Shown here: one piece after another, positions 1 to 64,000 of the stretch | How the letters are laid out: the number at the start of each line of letters is the position of its first letter | Position numbering within the stretch: position 1 is the first letter of the stretch | NCBI GenBank assembly: GCA_032622095.1 | Contig: CP136063.1 | Span: 28,832,987 to 28,896,986 of the forward strand | DNA length: 64,000 nucleotides | DNA from: Siphonodentalium dalli | Lineage: Eukaryota; Mollusca; Scaphopoda; Gadilida; Siphonodentaliidae | Direction of reading: 5' to 3' | The notes under the pieces: generated by a model | The model's input: the letters and a program-made list of their open reading frames with translations, nothing else | What the model was told of the DNA's origin: nothing | Databases searched by the model: none | Program-made: the position numbers and the translations under genes

Positions 1-2369
1 CTCCGCCAACTTATATCCTCTCACAAGGTGGTGAATCAATTTAAAGTCTCACTCACCTTGTGTTTATGCCGTGACACCTTTATATTGCAGTCGGCCACTT
101 TCATCGGCATACGTCCGTTCACCTTGAAGTCTCTTCAATCAGTCATCCAAGTCCATCATCCGGGCCCAGACCCACGTGACCCAACAGGGTTCAAATTGTC
201 AATGGGAGGAAATACCGTAATTATATGACCGTGACTACAGATTCAAGAATCACTATAGAGTGGAGTGTACAAATGGATTCTCCTCCAAAGACATCAATCG
301 AACTCTTGGAAAAACTCAAATAGTTTGGAATTTTTTTTTTCCAGCCATCTTTAATTTCCCCAACATGTCATTTTAGTATTATATGATGCAAATTCTTGAA
401 AAGCGTTGGTGCTTGTTGTAGATTTTGTCTTTACATTACAGGGAGCTTACAGGGTCACATAAGACATATTGGCTTTTTAGTTCCATTTAATCACTGCAGA
501 CACTGCTTGTGAATTCGAATTTTACACCTGTTCAAGGAAGTTGTCTGTAAGTCACTGTAAGTGTAACTGTCATCTTCCGCTTCATCGTCAACTTTTCCAA
601 CCTCTTGCTCCTTCTGCTTTCTTGATTTCATTCCAATTCTGGCTATGAGCTTTGTAATTCTTCTTGTCTCCTACTCTGATCTAAGGATAGTAAATAGATC
701 TTCCAGAAGAATGTCAGCTTCTTCAATGGTGGTGCTGTTTAGAATAGCAGCAAATGCACACAATGAGGAAGTCCTGACCTCCCTCACTCTTTTCCTTAAG
801 ATAAGGGAAGATACATTTTAATGGTCTTTAGGATACATATTAGTGTGGGACAACCTACATGTTTAGATAAAAAATAGGAAATACATGGTATATATGTCAT
901 ATACATGTGGCAAGTAACAGATTCATATATTGTAAAGATATAGAAATTAGAATATCAAATTGATTTATTACTGGACATTGTTCACCTGCTGAAGGGGGAG
1001 TTGTACCATGTGTTACATCAATACCACCGCAGTTGACCAATGCCCAGCTCAGCTCCTTCAACACTGTCCACCGAGATGCCATCTCCCAATATTCCTCCCA
1101 GGCAAGCTTGAGCAATACACACTCTCGAATCTGAGCAATGGCCCAAATATTGAGTGTCAGTTCGAAGCACAGTTTGGCTGTCCTCGAATCTAGGGCCTCT
1201 TCTGTTGCTTGGATCATAAGGCTCGTATGAGAAATACTGCCTAATCTGAGGCTGAATGCCTAAGCCGATTAGATGATTCTCATCTAGATTCCCATACATG
1301 TGCCTATTTAGAAGAATCAAATCCGCCCTTTTCACCCCAACTCTCGGACCATTCAATAATTCCCCATATGAACACAAGTTTATTTGAACAGACATGTCTG
1401 CCCTTCCAATATTGCCACTACTGAGATACTAAGCAAATAACCGAGCAATTATATACTGAACAAATATGCGAGACAGAAGAAAACTGTAGGCAACACTTCA
1501 CTTTGTAATATTGACAAAACTGTACTCTGAAACAATACTTGTCCTAATATTACAAAATATTTAACACCACAGAAGTACAAGTATTACTCTTAATGGGCTA
1601 TATTTCTAAGTTAACAGTAGCCATTTACTTCACCAGAATGTTGCATTCTGGCCGCACACATTGGCAAACACAAGAAATACTGATCAAAATAAACAAGTGT
1701 TACAGTTGGAACTATATTTATTTACCGGGCGAATCACCACTTCTTCCAGATGGCGGCAATTTTGAAAAATAGTACACCATTTTCATGACCAATAAACTCA
1801 AATGGAAATAAACACAATAAACTGAGTGAAAATTACGCAGATAAAGTTTTAAACTGCTCGCAGCGCCATTTTTATTACTTTGCCTATGAGTTCTGCGATG
1901 TGACAAAGTATAACTCATAATATTGCATTTATAACCAAACATGAAACACAAACGGAGCAGGAAAGGGGTAAAAAAAAAGCCTAATCTTCTCGTCTGTATT
2001 CCTTGTAGTCAGTTTTAGAGTTGTCGTAAATCTGGGGGCGAGTCCGTGGTTGTTTTCCTTGATGGCGTGATGAAATGAAGTGTATATGAATTGCTTGTTG
2101 GATATCGGCCAATGTCCTAAAACAGCTCAAAGTCCAGTGATTTGAATGAACTTCGCAGAATGCAACTTTCCAGTCACGATTGTCAGCACAAGAGATCGAT
2201 AGAGAGTTATATTTGTAAGTTTTGAAAATGTCAATCCGTGAGATTTTTGCGGGAGGTATGCCCAAAAATGTTCATGTTCCAAAAATAATTTTTATGATGA
2301 AGATTGCATAGTTTTTATGAGTTTCTATTTTATAAATATATAGACCTAAATAAAATGGCAATGAATATC
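1..2369. other. No recognised gene; possible decayed coding stretch
   Basis: Nothing here can be named. On the minus strand at about 560-840 a frame contains LNSTTIEEADILLEDLF, which looks protein-like. Overlapping minus frames at 897-1395 (106 and 125 codons) also have non-random composition. No start, splice pattern or family could be assigned to either. The rest (about 1400-2360) is AT-rich with no open frame of note. These may be exons of a decayed transposon or host gene. Confidence 0.3.
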
Positions 2370-4040
2370 TATTATAGAGATGGGGAATTGACTGCTTTGG
2401 ACCAGTCCGTGGTCCAGGGGTGGACCGCGGTCAGGTCCAGACCGGGTGTCACTGGACCGGACCGCTTTTTGCCGCCGGTCCGGTACTCTCCGGTCCACTA
2501 TTTTACTTAAGTTATAATAAACTTATCGCGAATATGATTGCGTATTTGCCGTCATATCAATTGGTAAACTATGCATTGACGCATTCAAGTTGTTAATATC
2601 TATTAAACGTTTGATGCCACGAAAACAATGTATAGGTGTACTTTGTACATGATATGAATTTGGTCAGGTGCTAGAATACTCACTCTAACATCTTTAGTCT
2701 GAAATCTACAACATTGATAGGCGATATAAAATGTTATATATTTACCTGATGATGACTCGAGCGGTTTAGCATTAAACTCTATGTCCTCATGAAAAGCATC
2801 ATGTAGTAGATCGCTTTCACCGTTTCCACCACGTTCGACCCGATCTCTTGTTCTGTTTTATTATCCTTTCGTATTCAGTCTTTTGCTGTGCGATTTTGGA
2901 TCTAGATTTGAAATAATAGTATGCAAGTGAGCCGAATGCTTCCACTGGCGAGTGATTTGATTACATGGCGTTATAAACCGGGTGTCACTGGACCGGACCG
3001 GACCGCTTTTTGCCGCCCATCCAATACTCTCCGGTCCGGTCCACTATTTTACTTAAGTTATAATAAACTATCGCGAATATGATTGCGTATTTGCCGTCAT
3101 ATCAATTGGTAAACGATGCATTGACGCATTCAAGTTGTTAATATCTATTAAACGTTTGATACACGAAAACAATGTATAGGTGTACTTTGTAGTTACAATA
3201 ACAATAACATTACCGGAACATAATAGACTATGACATCACAATACATCTATTATAGTGATGCGATCTTGACTGCTTTGGACCGATCCGGTCCGTGGTCCAG
3301 GGGTGTACTTTGTACTTTGTACATGATATGAATTTGGTCAGGTGCTAGAATACTCACTCTAACATCTTTAGTCTGAAATCTACAACATTGATCGGCGATA
3401 TAAAATGTTATATATTTACCTGATGATGACTCTAGTCTGAAATCTACAATATTGATAGGCGATATAAAATGTTATATATTTACCTGATGATGACTCTAGT
3501 CTGAAATCTACAATATTGATAGGCGATATAAAATGTTATATATTTACCTGATGATGACTCTTAGTCTGAAATCTACAATATTGATAGGCGATATAAAATG
3601 TTATATATTTACCTGATGATGACTCGAGCGGTTTAGCATTAAACTCTATGTCCTCATGAAAAGCATCATGTAGTAGATCGCTTTCACCGTTTCCACCACG
3701 TTCGACCCGATCTCTTGTTCTGTTTTATTCTTTCGTATTCCGTCTTTTGCTGTGCGATTTCGGATCTAGATTTGAATTAATAGTGAGGTGAATGCTTCCA
3801 CTGGTGAGTGATTTGATTACATGGGGTTATAAACCGGGTGTCACTGGACCAGACCGCTTTTTGCCGCCCATCCAATACTCACCGGTCCATTATTTTACTT
3901 CAGTTATAAAACTATCGCGAATATGATTGCATATTTGCTGTCATATCAATTGGTAAACGATGCATTGACGCATTCAAGTTGTTAATATCTATTAAACATT
4001 TGATGCCACGAAAACAATGTATAGGTGTCCTTTGTACATG
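2370..4040. repeat. hAT-like GGACCGG repeat cluster, left copy
   Basis: At least three partial units are arranged in tandem. Each has a TATAG(T/A)GATG-type start at some copies (about 2376 and 3252), a GGTCC/GGACC-rich inverted-repeat region, a shared stretch from 'tactctccggtcc' to 'caatgtataggtgt', and a minus-strand block ending at a splice-donor-like CATCAG/GTAAATA. The minus block reads as clean coding sequence (GGNGESDLLHDAFHEDIEF) and looks like a captured or residual exon. The start resembles hAT termini, but no full transposase is present. Related units recur at 59.3-61.2 kb in the same orientation. Confidence 0.6.
3366..3626. repeat. Tandem repeat of about 65 bp, four copies
   Basis: Four consecutive copies run from 'agtctgaaatctacaa' to 'tttacctgatgatgac', starting near 3369, 3433, 3498 and 3562. 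Read on the minus strand, each unit carries the same donor-like junction CATCAG/GTAAATA. The array therefore multiplies one exon/intron boundary inside the hAT-like cluster. Confidence 0.8.
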
Positions 4041-5109
4041 TCACTTTTCTTATAATGAAAGTGCCATTGCGGACGGCCGCCTGCTTTGATGTCACCGATT
4101 TCTGAATTTTGATAGATAGCGAATGGAGTATTCTATTGTTTTTCACATTAATAATAAACAAAGAAACATGCAAACCACATTACATAGTACCAGGGTACAC
4201 ACATGTTACACAGTCACATTAATCCAATAGTATTTTATCTTATTCTTATACTGGTTTGATGTTATAATGTGTATTAAATTTTAGCTATATCTTACATATG
4301 CGTTTTAAACTCCAAGAAAGGACTATGCACAATGTGACCTTTCACCTCACGATGTTGCTGCCTTGGCGACGTATCAACAAAAACTCTCACCTCAAAATTA
4401 GGTCACATTTACTCCATCATTTTGAATGGTTTAATCGCCCCATCCCTACCAGCCAGTTGGAATCATTCTATCCTGAATTATACAGTGACAAGTGTAACGG
4501 ATCCAGAGTTTGCCACAAGGCATCTGGAGAAAATAACAATTTTCACAACAGATATCATTATATTCATGCAGATATTGTTTTGTTATGCATTTATCAGCTA
4601 TTTCTCCCACATCTGAACTTCTTGGTGCATAATTCTCCATATTACAATGTGTCACTTGGTGCTTAATGAGAAGTTACATGATGCACAGACACATTCAGGG
4701 CCATGGGCGGCTTCCTTTCTGAAAGATTCAATTACATTGGTGATCAAAGAATTCTCAATCTGCTTTTGCAACTTCTTGTTATGGTATTTCTTCTTGTTTG
4801 CAACAATCAGTTATCTGTCTAACACTATAATGTGCTTGTATTTCCTCCTCTCTGCAATCAACAACTTTTTGCTGTAAACATTATTTCTAGCATATCTCTG
4901 TTTTCCACAATTTTCTGATGCCTGACTGGTTTGTTCTATATTTGTTATTTGTATGGTGGCCCATGATACATCAATATTCATTGAGGACATAATATGTTCT
5001 TGAATATTTTGAAATGCAGGACGTTACCATCGCTGGAACTTACCAGTATTCATCAGAAGGTGCTGAACGACAGCTTCTCTAACATTAGAATGGTGATCTT
5101 CAGTACCAG
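4041..5109. other. Intergenic, partly duplicated at 61.16-61.57 kb
   Basis: The part from about 4035 to 4380 is duplicated near 61165-61570: the cttataatgaaagtgc, gtaccagggtacacaca and ccttggcgacgtatcaa blocks are shared. The remainder holds overlapping short open frames (4298-4877) with no recognisable domain. I see no gene. Confidence 0.4.
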
Positions 5110-5328
5110 TTAACCCTTTTAGTGCCAGGGGCCGATCTCATCGGCTCTAAACCTACAAAATAAGTCTGTTAAAGAATATAAGAATAAATTATTAAAATTG
5201 TAAAAAAAAAAAAAAAAAAAAATTGTTAGGCCAATGCATTCTCTTATATATTTGATATATATAAAAGAATGCATTGGCACAGGGTATATGGGTTGATACA
5301 AAAATCGACCTGGCACTCAAAGGGTTAA
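5110..5328. mobile_element. TTAA-flanked MITE (piggyBac-like), copy A
   Basis: TTAA occurs at 5110-5113 and 5325-5328. The termini are inverted: TTAACCCTTTTAGTGCCAGG on the left matches CCTGGCACTCAAAGGGTTAA on the right. Inside, at about 5231-5277, is the palindrome CCAATGCATTCTCTTATATA and its complement, also found in the other TTAA MITEs of this window. There is no coding capacity. A poly(A) tract lies at about 5203-5221. TTAA duplication plus CCCT-type ends is typical of piggyBac-related MITEs. Confidence 0.8.
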
Positions 5329-5965
5329 GGCATATGATACTGCTCGGAAAAAACAATTGCCATCTCCAGTAATTTTTTTTTTTAAAGTTGAAAGCTCTCT
5401 TTAATTTCATCACTGCCAATGTATTCAAGATGATTTTGGAAAGTCAATCCCAATTTAGTGGATGCATTTATCTGGCACTGTTTTGTCAGTGGAGCGAAGT
5501 GTATATGATCTTGTGATAGTTTTTAGTTACAACATGCCCCTAAGGTTTTATTCAGTTTGTTTTTAAATTCGCTATAGCATGCTTAGGCATACCGAAAAAA
5601 AAATCTAAAAAAAAACTTTATCTAAAAAAAATTTTAGGGCCGATTTTACAGACCGTAAATTAGGGCCAATGAGATCAGCCCCCATGCTTCCCATGTCATT
5701 ACATATTTTTGAAAAAGATGATGCCGTTAGCAGTACACTGAGCACCACAAACTTTGAACACTTTATCACCTTTGTCCACCAGCTGGGCGCGACCTCATAC
5801 CAGTGCATCGTCTGCTGATAACAACCAGGCTGGGTTACCTCCCCACAACATTCTGGTGTATAGAGTGTCTGCTAGTAACAAACAGGCTGGGTTAGCTCCC
5901 TTAATCTGCCTGTGGACGACACATACATCAGAGCCTTTTTCCGCAACCATACTGGGGTCTCTCCC
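5329..5965. other. Intergenic with a short host repeat containing an insertion site
   Basis: No gene is seen. At about 5815-5965 a loose tandem repeat ('aacaggctgggtta', then 'ctcccttaatctgcct') precedes the transposon insertion at 5966. The 'cccttaatctgcctgtgg' segment near 5901-5920 is a paralogue of the sequence rejoined across the insertion, and so serves as an unfilled-site reference. Confidence 0.5.
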
Positions 5966-5969
5966 TTAA

Positions 5970-8900
5970 AGGGATACTGTACCCAAAATGTTGTTGTTGG
6001 TTTCTATAGTCTCAGAGTCGGAGAATAAGGTAACAATTTTTCCATTATTTGAAAGTCTGTTGAGTACGAAGTAGTGTTACGGATGGCAAATTTACCGGAA
6101 TGCAAAAATACAAATTGTCGTTGTCGAGTAATTTTTGTACAGTTTTCAACCAAATGTATCAAATAAAAGTTATATTATATATGCATACTAGTCCCATATA
6201 CTCATTTATCGTCACTAGTCAGTGAGTGGCTTGAGTTTTCTCCCCGTATCATCATAATGTTTTAAACGATCGCGTGTGCCATCCGTTTACCAATCCAGTA
6301 TCCCTCAATTAATTTGATTACGTCTGGTACACGGAAATTCGTAATTTACATTACGCCATTTTATGGCTCCAGTCATAAATGAAATTTATATCAAATTATT
6401 AACTTTGATTTTAAGATAGCCTATTAACCTGAGCGTTTACAGAATACATCTTCGACTCAAATTAATTATGTTTCTATATATTATCGATATTAGGCCAAAA
6501 AAAAAAAGTGTTTTGGTTCTCGGGCAATTTTATTTTCGAATCAATGAGGGAGGGAGGGTTTTATTTTTATTTTTTATTTTTTTCAGCTGGTATAATAAGT
6601 ATGGTAATTGTGTATATTAACCTTGTTTCCCCATTCTGAGCTGATACTTAACAGTTGTTGGAAGTTCTGACTAAAAAACAATATATTTTCCTCACTTATT
6701 CTCCCTGTACTTTTATGCACATGTATATTTTCAGTAGGAACTTCCAACAAATGTGATGAATGAACCATATATCTGTTTAAATAGTAAATATGATGCCAAA
6801 TTGTAAAGTATAATAACACACAAGTTTGTTTTAGACATGGACACATCATGTCAGAGGTACATCGTATATCCTCAAATTGTGTCGTGACAAAACAAACATA
6901 TGCAACATTATCTTTACCTCATTCAGCATGGTTTGATATCCCACACTTCAGAGCAACTTTCCTATGACTCTGAAATGTCTCTTCTTCAAGCAATATATGG
7001 GATTGAGATTTATCCTTTCTCTGAATGTGAATTTAATGAATCATGATGTGCATGAACATAACTGTGAAAACAATTAACCAAATTATGGTTATTAAAACTG
7101 TTCAAAACCAAACAATATTAGTCTCCTTCACCATGTCTATCTAATGTGATGTACTAATATATTGAACGTTTGTATCGTTTAAATGTTCACATTAGGTTTT
7201 AGGTTTCTTAGAAGCCCGTTTGTTCTTCAACTTTGATTGTTTATCAGCATGGATGTTACGTTTACGGCAAAGTACTTTTTGAAAAAGCTCAATACATGAT
7301 TGGCACTGTGGGTAACTGCCATCATCCCTGTTCAGTTCATCTGTCCCTCCACATTTAATACATATATCTGGAAAACATTTGCTGCTATAATATGGTATTT
7401 CAATGTCATCGGAACATCTCAGGTTTTGACGAACAAACACCCCGTCTAAAACTTGATTGATAGTAGGAGCTTTTGGGTGTTTTAGATCCTGTAAGATTGC
7501 ACCACAAGAATAAGAGTACAACTCAAGAACACGGTTCAGTACTGACTGGTCATTAAGATTGAGTTTCCTGTCACAGTATATTACTCTTAGTTTGTCACAT
7601 TCAGTACACTTCATGTTCATCTTAAGTGTGTTTGCCGTTTGTGCAGATGGACTAAATGGGATCCCGTGGGCAGTTTTGGCTTTTGACAAAAGTGATGGTC
7701 TATGTTTTTCTGATGTATCAGTTCCATATAAATCAGCAAAAGCTTGGTAGTGTTCATCATTATCAGGTACGGGATCTGGCACTCGATGAAGCTGTCTAAA
7801 ATCCTCTGTTAGCAAACACAGGGGCTTGCATATGTCACAGTTGGGCTTTCCACATTTACTTATTGTGAACGAATAATGCCTGGACACACAACAGTGATCC
7901 ATGAAAGCTTTTAGCTCAAGCTTAGATTTCAGTAGTGCACTGGTATTCTGGTCAGCGCAGATTGTTTTGTCTATTTTTCGCAGTTCATCCCACAGGTGGT
8001 CAATCTTCTCATCAGAAGCTGCGTCAAATGTCTGGAAAGGGTGATCTTTGAGAGACAGTTTTTTTAATAGATTGTTCAGGAGTGATTTTACTGGAGATAT
8101 GCTCTCCAAAAATGCTTCCTTCAGACCAGGACATTTCTCAGCCTTTTGTCTTATGTCAGTCATGGAATTTGCTGATTTTATAGCGACTTCAAATTTTTCC
8201 TCCATGTTTTGTCTCATAAGTCCAACTGTGTTGAGGGCCAGATTAATTATCGACATGATCCTTTCTGGTGGATTCCTCCATGAACTATTTGGGGCTGTTC
8301 TACAAGCAACCAGCATGTCAAGGTTTAGTTTTCTGAAAATAGCCACCAACGAAGCTTGTACAGTGAGGTAAGTCAGTCGGTGATCAGGTCCACCATCACT
8401 GTAGAGGTAGAGCACAGGTTTTGAGACATCTCCATCAGAATTATCTTCAAGAATTTGTGAAAGCTCGGCCATATGCCGCATTGAATATGAGGCCTCAAAT
8501 ACATGATCCTTGACACCTACAAAGACCTTTCCTCTATAGAATGACCCTGTTATTTCATCTGGGATGTCAACAAGCATCACAACACTGGGGATAATGCTGG
8601 ACTTTGTGAAATCATGATCAGCAACTGCAAATTTCCTATCTGTGGTAACAATAACCTGCCTCCCACGATCAACTGCAGCAACAGGTAGGCCTGGTTCACC
8701 CACCTTGCAACAGTGCTTGTCATCAACGCATACAAAATTAACAATTTCTCTATGTTTCACAGCCATTTCACGTAGATACCTGAACATAGCAGCTGCATAG
8801 TGGTCATCCTCATGTTGTTTACGATAAATGCGTGCTTGCACCATGAATTTAACATTTAGTCTCCCAGTGAATTGGAGGGAAGCTTCAGTGAACGGATTTT

Positions 8901-11225
8901 TTGGTGCAAATTGTAAACGAAGCCACTGTTCGCTGGGTATCGGTATGTCGGGATCACAAAGAGCTGCAACTTCTTTTAACAGAGTCGGTACTGAAATCGC
9001 TGAAGCCAGATATGTTAATTCGTCTCCATGGCGCCTCTCCTGAACGACTTCCTCAACCACATTTTCTAAATATGTCTTACATTTATCGAAAAATATGTCA
9101 TATTTCGGAGGTCTCCCTTCATTGTGATGGCGCATATCGGTAACAATACTGGGATCCTCCATACTAAATGCTAACGCAACTCTCTGGTCCATCAACTGAG
9201 TTGCAGCTGTGCCTGCTGAAGAAGCATCACCTGTGAGGTCTCTGTATATAAACCTGAGGGCAGCAACATTGGTGCCACACATTCTACCACATTTCAAAAC
9301 AAACTTTTTGCGCATCGCACGGGTGTGAAACTTTGGCATATCCAGTCGTAATTTATTGCATATCTTGTTGTTTTCATTGATAATATTTTCCTCGGTATCG
9401 AATGCGGATGTTTTCCATATGAAGTGGTAGGTACCAAGACTGTTTCCAAATGAATGACGAAACATATAACATTTGAATGGGGTGGCTTGTGAAAGGTTTT
9501 CCAAATAATAGCGCCTTTTCCTGAGATCTTCAGGGGTGAAGTCATCAACGGGAAATGGTTCGTATGGTGCAGAGGCTAACAAAGTATCAATCAGTGGCTT
9601 GTATCTAGCAACGAAAGTGGGCTTGATTGGATTCTGAGTAGAAAACATAGTAAGAATTTCACTAGTATCGTCGCTTCGTATAATCGTTTCACATGATCGA
9701 TTGTCAGATACAGTTTTGCGTTTGTCCTCAAGATAGCCGACGTACTTATGAAGGCAGTCTGACATCTGGCATAGAGCACATTTTATAACTGCCCACATTT
9801 CAGCCTGTATCCATGGTTGATCGATGATGCGCTCCAATTTTGTGGCATGCAACAACAACTCCTCAGCGTCCACTTGAGGTAGTTTATGTTTATGTGAAGT
9901 TGGATTATTGTAACCGCAGAATACATCAAAAAGCTTTGGCAGGTGGAATCCCCTATCATCAAACCGACTTCTAAACTGATCTGTATACCAGATGGCTTGG
10001 GTAACATCCTTACAAAAATCACGTCCAATTGTTTCAACAGATGCCGGCATGAAGCCTAACTTTTGGTCCTTCAACCAGCTAACGAAATTGTTAAAAAGTT
10101 CATGGTTTTTCTTTATCACTGGAGACGGGAACTTGCCAGGCCATGATAATTTTCTACTACTCTCCATTAAAATGTTGAAAGCATTCTGTGTTTTTTTGGG
10201 GCTTTTTTCACAAGTGTTTTCAGCTGCAGCACAGGGTGATTGTTTTGCTTTTATTTCAAGTGTAAGATATCTACCAAAACATTCTACAGTATCTGCCACT
10301 GTTGCATTCAATGTTACTCGCTGGAAATCACTATGCTTGCCATTCCCAACGAACACAACACCGTAAAATGGACTTGTTTCTGTGGAATTGAAAGGGTTAA
10401 GCTCCACTGGGATTGGTCTCTCTTGATGCTGTTCATTGGCAATATCTCCATTAAAAATACCCTTCAAAAGCAGCAGAAGAGTATAATCAGAGTTCACTGG
10501 CACAATGCACCAGTCTCTCAGTGTTTTATTATTGTGTACGATTTGTAATGAAACCGGCATGATTCTATGCTCTAGTTACCACGTTTAAAAACAGTCAATT
10601 TTGGGGGAATCCCTGGGAATCCCCGGTTTATATATAAAAAATTAAACTGGGAAGCGGAACATTAATTCTAAAGAGGAACATTAGATCATCAACTACTGTA
10701 TTTTTGTTACTTTCAGTAGACTATCATCACTATATTGTCATATTAAGAAGTTATATTATGGTCAGTCCCCAGTTCTATAAATGGCTTAAAAGCTGCAAAG
10801 CCAGAAACTATTCAAGGTCAAGAAATGGTCCGGTATATTAAACTCCACATTCCGAAATTTTAATTTACCTGTGCCGTTGTATTGAGAAATATAAATTGGA
10901 AATCAAACAAACATGTGATTACAGACAATCGGGGATTTTGTGCTCACTATACCTGTCTCAAGGACCTGATAACAGAAAGGTTGTGGTTTGATCTATTTGT
11001 TAATAAAGCTCAATGAGAGTTTGACAGTATAGTACGTTCATGTTTCCTATTTTCACTTTGGCCTATATCAGTACACAATTCCCACCGGTGATATATCAAT
11101 AAAAACGATCTATGCGGCTATTTTTTTTCAATGCGGCGGTGCTTGAGAACCAAAACTCTTTTTTTTTTTGGCCTTAGATCGTTGTTATCACCTGAAATTT
11201 ATTGAAAATGGCGTACAGTACCCCT
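5970..11225 (-). mobile_element. TTAA/AGGG-ended DNA transposon (Kolobok/T2-like termini), apparently autonomous
   Basis: The element is bounded by TTAA (5966-5969 and 11226-11229). Its ends are inverted: AGGGATACTGTACCC on the left against AGGGGTACTGTACG read inward from the right. A second inverted pair, AGGCCAAAAAAAAAAAG followed by GTTTTGGTTCTC, lies inside at about 6492 and 11172. The only gene is the 1122-codon minus-strand ORF. TTAA duplications with TTAAAGGG ends are described for Kolobok/T2 elements, but TTAA is shared with piggyBac. The left subterminal region holds roughly 450 bp more than the right, including another inverted AGGGATACTG (about 6297-6312), so a small nested MITE is possible there. 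Confidence 0.75.
7192..10560 (-). CDS. DDE/RNase H-like transposase, 1122 aa, intact single exon
   Basis: An uninterrupted 1122-codon frame lies inside the TTAA-bounded element. Candidate catalytic acidic residues sit in three blocks: VCVDDKHCCKVGEPG (about residue 610), YLYSDGGPDHRLTYL (about 720) and SWRNPPERIMSIINLAL (about 763). The D-D spacing is about 110 and the D-E spacing about 42, plausible for a DDE nuclease. The C-terminal third is cysteine-rich, with CGKPNCDICKPLC near 908 and CIKCGGTDEL...CQSC near 1070, probably zinc-binding and DNA-contacting. The start at 10560 is the first Met of the frame. I see no THAP domain at the N-terminus. The product should excise and insert its own element in the nucleus. 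The superfamily is not certain: the termini point to Kolobok-like, but I do not recognise the protein from sequence alone. Confidence 0.8.
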   Translation of the reverse strand: MPVSLQIVHNNKTLRDWCIVPVNSDYTLLLLLKGIFNGDIANEQHQERPIPVELNPFNSTETSPFYGVVFVGNGKHSDFQRVTLNATVADTVECFGRYLTLEIKAKQSPCAAAENTCEKSPKKTQNAFNILMESSRKLSWPGKFPSPVIKKNHELFNNFVSWLKDQKLGFMPASVETIGRDFCKDVTQAIWYTDQFRSRFDDRGFHLPKLFDVFCGYNNPTSHKHKLPQVDAEELLLHATKLERIIDQPWIQAEMWAVIKCALCQMSDCLHKYVGYLEDKRKTVSDNRSCETIIRSDDTSEILTMFSTQNPIKPTFVARYKPLIDTLLASAPYEPFPVDDFTPEDLRKRRYYLENLSQATPFKCYMFRHSFGNSLGTYHFIWKTSAFDTEENIINENNKICNKLRLDMPKFHTRAMRKKFVLKCGRMCGTNVAALRFIYRDLTGDASSAGTAATQLMDQRVALAFSMEDPSIVTDMRHHNEGRPPKYDIFFDKCKTYLENVVEEVVQERRHGDELTYLASAISVPTLLKEVAALCDPDIPIPSEQWLRLQFAPKNPFTEASLQFTGRLNVKFMVQARIYRKQHEDDHYAAAMFRYLREMAVKHREIVNFVCVDDKHCCKVGEPGLPVAAVDRGRQVIVTTDRKFAVADHDFTKSSIIPSVVMLVDIPDEITGSFYRGKVFVGVKDHVFEASYSMRHMAELSQILEDNSDGDVSKPVLYLYSDGGPDHRLTYLTVQASLVAIFRKLNLDMLVACRTAPNSSWRNPPERIMSIINLALNTVGLMRQNMEEKFEVAIKSANSMTDIRQKAEKCPGLKEAFLESISPVKSLLNNLLKKLSLKDHPFQTFDAASDEKIDHLWDELRKIDKTICADQNTSALLKSKLELKAFMDHCCVSRHYSFTISKCGKPNCDICKPLCLLTEDFRQLHRVPDPVPDNDEHYQAFADLYGTDTSEKHRPSLLSKAKTAHGIPFSPSAQTANTLKMNMKCTECDKLRVIYCDRKLNLNDQSVLNRVLELYSYSCGAILQDLKHPKAPTINQVLDGVFVRQNLRCSDDIEIPYYSSKCFPDICIKCGGTDELNRDDGSYPQCQSCIELFQKVLCRKRNIHADKQSKLKNKRASKKPKT

Positions 11226-11229
11226 TTAA

Positions 11230-11626
11230 CCCATTACCCAACAAACCGGCCAAAAACGCCCAAATAAAGCTTCAACAGCCTAAAATATCTTCGGTCTGTC
11301 TCAATAACACCATACAAATATGGATATCATCGGAACCGGTTCATTGACCACATTGTGATGGTTACAGTTATGCCCTGTGCCAATGCATTCTCTTATATAT
11401 GCGAGTCGACCATAGGTCGCCTTGCATATATAAGAGAATGCATTGGCCTAAAAAAATCTTATATTTTTTAACAATTTTTATAATATTTTTCTACATTCTT
11501 TGACAATTTTATCATTTTTAATATGTGTTAAGCCAATGCATTCTCTTATATATGCGAGGCGACCTATGGTCGACTCGCATATATAAGAGAATGCATTGGT
11601 ACAGGGCCGTTCTGTTGGGTAAAGGG
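11230..11626. mobile_element. TTAA-flanked MITE (piggyBac-like), copy B
   Basis: TTAA occurs at 11226-11229 and 11627-11630. The ends CCCATTACCCAACA and TGTTGGGTAAAGGG are inverted repeats. The element contains two copies of the CCAATGCATTCTCTTATATA palindrome (about 11380-11446 and 11533-11599), each with a GCGAG/GTCGAC loop. A related copy in opposite orientation lies at 27905-28247. Its left TTAA is also the right TTAA of the adjacent 5.26-kb transposon. Confidence 0.85.
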
Positions 11627-11630
11627 TTAA

Positions 11631-12307
11631 TCTGCCTATGGTAGACATACATCTGCATCTTGGAGTAATATGCTGAATTACACTGAAATTTGGTTTATTT
11701 CCTCTGACACATCATAGGTATACTGTGTTACAAAAGGTGGTAAGGTTACCATTTCTCTCAAAATGCTGTAAAAGTACATTTATTCGTGGTGGTCCAATTT
11801 TCGTGGTTGTAGATAACCACGAAAATAAAAACCCCACAAAATAATGTTATCTTCGAAACTAATGCGGTTGCCATTTTGAGAATGTCATGCGGGAGTTACA
11901 TGTAAATCTATTGACCCAATGTGCACTCAAATCCTGGGGAGTTATGAGAAAGAGTGCCATTCACCTAGATATGTAGGTTTATGTAATACAATCCCGTTGT
12001 TGACAATTTCAATAGTCATCAACAAAGGCTTGAACACGCGACATGCTTACTAATTATACACTTACAGTATGGATGCCCAATTTCCGACGGATCGCCGAGG
12101 TTTCTGCACTTTTATTAGTTGGATATTTGGACTTGATTGTTATGATTGGAGGTTTTGAGGCGACAGTTAGTATCGGTGGTCCCACGAATTTATGAACCCA
12201 CGAAAAAGTCATAAATGGCTGAAACACGAAAATTGCTGTCAACAAATTTATAGCTGTTCACAGTGAGCAACTTATCAACAAGTGCAATGACAAGCATATA
12301 GGCTCAT
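11631..12307. repeat. Intergenic with 'cacgaaaat' interspersed repeat
   Basis: No gene is seen. Segments around 11780-11850 and 12175-12240 contain inverted 'ttcgtggt'/'accacgaa' and 'cccacgaa' phrases. I associate these with interspersed repeats in bivalve genomes, as a recollection of style and not a search. The stretch may be a degenerate MITE. Confidence 0.45.
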
Positions 12308-12460
12308 GAAGCTCAGTTCAGAGATTGGGCGTGGTATATGCCCCAATGTTCAGTTCAGAGATTGGGCGTGGTATATGCCCCAATACTCATTTTAGAGAGT
12401 GGGTGTGGCATAGCCCCAATACTCAATTTAGAGAGATGTTCAGTTTAGAGAGTGGGCAAT
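12308..12460. repeat. Tandem repeat of about 45 bp, about three copies
   Basis: Successive units read 'ttcagagattgggcgtgg' followed by 'tatgccccaat', then diverged versions ('ttagagagtgggtgtgg'). Each unit has partial dyad symmetry (attgggc / gccccaat). It is noncoding. Confidence 0.75.
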
Positions 12461-13133
12461 ACTTAATATTTGTATGTCAGAAAATTATTTTTATTTTCTA
12501 AATCATTATGGTCTCTGAGGACATCGTTGGGCCCTTATGTATAACATATATGTATCTAGGGAAATTTGAAAGGAATGACAAAAGCAAATTTAGCAGAGTC
12601 ATTGCTTTGAAGCTATCCAATCATTTGTTCATTCGCAAAAATGAGAGGGATGTGCACAATGATTTTTGTGAACTTGGTACTGTGGTATGGTTGAGAAAAT
12701 GACCCAGTGGGTAAATGATACGGGATTCTGGCGGGTAGATGATGCCGAATACATTTGCAACGCCAGCATCAAGAAACTACAATACAAATAATGTTATTCT
12801 CAAACCAAATATATACCACATGGTGCATTTGACACATTTTTTTGGAACGGTGAAACACTGGGAACTGAGTGTAATTAATAATAGCAACTCAAAGAATACA
12901 TATTAATCTACCGAAGGATGATCATATTGGTGAAACGCTTCAGTGACCTCGGGATCAATGTCATGGGATGATTGTGGGCCAAGGCTCTGCCATCGTGGAG
13001 GTTGGACAATAAAGTATCACTGTTCAAACTGAGATAAACACGCACATTTGACTGATTCAATAATTTATTTTAGAAATCAGTACATATTCATAACTTCACA
13101 GTACATATACACAATTGTGATATCTATAACAAT
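12461..13133. other. Intergenic, nothing recognised
   Basis: AT-rich sequence with no convincing open frame and no repeat termini that I could identify. It lies downstream of the minus-strand Tudor-like gene, so part of it may be a 3' untranslated region of the long isoform. Confidence 0.4.
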
Positions 13134-13915
13134 TTACAAACGGCTGATGAATGTCTTCAATTCGACTCTGTAGTTGTCTCCAAATTCGCCGGCATTATAC
13201 TGCGATGTCCGGATGGCGACGGATAGCATGAAGTCCGCTGAAACTTTGGCTGTTATGCTGGTTACAAAACTGGCTCGGCCGGTGTCGCGCGTTTTGATGT
13301 CCCATCTTGATTTTAACATGGCAACATCGAGCATGTTGAGATTGTTATTCTTATAGCCGAACGTGGCTGCTTTGGCTATACTCAACCCAGGGAAGATGAC
13401 GCTGTCGACGTCGGCGTGGTAGATCCCGACGTTGAATGTCTTTGTGGCAACATTCTTCTCTAGAGCATGAGCCACCTCTCTGTGGAGTCGATGGAGGAGA
13501 ATCTGCTTCCTCACGGCTGATGAGTTATGGAACAGAGGCAGTGAGTCTACGGTTAAGTCTTTTGCGAACTGGTCGCTACATCTCTCCGAGCCATGCAGTC
13601 TAGACGCTTTGGTGGTGATGGTTATTTCTTGGTCGACCTCCCCATTGGTGACGATGTTGCCTGAAACTGTTCGCTCATCAACAATCTCTGACACAAGAAC
13701 GCTGAAACTCTCGACACCGATCGGCAGTCTGCTACAGCAGCCAACCCGGAGGAGGCTGTCGTCGTTGAACAACACGGGTAGAGTTGATGCCGTCTCTGGT
13801 GGCCCAATGGTGTCAGTGTGGATGTGGGCCCGAGTCTCGGTGTCTTGTGGAGTCGCAGCAGGCTGTCGTTGTTTTTTCCTGCGCTTAGTCACGGTGACGC
13901 CTGTGTTTGTAGATG
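13134..13915 (-). CDS. Alternative terminal exon of the Tudor-like gene (about 260 codons, unknown domain)
   Basis: An open frame ends at a stop at 13134 and is preceded by an acceptor (gttacag on the minus strand) at 13916. The acceptor is in phase with the donor of the first exon (ending 15216). Joining them gives a protein of about 324 aa. The junction begins TSTNTG, then a basic run (KRRKKQRQ) resembling a nuclear localisation signal, which parallels the STSRRTKRK start of the other terminal exon. The remaining 200 or more residues (for example VLVSEIVDERTVSGNIV and AVRKQILLHRLHREVAHALE) look like a folded alpha/beta domain that I do not recognise. An in-frame GTG at 13892 is not needed if the exon is spliced. 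Whether this exon is used together with, or instead of, the 14563-14774 exon cannot be told from sequence. Confidence 0.55.
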
Positions 13916-14242
13916 CTGTAACGAAATGAGCGTGCGCTGATTAAGCAACCATAATATGTATTAACCAAAATGAGCGTTTTGCAAAAGAATATTGGATCAC
14001 GTCAATTACCAACTATGTATTGGTCTCATATATGAACGAAAACAATTCATTAATGGTTCAATAAACAGACGATTATTGATTTCTAACACGATAACAATTT
14101 GAGAGATTTGCGAGGTAATTTCGTCCCGACTATATTATATTAATGGTAAAATAGAAATCAATATACTATAGATCGACCACTGCTATAACTTGAGAGAGCA
14201 TTCTAAAACCATCCAAACTATTTGTCACATATGTGTGGTTGT

Positions 14243-14668
14243 ATTTATTCGTCGTATGTCCTATTGTTACACAATATATTATTGTTACATTATCAATTGT
14301 ATGAACAAACAACACCAAATAATGAAGAGCGTTCGATGTTCAAAGTGATTTGGTAAAATTTAAGAGCATTTATTTGTCTATATGAATTATGTGTATTAGC
14401 TGGACAAAATCGCTGTTTGTTAAAATATGATTTTGTTATCGTGTTACTTGTTTTATTCTGAGTCACTTTTCAGGTTTGCTTTTGTTTAAATAGTGGCTTT
14501 CACTATAGTTAAAGAGGGAATGCCTGACTTAATTAATGAACGATGAAAATCACAATATTATACTAATGCTCAACGATATCGCAGAACTCTATCCGCTTAT
14601 CCATATCTCCAACTTTCACAATTATCTCCTTCATGAATTTGTCGACGACGAAGACAACTCCTTTTACG
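14243..14668. repeat. Left block of a segment duplicated at 16.86-17.30 kb
   Basis: Sequence from 'cgtcgtatgtcctattgtt' through the middle of Tudor exon 2 (...gacaactccttttac) recurs near 16875-17299 with only scattered differences. The second block of the same duplication is 15563-15780. Confidence 0.85.
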
Positions 14669-15408
14669 ATGGTCTGCGATTCGTTGATAGCGAACGATAC
14701 ATCATCTCCGCGTACAAGCCTGCTGCACAGTGTGGGTCTAAGCTTTCTTTTGGTGCGTCTGGATGTCGAAATTCCTGTAAAAAAACAAAACATGGTTAAA
14801 AAAAATCAAAACTATTTACAGAATTTAATTTACTGATGTTACGAAAATCTAAATTGCAACAAGATTCCGTGATTATCGTAAATAATATAGCATTCTCCAA
14901 GTATCAGTCCCTTTCTCCGAACAATCCAATAATTTGCTTTAAACAACATATTTAACCATACAATATTTTTATATTACAATGATAGCATGCTGTTTACGCG
15001 ATGGTCATGGTATATATGAACGAAACTGCATGTATGGGTTTTAATGTTTTTCTATTTTACGGTGATTGGAACAAATCTTAATATTTTCGACAACTAAGGC
15101 CTCCCATGCCTTTAATTTGGTTGGGAAATCTGTAAACCAAATAATAATATTAAAATTTTGAATTATATAAGCGGGCCCTTGTAAAGTGGTTGCATATACA
15201 GATAAATATACTTACTGTCTATAGAAGATTGGACTGGATCAAACAGGTTTCTGATTTCGTTGTTGTCTACTTCTCCGTCACATTCGTCGCCATAGCCGGT
15301 GAAGTGAACAAGGTAGCTATGGTTGTCAGATATACTAACAACGCGACCTGGTTCCCAACGACCAAGTTCGTCTATGGCGTGAACCTTAGAACCAACAGAA
15401 AAGGACAT
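14563..15408 (-). CDS. Small two-exon Tudor-like (double beta-barrel) protein, about 134 aa
   Basis: Exon 1 is 15408-15216 (ATG at 15408; donor ACA/GTAAGT) and exon 2 is 14774-14563 (acceptor tttacag; stop after DIVEH). The phases match, giving 405 nt including the stop. Exon 1 encodes VGSKVHAIDELGRWEPGRVV...HFTGYGDECD, the pattern of Tudor/chromo-barrel readers (KV.A.D..G.W..A.V and VHF.G). Exon 2 begins with a basic stretch (RRTKRKLR) and encodes a second barrel-like module, VRGDDVSFAINE...KGVVFVVDK. Such folds usually bind methylated residues or nucleic acid, so a nuclear role is likely but unproven. Upstream, 15563-15760 is noncoding and is retained in the duplicate at 17.3 kb. Confidence 0.6.
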
Positions 15409-15792
15409 TGTGTGCGAGTTGGGTTGTAACCAAAAGGTTGATGATGAGAAATGACACTGTCGAATGCTTATATACGAATTAGGGACAACATGAGTCAGTA
15501 CATCAAATAACCTGAGTTTTTGATGGCATATGCCTATGCAAACAAATTCATTGTGGACCTGCATGACACCGCCATTGTCTTACTCCGGAACTGTGAACAT
15601 TTGTTGCAATTAGCGGCGCTGGGATGCTATTATTTGAAAACAGTCTTAGAAAGCGCACCGACTCTAGGTCGAACACCATATGGTCAATAAGCGGCGGCCT
15701 TTTGAACAATGCAGACATGGATGTGACTGTATCAAGGTCACGGTGATGATACATTATCCATGAATGCTTTGTTATATAAATATATATATCTA

Positions 15793-15819
15793 TCTCTCTC
15801 TCTCTCTCTCTCTCTCTTA
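15793..15819. repeat. (CT)n microsatellite
   Basis: About 13 uninterrupted CT units follow a TATATA run. The duplicated segment at 17.5 kb ends in a comparable but interrupted CT tract. Confidence 0.9.
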
Positions 15820-16861
15820 CCGTGCTTTGGTGGTTTGTGTGCCAACCCTCCGCCTACCGGCGTTGCGGGGACAGTGCTTTCCCGTGAGGTTACCATCAAG
15901 CACCTTCCCAAAAAGTGGTCAACGCCTGGTCGAAGGGAGTTAACTGCATTAAAAAACGTTACTCTCTCGTTACTTTCCGAGAAACAAAGACATTTTTAAA
16001 ATGACCAGAGAGCAGTTTATGTGGAACACATGTTTTATGAGAGCAGTTTGCGTCACTAAAAGAGAGATATTTTAAGCGGACATTTTTGCAAGAGAGTAGT
16101 TAACAGGTTTATGGGGACATATAAATAGCTATATATGGGTCTTAAATTTCAACACCGCAGTTTTGATTGGAAGGCTTATGCTTATATAGGACCTGATGGG
16201 CCAGGTGGGCTGGGAAAGTGGCAAATTTGGACTTAGAGCCATACATTGCCTTGTCATTTTAGTCCACTAATACTCCACTCAATTCATAGAATATTTGCGG
16301 CATCGCATTACCTTTACGACGTATTATAGGCCCTCATTTACACAAAACATGGTGACGTGGGTCCAAAATGGCCATTGAAATTGTATTTCAGTGCAAGCGA
16401 TACAATAGAATTTTCAACCTCACTGTCATGCTGACCACGAAATAATAGCTAAATAAGCCGAAATCTGCGTCCTTGCGTAACCAGCATGTCTTATTTAGAG
16501 TTACCAAATTTGTACATGACTACCAACGTGTATGTTCGATTGTGAATCCGGCCGTACTTCAAGTTAGGGGTTAACCATTTCATTTCTGCTCGAGCTACCG
16601 ACTTGTGGAATGGACTACCGACTTGTGGAATGGAACTGTGGTTCCTACCGGACTCTCCTACATAATAATGCACAAACCACCTCTTTCTGACGTACATGAG
16701 TAATCTTTCTGACGTACATGAGTAATCGAGATAGTCGTAGTCAGTACCATGCAGTATCACACAGTTATATGAGGTCCCTCGATTCCCATCCCCGGAGCGC
16801 CAATTGGTCCACATCGAGCTGCCGTCCGTATTGATACCCTCTGCTCATATGTTATGGGTAT
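15820..16861. other. Intergenic, nothing recognised
   Basis: No gene recognised. The minus frame at 16491-16814 (107 codons) has no family resemblance I can state and overlaps two short direct duplications: 'ctaccgacttgtggaatgg' twice near 16590-16630, and 'tctttctgacgtacatgag' twice near 16683-16725. Confidence 0.35.
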
Positions 16862-17545
16862 CACAAAACTTGTATTTATTTGTCGTATGTCCTATTGTTA
16901 CACAATATATTATTGTTACATTATCAATTTGTATGAACAAACAACACCAAATAATGAAGAGCGTTCGATGTTCAAAGTGATTTGGTAAAATTTAAGAGCA
17001 TTTATTTGTCTATATGAATTATATGTATTAGCTGGACAAAATCGCTGTTTGTTAAAATATGATTTTGTTATCGTGTTACTTGTTTTATTCCGAGTCACTT
17101 TTCAGGGTTGCTTTTATTTTAAATAGTGGCTTTCACTATAGTTAGAGGGAATGCCTGACTTAATTAATGAACGATGAAAATCACAATATTATACTAACGC
17201 TCAACGATATCGCAGAACTCTATCCGCTTATCCGTATCTCCAACTTTCACGATTATCTCCTTCATGAATTTGTCGACGACGAAGACAACTCCTTTTACTC
17301 CTGCATGACACCGCCATTGTCTTACTCCGGAACTGTGAACATTTGTTGCAATTAGCGGCGCTGGGATGCTATTATTTGAAAACAGTCTTAGAAAGCGCAC
17401 CGACTCTAGGTCGAACACCATATGGTCAATAAGCGGCGGGCCTTTTGAACAATGCAGACATGGATGTGACTGTATCAAGGTCACGGTGATGATACATTAT
17501 CCGTGAATGCTTTGTTATATATATATATATCTCTCTCCCTCTCTC
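16862..17545 (-). pseudogene. Internally deleted duplicate of the Tudor-like gene
   Basis: This copies 14243-14668 and joins it directly, at about 17300, to sequence matching 15563-15780. About 895 bp is missing, including the whole first exon and the 5' part of exon 2. The retained exon fragment reads KGVVFVVDK...DIVER and stops. A 96-codon frame (17194-17484) runs through the deletion junction but has no start context of its own, so it is not a credible gene. It shares the CT tract at its end. Confidence 0.8.
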
Positions 17546-19044
17546 TCGTCCTCTGTCTCTTTCTCGTTCACAATCTCAGTCCCTGCATCTCACGACATCA
17601 TCTTTGCTATAATTATGATATTTTCATTCCTTCCCGTCGGACCCTCTTTACACTTAATGAAGAGCGGGCGCGCAACTAAAGGGGAGCAAACTTAATCAAA
17701 GTCCTTGGGCTTGTTGTTTAATCCCTTTCCAATCAATCGAATATTTATATTATTCTATACTCCTGTAAAATGTCTGTCAAATGTTTACATATGCTATTAT
17801 TTTGATTGGAATAAAATCTGCTTACACTAACTTTAAAATTATATATTTTGTATTTATTGTTTGTAATTCTGTTCTGTATTAGTTGGTGTAAACAATATTT
17901 ATTTCAAAAAATCAAACATATGACATAAACATAATATACATGTAGAAATATATAGATTTATGAAGAGGATTGGACAACAAGCAAAATGCTTTTTTAAAGT
18001 CCTCTCCTCGTGGAATAAATGTTACCTCAAGTGACAAAAATATCACTTGGGGGTAAAGCAGACGGAATATATAATTTTGATTGATTGGAATATTATTTAA
18101 GATTGAGATACGGTATTACATTGTAATACGGAAGTTAAGGGAATGAAAGAGAATGAGAGAGAGGGGAGAGTGTGAAAGAGAGAGAGAGGTTTGACATAAC
18201 ATACATTCGATACAAAATAACACAAAAAACATCCGTTCAGTGGGGAAATCACTTGCACGAATTTGTATTAGTTCAAATAAAAGGCATGAGAGCGCACCAT
18301 ATCGGATTGTTAATGGGACATTAAACACTCGTGTATCACAATCGCCCTAAAGAGCTGCAAATTCTGCACATTTTATTTTTATTTTGGATGACCCTGAAAT
18401 GACGAGAAACAAATAAAGTATAAAATCGAGGGACTCAACTCCACTTTTCGAAATGAATTAAAACTCGTGAAAAACAGCAACAGATATCAGACAGGATTTG
18501 TTCATTTCGGCATCCATGAAAGAATTTATGACTGGCCTGAAATTTCTTGATGGCAGTTTGTTTGATAATAGCTTATAACTACTCGCTTGTCTCGCCTGTT
18601 GAAATTGTCCGATCGCGCGCAGGCAACTAATGCTATCAATGATTGGTGTGACCATGTAAAATACATGGATTTTACATATAGAAATTACATGCATGTGTGT
18701 ATCCACCCTAATGACAGCTACTAATGAGTACAAGGAATAAATCGTATCTAAGTTTTGTATTCCCCCAAATGTATTACAAAAATCATAGCTAGCGGCTTCA
18801 ACTTTACAAATACGGTGCATGTGTGATGTAAGATCAAAGTCGGCAATAATAATGTCAATTAATATCAAATGATAATTTACGCCTGTAAGCATTATATTGG
18901 GCAGTATGCGAATAATATGTCGGAGTCATCATGCATAAAACTGTAATGCGGGATGTCTATAAAAGACCATAATTGTGGCGTTATAATTTTTTAATATTCG
19001 GTACAAAAAAAACAATATTAAATTCGTTACAAAAAAATGTGACA
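17546..19044. other. Intergenic, nothing recognised
   Basis: AT-rich sequence with a GA/CT-rich patch near 18148-18190. The minus frame at 18458-18892 (144 codons) has no motif or homology that I can name and is probably chance. I see no RNA gene. Confidence 0.35.
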
Positions 19045-19213
19045 TCTGTTTTTATCCCACATGGTCATATGATAACAACGAAAGGTTTGCCTGAATGACT
19101 ACCTTTAATGATGAATGAAAGGAAATTAGAACAGGTAGCCGAAACATATTGGTCTAAACTTTAGGATTTCATCTAATCCAAATTTACGCCCTTTTTTGGT
19201 CCCACAAGCGCCA
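19045..19213 (-). repeat. Ngaro split direct repeat B2
   Basis: Matches 19757-19923 from 'ttatcccacatggtcatatg' to 'cccacaagcgcca' with almost no differences. It forms the 3' end of the retrotransposon. Confidence 0.85.
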
Positions 19214-19367
19214 CGTCACAGAATAAAGAAGCTATCCGCAACAGAGTGGAGTCCTAAAGCATGGGAACAACCTGGAAATAACTAGCTGAACATATGGGTT
19301 AAGTAACGTCTCTGAAAGGAAATTTAAATGTCAAAGGTCGAATTGCACCTCAAGGGTGGGAGGGCGG

Positions 19368-19759
19368 GAGCAAAGTAAACAGACTTATATATGAATTCGG
19401 AGCTAACAAAAAGGCCGTGACCTTGTACTTTCCATATTAAGCCGCTTCCGAAATATAGGTCCGTTATCACTGGCCCAAGGGCCTTCATTTAATGATTGAA
19501 TAGTACATGGATAACCTAAACAAGAATTGAGAAGAAAGTAAAACCCAGTACTGTTGAGAATTTGTATTCGTGATTAGGGAAATTAACATTCATGTATCAC
19601 TGAGCGCACTTTAGTTTAGTGAAAGCGCTTGCCCGTGTTAATGACATATGATCTTGCATCGGTTCTATTTTTAGTTATATAAACACTGGGGTGCACCTGT
19701 TCAATTACGGATCAGTGTGGCATGACTCTGAGGGATAAATGTGTCGCTGTGCAACTCTG
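19368..19759 (-). repeat. Ngaro split direct repeat A2
   Basis: Near-identical to A1 at 26861-27256, from 'gagcaaagtaaacagactta' to 'gtgcaactctgtttt'. Visible differences are single bases (for example ggcccaagg against ggcacaagg, and gacatatg against gacgtatg). Confidence 0.9.
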
Positions 19760-19923
19760 TTTTATCCCACATGGTCATATGATAACAACGAAAGGTTTGC
19801 CTGAATGACTACCTTTAATGATGAATGAAAGGAAATTAGAACAGGTAGCCGAAACATATTGGTCTAAACTTTAGGATTTCATCTAATCCAAATTTACGCC
19901 CTTTTTTGGTCCCACAAGCGCCA
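19757..19923 (-). repeat. Ngaro split direct repeat B1
   Basis: The internal copy of B, immediately next to A2. The B1-A2 junction is where a circular intermediate would be joined in the accepted model for this class. Confidence 0.85.
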
Positions 19924-20545
19924 TAGTCGAAGTGCATGCGATAACAAGCATTTCGACCCCCGCCAAAAAAGCTAACCGGGGAACGCATCCACTCTGGCAA
20001 ATGATCAGAACTTTCACCCCCCCCCCCCCCCCCCCCCAATTTATCCACCCAGAAATTTTCTAAAAATTATAATTCATGGGACAAAATCTCCCCGCTACCT
20101 GCTGAATAAAAGCAGAGGCATGAAACATATATACATGTACATCACACAACATCCGGATGATATAACTATATTCACCCGGCATAGTAACAATGGCATAACA
20201 TTGGAAAAATGTAACGGTATAACATTTGAATGATATATCTCTATTTATACACATCCTAGACTAGAGACACAGACCCACTTTAATCAGTGCCATAATTCGA
20301 GCAAACTACCTATATACACAGAAAGAGTATGCTATGAATAAATTGCACATCTCGCTCAAACGAAGATATGCCACCCCTGACCACCTCATGAAATTAACAT
20401 GAATACAATGACTTCTTATCATATATCTATGTATATTATTATTAGTAAACCAAAGGCTGACCTTGCACAAGCAAAGGGCAGGTGCTATTGAGACTACAAT
20501 GTACTACACTCGCTCAAACGAAGTGCAGCAAAAAAATTAACTATA
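19924..20545. other. 3' noncoding part of the Ngaro element
   Basis: Contains a poly(C) run at about 20020-20037 and two short direct copies of 'ctcgctcaaacgaag' (about 20352 and 20512). No gene is seen. Confidence 0.5.
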
Positions 20546-21494
20546 TCAGTCCCTAATGTAGGTGAGAAAAGCGTTTGATTTCCATCTGCCCATAAGTCTG
20601 ATTTGGGCATCCGAATATCCCCTCTTAGCCGCCCAGCATGCTCCACCGATACGAAAACTATGAGGTGTAATCAGAATGTGATCTAATGCACAAAAATTAA
20701 GGCATGTTTTAAGAACAGACTCAAATTGGGCATATAATACTGAATACCCCGCTTGGCAATCCGAACAGTGGACCAGGGTGGTCTCCCCTGCAGTGTAAGT
20801 ATGTCCTCATCGCCCTGATGGCACAAATAGGGCTGTTTTGTCCATCAATGTGAATGTTATGTGGTCTTGCCCCGATGTTATGTTTGAAGTGGCTGAATAT
20901 TAAAGTCATTCGGTGTTTACCCCTTGAAATACTAACATCCCCAAATTGGATAACTTTATTTTTACCGCTTAATGTTGTCGGACAGAACTCACCAATCCTC
21001 GCAAAGGCAAAAAATGCAGATGTGAATGCTGCCCGGTACAGGGCTCGAGCATATTGTGTGTTTACTACTACATCCAAAGAATCCAGAAGTTTCCTAAGGA
21101 TATTTGGAGTAATTGGCTTGCGGCGATCTGGGCATGAACGGAACCTCTTGGTACCCACCAACATCTTCTGTATCTTAAAGTCTGATACCGGGTCTGGGAA
21201 GTTCTGCAATTTATGAAAATAGGTGATGGCTGATAACATAGACCGAATTGTGCTATAGGCCAGGCCTTTCCTGTATAGATAAGCTGTGAATAGAGAAATT
21301 GTCTCGGTGGTAGCTGGGAAAGGCTGAGAGGCGATATTCGTACAAAATGATATGTAGTTACTGCGCACCCTGGCATACGTTGCATGAGTACGGGGTGCTA
21401 GGCCATTGTAAAGCAGGAAATTCACAGTTTCAGTAAGTTCTCCAACTTTAGCTCTGCAGGTACCGGAACAGGATTTGGTTGTGCTCCCGGGCAT
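20546..21494 (-). pseudogene. Ngaro tyrosine recombinase (one frameshift)
   Basis: The first frame (21494 to about 20740) encodes the N-terminal SAM-like region and the first catalytic arginine block, FARIGEFCPTT. A single-base shift near 20740 moves the rest into another frame, where the remaining catalytic blocks are intact: PHSFRIGGACWAA (HxxR) and GRWKSNAFLTYIR with the nucleophile Tyr, ending at a stop at 20546-20548. Such enzymes insert the circular DNA copy by site-specific-type recombination. Because all catalytic residues survive, the frameshift is either recent or a sequencing error. Confidence 0.85.
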
Positions 21495-23034
21495 AGCCTC
21501 CGGAATGCCTGAAATTGAAACCTACTAACCAGATCAGCCTGAATATTTTCAACACCCGGTATATACATTGCCCTAAACTGTATATTATGGACTAAACAAG
21601 ACAAAACCAAAATTCTCAGAAGCTCCAAGAGCTTAGTATCTCGTGTTGTTTGTTAACTATACTAACTACTGATTGGTTGTCGGAGTGAAAAAGTATTCGT
21701 CTATTACTAAGTTCATGCCCCCAAATTTTGATTGCTAACATAATTGGATAAAATTCAAGAATTGCAATATTCAACTTCTTCTCCTCTGGCTGCCAAGGAA
21801 CTACTAACCATTTTGAGCCCAAAATTGCCCCACAACCATTTGCACCTGAAGCATCAGTCCAGAGGTGTATTGCTTGGTTAGTTTCCCAAGGTTTGTTGAA
21901 GAAAAATGACTTCCCATTAAAGGACTGAAGAAATGATAACCATATCCTGAGATCAGCTTTAACGATGTGAGTTACTCGAATTTTGTGATGTGCTTTTTTG
22001 ACACCAACTGTTAAATTAATCAGCCGCCGTAGAAATGCTCGCCCTGGTATTATCACAGAGCTTGTAAAACTGAGAAGGCCAATCAATGACTGGAACTCTC
22101 TGAGCGTAGCTTTCCTCCGTTGGAGAAACATTTCGATGAAATTTTTACACTTGGCTAACTTTTCCATCGGGAGACGTGCAGACATTGTTGCTATGTCCAA
22201 CTCAATGCCAAGAAATGTTATGGTCTGCGCTGGTAAAACCGTTTTTTCCTCTGCTAATGGGACCCCCAAATAATCACGAACATCTAACGCGGTCTTCAGA
22301 CTATTCTCGCAAGCCCTATGACCCCTCTCCAGAACCAGGAAATCATCTAACACATGCACCATTCGCCCTACGCCAACGCTTAGGAAAATCCAGGACAAAG
22401 CTGTACTAAAACGCTCAAAAATGAAGCAGCTTGACCGACCCCCCATTGGGAGACATCTGTCAAAGTAATAATTTTTTTCAAAATGGATCCCGAGCTGGGG
22501 GTAGTTCAATGGGTGTACTGCGAGTTGTCTGAATGAATTTCTGATATCAAATTTTGCCAAAAAGCATGAAGGGCCGATATCTGTAATAATTGAGATTGCA
22601 TCTTGGATGGTTTCATAGGAAACTGATGAAATTTCCTCGGGTATCCCATCATTTACTGAGAATCCATGTGGAAATGAAAGGTGATGAATTAGGCGATAAG
22701 TGCCCGGGGTTGATTTTTCAACAAGACCAATAGGTGAGATAATTAAATTGTCAAAAGGAGGCTGGTAAAATGGCCCGGCAATTCTGCCTGCTAATACCTC
22801 TTTATTCAACTTCTCTGCTACTATGTCTGGATTTTCCAAAGCAGATTTAAGGTTTCCTGCATGGCCTGAAGTTGCAGTTTGGGAACCCATGTCAAAACCA
22901 ATTTCAAAACCTTTTATCACAAATTCCCCCAAAGTTTTGTCATAGCCATCAAGCATTTCGCGCAGTCTATTTACTCTGATTGGCGTTGGGAGCTGACAGA
23001 CTTCTGCGTTGTTTTGCACCTGCGGACGACACAA
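21422..23034 (-). pseudogene. Ngaro reverse transcriptase / RNase H (one frameshift)
   Basis: The 472-codon frame carries, in order, a TPIRVNRLREMLDGYD linker typical of the gag-RT junction, RT block A (KFDIRNSFRQLAVHP), block B (LPMGGRSSCFIFE), the catalytic HVLDDFLVL and FLGIELD. The RNase H domain follows, with Asp in LWTDASGANG, Glu in AILEFYP and Asp in FHSDNQSVV. A frameshift near 21640 moves the end of RNase H (YIPGVENIQADLVSRFQ) into another frame, ending at 21422. The DIRS/Ngaro class places RT-RH upstream of the recombinase, as here. It copies the element RNA into DNA. Confidence 0.9.
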
Positions 23035-23772
23035 ATCCAGCTCCCTTGCCTCGAAAGGTTGAATTTGGCTGAGAAGTCCCTTTAGAACAATTTATAGCTT
23101 TATGCAGAGATCCACATTTGAAACATTTGTGGTTACAACTGCATTGGCTAAAGGAACAAAACACCCCCCCATGGTACCTCTTACAAAATCCAACAGGTAC
23201 ATGGTTATCAGAGCCAAACTGTAATTTTACTCTTGGATCTAAACCTGACCGAACATGTGAACTTCTTTTTTGTTTTACAACTGTATAACTTTCTTCAGAA
23301 CTGTCGCTATCGTTATCATTGTCTGTGTCCCCAAATTGATCGAATTGGAAATACTGCCTTAATTGTTCTTCCGCTTGTTTCTTGGAATGTTTATCTTTTC
23401 TAAGTTCTTTAGTACTTATATTACCTTTATCCTTGTGGGTTTCCAGCCGTTTCAGTTTTCTCTTTTCTTCTTCTATCTGTTGTTGTAAGTTATTTCTCTG
23501 ACTCAGTTTGAGAAAACAAAAGGAAAAAGAACAAATTGTTCATACTCTTTCTCAAGATTTGGCATAGATTTTTCGAGGTCGACTATGGAGTTTGAAGTAT
23601 TCACCATTTCATGATCAATGTCAAATGGTAATTTTACGTCGGTTTCGCTGTCAATATAATTATCGTCGGCGTCCGGTACCGGCGGTGGGGTACTCAAACC
23701 GTGCGAATGCATTTTTCTGTAATCGATTCTCTCCCGATTTCTTGAGGATCGGTGTTCGTTTGCCTGTTCCAT
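22967..23772 (-). pseudogene. Ngaro ORF with coiled coil and zinc knuckle (frameshifted)
   Basis: Starts at MEQANEHRSSRNRE (23772). Then come an acidic stretch, LEKSMPNLEKEYEQ and, after a frame change near 23510, a lysine/glutamate-rich coiled coil (LQQQIEEEKRKLKRLE). It ends with a cysteine/histidine cluster (CSCNHKCFKCGSLHKAINC) immediately before the RT frame. The zinc knuckle is the usual nucleic-acid-binding end of DIRS/Ngaro gag. The N-terminal part is not one I recognise. Confidence 0.6.
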
Positions 23773-24060
23773 TTCAATTATAAAAAACTTTCAAAATGGC
23801 GGAGCCAGAGTTGATCATATCAAATCAAATCAAATAAAAAGAGAGCTATTCACGCTCAAAGTCAAAATTCGAATAATGAATATTTTCAGAAATTAACGCG
23901 GAAGTGAACCTAAACAAATTTGACCAATCAAATCGCTAGTACTAACGGGTTGTCACCCTTAGCGACCTATCATGATTGGATAAAACTATATGCGTTGGAC
24001 CAATGAAACAAAGCGAAACATTATTCCTTGAGGAAGAAAAACAAAATGTCGACGCGGAGT
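23773..24060 (-). promoter_or_regulatory. Promoter-like interval upstream of the MEQANEH ORF
   Basis: On the minus strand the interval contains three ATTGG/CCAAT-type boxes (near 24000, 23975 and 23930) and an AT-rich tract before the ATG at 23772. It separates two gag-like modules inside the retrotransposon. Promoter function is inferred from these motifs only. Confidence 0.3.
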
Positions 24061-24089
24061 TCAAAGCTTTTCCGAGAAGATTAATCATT

Positions 24090-24956
24090 TTAAGATGGTA
24101 TCATAAAAGTAACCAATGATCTATCATAAAATACCCAATCTGCTCTTATGGATGCCAAATGTCTAATGTTCGACTGATATTTTATCATTGGAATAGCAGA
24201 CTGGGGGAACTTTTCCAAATAAACAGACATGTAGATCTCGTAGGCATCCAGCCACCTCTCAATGGTAGAAATAACTTTAGGTTCAGCTGGTGCTGATGAC
24301 AAGACCTTCCCAACAGGGGTGTCAATCCACCGGGCCTGTACAGGGGATCGGGTGGGAGCTGCTGGCAGTAATGTTGAAAATTCAATATATTCATCACCCT
24401 ATATTTTACCCTTAACTTTACTAGAAATTGAAGCACTCAATGGTATAGAAATTGATTGAAATTGACTGGTTGACGGGGATACTCCTGCATCCCGCTCAAG
24501 CGAGGAAGCAGAAGCACCCAGAACAGGTTTGACTGGAGACATAAATGAATATATAGGGTCTTCAGAAACATCGGAATCTGTCATGGAGTGACTTGAAGAA
24601 TGACTAGGTGAACTACCTGGCAAAGACTGCTGTCTGGAACGCTTACGACCCCGTTTCGGGGGTGATGCACATGGCCTCGATCCGCGTGCCCGAGAATGTG
24701 AACTTGACTGTTCACGTCTTTGATTAGTCTGAAAGACAGTACGCCCATGGGGAGTCTGCCTTGTTGTATCCGAACTAACACTAGTAGATGTTTGAGCATG
24801 TCCACGATTTGATTGACGGGTACGACCCCGTTGCTGCGGCCCCGAAGCCTGATTACAGGAGCTCATGGGCTCTGATCGCGACTGCCTTCTATTAGCAAGA
24901 GCAGTGGCACGGCGTGTAGCTACCACTCTCTCCCTTGGACGACCACGACCTGGCAT
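24090..24956 (-). pseudogene. Ngaro Gag, N-terminal part (broken)
   Basis: The first frame (24956-24399, 185 codons) is rich in Arg, Ser and Gln, with a basic cluster (PPKRGRKRSRQQ). After a break of about 100 bp, a second frame (24302-24090) gives TIERWLDAYEIYMSVYLEKF and IRADWVFYDRSL, the conserved core I associate with DIRS/Ngaro gag. It stops without reaching a zinc knuckle. That knuckle is found about 1 kb further on, beyond the promoter-like interval, so this gag is split or chimeric. Confidence 0.65.
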
Positions 24957-25224
24957 CTCTAATTACACTGGTAAGTCACAACAGCAGAAGTGGATCTGGT
25001 AGAAATTATACCTGGTGTGAATATTAAAGAATATTCATTATTCAAGATGAAAAGTATACATGGATAGTGTGACAATTGATGAGTAACTTGACAGGAAAAT
25101 GTCTTTGCTGGTTGTAAATCAACATGGTAAGATTAATTATCCCACAGCTTGAATAATGACTCATGCTTGCCCAAATCATAGACTAAACCCCAAAAATATG
25201 TACTGATACGCCTTACTTTGAATT

Positions 25225-25915
25225 TGTTACAAGACTTGACCTAGGCGTATAAGAACAAGCATACCAGTATTACACGGCACTGCTGAAAGTTTACGCGTCC
25301 TGCTGTAGATGTGCAATTTGTTTGTGTAACTTGTCCGAAGCGTCGGAGGAGCAAGTCAAACCTACCAAAAGTTTACGCGCACTATAGGTGTACTGATTTT
25401 TTCATGACTTGTCCGAAGCGTCGGAGAAGCAAGTCAGGCTTGACCTATGCGTAGGAGAACAAGCCATACCAAAAGTTTACGCGTCCTGTACATGTGCCAT
25501 TTGTTTGCATGACCTGTCCGAAGCGTCGGAGGAGCAAGTCAAACCTACTGAAAGTGGAGGGGAAAGTCAAACCTACTGAAAGTTTACACACACAACATAT
25601 GTATAAATTTATATATGACTTGTCCGAAGCGTCGGAGAAGCAAGTCAGGCTTGACCTAGTATAACAAGCCATGTTTAATGTGCGATTTGATATATGACTT
25701 GTCCGATGCGTCGGAGAAACAAGTCAATATTATAGTAGTGAATAGCTGTAAATTACTACATTTGCTGTACAATTTATCAGATGACATGTCCAAAGCGTTG
25801 GAGAAGCAAGCCATATATATAAAACCATGTTATGGTATACAAAGTTTACGCACATCGTTGAAATGTACAAGTTGTTAAATTGACTTGCCAAAAGAGTTGG
25901 ATAAGCAAGTAGAAC
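25225..25915 (-). repeat. Array of hairpin-forming units between hydrolase and gag
   Basis: At least seven imperfect copies of a stem-loop unit occur (cores near 25338, 25412, 25518, 25627, 25707, 25791 and 25888), plus two more diverged ones. The best form is gacttgtccgaagcgtcgga followed by g(g/a)agcaagtc. It can pair gacttg with caagtc, and tccga with tcgga, around an agcg loop. Later units carry paired changes (tccaa/ttgga) that keep the inner stem. Spacers include 'aagtttacgcg'. It is noncoding; a structured-RNA or recognition role is inference. Confidence 0.75.
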
Positions 25916-26173
25916 ACGCCATACATATATAAATTATATATTAGTCTTATACAAGTAACCTCTAAAGCTACTGGCAATAGGCCGTAATCTAGACGTCACG
26001 ACTAAGAGAGTTTGAGGCTTCAAGAAAATGAAAAGCAATATGGAACATAAATATCACAATATAATCATTTTAAAGTTGAAAAACTTTCAACATTCAAACC
26101 GAATAGTTGAATGTATGTATTATTACCACTCACATATGAAGTTATAAACAAACTGGAACCAGGGATCAGCAGA

Positions 26174-26902
26174 CTAATGGTGATTAAGATAATAGAGCAA
26201 GGCTCCCCGGATTCCCCAGTAATATTTCTGTGTTCCCTTTCGGTTAAAGTGGACACCATCACTGAGGAAATGTCTCACCGCCCGCTCTAACCTAGTCTGG
26301 TTCCATAACAGACACCCAGCCCGATCCTCCAAGTAGACCCCGAGCATACGGTTTGTGAGATCTATTCTATCATTCAGAGCCTCCAAAGTCAGCCCAGGGG
26401 ATTTAAATCTTGTAGAAAGCTCTGTTCTTTTGAATAATCGGTTAACAAATACTGCGGACACCCCAAAATGCTCCTGCAGCTCTGACACATAAGACTCTAT
26501 ATCGCTTGAAACTACCTCTGGGCCTTTTGAGCATAAATCATTTGCCCCAACTTGAAGCACCACCAAGTATGGTCGAAACCGCTGCAGAGTTTTTTGCACC
26601 GCGGAATCTGCCCGGAGTTTATTTACCGTGGCCCCAGAACGACCCACCAATCGAACGCACACCTGCCTCGTTCTGATTTTCCCTGCCGCACGCTGTCTGT
26701 GGCTTTTAAGATTAAACTCTCTGGCAAAATTATGCCATAGAGGAAATTTCCGACACCCTGTACCCCCATATAGATGCGCCCCAAAACGTGTTACGAACGA
26801 ATGCCCTAAAACGAGAAGGCGAACCATTGCGTGACTGGCAGCAAAAAATATAAAAACTACGAGCAAAGTAAACAGACTTATATATGAATTCGGAGCTAAC
26901 AA
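26174..26902 (-). CDS. SGNH/GDSL-type hydrolase carried by the Ngaro element
   Basis: The frame opens at 26902, but the Met at about 26828 (MVRLLVLGHSFVTRF) is the more family-like start; the upstream part lies partly in repeat A1 and reads as a hydrophobic leader. The nucleophile block is LGHSF (GHS in place of GDS), the Asn block is VGANDL and the C-terminal Asp/His block is DGVHFNRKG, so all SGNH catalytic positions are present. Some metazoan Ngaro elements are known to carry such an extra hydrolase ORF. Its substrate and role in transposition are unknown. The frame is intact, in contrast to the other ORFs of this copy. Confidence 0.8.
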   Translation of the reverse strand: MLAPNSYISLFTLLVVFIFFAASHAMVRLLVLGHSFVTRFGAHLYGGTGCRKFPLWHNFAREFNLKSHRQRAAGKIRTRQVCVRLVGRSGATVNKLRADSAVQKTLQRFRPYLVVLQVGANDLCSKGPEVVSSDIESYVSELQEHFGVSAVFVNRLFKRTELSTRFKSPGLTLEALNDRIDLTNRMLGVYLEDRAGCLLWNQTRLERAVRHFLSDGVHFNRKGTQKYYWGIRGALLYYLNHH

Positions 26903-27256
26903 AAAGGCCGTGACCTTGTACTTTCCATATTAAGCCGCTTCCGAAATATAGGTCCGTTATCACTGGCACAAGGGCCTTCATTTAATGATTGAATAGTACA
27001 TGGATAACCTAAACAAGAATTGAGAAGAAAGTAAAACCCAGTACTGTTGAGAATTTGTATTCGTGATTAGGGAAATTAACATTCATGTATCACTGAGCGC
27101 ACTTTAGTTTAGTGAAAGCGCTTGCCCGTGTTAATGACGTATGATCTTGCATCGGTTCTATTTTTAGTTATATAAACACTGGGGTGCACCTGTTCAATTA
27201 CGGATCAGTGTGGCATGACTCTGAGGGATAAATGTGTCGCTGTGCAACTCTGTTTT
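26861..27256 (-). repeat. Ngaro split direct repeat A1
   Basis: The 5' terminal repeat of the element, matching A2 at 19368-19759. It extends into the first codons of the longest hydrolase frame. It presumably holds the element promoter. Confidence 0.9.
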
Positions 27257-27425
27257 CATGTCATTTGCTATTCAAAACTCAGCTAACTTATCAATCCGCA
27301 GAATGGGATCTGTTGCCGGGCGGCAAAAGTAGCCTTTGATCGCACAGGCTATTTTCTGATTAGTTGACGATGTCAGATGGCCTGCTTTCATTTTTCTAAT
27401 TGGTCAAGCAAAATTTGACATAAAA
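27257..27425. other. Flank of the Ngaro insertion
   Basis: No feature recognised. This is the right flank of the retrotransposon, between repeat A1 and the palindrome. Confidence 0.4.
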
Positions 27426-27523
27426 GTACTCAGGCATTATTTCATGTCGTGCATTTAATTTAATTGTTATATATATATATCACAATTAAATTAAATGCAC
27501 GGCATGAAATAATGCCTGAGTAC
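27426..27523. repeat. 42-bp-arm palindrome with a TA-repeat loop
   Basis: Arms 27426-27467 and 27482-27523 (gtactcaggcattatttcat... and its complement) pair with a single mismatch around a tatatatatatatc loop. Either strand could extrude a cruciform or give a long hairpin RNA. No target duplication is evident beyond the symmetric gtac ends. Confidence 0.9.
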
Positions 27524-27900
27524 AAACTGCACACTTCGTGGCAGATCTGACCCTTGATGGGACAATCATCTTGCCTCCCTTTGAGGTTTCTATTAGGGGC
27601 AGAATTGGAGGCAACTGAACTAAAACTATAACTGTTGCTATAACAATTATTGAAAGTTCTCCAACAAAAAAATGCCGCACAATAAAATTATTGTTATGTA
27701 AACAGAACTGTTACAGTGATTTGTCAACAAATAGTGAAATAAGTTTGATTACTTTAGTCGAAAATATTATTAGAATATTTCTCAATGCTTTGAGCTTTTC
27801 CAATGCCATTTGTTTGGTATCTTATTGGATTAATTTAATTTACTCAGTAATGCCATTCTGACTGTAACAGTAATGTTCACATAACAATGGTTTTGTGAAG
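27524..27900. other. Intergenic, nothing recognised
   Basis: AT-rich sequence with no gene. The short minus frame at 27486-27680 has no support. Confidence 0.4.
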
Positions 27901-27904
27901 TTAA

Positions 27905-28247
27905 CCCTTTACCCAACAGAAGGGCCCTGTGCCAATGCATTCTCATTGGCTTAACACATTAAAAATTATAAAATTGTTAAAGAATGTAAGAAAAAATGGT
28001 AAAAAGTGTTAAAAAAAAGTTTTTTTTAGGCCAATGCATTCTCTTATATATGCGAGGCGACCTATGGTCGACTCGCATATATAAGAGAATGCATTGGCAC
28101 AGGGCATAACTGTAACCATCACAATGTGGTCAATGAGACGGTTCCAATGATACCCATATGTGTATGGTTCTATTGAGACAGACCGAAGATATTTTAGGCT
28201 GTTGAAGCTTTATTTGGGCGTTTTTGGCCGGTTTGTTGGGTAAAGGG
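27905..28247. mobile_element. TTAA-flanked MITE (piggyBac-like), copy C
   Basis: TTAA at 27901-27904 and 28248-28251 flanks CCCTTTACCCAACA and TGTTGGGTAAAGGG. It is the reverse-oriented relative of copy B. The CCAATGCATTCTCTTATATA palindrome is complete at about 28031-28097, while the other copy is collapsed (about 27932-27950) to a short remnant. The terminal block 'aagctttatttgggcgtttt' is conserved between B and C. Confidence 0.85.
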
Positions 28248-28264
28248 TTAAATCTCGTCATTGG

Positions 28265-29506
28265 TAGTGCTGGGACGGTTGTCCGGATAACCGGTTACGG
28301 TTCGGTTATGCGTGTCAACCGGTTGGAGGAGGCCACAGCCGGATAACCGTAATATTGATAACGATCGTACTATCAACGTAGTAGCCGCTTATAGAAGCGA
28401 TTTGGACAGTTGATTGTGTATTCATATACCCCACAACTCATGCCTGTTTGATCACCGGTGTCTTTCTAGATGTGAAACCAACAACACTCTTATCTGTGTC
28501 AGTCTGTGAATCACTTGCTACACATTCGATGCCAATTTCCTTTGGCGGCATTACATGACGTTCCGGCTGCACGCGCACCGCGGCATACATCAAAGCAATC
28601 AAGTCTAGACTTTTACTAAGTCATCAATATTATGTCTGTTTTCTTGAAACTGCCCCCCCCTTGTCATTACCATTAGTTTGTCTCAAAGCGATGACAGAAG
28701 ACCTACACAAACGGAAATCAAACGTTTGGGGAGATTTAGTCATATAATTGAAGATGACGAAGAAAAAAAGGAAGAAGAAATTGGCGGTATGCAAGGCCTG
28801 CCGAAGGCGATTCGTTTATTCTGGATCAACATCCAATATGAAGTCGCACATCCAGAAAAAACACAGGCCTACTGGGAGTGGGAAATAAGAGTATATCTAG
28901 TGATGCGTTCGATAACGTTAATTCCTAAACACTGGCTGGGGCTTGAGTAATGAATCACAACGATTTAATTTTGTATGAATTTGTTTATTAAATAATTGAA
29001 GTAACATCGTGTAGCCACTGTGATTAATACATACCTGCCTATAAGCTATACCCAAACACTTAACATTACTAAACAACAGTATGCCTATCTTCAGTACATT
29101 GTTTGGGCTAATCGTGCCCTGGGGCCCCGGGATACACACAAGGGGGGGACTATATTTCGTCGCTGAAGGTTTTGCAAGCAAGCGTTATGCAGTGCGAAAC
29201 TCCCGTAAACATCGATATACTAGCGCACCACTAATCTATATTATATTTTAGTTTGTATGGGCTCAAAACTGAATTAATTTATACACATTTACAACTATTT
29301 GATCGCCGTAACGGGAACGCATTGTATGTCCAAGACATCGTTTGTGATTGCATGTATATCAACATTTCCGGGACGCGTAATAAACATTTGTTTTGCCGAT
29401 ATTCAATCTCGTACTGAGGGTAATACTGGTCACGGTTAACCGGTTATGGTTAGGTTAATGCCCGTGGTTAACCGGTTAGGAAAAAACCCCAACCGTCCCA
29501 GCACTA
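28265..29506. mobile_element. Non-autonomous hAT element, 1,242 bp
   Basis: A perfect 8-bp target duplication GTCATTGG occurs at 28257-28264 and 29507-29514. The termini TAGTGCTGGGACGGTTG (left) and CAACCGTCCCAGCACTA (right) are exact inverted repeats, followed by subterminal AACCGGTTA motifs on both sides. The interior holds a 90-codon plus frame (28678-28950: acidic, then LPKAIRLFWINIQYEV...AYWEWEIRVYLV) that may be a scrap of transposase, but I cannot prove it. An 8-bp duplication with TAG.G ends is diagnostic for hAT. Confidence 0.9.
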
Positions 29507-29574
29507 GTCATTGGACAGTTGTTCAAGTTAATAATGACAATTAGAACATTGCAGAAAGTGAACACCATCCATAC

Positions 29575-30430
29575 TTTTTAGCTCACCTGAGACGAAGTCT
29601 CCGGTGGAGCTATAGTCATCACTCCTCGTCCGTCGTCCGTCCGTCTGTCTGTCTGTCTGTCCGTCTGTCCGTCCGTCAACTTTTTTAAAAACATCTTCTC
29701 CTCTGAAACCATCATACCAAATTGGTTCATATTTGGTGTGGATGTTCCCTAGGTGACTCTCATTCATATTTGTTCAAATGAGGTCACTGGGTCAAATAGT
29801 TGCCAAACCAGGGTCATAACTCTATTCCTCCACAGTAATTCTTACAACAACTTCTTGTCCATAACCATTGTGCCGATTTAGCTAATATTTGGTATGGAGG
29901 GTCCTTGGGTGACTGGTGTTCAGATTTGTTCAAATGAGGTCACCCGGTCAATTAGTTGAGAAACCAGGGCCATAACTCATAGTAATTCTTACAATGACTT
30001 CATCTACAAAAATATTCGGCCGATTTAGCTTATATTTGGTACTGAGGGACCTTGGGTGACTGGGAATCAGATTTGTTCAAATTGGATCACTGGGTCATTA
30101 GGGGCAGAGCCAGGGACATAACTCTAAAAACCAAAAAATTACATTTTTGTATTTTGATCATATTTGGTGTGGATGTTCCCAAGGTGACTGTCATTCAGAT
30201 TTGTTCAAATGAGGTCACTGTGTCAAACAGTTGCGAAACCAGGGCCATAACTATATTCCTCCTTGGTAATTCTTATAACGACTTCTTGTCTATAACCATT
30301 GTGCCGATTTAGTTTATATTTGGTAATTGGGGTCATTGAATGACTGGGGTTCAGATTTGTTCAAATGGGGTCACTGGGTCAAATTCGGGTGCAGGCAGGG
30401 CCATAATTCCCCAAAAAATAATAAAAAATT
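29575..30430. repeat. GTCCGTCCGTCTGTC-headed interspersed repeat, copy 1
   Basis: Starts 'agctcacctgagacgaagtc' with an inverted gagct nearby, then a CCGT/CTGT microsatellite. Four or five diverged tandem blocks of about 150 bp follow ('catatttggtgtggatgttc', 'gtgactg..ttcagatttg', 'aggtcactgggtcaa', 'gccataactc'). A second copy lies at 56975-57560 and a fragment at about 52500-52740. I associate this repeat style with mollusc genomes. Confidence 0.75.
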
Positions 30431-31434
30431 CAGGAACTCCTTTATCAATTTAACATACAAAAAAAATTATCACCCTCCCCCCACATGACCCAGAACCCCA
30501 CCCTGCCCCCAACCAACAGCATTCCACCCTATCTCATTTCCTAACTCACAGGATCTCCCCCACCAGCATATTAAGTCAATTGTATTAGCTACAGACAGAG
30601 AGAGTTAATATAAATACACACACAGGCATCAATTGAGATGTTTATCAGGCTGACAGGTGTGAACTTAATGCACCAGACAGCACTCATGCCAATGTGTGTT
30701 ATTAAAATAAAAACAAATTATTGTTCTCTAACCTGAATTTAGTGTGTCTGGCATTTGCAGAATGAGGTTCCCAGAGGGTGAATTTAGTTATGCTACCCTG
30801 CACAGCAGTCTAGCATCACCAAATACACTAGCCAGGGTCCTCATTCTGCTTAAGCCTCATCTTCTGGGAAGTATATAGGCACTTAAATTGACATTTTTAC
30901 TTACTTTTTCCCTTCTATTTAGTTTCTATATCCCCTAATTTGTGAATATAAAATGCATAATTGAGGTGCCCAGTGGGTGCACATCACCAACTTTAACTGG
31001 AGAACTTCAATCTAATGCTATGTCTCCCATAGCAGTTGAGGCCTACACAGAATGAGGTCCTCAGAGGGTGAATTTGGTGATGCTAGCCCGCATTGCAGGA
31101 TTGTGTCATTAAATTCACCCTTATGGGACCTCATTGTGCAAATGTCAGACACTATGTTCAGGCTTGGCTGTTCGAATATTATGTTCTTAACCACCAGTAT
31201 CCAATTGAACTCATTATACCCTGAAAAGAAAACTTGGGGGGGGGGGGGTATATTGGATTGAATTTGTCAGTATCTAAGTCAGACTGTTTTCCCATCCATC
31301 CATCTGTCATGTCTCTATCCGTCCATCAATTGTTTTCTTCTCCAGATACATATTAAAGACCAAATGGGTTTAAATATTTAGGTGTGGATGTAAATCCTTG
31401 TTTTGAACACAGCTGTAGGAGTAACACAATACTA
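30431..31434. other. Intergenic, nothing recognised
   Basis: No gene. Blocks 'agaatgaggt(t/c)c(c/t)cagagggtgaatttagt' near 30760 and 31050 form a diverged direct repeat of about 290 bp spacing. A poly(G) run lies at about 31237-31248. Confidence 0.4.
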
Positions 31435-32720
31435 GTAGAGCGGTTAAGAAAAAAATCATGCACTTTTGAGTAGAACCATGAAACTTCTCACATATCATTA
31501 TGGACATATATAGATCAATTTCTGATATGGACCTAATTTCAAAAATTCAAAATGGCCGCCAAATCCAAGATGGCCGCCAAAGGGGTCAAAACATTTCGCA
31601 GTGTCTAGTTATACACCGAATACAGAAAACATATTTGACATATGATGGTGTAGTTAATTGTTTGGTTTTCGCCGTACATATGCGTATATAATTAGACCAA
31701 CTTTATTAGCCATCACCCAAAATGGCCACCAAAATATCCCAAAATGGCCGCCAAAATTTAAAAAAAAATTCTATTTTTCTTAAATTCTTCACTTCTTTCT
31801 AAATTATCCCAGACATTTTACGGGTAATGTGGTAATTTCTTCTCGTAATATTGACAGTAGTCATTTCCTATCAATTTGGAGCTATCATATGGGTATTCTG
31901 GGTTACCACCGGGCGCCATGTATACACAGTTTTTTAAAATGACCATCAAATCACCCACATAGTACGTTAGTATTATTCCAACTACACTGTGTGCACTAAG
32001 AGCTCTGTAATGTATACAATAATTATCTTCTGGACATGAAAAATCGGTATCGCATTGTTGTTCATAAATTTATCTACTTTTACAAAAATTGCTGCCAAAA
32101 TGGCCGCCATAATGGAACAAATCTAGATTTTCGTTAAAATTTACTATTTTTGGGCTAATTTTGCGACATACATTGTAAGGCCCATAGGCATGCACTTTTG
32201 AGTAGAACTATCAGACTTTGCATATATATAGTAGGACCATAGCTGATCAATTTCTGATATGGACCTATTTTCAAAAATCCAAAATGGCCGTCAAATCCAA
32301 GATGGCGGCCAAAGGGGTGACCGAATGGCCATATCTCTAGTTATACACCGATTACAGAAAAAATATTTGACATATGGTGTTGTCGTTAATTGTTTGGTGT
32401 TCGCCATACATAAGTACATATAATGAAACCAATTTTGTCAGCCATCCCCACAAGATGGCCACCAAAATATCCCAAAATGGCAACCAAACGTAGATTTTTT
32501 TTCACTTCTTTCTAAATTACCCCAGAAATGTTAAGGAGTATATGGTAATTTTCTCTCGTAATATTGATATTAGTCATTTCCCATCACTTTGGAGCCATTT
32601 CCGTTATTATTGGTTACAGCCTGGTCGTGAAACAATAGTTTTAAAATAACGACCATCAAATCACCCAAGTAGTGCATTAGTGTTTAATATTCCATACACA
32701 CTATGTGCATTCAGAAAACT
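31435..32720. repeat. Left inverted arm ('aaaatggccgcc' repeats)
   Basis: Contains two diverged tandem copies (starts near 31458 and 32190, about 735 bp apart) of 'tgcacttttgagtagaac', the 'tgatatggacctaatttt' block and 'aagatggccgccaaa'. It is complementary to 55540-56554 over most of its first unit. No coding capacity. Confidence 0.75.
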
Positions 32721-32929
32721 GTAATGCACACAAGAGAATATTCCTTACAATTTATTGGGTTCATTTTGAGATAGAATTGAAACAGTACGATATATTTTAT
32801 GATTTTGGACGGTCGGATAAAATGGAACACTTTTTTTGTTCTCAAAACCAATAAAATGAAAGTGGGTATGCGGTTTGACATGGGGCGGGCGGGAAAGGGG
32901 AAACCCACATTATTTATTTTGGCCTTATA

Positions 32930-33405
32930 TATCTAGTATAGTCTATACCGAACGTATTATATATAATGACCCCAATCGTGTGTAACAGATGAATTGTGAC
33001 ATGTGTGATGAGACTGTTGTAGTCTATACCGATCCTGTTGTCATATATAATGAGCCTGAATCTGATAGTGTGTAAACAGATGTAGTGATTAGTGTAGCAT
33101 GTATGATGACCCTGGTATAGTTTATGCTGGAACTGTTATGATATATAATTACCCTGGGGCTGACCGTGTGTATCATGTGCATTGTATGATGTATGGTGAG
33201 CCTGGTGTGGTTCATACTGAAGCTGTTATAAAATGTAATGATAATGATCGTGTGTAACATACAAAGTGTGGCAGTTATTATGCTATTGGTGTAGTCTATG
33301 CCGAACATGTTATCACAATGACGTGCATCGTGTGTAACATATGAATTATGACATGTATGATGAGCCTGGTGTAGTCTACATTGGACTTCTGTTATCATAT
33401 ACACT
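32930..33405. repeat. Diverged tandem repeat of about 85-90 bp, left block
   Basis: Five or six units carry 'tggtgtagtctataccgaac', 'tgttatcatatataatga' and 'cgtgtgtaaca' phrases. Similar units in the same direction lie at 54440-54640 and 55375-55500, on the other side of the split transposase. Confidence 0.65.
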
Positions 33406-34159
33406 AGTCAAATTTTGCTAAGGATTACCCATAAATTGGTCGTATTTAGACAGTAATATGCAATTTTGCTCTTTCGTATCTGACTATGGTGTAGATGCGT
33501 GATCATTTGTTCTGTCTTAGGATGCTACAATTTGAAATACACCGTGGTGTGATCTGTCCAGTGAACAAGTGGGTCTCCACGTTTTTCGTGATTTTGTCCA
33601 CAATGTTTCTGTGTTCAAATCAGATTGTTATCACTTCTCCTTTTCTCTATCATTTGATAGGCCGAGAACCTGTCACGTGGCGGGCGGCAAATCACACTAA
33701 CTTGTTGCCCTGGCCGTAACGTCAGTCATAAGTTTACTGTGGATATTGACCAACGAATACTACATACACATGTAGCTATACCACACCACCTCCTCTACAA
33801 CATACTAAATATAACACTCCGCATATATACCTACATGTTTACACAATTTTACCAACCGTGGTGTGACCACATTGTTTGCATATAAATCGTGGAAATACGA
33901 CATTTAACTTTCCGTGCGAGGTAGTAGGTTATTCCCCTTTGCCTGTGATCAGTGTGTTGTCGTTTTCGTGTTTGACACGCTGTGTTGAGATGTCGCTGCT
34001 TTCGTTTGGCGTGTAGAGTGAAAGCTTGTAACTTTCGGCACCTGCACTAGCTAATACACATCCACTTATTGTTTGTGATCTAGCGTATTTACATGTAACT
34101 ATTGTTACAAATGGGTAGCTCAGAATTATGCTTTTTAACATTGCTATACTTTGGTTAAA
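33406..34159. other. Region upstream of the Tc1-like transposase
   Basis: No separate gene is recognised. The N-terminal DNA-binding half of the transposase should lie here, but I could not find a clear helix-turn-helix frame, so that part is probably eroded. Confidence 0.4.
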
Positions 34160-34503
34160 AAAATGTCCGATGAATCTTGTCATGTTAAAACCCGTTGTCG
34201 GGAGGAGGCGATATGAGAGTTTCACTGATGCCACAGTGGTGGAAGATAACCGCTAAGATGGTGGTTCGGTTATGGTGTGGGGAGGGATGCATTTTGACGG
34301 TCGCACAGACATGTTTATCATCCAGAACGGCACCATTGATGCTTAAAGTTATAGGGTGGAATTCTAGACCTGTTTGTGCGACCGTTTGCAGGTACCGGTA
34401 CTATAGGTGCATATTCCTTTCTGGTAGAAGATACCACCAGACCACACTGAACCAGGCTTGGGAAACGTTGTCTCAAAGAGGAAGGAATCAAATGCATTGA
34501 TTT
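34160..34503 (+). pseudogene. Tc1-like transposase, catalytic part, 5' half (interrupted)
   Basis: With a few frame changes and stops the sequence reads SDES (first catalytic Asp), RRRYESFTDATVVEDNR, GSVMVWGGMHFDGRTDMF, IIQNGTIDA, FVRPFAGTGTIGA and VEDTTRPH (second Asp), ending EEGIKCID just before the insertion at 34504. This is the standard order in Tc1 transposases. The reading resumes at 54270 on the far side of the inserted element. Confidence 0.85.
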
Positions 34504-34516
34504 CCCAAGAGAAAAT

Positions 34517-34830
34517 AAGACCAAAATTTCAGTGAAATTTCAGTGAAATTTCACTGAAATTCAGTGAAATTACCAAATTTTGGTGTTATTTCACCATCTC
34601 AGTGAATTTCACTGAAATTTCGGTGAAATTTCACTGAAATTTCACTGAAACTTATTTTAACTTTTCCAGTTAATTTCACTCAAATGATAAAATATTTTTA
34701 AGTGAGATTTTGAGTACTTTTCAGTTTTAAATATAAAATTTCACTAAAAAATGATAAAATAGTTTTCAGTGAGATTTTGAGTACTTTTCAGTTTTACTTC
34801 CAGTAAAGGGATATTGCATATGAAGGGATC
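34517..34830. repeat. Left subterminal repeat array
   Basis: More than ten variants of TTTCA(C/G)TGAAA in both orientations are packed within about 150 bp of the terminus, followed by looser units ('gtgagattttgagtacttttcag' twice, about 80 bp apart). The motif is itself near-palindromic, which would suit binding by a dimeric protein. Confidence 0.85.
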
Positions 34831-35178
34831 ATGCATATGAAATTTTTATTTATCAATGGGCTACATTTTCCATTATCGGTAAGATCGTGTCCATATTATC
34901 ACAATCAAAGACTATATATCTTGTGCGGATGACATTTTCAATTACTCAAATGAGAGGATTTGGTAAAATACAGGTAAAAATAGAGAGTGAATGTCAGCGG
35001 ATATTTGTTTATATTTTGGCTGTCCTTGTTTACATTTATGAAAATTATGAGCAGTTCAGACATCATGTTCCCCCATTTTCTAGAAGAAATAATAGTTACA
35101 TATAGCTCTTCCAGAAACGAATATCACTTCATTAGGACATTGAGGTGTCAATTTATGTTGCTGAAATATGATATGGCT

Positions 35179-38100
35179 TTAATTATGCTCCACCAGATTT
35201 GGTGGTACAGACACAAAGGTCAGGTTATTCCCTATTTCCATGTAGACACACTTCTTTACGATATAACTGACAGGCACAAGTAGAGTTTTTATGTTCTTTG
35301 ATGTCACTTCATGAATGTGAGAACACAGAGAATGTGATGTATTCACATAGGCACTGAACTCTGAAGGGATTGGTGTTCCAGGTTGAAACATATCAGCAAC
35401 CTGAATTGTTTCTACAACAGCAAACAGATTGTCCGAAAAACTAATAAAATATTTGATGAAAGCAAATGTGTTGTCTTCAAGCAGGACAGTATAGGAGTTT
35501 TCTTTTGTTCTTTTGTACTGCTGGCATGTACAGATTCCTATCTTTGTCCTCAAGCGGTGAAATTTGTAGATTTTCCCATGTGCATTATCGTATTTGCTCA
35601 ATACAACATCCATAAACACATGGTCATTACGGCTTGGTTTGAAAAGCTGCATTTTCCCAAGCGCAGATTCTGTTGTATCTTGATTTTTACTGAAATCGGA
35701 CATATATATAAATGCATTACTTTATAGTAAGAATCATAGAATTTCAAATTGTTTAGTGAATGCATGTCTATGTGGATTATTGTCAATCGAACGTCATTGA
35801 CAATGTAGTTTGTTACACTGTATTAAGCGTATTTGTGGATTATTGTCAATCGAACATCATTAACACTGCAGTTCGTTACACTGTATTAAGCATGTTTGGG
35901 GATTAATGTCCATCTATTGGATAAATGCCACGCAGGAGTTAGCCATCGGTAGAACCCGTCATTTTGACGGGTCATCCCCTAGGATGAGACTATAAAATTA
36001 AATGGTTCATCATTTAGGCATGGACTCATATTGGTCTCATTTCTATGTTGTTCAATGTTCCAAACATTGGTTCATTGTTAGAATAGTGATGTACAACAAT
36101 AAAAATCATTTGTTTAGTAAAATGAAACTCCCAACAAAAAAAAGAAACTCCCAACAAAAAAAGTTGATTTGATATGCTTGAAAAATGTTATTACCCAACA
36201 AAGCTCTTAGATAAACGCTCTGCCAAACGTTGAATGTCTGTTTCTGTTTCATCTTGAAATTTCTCTAACAATCTTGGAATGGCTTTTGCCATTGAGTAAG
36301 CAAAACTGACCTAAAAAGCCAAAATATGTAAATTTCAAGATATAAGCACTTCCTTCTTGTTATGGTAATTTGAATGATCTGTTTTCACAACTAGAGACTA
36401 ACCATTTTTGGCTATATACTGCACCATAACGGCTCAAATTCTTGGCTTTTTTTAATTTAAATATCCTTGTATCAAAATAAAGTAATAGTTTCAATTGGTT
36501 TTGAGGATCACTATAAATAATTCATGAGAAATTAGGCGACGTCAGGAAGAAATGAGTGTAGATAGTCCATGAGCCTCTTACCCAAATGTCTCTTGCATGA
36601 ATTTTTAACATAATCCTGGCCTGTGGTAAACAAATTATGATAAAGGTCATTCAAGAAGCAGAATATATCTGTCAATAGGCCAAATAAGAGATATTCATTC
36701 ACCAACAGATTTGCTCTTGTACATAACAGTAACATGTAATACTGACCTGGCTATTTATATAGCGAGTTCCATGCACCATCCGCTTCAAATATGAATTCAT
36801 TGATTCAAATCCGAAACAGGAAGTGGTGAAAAGTGGTCCATACATTTCCACAAACCGAGGTAAGTCTTGGAGTAGGTGAACGTTCATTGTTTCTTGATAG
36901 GGTCCTGTAAAAATTTGCAATGCTTCAGTTCGTATATAAAGGGTTATTATTTGGTATAAATATGTGTGACAAAAATAGGGTACATGTATGTGAGAATATT
37001 TAACATTGTTTTGAGTACGTCCTTCAAATTGGTAAATATTTTTGTTATTTTACCTTATGTTATATCAAGGAGTCAGAAATAAGAGGAAAGACCCAAATAT
37101 ATTTGAGAACTGAACAGTTCATAAAAGCTGCTTTTGTTTGTTATTCTGGGGCCCATCTTAATTTTGTTCTTGCCAATTATGATGAGTGTTATTAAATAGA
37201 TTGTTCATTAATTACTAGTATATTTAAAACCTCTATAATAAGACTATTACAATCATTGGAGTTAAATGTGTTAATTTAATTACATATTAAAGCTTGTAGT
37301 AGCATTGTATGCTAGTTATCATTTACTTTTTCTCAGAAGAACTACCTACAACTTGTGAGAACAGACCACTTGATAAATAATCAATTACTGAATACGTACC
37401 ATAATATTCTGAGAATAATTTGCTGAAGTGGATAAGAAGTTGTTGTGCATAAACAATATCACCACCGTGTATTTGTTCCTGATTGAGGAGAAATAGTGCA
37501 GTCACCAACATTCCATAATGACAGTAATGTGCAACTGGCAAAACATCTCTGAGAACTGGCATTGAGAAATGCAGAAGCCATTCCCGATACTCAGTTGCTG
37601 AAAAAAAAAAAGAATAATTATATTACCAATTAAATACATGGCACCAAATTTGACCTTTTTTTGGGAAAGCTAATAAATATGTTCTTGCCACAGATCTTAG
37701 CTGCTGACCGCAGTTAACCAGCTAATGAGGCCATCCGTAATAGATTTTGTGTTTGCCCTCTCCCTACCGTACATTTTCAGGGTGGGTACATGTAGTAGGT
37801 GGGTACATGTAGTAGGTGGGTACATGTAGTAGTTAGGTTAATTCTTTTATTTTTAAAATATAGATGAATAATTTAGATAAGACGTATGTACGTTAAAGCA
37901 GCACATTTTTTATTGATGAAATGTTACCTTTCCAGTGGCCATGGTCTTCAAGGGATCTCTGTTTGCGACATATGAAATCTGGTATCTTTATCTGGAGATA
38001 TCTTTTGTTTAAGAGGGATATCTAAAATATTATAGAAAACAGATAGTGATACGCATCTGCAAATCGACTGATATTTGTGAGTGTACTTGAAAGCTTTAAC

Positions 38101-41100
38101 TCAGTATTATTTCTCCCAAAAATATATTTGTTATTTAAAGTGATGTGAAACACTCTGTGGGGTGAGCAAATAGAAATGGAGAATAATCTTGTTCAAAGAA
38201 GTTATTTTTACAAATATTATATCTAAATTGACAACACACAGCCGTCATTCTTATATATTAATTAAATGCAGTGACTGCCGATGGCGAAATCTTTTTCGTA
38301 AGTTTAACGCCGATAAAAGCGTCCAGATTCGAGTGGTAAATATTTACAATTTAGCGTAATTTAGACAATGTTTTCTATGGAGTGGTACGGTCGATTTGCT
38401 TGAGATTCCCGGTGATGTTAGTAGAATGCTATATTCCTCCAGTTGGCATAGCACCCGAATACTAACTTATCAGTTTCACGCACCCAAAACAAGTACATAA
38501 TATGTCTTTAAGTCATTAAGATACATGTAAGTGTGCGGATAATCAACAAAAAGTTTTTCATAATAGGGCTGAAGGTAACTTAAGATATTATTATTACCTT
38601 ATTACCAATATAGAAAGCAGAATTTTTGTGTTTCTTTCCCAACCAAAGCTTTAGAAGACTCTTTGTTACTCCCAGGAGTACTCCGTGCATCCAGTCAATA
38701 GCAAATATTGTCGGTAGACGGATATAACTCAGCAGCACTAATGGTGATGCTCCTTTTATACCACGAACCTGAAAGAAGTTTAAACTAGGTTAATCTTCTA
38801 AGTCAAAATTCTCAATATCTCTCTAAATAACACATGGTTCAGATGTTCTCATAATGGTTCTGATGCATGCCAACTTGCCAAGTTTGAAAACAAATAAGGG
38901 AAATAAAGTTCCGGACCAAAAATTAAATGTAGCTGTAATACAGAATTTTGGAGAAAAAGTAAATAACTCAATCAAAATAAGTCAGATTGCCATTGGTTTC
39001 AATATCGTAGGTGCAGGGCTCCAAATAATTTATATAGTCATTAAATTCCACCCTGCACTATTATTTGGGTCAGGTCTGTATTTTTATTAAATTTGGCAAA
39101 AACTTCCCCCTACGTACACTTCTATTTTGGGTCTGAACTTTTATTTGGAGCCAAGAGTAGCATAGGCAATAACACTTACAGCATTTTTAGATTGTACAGC
39201 TTTCATTATATCACTGATCCAACCACTGTGTGTTCTTTGTTCATTCTTCGAATTGAATGGCCAATACCTGTGCAGACTGTTTCCAGGCCGCGTTTTCCCC
39301 CTCATGAAGACATATACTACATCCAAATTTTCCATTGAATTGTTTCATGTTTGATACCATAGCTCTTGCGGGAAGATCCATTGTCGTCGTCAGCAAATGG
39401 GCTCTCAGTAGACATACCCCGCTCTTGGTAGTAACTCGAATGCCTGCAAGATAATGGTGACTTTCCAAACTTTCATACACACTATTTAACACCCCGGGAA
39501 CCGGTATTTATTTTCTGGTACCGTATAGTACTGGTACGTTGGTGTGTCATCTTCTGTTTAGTTGCCCCCCCCCCCCCCCCCCCCCCCCCCAAAGAAAGAA
39601 ACTTGGTATGTGACTGAATTGACTCTCAATGCACATGACATGTAGTATGAATCTGGGCTCGGTTGTACGTCATATCAAATATAGGAAGTGTCATCCCGAT
39701 AAACCAAAATTTCATGAAAATGAGATTAGAAATACGGGCTGTAGCCAAAGCAAAGCCAAAATACTGGATGTAGCCAAAGCCAGACAGACGTCAAGTGACA
39801 ACACTACATGTACATTTGGTCTTCTAGACTTCTGTATTGAAAAGTGGCTTTTAGATCAACCTCTAACTACAAGTAGTTACCTTTTGCTAGAATGTTCAGC
39901 GTATCCATCAAAGGAGTCATGTATGTTTGCATATTTGGTTTCTCTGTATGACAATGTAGATGGGTAGCCAGTATGAATTTTTTGGAAAACCTGAAAAATA
40001 TATATATTTTTGGTAAACGAACAACAAATAAACACGTATGTCTTGTGTTGTTAGAATTAAGAGTTTGTGAACGTGTGACAATCTTCCTGCGCTTACCTGA
40101 CCTTTTATAATCAAAATTTATTGAATAATGGTGAAACGCAAATACATGTAATGTAATGCGGTGATAAAGTTTCGTACTATTACGGTCGAATAAGCAGAAT
40201 GCACTTATTTGGCTATTCAACCTTATACGGTCATCTAAGCAGATGCTCTTAATTGACGGTCGAATAGCCAATCCCAATATAATATAAAAACATATTTACA
40301 TACAACATGTATATACAAACCTTTTGACTATCGGAATCTCATTTATCGCAAGATATATGGGCCACAAGCTGCCTTTTTTTGATGAAGTGAACAGCGCAAC
40401 ACCATCTGAAAAAATAAAAGTAGAATTATTGTATTTTTATATAAACATTTTATATACATTCGATACTTCATTTAATATCGTCATACATGTATACATGCAC
40501 TTTCAATAGGATAAGATTGCCATCTCATTTTCGCTAAGTTAATATTCTGAATTTCATTCTTTTGTTATTAAAGTTAAAACATAAACAAGTTTTATGGAAA
40601 TATTATACATGTACCCTCCTCTCTTTGCATGCCATCGTTACCATCTTAAATTCATGTTCATACACATACATGTACAATATATCTGTTAATTTAAATGACA
40701 TTATGTTACATAGTCTAAGAAGGATTTACAGTTTACTATAAACATGTAATACATTAATACATACATATACCCAGTATGTGAGATGTACCGTACATGTATG
40801 AAATTATGAAGATGGGTCATGGAAGCACCCGAAGTATTTTAACATCATGTGTTAAAGTTTAGTTAAACACACAGTGTACATGTACCTGTATTTAACGTGA
40901 ATGTTAAATTGATGACATCTTCTTGTTCTGGCAATGAAATTCGCCTATACTCTGATCCATCAGTAATATCGGATATCAAAGAATCATCTCGATTATGATT
41001 TCTCTTTACTGCAGAATAAATTTCGTCATCTGCAAAAAAGATCAACCTTTGTACATGTGTAGCACTATATATGAATGGTTAACGGTACACTCGAAGTCGG

Positions 41101-42519
41101 AATACAAGCTGTACTTGTAATTAATTAATTAATACACCCCCCCCCCCCCCCCCAAAAGGAGAGCAGAATTATATGTGTGATATTCAGATTTTATTCAACT
41201 CGTTTGATAAATCTGCCAATAAACAATAGTGTGTGCAGCTTACTCCATGATCCAGCAGGAAACTATTGATTTGAATAGATTTTTTTTCGAATCGATACCA
41301 TCATCGCACTTGAGTTCAAATGTTTTTTGGATTTAACTTTTCTACATTTCAACACATTTGGACTTTAGTGTGAAGGAGCGGTTAGAAAGATGATTCACCA
41401 CAAGCCACACCTTATATTCCAATATACAAGTAACTCGTTAGAAAAAAATCACTCTCAGGAAAATAAATAATAGTGATGGCATTTTCGCTATTTGTTCCAC
41501 TGCCAAATAATAGTGCTCTGATCATATAGTCTGATGACTATTTTTTTTAAATTAATAATCTGCCTAACTATTATTAGGCAGACGAGAGTCCCAACATAAT
41601 TATAGATATATGTTACGTTCTATATTTAGAGTGTAAAAACATCTTACCTTGCAAAAGACCTTTCAGCTGTTCGATGATATTCAAGTCCATGAACTCATAT
41701 GTCTTTGCATCATTTTCCTGACAAACTGGCGATGAACAAATTCCTGTTTCATTATCAATCAATCCATTGCATAGTTCACAAACTTTATACCGCTTGGGTA
41801 TTGAGAAGGAAATTTCTTTTTTCAAGACTTCTTTCAATCTGTAAACTGATGACACATATCTATTCATAGTTTCAGCAGGTAAATGTGACCGGACTAAGAT
41901 GATAAGGTCTGAAAACTCTTCTTTGGAAATAGAATGTTTCATCGCAAACAGCATTAGCATGATATAGGACTGTGAATAAGTATATTGACATCCACTATAC
42001 AGAGGGTGATCCTTCTCGTTCTCTTCGGACTGAGCATCTTGGTATTCTCTAGCATCAAAAAAATCATCCTGACCTGATAAAATGTCATCTCCATCCTCGT
42101 CTGACGTGTCACTAATACTGCTACATCCACTTTCTGATGATGTGATAGTGCTACCGGTAGATGATTCATCGGAAATTGACATTTCCAAAGTTGAATCAGT
42201 TTCTGAGTCAGTATCAGAGGTACATGTAGTTGCTGAACGATTACTAGTATCATTCCCACCCATATCTGGCAAATAAGCCAAATTGGCATGCGGCAAATGT
42301 GGGTATTTCAAGTGCATCTTGCTTGTAATAGTTAGCAAGTCTTTTGTTTACTCCTGTATGGAGTGAACGTTTGTACCTTCGTTTTCTTGGTGTTGTATAA
42401 TTGTTAAATGCACATTCGTCACCCGAGGAAGAAACGGAATCGGTAGGACTCGGAGAAACACTATCACTTTCACTAGTTTCAGACTCTGTTTCACTTGAAG
42501 TTGAATATATTCCCGCCAT
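35179..42519 (-). CDS. Tnp2/CACTA-like transposase, multi-exon (about 11 coding exons, two frameshifts)
   Basis: Exons by minus-strand splice sites and phase: 42519-41648, 41029-40886, 40405-40321, 39990-39881, 39443-39180, 38768-38598, 38021-37928, 37597-37400, 36904-36747, 36310-36195, 35689-35179. Conserved blocks run in the order expected for this metazoan Tnp2-like family: an acidic Ser-rich N-terminus; YSGCQYTYSQSYIMLMLFAM; CELCNGLIDNETGICSSPVC (zinc-like); LNTDGVALFTSS (candidate Asp); MDLPARAMVSNMKQFNGKFG; GCSICLHEG; AIDWMHGVLLGVTKSLLKLW (candidate Asp); LRDVLPVAHYCHYGML; CFGFESMNSYLKRMVHGT (candidate Glu); and a C-terminal KENSYTVLLEDN...IKYF domain. Phases agree at every junction from 41648 to the stop. 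Frameshifts occur near 42300 (exon 1) and in a five-G run near 39315 (exon 5). The ATG at 42519 or 42561 could be used. It probably mobilises the 19.8-kb element. Confidence 0.85.
35768..35915. repeat. Tandem repeat of about 65 bp upstream of the last transposase exon
   Basis: Two and a half copies of 'tgtggattattgtcaatcga' followed by 'gttacactgtattaagc' lie in the intron between the last two exons. Noncoding. Confidence 0.8.
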
Positions 42520-42561
42520 GTTTTGTTCAAGTTGTTGTAATAATCCGGATTTGCGGTACAA

Positions 42562-44428
42562 AAAAGACGCACATCAACAATGTGACAGCTAACAGTTCAT
42601 ATTTATGGTTATGAATTATTAGTTAAGCTTTTATCTGGAAACTATTCAGCTTGTGGCGTTGATAACTAGTACTGCATCGTCGGGTATTGAGTCACTTAAC
42701 TCCGATGTGATGTCGCATTTTGTTTTGTTTTTGTAGCTGATAGGAAATCGAATCTGATTGGCTAATATCGGGTCACCCTAAAATATGTGCACCGAAGCCG
42801 TTTGAAGCGAGAAACGTTTACACGGAGATCGTCTTGTCTCCTAACCGGATTTTGAGGAGGCCATGCAGTAGGCCTAGCTATGAGACTTAATTGCTCCCAT
42901 TTTATTAGTAAAACGTACAAACAGAATAAATAGAACAGTTTCATAGAATCTGGTAGCCTAACAACTAAAGGCCCTAAATATGAGCCCCCCCCCCCCTTTT
43001 CGTACGCCGGATTCGACCCATTTTGGACCCGTAGGCCGGCCTACGCCGGATTCAAGACACAAATTAAGCTGGATTCCGGATTCATGTATTTATATAAACG
43101 GAATTCCATTTCGGGTGAAATATTGCGATTTGGTTCCTCATTTGGTCATAATAGATCATAATATCATGAATTGTATATGGGATCCAATATGATGCACACT
43201 CTTATAGGACTTATATAGTCCGTATATATTCGTTTGTATACGGTGCTCTTTATCTTTCCGGTCATTATTTGCGGCAACATATCTCAAAAATTGCCCCAAA
43301 GACATAGCAAAACAACTTGGATGATGGACTGCCAATTATATTTCCGTGAAAATGCGCTGTGGGCATAAACTTAACCCACAATTAAAAAATATGTAGGCCT
43401 ATATGTTATATTGGGCTACCATCAACATATAAACAACGGTAGGCCTACCTCCGATGGCTTGTTAAAACAATATAACCTTGCCAGGATAGTGTGTGGATTT
43501 CAACCATGCTATATGTAAAACTGTTTACTCTCCGACACTTAGCTATATCATCAAACACATTAATTCAAATGGCGTTTGTTTGGCGGTTTACATGCGATGT
43601 GTTAAGCATGATTGTTAATATTATTATCTGGGACCCAAGCGGCCATATACACGCATGCATATACATGGATGTGTATTGTTTGACTACCAGTGGATATATA
43701 CATATTATCGGGGGCTCCAACTCCCGTGCTACATGCATATATTTATATATCAAAATCAATATGTAATCATCGATTAATCCCCAATTTTCTAGTGGAGCGT
43801 GCGCATTATGTTATTGATCTGTCCGACCGTCTGTCCATCCATCATTCGGTAAATTGGTTTATATGTGTGGTGGCTTAAGATACGTATCAACTTTCTAAAC
43901 TTAATTTAGTATTTGGGTTTTCTAACACAGAGTGCAGGTCGAAACCACGTGTTCGATGACCGCCGGCCAATTTCCGCTATAGAATAGGGTCCCCTTTTTT
44001 TGGGATTTCCTTCCATGTGCGTCCCCATGTGAGGGCATTGGTAGGCCTAAGTCCAAACTTGTTTTACTGGGATTATACTGATCCGGTGCAGGTTGGGTTC
44101 GAGTTTGGAGTCCACCCGAGGGTTTTACATGTGTTATCACATCGGGGTATTAATTCTGGGTCAATATATCACGCCCATATAAAGAGCACTTAATTTATTA
44201 GTTTTTACACGGGAATGTGATAAAGATCGGTTAATCCAAGGAAGTCTAGACGCATATTCTATACCTTTGTTACTCTTATCCTAACATTTTGTAAACTATC
44301 GCAAGGTAGACTGCTCTGGACCTCATTGGTGAAGTTTCCACTACCGGGGTTCAAGACGGGGGTGCCTTTATATGTGGGACCTGCTCATAAATTATGGGTA
44401 TCACAAAACTAATCTATAATATCATGTA
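42562..44428. promoter_or_regulatory. Left part of the divergent intergenic region between transposase and BEN genes
   Basis: About 3.3 kb separates the two divergent start codons. It must contain both promoters, although I cannot place a TATA box or initiator with confidence. Near 42968-43085 are a poly(C) run and repeated 'tacgccggattc' and 'ctggattccggattc' phrases that recur at about 45365-45440, so a further repeat has been interrupted by the 44429-45321 element. The short plus frames at 43491-43878 have no support. Confidence 0.4.
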
Positions 44429-45321
44429 GGGGAGACCCGGGCAAAGCGGATCACGTAAGGGTTTCTTGAACAAAATGCAACCGGCAATCAGAATTATTAG
44501 CACTGTCAGTTTCTAATCATGATGGCATAACATTTGACGGATGATGCATTAAGATACATCTATTGGTTTGGTTGCTATGGTGATTTTTAATTTTGATCCG
44601 CTTTACCCGGCCGTTTGGGCAAATCGGATCACCACATCGGGCAAAGCGGATCAGCAAACGAATCCTTCTGAAAATGCAATAATTTTCAACTATTTATATG
44701 CTTTTTAGTTTTATTTATTACAATAATACATATTTATCCCAAAAAATTAATACCGCGTGTTTTCAAACGTTCAAGTTTATCAATTATGGTCATGCTCCGA
44801 CAAGGCACGAGTTTTGTCGATACATCGGACTAAAATTGTCCAAATTCACTTAATCTACGCATGTGTACCGGAAGTTAGTCATGTTATGAATGATCCGCTT
44901 TGCCCGATCCGCTTTGCCCGATCCGCTTTGCCCAGATCACACCTTTTTACAGTCCGGCGAATTACGCGCGTGTCCTATCAAATATAGGAAATTGACATAT
45001 TGTCTTATTCCACATATATATTGCCTAAGACACCGACAACATTTATTCGGGTAGATGGGTATGTGACCATCGATCTGCGCAATAGATATGCGCAAACGCA
45101 CAACAATTACATATTTGGTAAAATCGTAAAATGTCGACGAAAATGTTCTAATGGGCTACAAAATTTTAGTATACCTAGTTCTCTGTGGAAATGTATAAAA
45201 ACTAACCAAACATAAAACTATCTTATTCTAAAATACGGATAGAATCGGAATAATTTTCTAGTATTGAAATAATAAAGGTGATCGGCTTTGCCCGGGCGAT
45301 CCGCTTTGCCCGGGTCTCCCC
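44429..45321. mobile_element. 893-bp TA-flanked inverted-repeat element with GATCCGCTTTGCCC motifs
   Basis: Left end GGGGAGACCCGGGCAAAGCG and right end CGCTTTGCCCGGGTCTCCCC are exact inverses, flanked by TA at 44427-44428 and 45322-45323. Inside are about nine copies of GATCCGCTTTGCCC or close variants: inverted near 44440, 44622 and 44640; direct near 44595; three back-to-back near 44890-44932; two near 45282-45312. There is no transposase frame. TA duplication suggests a Tc1/mariner-related or similar non-autonomous element nested in the 19.8-kb transposon. Confidence 0.85.
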
Positions 45322-45323
45322 TA

Positions 45324-45850
45324 GGCCTAAACTGGACGTGAAATCGGTATTTGTTTCTTAAACTGGATTCCGGATTCCAGGGTCAATTTGAAGCTGGATT
45401 CCGGATTCCAGCGTCATTTTAAAACTGGATTCCGGACTCAATGGGGGGAGGGGGAAGGGGCCCTCCTAAATTAGATTCTATCTGTCTTGCAAAAATGATA
45501 TTACCAATTATTAATAGGCCATAGACGAAAAATAAAGTGACACTGACTAAAACAGACAAAGAACGACTGCATGTCATAATTATGTGGTAGGCTACCAAGC
45601 GTCCACATTATTGAGGTACCACATTGTCCCGTGGATAACAATTAAACGTCCATGCATGCAGGTACCGGTACCATCGTCCAGAAACCATGCACAACTTTCG
45701 ATTCAGGGCATACACCTTTTCTATAAGCCGGCCTTCCGTACAACTTTTAGCGTGTCCCTCTTTTCGACCAATCAGAATCTTCCTGCAACTCACGAGGAAC
45801 TCTTGGAAATTTGGCGCATTTTTACTAATTCCAAAACAACAACAAAAACA
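45324..45850. promoter_or_regulatory. Region immediately upstream of the BEN gene
   Basis: Holds the second set of 'ctggattccggattcca' repeats and, from about 45590, an open frame continuous with exon 1 of the BEN gene. The BEN start was set at the ATG at 45851 because the frame upstream shows no conserved character. The promoter is expected here but not pinpointed. Confidence 0.35.
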
Positions 45851-48800
45851 ATGGCAGTGTTTATGAAATATGCGCTAATGTTATGGCATAAGGACACACC
45901 CATCGGCGGAAATATTGTAAAACTGTCCGATATAAAAGAACCTGATATCCCAAACAACGATTACAGTGTTGGTGATCGAGTTTTGGTGCCACTTCGTGGG
46001 TTTGGAGACTGCTTTGGTACCATTGGAAAACTTGCGGGTGAGTTTATTTACGCCATTCATATGATCCGATATGCATATTCTACGAGCAATTGCATCATTT
46101 TGTCATGACTAATGCCCTGATATATGAAATTATATTTCATAAAATGAAACGACCAAATATCCGATTGTCATTATTCAAATTTATTGTGTATTAAAACTGT
46201 ATTTATCGACGGACAGAGTAGGCTATTATTAATAATATAATGATAATCATGTCTATTAATTATATGAGGTCCAGTAGGTTGGGGAAACCTTAGGCCAACA
46301 AAAAACCAAGATACTATGTTTCCGTACATCGACCGACCCTAAAAATAACCCGCCGACCCAAAACTTTTTATTGATATTTTGAGAATTTTTTTTTTTTTCT
46401 TTCACTGTTTAAGTGTTTTAACCAGGGGGGGGGGGGGGGGGGGGGGGGGGTGAAAAATTTTCCGGCACGTATGCCGGGGTGGGTGGGTGGTCAAAGCCAC
46501 CAACAAGCAATTTTTTCCTCAACTAAAAAAAAAAAATTCTGCTTGTTTTTTAGTTAAAATTGGGCTTCAAAACCACTTTGAATGAGAGAAATAATGTAAT
46601 TCTAACTGTAAACTGACTGCAGGCAGATATCGTGTTGTATTTTGTTGCAAATTTTGAAATCCAAGATGGCCGCTGCCCGCTGGCAGCCATGTTTTTTTTG
46701 GCCCGAACGACCTCAAAATGACTCATTCCTATTTACATGTCCATGTTAACATCCATGATAAATAGTATATGCACAGAAATTCATATACATCTGTTTACAG
46801 TGAATTTCCACCCGCAAAAAAAAATGTGGTATGTGAATAATAAAAAACATACTTAAGCATGAAGTAAGTTTGATTCTTTATCAATCTTAATGTATATTTG
46901 GTCGAGGTAGTTCAATATTTCTGCAGCTGGATAAAAATTATCGAAATAAAAAAAAAAAAATTCCCTACCTACCTACCCTAATTTTTTCGCGCCGCTACCA
47001 GTAAATACCATCAATATCTGTCAATATCACAAGAAAAGGCTAAATTTTTGGTACTAATTTTAAAAAAAACGAAACAATTGTGATATTGTCCCTGAACATA
47101 CCATACGATAAAATCAATTGAAATGCAAAAGTTCTTTTGTAAATTTCTTGCAGAAGAGAAGGACAAAGAAGCTCTTCGTGCTATATTGAATACCAAGGAA
47201 TTCTCAAAGATTGTTGAGGCTATATGTATTGGCAGTAATGGCAGAGGCACAAATTCTCACCCAAATGTAAGTTGTAAATCATTGTGTCTTGTGTCCCTTT
47301 AATATTGTCTACTTTGGCTTATTTTGTTCCAGGTGCCTGTGGCTATTATCTACGCATTATTTGTTTCTAAAATGTTGAGTTATACTGTTAGACGTCTAAA
47401 AAATGTCTGTGTGCTATCTGGGGTCCTTATCTCTTTGCTAACACAAGTCGTCTATGTCATTTTAATGGAAAAAAAACAATTAAAATATATCAATTCTTGT
47501 TAATATTCCATATTTGTTTCTAGGATGAAGAGCCTGGCGTTCGCGATGATACAGCAGACAAAGTTGTCGTTAAGAAAACCATTCAAGAACCTGGCGTTCG
47601 CGATGATACAGCAGGCAAAGTTGTCGTTCAGAAAACCATTCAAGAGCCTGGCATTCGCGATGATACAGCAGACAAAGTTGTCGTTAAGAAAACCATTCAG
47701 CCTGGCGTTCGCGATGATACAGCAGACAAAGTTGTCGTTAAGAAAACCATTCAACCAGAAAATGTGTGTACATTTTAATTTACATTTACATGTTTGCCCA
47801 CTTTGCCGGGAATATATTTCTGAGAAGGGCAATCACCCTCTATTATGAAGGCCCTCATGCAGTTAATCTTAAAATATCCAAAGTTTCGGGGGAGGAGAAA
47901 TGCTCAATGTCTGCCTTCCCGTCATGCCATGGCAATTTCCCTCCTGGCACAAAATTAGGGAAGGTGGCTACTGCCCTCCTGCTATTTTTGAAAGGACATC
48001 CCAGGATTATGATTTTTGTAAACACAAGAAATGTATATACCGTATGTAATATATGCATGTAATAATTTAAAGAAACTTGTTTTATACATTTAATAGTTCT
48101 AGGAAAGAGACTATAATTACTGTGGCAAGGATTGTATTTTGTAGTCACAGAGAGTGGTGTGATGTCATTGCACACGACAATATGACACATGTCTTATTAT
48201 ACGCTCTGGGGAATTTAATGTGTTTCTTGTGACAAATGTAAATCAATTAGAATATATCCTGAAAATCAGAAATAGAGGTGTTAATTAATATAACTCATTT
48301 TTGCAGAGGCTTGCAAACCAGATGAAAACAAAAAAGACTGAAAAGAGAGCATTAACTGATGCCGAAAATACAGACCAAGAGGTATTTCCAATTATGATTC
48401 ATGAACCCATTTATGACTGAATGGACTTTCCTATTCAATTCTAAAGAGATGTTACATCAATATGTTCCAAATTTATACGGTACTGTATCAAACTTTTCAG
48501 GCAACACTAGTAATTTCCACAAAGACCTACATGTAAATGTGCCAAATATGTTGAACTTATATATCTCAGAAACTAAATTTTCGGTATACATGTACCGGTA
48601 TGCATGCCGGCATCAAATTGGACCGACGAGCACTACATGTATGTTAGGGTTGATAGTATCAACTTGATACAGATACGTATCACAATACAACGATACAATA
48701 CATATCACGGTATGCAAAAACCATGTTTTGCAAGAATTTTCTACCTAAATTTCGTGAAAAACATTAAAATATCCCGCTATTTGTAACGACATGATGTACG

Positions 48801-51800
48801 TGTATTCACATACCGGTACTTCTATTATCCAGTGTATAATATAGCACTGCATTAATTTACAGTTTCCATTATTGTATCTATAGGCAAAGAAGGCAAGGAA
48901 GGAAGATAATTGCCTAAAGGGGAAAAAGGAAAAAAGTAGAGAGCAGATGTGCAAAAAGTTATCAGAAACTTGGTTGGAGAAAACTGCTGCCAGGGTGAGT
49001 TAATTATTTGAATTTATTTAATAGTACATTAATGCGGCTCAAGATTTGTTGTCCAATAAGTTACAGGTACCGGTATGTAGATATACAGGGATTATTTTTA
49101 TACGCCCCTTTTGAAAAAAAGGTCGTATTATGGAAATGGGGTTGTCCGTCCGTATTTGGTTTCCAGATGATAACTTTAGATTAAATAAGAGTGAACTGAA
49201 CCAAATTTGGAATGTTAGTTTACCACACAAAAAATACAGATCAAGTTCGAATATGGGTTTCGTCCGCATGATTTTGACTAAGTTATGCCCCTTTTTCGAA
49301 TTACTGGATTTGCAGTTTACGGATGATAACTTTTAGATTGAATCAATTGAACTGAATCAAATTTGGTATGTTAGTTTACCACACCAAACACAGATCAAGT
49401 TCGAATATGGGTTTCGTCCGCATAATTTTGACTGAGTTATGCCCCTTTTTCGACTTAGATTTCACCTGATTTGCGGTTTCCAGATGATAACTTTAGATTG
49501 AATCGAGTGAACTGAACCAAGTTTCAAACAAATTAATTAAACCTTGCCCCACATTACTCCAGAAAGGGCGTATTGTCCTCACGCCCTGACGGCGTGCTCT
49601 TGTTTATTTTGCAATATACAACAAAAAAAATCATAATTTCACTATAGAATTTCACATTTTAAACTCGGACACTCCACTCCCTGTTGGTGGATACCAAAGT
49701 TGATGAGTCTTCATTTGGTGATGGTACACCTCAATTGTAATCCCAAGTTAAACTTCACAAAACTCATTGTAATCCCAAGTTAACAAAAATTTCTTTTAAA
49801 ACTTTGTAATCAGTTAAATATTTAAGATGGGAGAACAGGCTGTCAGTCTACTGATTTATTTTATAATTCATCATTTTCAAACCACAGGATGAAAAGCCTA
49901 AGCAGAAAGCCATACCAGAAAAAACTCAGACTTCTGCTACCCCACAGACGTCAGCAGAAAAGTCACCCCAGACTCAAGAATTAGTGAAACAGGTAAAATA
50001 ATTTTATTTTTTTTACTTGTCCCTAATAATTTGAGGAGAAATGTTAAATCAAGCTAGCTAGGTCATATGATATTTCACATTTCATATTAAAGTCATCTGA
50101 TCTAGACTGAATTCTGATTGCACTGACGTAGTAAATGGAATAAAATATTGGCGAGTTCAATTTTCCTCTTGACAATCAGGGACCCACCCCTAATTTATAA
50201 AATATTTGAAATATTTGGAAGTTTGTCGCAATTGAAAATTCGACAAAAGCTGTTCGATTTTCACTTTTTCATGAATCACATGGAAATCGGTTACATCTGC
50301 TTATATTAGTGATTATATTCTTAGTAGAAGTATCAATGGGGTTAAAATAGTGACCAGATAGCTGATATGTCCTTGTACCCTGGAAGTTTTTGCCAACCCC
50401 TCCCCCCCTTCCCCACTCCGAGTTTACAAGCATTTAAAGATGCAGTACAACTTTCAGTTTTGGTACAAATTAATGTGATGAATTTTGACATCAAGCTTTG
50501 ATATACATGTACCTCCTTACTGACAGACATGTTCAAATTCGTTTTGTTTTATATGTTTTTTATTTTTCAGCTTGGAAATATCGGCCATCTATTAGAGAAA
50601 ACGCTGGAGAAACAGGAGACAATAGACCGCAAGTTGGAGAAAACACTGGAGAAACAGGAGACAATAGAGCGCAAGTTGGAGAGCTTTACAGACTTGCTAA
50701 ATTGCCGCCAATGTTTGCGCTCTAGATATAAGGTATTGTACCCAGCGAACAACAATTTTAATAAAAAGAGTTCGGGATCAATCCACTGTTTTTAGTGTAA
50801 ACAAAGAACGCGCATTACAATAATGATACATGGAAATAATCTGAAAAAAGATATTTATGGTTATAGGATTTTTAAGAAGGTTATTTGGGGGATTTGAAAA
50901 CAAGCGGAATGGTTTTATTATGTCATCTCCCCTGTGATGAATATCCTGAGTGGTGTGGGAACGCAACGTTATAATAATAAGAAATCTGAGTAATATATAA
51001 CCACTCGGTTGTTTGTGTTCCAATTGTTTAGAACTTTAGATTCATTTATAGTTTGTATTTATTATACTCACAACCTCACATGAGAGTATGTAAATACTGG
51101 ATAATTACTCCACCATATTAGATCATGCGGCCTCGATAATTGTGTCATCGGCATCAATCATTTGTGACAGCTATTAACTCTAATATATGAAAAAAATTTC
51201 AATTTCAGAAATTGAATGTGAGGGACGTCATAAATGTGGCTTCAGGTGATGCCTTGCCATCATCTCCCTTGGCGTCACCCATATCTAAATATATGATGTC
51301 GCCTAAGACTCCTGTGTCTAATGGGACACTTCAGACTACTGTGTCTAATGGGACAGTTCAGACTCCTGTGTCTAATGGGACACTTCAGACTCCTGTGTCT
51401 ACAGAAAATTGCCCGTCTCCAGCTCACAATACTGTGTCTACTGAGAGTGACATATCAAATGGCGGTACAAATCCGAACGATTCACAACCGGTCCATGATA
51501 GTGGTGAGTGTAATTTTGATATAAAAAAAAAATTGGGGCTCCATGCAACAACCGGGTTTCAGAATCATGATGCTTATGACCTCTCCAGGGCAGAACCTCA
51601 TTTGAATCGAGTATGGTAAATATTTATTGTCCCCCGAATTTTTTTTTTGGGGGACTATCAAAATCAGCGGTGTCCGTGCATGCGTCCGGAAATGATTTCT
51701 GGATGATAACTTAGCCACCTTTTCGGGAGACACTGTGGTCGGCTGACCTTTTATTCAAATTAAGTCATCTGAGACCCGTATGGCAATGTAATGATTGTAT

Positions 51801-52943
51801 CAGAAAATGTGCCCTCTTTTCCTTCGAAAATGCATATAGGAAAAGCAGAACTATGATGGGGATATAATCAATTACAGGGCAAGTCCATATTTCTCCAACA
51901 GGACCTACTTTTAGTATTACACAATATTCTGGTCATAGAAAAAATTAACAATTTAATCTGTACAATACTACAATGTACATACAGCTACATGTGTGCACAA
52001 CTACACGTACATGTATTCAACGTTGTAGTATTGTGCTTTTGCTCTATTTGTAAATATGCACTTTCGTCCATTGAAGTATGAATATTCAAACAGATTTTTC
52101 TCCCTTACAGATCTAGTTAGCATTGGAGAAAGCATCCATGGAGTACGGATGAAAAGGGATGTTTTCGATCGTTGCCGTAACACAGCAAAAAATGCAACGA
52201 AATATGGCTTAAATTTATTGGAGAAGTTGGTTACGAAGGAGGAGTGCGGGCATTCAGAGAGGAGGATGACGATATATGGGGATGCCAAGGGAACATACCC
52301 TTTGGATACACATAAAAGAAGAGCTATTAGAAGTAAGTACCGGCATAATTATTTTCACTCCCCTACAAACTCCCTTTCATTTAAAGTGGCATTGTCAACT
52401 CTTTTAAAAAAAAAAACAATATTCCTCCAGTAAGTGGGTATTCTGTTAATTGCCAAACGAAAGTTAACACACTATAGTTGTGATAACGTCAACAATTCTA
52501 AAAAAAATCCAAAACCACTGGACCGATTTGACTGAAATTTGATATGAATTTTCCTTGGGTGACTTAAATTCATGCTTGAAAATTAGGGACTGCTCTGCCA
52601 ATAAGGGGCCAAATAAAAGGCACATAACTCTATTTCCATTCTCAACTCTAAAAAAAATCTTTTCACAGTTCTCATGCAGGACTGAAATTTGGATTTGGAT
52701 ATTCCTTGGGTGACCTATGTTCATTTAAACATGCTAATTGTGAATTGGTTAAGTGATTGGCGCATGCATGATGAATACAATAATATTTCATTTTGATCCA
52801 CTTTAATTTCAGGCCAAATATTTGCTGAATTCCATCAAGACGCCAGCAGTGTCCAACAGGAAGCCATTTGGAAGTCACTTCTGGGTCCCCTGAACAATAA
52901 AATTCGGGGTGTAAGAAATGGCAACTACAAAGATCTAAATTAA
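45851..52943 (+). CDS. BEN-domain DNA-binding protein, 10 coding exons, 546 aa
   Basis: Exons: 45851-46037, 47154-47266, 47524-47763, 48307-48381, 48884-48994, 49888-49992, 50571-50732, 51209-51503, 52111-52332, 52813-52943. Every junction is GT-AG and in phase; the sum is 1641 nt, exactly 547 codons with the stop. The N-terminus contains VGDRVLVPLRGFGDCFGTIG, a small barrel-like module seen at the start of many invertebrate BEN proteins. Exon 3 encodes four 18-19-residue repeats. Exon 4 to 6 products are Lys/Glu-rich. Exon 7 is a heptad coiled coil (LLEKTLEKQETIDRKLEKT), likely for dimerisation. Exon 8 is Thr/Ser/Pro-rich (TPVSNGTLQ repeats). Exons 9-10 form the BEN domain: NLLEKLVTKEECGHSE, YPLDTHKRRAIR, WKSLLGPLNNKIRGVRNG. 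BEN domains bind DNA. Being inside the transposon, it may bind the subterminal repeats, by analogy with plant CACTA TnpA-type proteins (inference). Confidence 0.85.
47529..47751 (+). repeat. Coding minisatellite in BEN exon 3 (57-bp unit, four copies)
   Basis: Four near-identical units encode EPGVRDDTADKVVVKKTIQ or close variants; the last is 54 bp and lacks the Glu codon. Unit lengths are all multiples of three, so the frame is kept. Differences are single substitutions (D to G, K to Q, V to I). Confidence 0.9.
49085..49600. repeat. Interspersed repeat in BEN intron 5
   Basis: Tandem, diverged blocks of 'ccagatgataactttagatt', 'tttggaatgttagtttacca', 'caagttcgaatatgggtttc' and 'agttatgcccctttttcga', bracketed by inverted cgcccctttt / agaaagggcg. 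Likely a mollusc-type non-autonomous element; no coding capacity. Confidence 0.65.
52490..52745. repeat. Fragment of the 'ccttgggtgacct' interspersed repeat in BEN intron 9
   Basis: Contains 'ggaccgatttgactgaaatt', 'ttccttgggtgacttaaatt', 'ggcacataactctatttcc' and a second 'ttccttgggtgacctatgtt'. Related to the blocks at 29.6-30.4 and 57.0-57.5 kb. Confidence 0.6.
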
Positions 52944-53101
52944 TATTATAAATATGGAGCTTCCTGAAATCTTGCGAAAACCCAGTGCCAATGCAATCTC
53001 TTATATATGCGAGTCTCCCATAGAGAGACTTGCATATATAAGAGAATGCACTGGCAATGAACTTTAATGCTGCACCAGGGGAAACTCCCATCATAGAGGG
53101 G
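52944..53101. mobile_element. Degenerate TTAA MITE at the BEN stop codon, copy D
   Basis: TTAA at 52940-52943 contains the BEN stop codon TAA, and a second TTAA lies at 53102-53105. The CCAATGCA.TCTCTTATATA palindrome (about 52988-53054) is shared with the other MITEs. The terminal repeats are weak (TATAAATATGGAG against CCTCTATGATGGGAG read inward), so the exact left boundary is uncertain. Confidence 0.5.
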
Positions 53102-53105
53102 TTAA

Positions 53106-53889
53106 ACCAGTCCAAATAAAGGACTTATTATTCACATATTTTACCAAGCTTCTTCTAGAATTATAATATTAGATCGAAACACTGAGAAGCGCACAATATG
53201 CATGTAACAAGTTTTATATAATTCCCTAGGTATAAAATAATAAAAATGAATTAACCGATGACCACTGTCTGGAAACACTTCTATTAATTAACATTGATTT
53301 TATTTTGAATTTTCTGGTATAATAAACCTGCATGCTTATAATTAAACAATTGGATTATGGTAAAGTCAGATAAATTTCATCGTTTAGAAAGTTTCTGACA
53401 TTAATTCAGTTTATATGCACATGCATCTTTTAGAATTAATGTATTGTTAAACTTGTCCACAGTTTCATGGATATTTATAGAATTTGATTTGAACAAACTA
53501 GTAATGTTTACTGGTAATTATAACTGGTAATGCATGTAACTGGTAATTAATTTAATGAAACTTTTGATTCACATAAACCTGATCCAGTAATTTGCTTAAA
53601 ATGCTAATTATGTTGATCTATATATATATGCACATATCTTGCTTGAGCTGTCTTATTCATGTCAGTTCATTTCATTAAATATATTTACATTTCATATATC
53701 CTTGTTCCATCTCATTGACCAATGCGGGCCAGCATATACAAAGATCGACACGTTATACAGTAAAATCGAACTGGATTTCTCAGTTCTATATAGGGTTGAA
53801 AATTTGACATGTGATACAGAACAAGGGTATATATAGTACAAGAAATGATGGAACCATATTGTGGTATGGGTTTTATGTCTATTCTGACT
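53106..53889. other. AT-rich spacer, nothing recognised
   Basis: About 780 bp between the BEN gene and the right subterminal array. It probably includes the BEN 3' untranslated region. I see no gene or structured repeat. Confidence 0.4.
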
Positions 53890-54254
53890 GAACTTTTCAA
53901 TTGAAATAATTTATATTTCAGTAAAAATTTTGAGATTTCAGTAAAGTTTTGGAGATAATTTGACTCAAGTAGTGAAATTTCACTGAAATTTTGGTGAAAT
54001 TTCACTGAAATCTTGGTAAAATTTGACTAAATTTTTTACTGTTATTTTGGTGAATTTTTGGTGAAATTTCACTGAATTTTTGGTGAAATTTCACTGAAAT
54101 TTTGGTGAAATTTCACTGAAATTTTGGTGAAATTTCACTGAAATTTCGGTGAAATTTCACTGAAATTTTACTGAAATTTTGGTAAAATTTGACTAAATTT
54201 TTTACTGTTATTTCAGTGAAATCTCAGTGAAATTTCAGTGAAATTTTACTCAAC
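53890..54254. repeat. Right subterminal repeat array
   Basis: Repeats of GAAATTTCACTGAAATTT with gg(t)gaaatttcactgaaat spacing of about 19-20 bp, denser and more regular than on the left. 'ttggtaaaatttgactaaat' occurs twice within it, about 170 bp apart. The array ends 13 bp before the element terminus. Confidence 0.9.
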
Positions 54255-54267
54255 ATTTTCTCTTGGG

Positions 54268-54430
54268 TTACCAGCGGTATCATACAATCTCAAACTCATA
54301 GAACATGACTGTGTGAGGTTGTAGACTGTGTGACAACTCGACACGTTCAACAGACATCTCTGCAAGAGTTGGACCAATCTCTGGTTGGGGAATGGATCTA
54401 ATCGTTTATACCAGATGCTTTCTCATTTTC
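54268..54430 (+). pseudogene. Tc1-like transposase, 3' part (continuation across the insertion)
   Basis: Reads SYNLKLIEHDCVRL (equivalent of the NPIEHVWDEL block holding the catalytic Glu/Asp) and, in a shifted frame, VTTRHVQQTSLQELDQSLVGEW, the usual C-terminal part of Tc1 transposases. Stops and shifts show decay. It is co-linear with 34160-34503. Confidence 0.8.
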
Positions 54431-54439
54431 TGGCATACA

Positions 54440-55539
54440 CAATCAGTCTGGTGTAGTCTATATCGAACAGGTTTATAATAGTGCTGGTCGAGCACAACAG
54501 ATTCATTGTGGCAAGTGCGATGAGCCATGTTCCCCGGTCTGGTATAATCCGACCTGTATTATATATAAGAAACACCATCAAATGTAGCAGGTACATAATG
54601 ACATGTATGATGAGCCTGTGTAGTGCACATATGTGGAAGCTATTGTCATATAGTGACCATAATTTGATGCAACAAATGCATACCAAACATGTTGGCTAAT
54701 ATGAATCGATATAATGCCCCAAAAGTCAGTTTTAAGCTGGATTTGTTAAATTTCATGATCGTTTCTTATGTATTTCTAAACGTGTCCCTAAGTGCACCTC
54801 ACTAACAAAGTGGTAATCATCAGAGGTATGTTAGCAACTCATGGTCATATTGTCGAATTTGGAAGAAAATGCCTTGTTACATTTTCAACTCAAGTACGAT
54901 GATGTGGAGAAAATGTGCCATCTGACATGACACATTGTTCGAATTTAATGAAATAGAGCTATTCGACTGATCAACCATCTACAATTTGAATGGTTCTGCA
55001 AAAATGTAGTTAGTCTTGTAACAGAATAACACGGATGTTGTGTTATGAAGTACTCATTGCTTAAATAATTGGTTTTCACTTTCAATGACAACAGAGCTAT
55101 TTTAATCACATCCGACCGAAAACTGGCTGAACAAGGGCATGTAATCCTTGGTACATTCGAATTATACACATTCTATTGATCTATTATACATTAGACACAC
55201 CCTCTTAATTTGTTTCTGTCCATATTATAACGTTAAACTATTATGAAGGTAGTCACAGCAATGCAATGAACCGCTTATGGTGAAACTACTTCCAGTACAT
55301 ATGATAGTATATTTTTCATATATTTCTTATATAAGCATCCTGAGATTATCAAGCAGGAACATTGTGGCATGTAACATTAGCCTGGTGTAGCATATGCCAA
55401 TATGTTATCATGTACAAGAATCACAATATCATATAGCAGGTACAGAACAGCATAATCATGGAGCTGATTTAGTCAAATCGGACATGTTATCATATAACAA
55501 TCTTACTTAGCAGAGAGGTTCCACGGTTGTACTAAAACA
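54440..55539. repeat. Right block of diverged 'tggtgtagtctat' repeats and spacer
   Basis: Units near 54449, 54537, 54610, 55380 and 55460 share 'ctggtgtag(t/c)(c/a)tat' and 'tgttatcat' phrases with 32930-33405, in the same orientation. Between them (54690-55370) I see only AT-rich spacer with no gene. Confidence 0.5.
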
Positions 55540-56554
55540 TTCCTATTATGGCGGTCATTTTGGCAGTTATCTTTATTTTAACTACCAGCACATAGTTTAA
55601 TATTGCCTATGTCACTATAGAGTGTACCACAATAATTATGACGGAGTCTTACAGAGTTGAAATATTTAACGTTTGTATGCAAAAATGACAATGGTGTAAA
55701 ATTTACGCTGTCATTTTGGCAGACATCTTGGATTTTTATAGACATCTTATGGACCACCCCTGAAATTCCTTGAATTAGTATGTCTCAGAGATATGCCTGT
55801 GAGTCTTACAACTTTTATATCCCAGAATTAACCCCCAAAAAAGTAAATTTGAACGAAAATTCAAGATTTGTTCCATTTTGATGGCTATTTTGGCAGTAAT
55901 TGTTGTATAACTATAGCAATTTTGGATAAACAATGTGATACTGTTTTTGCATGTCCAGACAATTATTATTGTGTACATTACAGAGCTCTTAACGGACATA
56001 GCGTGGTTGGAATAATACTAATGTACTATGTGGGTGATTTGATAGTCGTTTTTTTAAACGTATACATGGTCCGGCGGTAACCCAGAATACTCAACATGAC
56101 TCGAAATTGATAGTAAATGACTACTCTCAATATTCCGAGAAGAAATTCCCATATAGCCCATAAAATTTCTGGGATAATTTAGAAAGAAGTGTAGAATTTA
56201 AGAAAAATCAGCATTTTTTTTTTATTTTGGCGGCCATTTTGGGATATTTTGGGGGATGGCTAACAAAATGAGTTTAAATAAATGCGCATATGTATGGCGA
56301 ATACCTAACAATTAACTACACCATCATATGTCAAATATTTTTTCTGTTATCGCCGTATAACTAGAGATAGGGTCATAACCGGAAATTTAGTGACCCCATT
56401 GGGCGCCATCTTGGATTTGGCGGCCATTTTGAATTTTTTAAAATAGGTCCATATCAGAAATTGATCCATATATGTCCATAATGATATGTGAGAAGTTTCA
56501 TGCTTCTACTCAAAAGTGCATGATTCCAGATTTTATCTGCCTTAACCGCTCTAC
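55540..56554. repeat. Right inverted arm of the Tc1-type element
   Basis: Reverse complement of the first unit of the left arm: 'ttggcggccattttg', 'ggtccatatcagaaattgat', 'agaagtttcatgcttctact' and 'gtactatgtgggtgatttga' all have inverted partners at 31.45-32.1 kb. It ends at the CTTAACCGCTCTAC terminus. Confidence 0.75.
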
Positions 56555-56732
56555 TATACATTGGTATCACTGGGCAAATGTTTGTGCCATCATTAATTAT
56601 CTTCATGTCAACAGGTCTCCCAGACATTCTTGTTGCTGATAGTGGCTTTATGAATGGAATTTTATCCCATGTTTATCTCAGATACAAATTGCCTGTTTGA
56701 AAGATAAAGTTTATTTTTACTATTAATATTAA

Positions 56733-56857
56733 CCATTTCATGACCAGAGTTGTGCTGGTGAGACCCTGTGCTTGTGCATTCTCTTATATATGCTCCCATG
56801 GGAAGCCTCCCATATAAAAGAGAATGCACTGGCTTTCCAGGTCATGGTAATTTTGTT
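56733..56857. mobile_element. Degenerate TTAA MITE, copy E
   Basis: TTAA at 56729-56732 and 56858-56861. Weak inverted ends (CCATTTCATGACC against GGTCATGGTAATTTTG). The internal palindrome 'gtgcattctcttatatatgc' to 'catataaaagagaatgcac' is a diverged form of the one in copies A-D. Confidence 0.5.
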
Positions 56858-56974
56858 AAGGCAATAGGCATCCAAATAAATGATGTATGTCATATTCTTG
56901 CAGGGATGTCGCCACTGTGTTGGGGGGGGGGGGGGGGGGTGATTTACAGATTTGTTCAATGAAATGTAATTTTT

Positions 56975-57560
56975 GAGCTCACATCTTCTCTAGACTGAAT
57001 GGGTTCATATTTGGTGTAGATGTTCCCTAGGTGACTTGCATTCATATTTGTTTAAATGAGGTCACTCTATCAAATGGTTATGAAGGCAGGGCCATAACTC
57101 TTGCTCTCCATAGTAATTCTTAAAAACTACCTCTTCTGCTGTACCATCAGGTTGAACGGGTTCATATTTGGTATGAACAGTCCTTGGGTGACCTGGAGTT
57201 CAGATTTTTTTTTCAAATGGGGTCATTGGTTTTAAATGGGGTCAACTTGTCAACTAGGGGTCAAGCAAAGGAAAGTTTTCCTCTTAATATGCTTCCTTCA
57301 CACAGACCATCAGGTCTATTTTATTGATATTTAGTATGAAGGGTTCTTTGGTATCTGGGATTCAAATTTATTCAGATGGGGTCACCAGATTAAATAGACT
57401 GGGACCAGGGACATAACTGTATGTCTCTATAGTAATACTTAAAAATGTCTTCTCAAGAGAGGTTGGACTATTTAGCTTACATATAGTATGGAGGATCCTT
57501 TAGTGACTGAGATTCAGATTTGTTAACATGAGGTCAACCTGTCAAGAAATGACGGGGCTA
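56975..57560. repeat. 'catatttggtgtagatgttc' interspersed repeat, copy 2
   Basis: Blocks 'gggttcatatttggtgtaga', 'gttccctaggtgacttgcat', 'agggccataactcttgctct' and 'agtccttgggtgacctggag' match the repeat at 29.6-30.4 kb in the same orientation. A poly(G) run at about 56921-56939 lies just upstream. Confidence 0.7.
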
Positions 57561-59281
57561 TGGGGACTTCACTTAAAACATCTACCTTGGAACTACCTGA
57601 CTGATTAATCTTGACATATATATGTTGTTTTCGGGTTCATGGATAATTGGGCTTCAAACATGTCTAAATAGTTTATAAAACGGTGCTTGTGAGATTGGAA
57701 ATTTCGAACAATTGAGAAAGTTTGAGACGTCAGTTGTGAAATTCTAACCTAAGACTTCGGAATCTGGAGCCCGGTCAGGAGGGGATATGTTTAGCTGGAG
57801 GGGGATCTGTAGTGTTCCATTGGTAATTTAAAGGTAGATATTCGCTGATCGACATGAAGCCTCTCTAGCCACATATCCTGTGTAGATCCGCTTCTTTTAA
57901 AGTGATTATGAAAAGTTCTGACTGTTATGGTCTCAAGAGTCCCAGTCTTATCAGTCTTTGCAGTCTGGTGAGCGACCCCACAGTCTTTGACTGTCTTGTT
58001 ATATTTAAATCCTAATTTGTGAGATATAACCAATCTCATAAGTTTATGCTGACATCCATCTCGGCCTGGTGGCCAGTTTTACCAGAAATTTGTGTTATGC
58101 GCCAGAATACACACAACGTGAAACCTTAAAGAGCGTTTCAAAAGTTTTAACCGTAAATTATTAACGAAAATACGCCCCCACTGAACTCTATATTAACTGA
58201 TGATTATATCATTATAATAAATATATATTGTTGTCACTTCCCACAAACTGGGATAGAAATTTTACAATTACAAATTTAAATTAAATCCTGCTGAAATTGA
58301 ATACTTAATAAAGTCTCATAGAATTTTAAAAGGTCGGCTAGCTAAAGCTAAAAAATGTGTACGGTTAACCTTAAGTGTGTATAATTCGGGCAGAAATGTG
58401 AAAAAATACTGTAATATACATTAATTTGCAGCTGAAATACCATTCCAATTTGCCTGAATATTGAGCTTTCAAAACGTTGGGAGGGGCTGCAGCCCTCCAA
58501 GGCCCACTCCCGGCCCATGCGGCTATGATGCAATGCAGTTCACTTGTTCTGTCTTGCTTAACATTTTTCGACCGGCAGATCGATACTAGTATACGAATAT
58601 ATAATATTATTATAATTTGAGTGTTTACCGTCCGATTTTTGTAACTGAAGAGTCAAAACTATACAGAAATTGTTGTATATTTAACAATGCATAGTTGATT
58701 TAGAAGTTTGAGCGCACACTGAAAAGATAACATTTTAACTAGGAATTATACACCTGAGTCTTGTGTCATGTTACGCAATGTTTATTCAAATGACGGCCGA
58801 TACCAGCGAAGCCGTGACAGAAGGCTACTCAAGGGGAATAACTCTATCAGCTTATATGAGACTATATCGTAAAGCGGTAGGCTTACCAAGGGACAGTTGT
58901 GTAATGTGAAATTTGCTAATTTATTTAGAAACCAGTACATCTCAGATCACAGAATTGAACCTCCAATAGATAGTGCATGTGATGAACATGATGTAGATCC
59001 GAAGTATCCCTGAAAAATAGAAAATAAAACACTGTAATAAGTATACATGTACATGAAGATGTAACATACAGTCTCGCAAAAAGTTCATAACGAGTTGAAA
59101 TAACATACACCTCACAACACTTGGTATTGTGTCGTAGAGCACTGGGGTGGGTCCTGAGGAAAGCCATCCATTGCTACCACAAAGTATTTGTAATGGCTCT
59201 GAGTCTTATTAGGCAGGGTCTATGGAACAATAAGTCTACGTTTAGTCTTCTATGCATTTATTTTGTCCTCAACGATGCAAA
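57561..59281. other. Intergenic, nothing recognised
   Basis: No gene or element ends identified. Short minus frames at 57791-58039, 58348-58533 and 58925-59167 lack motifs and splice support. Confidence 0.35.
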
Positions 59282-61200
59282 CGGAACACATCAAACAATA
59301 ACATTACCGGAACATAATAGACTATGACATCACAATACATCTATTATAGTGATGCGAACTTGACTGCTTTGGACTGATCCGGTCCGTGGTCCAAGGGTGG
59401 ACCGCGGTCGGGTCCAGACCGGGTGTCACTGGACCGGCCCGCTTTTTGCCGCCGGTCCGGTACTCTCCGGTTCGGTCCACTATTTTACTTCAGTTATAAT
59501 AAACTTATCGCGAATATGATTGCGTATTTGCCGTCATTTCAATTGGTAAACAATGCATTGACGCATTCAAGTTGTTAATATCTATTAAACGTTTGATGCC
59601 ACGAAAACAATGTATAGGTGTTTAGCATTAAACTCTATGTCCTCATGAAAAGCATCATGTAGTAGATCGCTTTCACCGTTTCCACCACGTTCGACCCGAT
59701 CTCTTGTTCTGTTTTATCATCCTTTCGTATTCCGTCTTTTGCTGTGCGATTTTGGATCTAGATTTGAAATAATAGTATGCAAGTGAGCCGAATGCTTCCA
59801 CTCGCGAGTGATTTGATTACATGGCGTTATAAATCGGGTGTCACTGGACCGGACCGGACCGCTTTTTGCCGCCCGTCCAATACTCTCCAGTCCGTCCACT
59901 ATTTTACTTCAGTTATAATAAACTATCGCGAATATGATTGCGTATTTGCCGTCATATCAATTGGTAAACAATGCATTGACGCATTCAAGTTGTTAATATC
60001 TATTAAACGTTTGATGCCACGAAAACAATGTATAGGTGTTTATCATTAAACTCTATGTCCTCATGAAAAGCATCATGTAGTAGATCGCTTTCACCGTTTC
60101 CACCACGTTCGACCCGATCTCTTGTTCTGTTTTATCATCCTTTCGTATTCCGTCTTTTGCTGTGCGATTTTGGATCTAGATTTGAAATAATAGTATGCAA
60201 GTGAGCCGAATGCTTCCACTGGCGAGTGATTTGATTACATGGCGTTATAAATCGGGTGTCACTGGACCGGACCGGACCGCTTTTTGCCGCCCGTCCAATA
60301 CTCTCCGGTCCGTCCACTATTTTACTTCAGTTATAATAAACTATCGCGAATATGATTGCGTATTTGCCGTCATATCAATTGGTAAACAATGCATTGACGC
60401 ATTCAAGTTGTTAATATCTATTAAACGTTTGATGCCACGAAAACAATGTATAGGTGTCCTTTGTACTTTGTACATGATATGAATTTGGTCAGGTGCTAGA
60501 ATACTCACTCTAACATCTTTAGTCTGAAATCTACAATATTGATAGGCGATATAAAATGTTATATATTTACCTGATGATGACTCTAGCGGTTTAGCATTAA
60601 ACTCTATGTCCTCATGAAAAGCATCATGTAGTAGATCGCTTTCACCGTTTCCACCACGTTCGACCCGATCTCTTGTTCTGTTTTTTTATCTTTTCATATT
60701 CCGTCTTTTGCTGTGCGATTTTGGTTCTAGATTTGAATTAATAGTATGCAAGTGAGCTGTATGCTTCCACTGTCGAGTGATTTGATTACATGGCGTTATA
60801 AACCGGGTGTCACTGGACCGGACCGCTTTTTGCCGCCCGTCCAATACGCTCCGGTCCGGTCAACTATTTTACTTCAGTTATAATAAACTATAGTGATGCG
60901 AACTTGACTGCTTTGGACTGATCCGGTCCGTGGTCCAAGGGTGGACCGCGGTCGGGTCCAGACCGGGTGTCACTGGACCGGCCCGCTTTTTGCCGCCGGT
61001 CCGGTACTCTCCGGTTCGGTCCACTATTTTACTTCAGTTATAATAAACTTATCGCGAATATGATTACGTATTTGCCGTCAATTGGTAAACGATGCATTGA
61101 CGCATTCAAGTTGTTAATATCTATTAAACGTTTGATGCCACGAAAACAATGTATAGGTGTACTTTGTACATGTCACTTTCCTTATAATAAAAGTGCAATT
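59282..61200. repeat. hAT-like GGACCGG repeat cluster, right copy
   Basis: Four to five tandem partial units start with TATAGTGATGCGAACTTGAC (about 59346 and 60890), include 'cactggaccggaccg', and pass through 'tactttacttcagttataa'-like and 'cgcattcaagttgttaatat' blocks. The minus-strand GGNGESDLLHDAFHEDIEF block occurs three times. Two successive units near 59630-60040 and 60045-60460 are almost identical. Its relatives are at 2370-4040. Confidence 0.65.
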
Positions 61201-62340
61201 GCGAACGGCCGCCTGCTTTGATTGCGCCGATTTCTGAATGAGTATGAAACTATTAGTTATAAACAGTGTACCATGGCATCAACTAATCAATTTTGATAGA
61301 TATCGAATGGAGTATTCTATTATTTTTCACATTAATAATTATCAAAGAAACATGCAAACCACATTACATAGTACCAGGGTACACACATGTTACACAGGAC
61401 AGTCACATTAATCCAATAGTATTTTATCTTATTATACCGGTTTGATGTTTTACTGTGTATTAAATTTTAGCTATATCTTACATATGTGTATTAAACTCCC
61501 AAGAAAGGACTATGCACAATGTGACCTTTCACCTCACGATGTTGCTGCCTTGGCGACGTATCAATTTGTAAACGATGCATTGACGCATTCAAGTTGTTAA
61601 TATCTATTAAACGTTTGATGCCACGAAAACAGGTGTATCGTGACTCAATTTAAAGGGAGTGTATGGTTATTTTTCGCATGTTATAATTTCAACCGGAAAG
61701 TAAAACCCAAAGCAGTGAATCTAAGGTTAAGGGGTCAGGTGGATATTACTGGCTATGCAACCAAGTGTATTTATATCCAGGTGTATATTAGAATTTTTGG
61801 CTGGCTTCCAGACATCGCTAAGGTTAATGTATAGCTCCATTTCAGTTGGTGGCTACAGAGGGAACCTAATACAATTAATGTGTAAATGAGGTGGTGGGAT
61901 AACTTTAGGCCCAAAAGAGTGGGATACAAGACTGGGAATAATTTTTTCTCGAAAATGAGAACATTAAAAAATAAGCATACAATCCATTTAACCGATCGCT
62001 ATGTTATTTGCGTGTAATGCATTCGCCGACTGACAATTTGACAATAGTCCCACATAGGTAATCAGAATACATGTGCAAGTACGTGGGTATTAAACAAACT
62101 ATACATTTATATGAGTATCTTCTCAACAAAAGTCAAATTCTTAAAATTCAGCGAACGCGGAAACAACATTACTTGGGTTACAATGGCACTACGAAAATTC
62201 AACGAAATTCCAACCATAAATCATAAAATAAAAATAAATCTTGTTTTAATAATCTGATACGATAATCTCACTTGTATCGTCAGAAATTGTGACACAAAAT
62301 TATCTCAAATCAGTTCAATTGTGAACAACGCACTATATTG
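61201..62340. other. Duplicated flank and unrecognised spacer
   Basis: 61201-61570 matches about 4060-4380. A stray 'cgatgcattgacgcattcaa' block follows near 61575. 61640-62340 holds no gene that I can support. Confidence 0.4.
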
Positions 62341-64000
62341 TTATTCGTTTGGCAAAGCATCGTAAAATGCATGGTAATCAGCAGGAATAACCGCCTTCAG
62401 TTCTTGTAGATGTTTGTACTTAGATGCCTTTATAGGTAACGGCAATGCATGCAAAGGTACCACACGGTCCGTATCTTGGAGTGTTAACTGACGTGTCGCC
62501 CTTTTTGGTATCTCCTTTAACTCGTCTGAGAACTCTAGCTTATATTGGATCTTGCCGTCTGGTGTGTACTTCAAAGATCGCAGATCAACAACAACTGGGT
62601 CGCCTACGTTTAACCCGGGTGGGATCGACTTATATAAGGATTAACTGTCATGTGGACTGTTTTTATGGAGATGTAACGGTGAGGTAAGTGGACATAACTT
62701 GTGTAAAACCCGAAGGGTTTTACATACAAGTTATGTCCACTTACCTCACCGTTACATCTCCATAAAAATAGTCCACATGACAGTTAATCCTTATATTTAT
62801 ATACATTTAGCGAAAAAGCCACTTTTGTAAATATATTTAAATCGAACAGTGTATCGTGACAAGATCAGCCCAAAATACCCAATAGCACCCTTGGCAAAAG
62901 TTAATAGGAACAATTTCTCTTCATGTTGAAACCCGATGATGTATTAAGTCAATCCTGCGCGAGTCCAAATGTGCCCAAAACATTACGCGTTCGTCTTTCC
63001 AAACCTAATGACGTATCGATGGTGTTATTAGCTTGGTGTTATGAGGCGTTACGCATTCACCGAGAAATAACTGCAACTAGCCACGTGGGCGCCGACCAAT
63101 CAGAATGCTGGATTTAGTGATGACAACACTTAGTGTGTAAATATAATAGCTTAACACCTTATAGTTATTGAAGAAATCGTGAGTTAGATATTTTACAGTG
63201 TATGGTTGTTCCTGGCGGGCCTTTCTGATGATTTCAACGTAGTTGTAAGGCGAGTATATTGGCTTGTGACGCTTGCCCCTTTCTACGGCCGAGTTGACAG
63301 CGTCAAATTCCATCTGGGTGTGTCCACTTTCCAGGTATTTTTGGTAGCTAATAATATCGAGTTCTATAGACAATTTCAACAAAGCATTTAGAAAGCACAC
63401 AATTTCTATTCTGGGCGCCGCAGCCGTCAATATAGATGACAAGTTCTTTAACAGTACGGGGCAATCTGGAGATATAGTCACTGAGACACGAAGCGTAGTT
63501 ATCGGCATTTTAAGTCATCTTCTCCCTCGTGCCAGACATAGCAAGTTGCATCGCTTGAGTTTAAATCATATACTGTGTAGTTATGTGATGTCAGTTTCGG
63601 TTTATAATAAATGGCACTGGCATTGAGACATGGCGACAATAATGTTGACTCTACATCAACGGTCCATGCTGTACATCGGTAATCCAAGAGTACAAAGCCC
63701 TCTCTCCGATGACAAGGGTGTTTAAAAACATGCATTTACAGACAGATTTTAGTTGGTCATTTTTGCCCAGGTTGTACTTATATGCATTTTGTTTTCTCCC
63801 ACTCGTTTGTTTACATTAACTTTAAACACCAGTGCGGCCACATAGGTACGCTTTTCCGCCAAACTCATGTCCCAAAAGTCGCGGAATATCTCCTGCCGTT
63901 CCACCTCTTCGAAATGACTACACTCGTGGCTTTTCTTGCATAACGGTTTGCATCCAGACGCATGTAGCTTCCATTCAGGGCGGCCCTTGTCAAGTTTCCA
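62341..64000 (-). pseudogene. 3' part of a GHTQME-family transposon-derived gene (frameshifted, runs off the window)
   Basis: Read on the minus strand from the window edge: CKKSHECSHFEEVERQEIF and FWDMSLAEKR; after a shift, KSVCKCMFLNTLVIGERALY; then LNASAIYYKPKLTSHNYTV and CYVWHEGEDDL. After a +1 shift in an A-run come NYASCLSDYISRLPRTVKEL and VIYIDGCGAQNRNCVLS, and after another +1, KYLESGHTQMEFDAVNSAVE and PYTVKYLTHDFF. It ends with VGDPVVVDLRSLKYTPDGK and LKAVIPADYHAFYDALPNE-stop at 62341. This order is that of a widespread invertebrate RNase H-like family with D-G-C-x-x-Q-N and GHTQME blocks, probably transposase-derived. At least three frameshifts argue for a decayed copy. A GT-AG gap (63157-62629) fits an intron joining NNYK to SIPPG in phase. 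Confidence 0.7.
62632..62796. repeat. Long near-perfect palindrome inside the gap of the GHTQME-family gene
   Basis: Arms of about 75 bp ('ggattaactgtcatgtggac...cataacttgtgtaaaaccc' and its complement) around a 'gaagg' loop, with one or two mismatches (gactgtttttatgg against ccataaaaatagtc). It lies at the acceptor end of the candidate intron and could be a foldback insertion. Confidence 0.9.

Follow-up and report, generated by a model that had tools for sequence, protein, structure and literature searches.

A CACTA-like transposon of Siphonodentalium dalli with a BEN-like gene divergent from its transposase

Boundaries, ends, and insertion site of the element

The window, the whole 64,000-nucleotide stretch of S. 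dalli DNA that was analyzed, contains a transposon with CCC...GGG ends, a transposase gene, and, in divergent orientation, a second gene for a predicted BEN-like protein. The element and its terminal features are as follows (window positions).

34504..54267, no strand, whole transposon, 19,764 bp
34502..34503, no strand, left copy of the TT target-site duplication
54268..54269, no strand, right copy of the TT target-site duplication
34504..34516, plus strand, left 13-bp terminal inverted repeat CCCAAGAGAAAAT
54255..54267, minus strand, right 13-bp terminal inverted repeat, the exact inverse of CCCAAGAGAAAAT
34524..34650, no strand, left subterminal array of 11/22-bp units
53972..54259, no strand, right subterminal array of 11/22-bp units

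The exact inverted ends, the TT duplication on both sides, and the arrays at both ends, all reported in a preliminary description of this DNA, were present. The six commonest 10-mers common to both 500-bp ends had no copy in the interior; one of them, GAAATTTCAC, occurred 6 times in the left end and 15 times in the right end. In silico excision of 34504-54267 together with one TT joined ...GIKCID to LPAVSYNLKLIEHD... in a single frame, which was lost when 0, 1, or 3 bases were removed instead. The frame restored by excision, which had been ascribed to a Tc1 transposase, was thus recovered; the flank is presumed to be Tc1 from its motifs, and its 57-residue piece had no Pfam match. In six 400-bp ends, perfect palindromes of at least 14 bp numbered 1, 1, 0, 1, 7, and 0, against shuffle means of 0.03 to 0.15; these counts were weak as backing for the binding of a dimer to palindromes, and that argument was dropped.

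Transposase gene

The exon models of both genes were predicted from the sequence by eye and by script.

35179..42519, minus strand, transposase gene, 11 exons, PF02992 match
42519-41648, 41029-40886, 40405-40321, 39990-39881, 39443-39180, 38768-38598, minus strand, transposase exons 1 to 6
38021-37928, 37597-37400, 36904-36747, 36310-36195, 35689-35179, minus strand, transposase exons 7 to 11

The product matched PF02992 (Transposase_21) with 44.1 bits (cutoff, 28.6; E = 1.8e-11) in a reading with XX at one frameshift, and membership of the element in the CACTA-like (Transposase_21) class is supported. Two one-base frameshifts, in exon 1 and exon 5, distinguish the window gene from a copy on C8, whose transposase is an open reading of 906 aa. 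There were 24 homologous proteins, the best from Solemya velum with 54% identity; relatives of the transposase also occur in Branchiostoma and Corticium. The transposase has the D-D-E residues, and the C8 reading contains D339, D426, C445/C448, H655, and E679 (numbered from motif positions), the roles of which are presumed, in part after PMC12730594. According to that paper, the stretch from the second D to the last E of CACTA transposases holds C(2)C as well as H(3-4)H. C(2)C is present in the window transposase; where most relatives have HLLRH/HLLQH, it has HLLQD, with Asp at the second His of the H-x3-H pair. With the transposase alignment as query, collections of viral contigs and of genome contigs gave 80 and 20 pattern matches, respectively, none of which was confirmed.

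Second gene

45851..52943, plus strand, second gene, predicted model of ten exons, open, 546 aa
45851-46037, 47154-47266, 47524-47763, 48307-48381, 48884-48994, plus strand, second-gene exons 1 to 5
49888-49992, 50571-50732, 51209-51503, 52111-52332, 52813-52943, plus strand, second-gene exons 6 to 10
47524..47763, plus strand, exon with a 19-residue repeat in four copies
52111..52943, plus strand, BEN-like C-terminal domain on two exons, phase-1 intron after LDTHKRRAIR, below PF10523 detection

The predicted 11 exons on the minus strand and ten on the plus strand agree with the two divergent multi-exon genes described before, with the reservation that the window transposase is frameshifted. 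The second gene is open in the window and disrupted in the C8 copy. One stretch of its protein has the look of a coiled coil, and the BEN-like domain takes up approximately residues 425 to 546. Since the protein had no match to Pfam BEN (PF10523) at E values up to 5 or 10 in HMMER, whose filters drop most weak matches, it is called BEN-like here.

Copies of the family in the genome

A genome search with the left end (34504-34830), in which 40 of 99 candidates were scored, returned at least 114 matching pieces spread over all nine contigs, and 27 of the 40 main matches started at query base 1 (counted from the match table). Eight copies were read base by base; all had both 13-bp ends with at most one mismatch per end, the CCC core, and perfect 2-bp duplications (TT, GA, AT, AA, AA, AC, AG, and AA). 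Two full-length copies were found, in the window and on C8, each with both genes between the termini; their gene-two regions differed by 26 mismatches in 7,046 aligned bases and by 19 indels. Two observations had been named in advance as speaking against a two-gene element, namely, copies ending elsewhere and a BEN gene never found with these termini. Neither occurred: the eight copies had identical end points, and in each of the two full-length copies the termini enclosed the BEN-like gene. The suggested inspection of copies for both genes and for duplications thus bore out the duplications in all eight and both genes in the second full-length copy, the short derivative copies consisting of ends and arrays only.

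Related elements and the identity of the BEN-like domain

Two independent elements with CCC ends contain both Tnp2 and BEN.

C6:215894589-215903770, Tnp2 and BEN, CCC ends, TC target-site duplication
C3:88297157-88306732, Tnp2 and BEN, CCC ends, TT target-site duplication

In both, BEN exons rather than whole gene models were identified. The C6 BEN matched PF10523 with 40.0 bits, and the C6 transposase piece matched PF02992 with 27.8 bits, slightly below the cutoff of 28.6. In silico excision of the C6 element left a continuous frame of 133 residues, and a PF03372 match (24.3 bits; cutoff, 24.5) spans the joint. The C3 BEN reached 22.0 bits against PF10523, slightly below the cutoff of 23.2. 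The transposases of the window, C6, and C3 elements fell into three separate groups, each well supported. By eye, a phase-1 intron splits the BEN coding sequence at the same aligned place in all three, its distance from the leading L or M in an LD/MN motif being ten residues.

The window domain was compared with approximate reference BEN sequences, BEND5 and BEND6 singly and five together as a set. It stayed below PF10523 detection, whereas the reference BEND5 scored 61 bits. Global pairwise z values were 2.7 against BEND5 and -0.2 against BEND6, and 15 of 1000 shuffles reached 2.7; hhalign against the five sequences gave a probability of 27%. An HMM of the five sequences alone scored the window domain at 9.3 bits, above all 500 shuffles. 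With the C6 sequences added, the domain ranked third among 2000 shuffles, and with the C6 and C3 BENs added, it scored 11.2 bits, a value reached by none of 5000 shuffles. When the HMM was built from the C6 and C3 BENs only, the domain scored 0.6 bits, and 526 of 5000 shuffles did as well. A structure predicted for the BEN exon by itself had a pLDDT of 45.6 and was uninformative as to fold.

Searches by homology added no match. With the BEN region as query, none of 76 candidates reached E ≤ 0.01. The same held for all 7,995 candidates scored against a two-row alignment that paired the reference BEND5 with the window protein, a search that was uninformative because BEND5 relatives were not recovered either. 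The domain had no sequence match in the PDB, where the reference BEND5 gave unrelated matches only, and NCBIfam gave no match. DUF4806, a BEN subtype according to the available text of PMC11075544, had no match in the S. dalli genome, and control genomes likewise gave none. The earlier naming of the second protein as a BEN factor is kept in a weaker form: its relatives and the shared intron place suggest a BEN-like identity, which Pfam does not confirm.

Genome-wide pairing of Tnp2 and BEN

PF10523 places at E ≤ 10 (n = 89, with 51 over the Pfam cutoff) were compared with 100 Tnp2 loci at a pairing distance of 35 kb. A Tnp2 locus lay within this distance of 29 of the 89 places (random mean, 0.38; maximum, 4 in 2000 trials), and 28 of the 29 pairs were divergent, as in the window. 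By our own count, 18 of the 51 places over the cutoff were paired. With 78 PF02992 places used instead, 22 of the 89 BEN places were paired (random mean, 0.31); 20 of these pairs were divergent, including 18 of 18 within 25 kb. No Tnp2 locus lay within 35 kb of 60 BEN places, and 71 of the 100 Tnp2 loci had no Pfam BEN within 35 kb, the window family being counted here as its gene escapes Pfam; BEN may therefore not be universal. At nine further Tnp2 loci, no BEN was seen within about 4 to 5 kb. The genome-wide list placed a BEN 9 to 28 kb away at five of them (L010, L014, L015, L017, and L059), where the apparent lack was due to the short flanks inspected, and four (L009, L056, L057, and L058) stayed without BEN in that list. 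The recurring head-to-head Tnp2-BEN pair points to a transposon design with two proteins that is little known for animals. No report of the combination was found in the literature searched.

Proposed mechanism and alternatives

In plant CACTA elements, the best known, the helper protein TnpA acts at subterminal repeats. We know of no TnpA-like helper for animal CACTA elements, and the recurrent divergent BEN gene is a concrete candidate for one. With a probability of about 0.7, the window element is a two-gene animal CACTA (Transposase_21, "TRC") cut-and-paste transposon with a BEN-like protein acting at the arrays and ends or at the promoter. The transposase would bind the CCC ends, cut, and paste. 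The BEN-like protein, in a role modeled on TnpA of plant Spm, may bind the 11-bp subterminal units at both ends through its C-terminal DNA-binding-type domain and either bring the ends together or control the shared promoter region. Short copies with ends and arrays only would have been moved in trans.

It is rather unlikely that the BEN-like protein protects or expresses the element as a chromatin or anti-silencing factor instead of binding its ends in transposition. Many Tnp2 loci with no BEN detected nearby would fit such a role, and fungal transposons with TET/JBP genes offer a parallel, an escape role being proposed for them in the available text of PMC12730594; however, the dense end-specific arrays could use a binding partner, which is suggestive only. 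We consider it improbable that this one family captured the second gene, whole or as a fragment, from a host and that the gene has no role in transposition. The window protein does differ greatly from known BEN domains, BEN is undetected within 35 kb of 71 of the 100 Tnp2 loci, and capture is frequent in CACTA elements and known for those of plants. Nevertheless, capture by one family is strongly disfavored because the Tnp2-BEN arrangement recurs, with the divergent layout in 28 of 29 nearby pairs and the pair found in three separate transposase groups with intron place and phase shared; moreover, the ten exons of the gene give a complete reading of 546 aa. That the pairs are chance neighbors or nested insertions in transposon-rich DNA is hardly credible: although Tnp2 and BEN places are many on C3 and C7 and 12 of the 29 pairs, all similar copies, cluster in C7:18.8-24.0 Mb, local shifts of 0.2 to 2 Mb gave a mean of 2.1 and a maximum of 8 pairs against the 29 observed, 16 of the 17 pairs outside the C7 cluster were divergent, and the C6 and C3 elements hold both genes between matched ends.

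BEN proteins are animal transcriptional repressors and chromatin factors, and a transposon link is possible for part of the family. More tentatively, animals might possess a large, old CACTA class with an array-binding BEN second component, a counterpart of plant TnpA with another fold, and chromatin BEN proteins may have moved between hosts and transposons; we hold this broader view at slightly under even odds.

Comparison with known systems

Maize Spm/En (TnpA and TnpD) resembles the window element in its two proteins and Tnp2-type transposase and also has subterminal repeats; TnpA is not known as a BEN protein. Spm has CACTA ends and 3-bp duplications, and this plant-type combination is replaced in the window family by CCC ends and 2-bp duplications. 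The Spm proteins come from one transcription unit by splicing (available text of PMC1636069), in contrast to the two divergent genes of the window. The terminal CCC, previously called unusual, is not so: in the same text, DeMarco et al. (2006) observed 2-bp duplications and put forward CCC as the core sequence at the ends of animal CACTA elements. The animal TRC elements treated there (SmTRC1 of Schistosoma, and those of Aedes and Tribolium) share Transposase_21, CCC ends, and 2-bp duplications with the window element and have spliced transcripts, as predicted for the window genes. With about 4.7 kb in a nearly complete clone, SmTRC1 is far shorter than the 19,764-bp window element, and it makes several proteins by alternative splicing, with no BEN gene named in the text available (PMC1636069). 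In the window element, the BEN-like gene is a divergent unit of its own, and the subterminal arrays are long. Fungal EnSpm/Plavaka elements with TET/JBP belong to the same CACTA group and carry an accessory chromatin-type gene, but the accessory enzyme is a dioxygenase, and a BEN protein is not named in the available text (PMC12730594). Animal BEND5-type proteins share with the window protein a short N-terminal domain and a C-terminal BEN, a similarity that is visible and weak.

Ends, insertion site and copies of the element

The 13-bp inverted ends, TT duplication and subterminal arrays attributed to the CACTA-like element in the preliminary description were found at the same positions when the sequence was reread. 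The window lies at C3:28832987-28896986 of the S. dalli assembly (2.23 Gb, nine contigs). Excision of the element together with one TT left a single continuous frame, which was open when 2 bp (TT) were dropped and broken when 0, 1 or 3 bases were dropped. The empty site proposed earlier held as a reading frame. By its motifs, we take the flanking gene to be a degraded Tc1 transposase, a label that Pfam did not confirm in the 57-residue flank piece.

A search with the left end gave at least 114 matching pieces in total, spread over all nine contigs (best 40 of 99 candidates scored). In each of the eight copies read, the window copy included, both ends were in place and 2 bp of target sequence had been duplicated (TT, GA, AT, AA, AA, AC, AG, and AA). 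Two were full length, the window copy and C8:282056-302289 (20,234 bp), whose large aligned blocks were 95.7-99.6% identical. The copy at C3:294.05 Mb (7.6 kb) lacked the middle part, and five copies of about 1.9-2.1 kb, a nonrandom sample taken as the next five left-end matches by score, retained the end regions only.

Genes of the element

Gene one, window element, minus strand: 11 exons with GT-AG introns, Transposase_21 protein (PF02992, E=1.8e-11)
Gene two, window element, plus strand: 10 exons, all GT-AG, 546 aa

The two full-length copies carried complementary damage, each with one damaged and one open gene: gene one is thrown out of frame by a single base in exon 1 and again in exon 5 of the window copy and is open over 906 aa in the C8 copy, where the BEN exon of gene two has gained 46 bp. 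Relatives of the transposase (24 proteins) came from Solemya velum (54%), Branchiostoma, the sponge Corticium, and other sources. The protein retains the D-D-E residues along with the C(2)C motif; in the H-x3-H pair, the second His, usual in most relatives, was replaced by Asp.

The gene-two protein consists of a short N-terminal domain, a 19-residue repeat present four times, and a BEN-like C terminus, with a stretch that by eye looks like a coiled coil. It had been called a BEN protein on first description, yet Pfam, BEN (PF10523) included, gave no match to the window protein. Pairwise likeness of the domain was faint to BEND5 and nil to BEND6. A profile of five reference BEN sequences alone scored the window domain at 9.3 bits, above 500/500 shuffles, and addition of two sister-element domains raised the score to 11.2 bits, above 5000/5000 shuffles. 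In another profile model it ranked third among 2000 shuffles, and in a model of the two sister domains its score was matched by 526 of 5000. Because the models disagree, two placing the domain above all shuffles and the others being poorer, we name it BEN-like, an assignment suggested chiefly by the sister elements, with their BEN exons and common intron place.

Sister elements with Tnp2 and BEN exons

C6:215894589-215903770: 9,182 bp, ends 13/14 matching, TC duplication, subterminal arrays of its own
C3:88297157-88306732: 9,576 bp, 12-bp ends (best among four end pairs listed), TT duplication

One strand of the C6 element reads as Tnp2, sharing 35% identity with the window transposase and scoring 27.8 bits, slightly below the cut-off of PF02992; the opposite strand holds BEN exons (PF10523, 40.0 bits). 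Excision of the element in silico produced a continuous endonuclease-type frame in the host sequence, with a PF03372 match spanning the joint (24.3 bits, cut-off 24.5). The C3 element carried Tnp2 and, divergent and upstream, BEN exons that scored 22.0 bits against a cut-off of 23.2.

The window, C6, and C3 elements fell into three separate well-supported groups when a tree was built from 35 transposases, so the Tnp2-BEN pairing either is old or has arisen repeatedly. A phase-1 intron splits the domain at one aligned place, LDTHKRRAIR/S in the window, MNPTEIREFE/E in C6, and LDELRVSAIK/D in C3, and this common place favors a single old BEN gene.

Genome-wide pairing of Tnp2 and BEN

PF10523 at E<=10 listed 89 BEN places (51 above the Pfam cut-off), and the window transposase as query gave 113 matches, merged to 100 Tnp2 loci. 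A Tnp2 locus lay within 35 kb of 29 BEN places, compared with a mean of 0.38 and a maximum of 4 in 2000 random placements, in which two contigs were taken as equal in size, and with a mean of 2.1 and a maximum of 8 after local shifts of 0.2-2 Mb. BEN was upstream on the opposite strand, as in the window, in 28/29 pairs, including all 18 with a BEN place above the Pfam cut-off and 16 of 17 outside the cluster at C7:18.8-24.0 Mb. When the Tnp2 list was taken from PF02992 instead (78 places), pairing was seen for 22/89 BEN places (random mean, 0.31); 20 of these pairs were divergent, including 18/18 within 25 kb. These counts are lower bounds, since both searches score best candidates only and PF10523 misses the window family.

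The C7 cluster (C7:18845711-23986954) comprises twelve like Tnp2-BEN pairs within about 5 Mb, 11 of them spaced 13.25-13.35 kb and every transposase match with one in-frame TAG; this run is a local amplification or segmental duplication.

PF10523 detected no BEN within 35 kb of 71/100 Tnp2 loci, many-copy families among them, and 60/89 BEN places had no Tnp2 locus nearby. A PF02992 family with a 909-aa open reading (at C6:1785449, C1:6370116, and C3:484959, for example) occupied at least 12 places on six contigs, ten scoring equal, none with a BEN place within 35 kb. At the Tnp2 locus L056 (C4:20560000-20569999), two candidate CCCTG.. end pairs (2794-9695 or 1310-9695, both with TA duplications) were present and no BEN was found, and CCC-ended Tnp2 elements without BEN may thus exist.

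Proposed working and earlier reports

Beside the ends, duplications, derivatives, and gene pairing observed here, the listed 10-mers of the end arrays had zero interior copies in the window, C6, and C3 elements. The transposase would cut at the CCC ends, and the BEN protein would bind the end-specific subterminal arrays and there assemble the ends or regulate the divergent promoters, a role modeled by analogy on maize TnpA. The main rival gives the BEN protein an anti-silencing role.

The terminal CCC, earlier regarded as unusual, is not so: DeMarco et al. 2006 (PMC1636069) already describe animal CACTA elements with CCC ends and 2-bp duplications. Fungal elements carry accessory TET/JBP genes, according to PMC12730594. 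In the open literature searched, "BEN domain" did not occur with "EnSpm" and occurred with "CACTA" and "transposon" in unrelated contexts only; at least two papers name both a BEN domain and a transposase, and in a zebrafish paper naming BEN domain and DNA transposon, the BEN passage was unrelated to transposons.

Other features of the window

20721-26929, minus strand: reverse transcriptase (PF00078), phage-integrase-type N-terminal domain (PF13495), and GDSL-type hydrolase reading, presumably a DIRS/Ngaro-type retroelement
7192-10575, minus strand: open reading of 1,127 aa with a cysteine-rich C terminus and no Pfam match
59431-60457: 418-bp unit in tandem, two and a half copies, 98% alike
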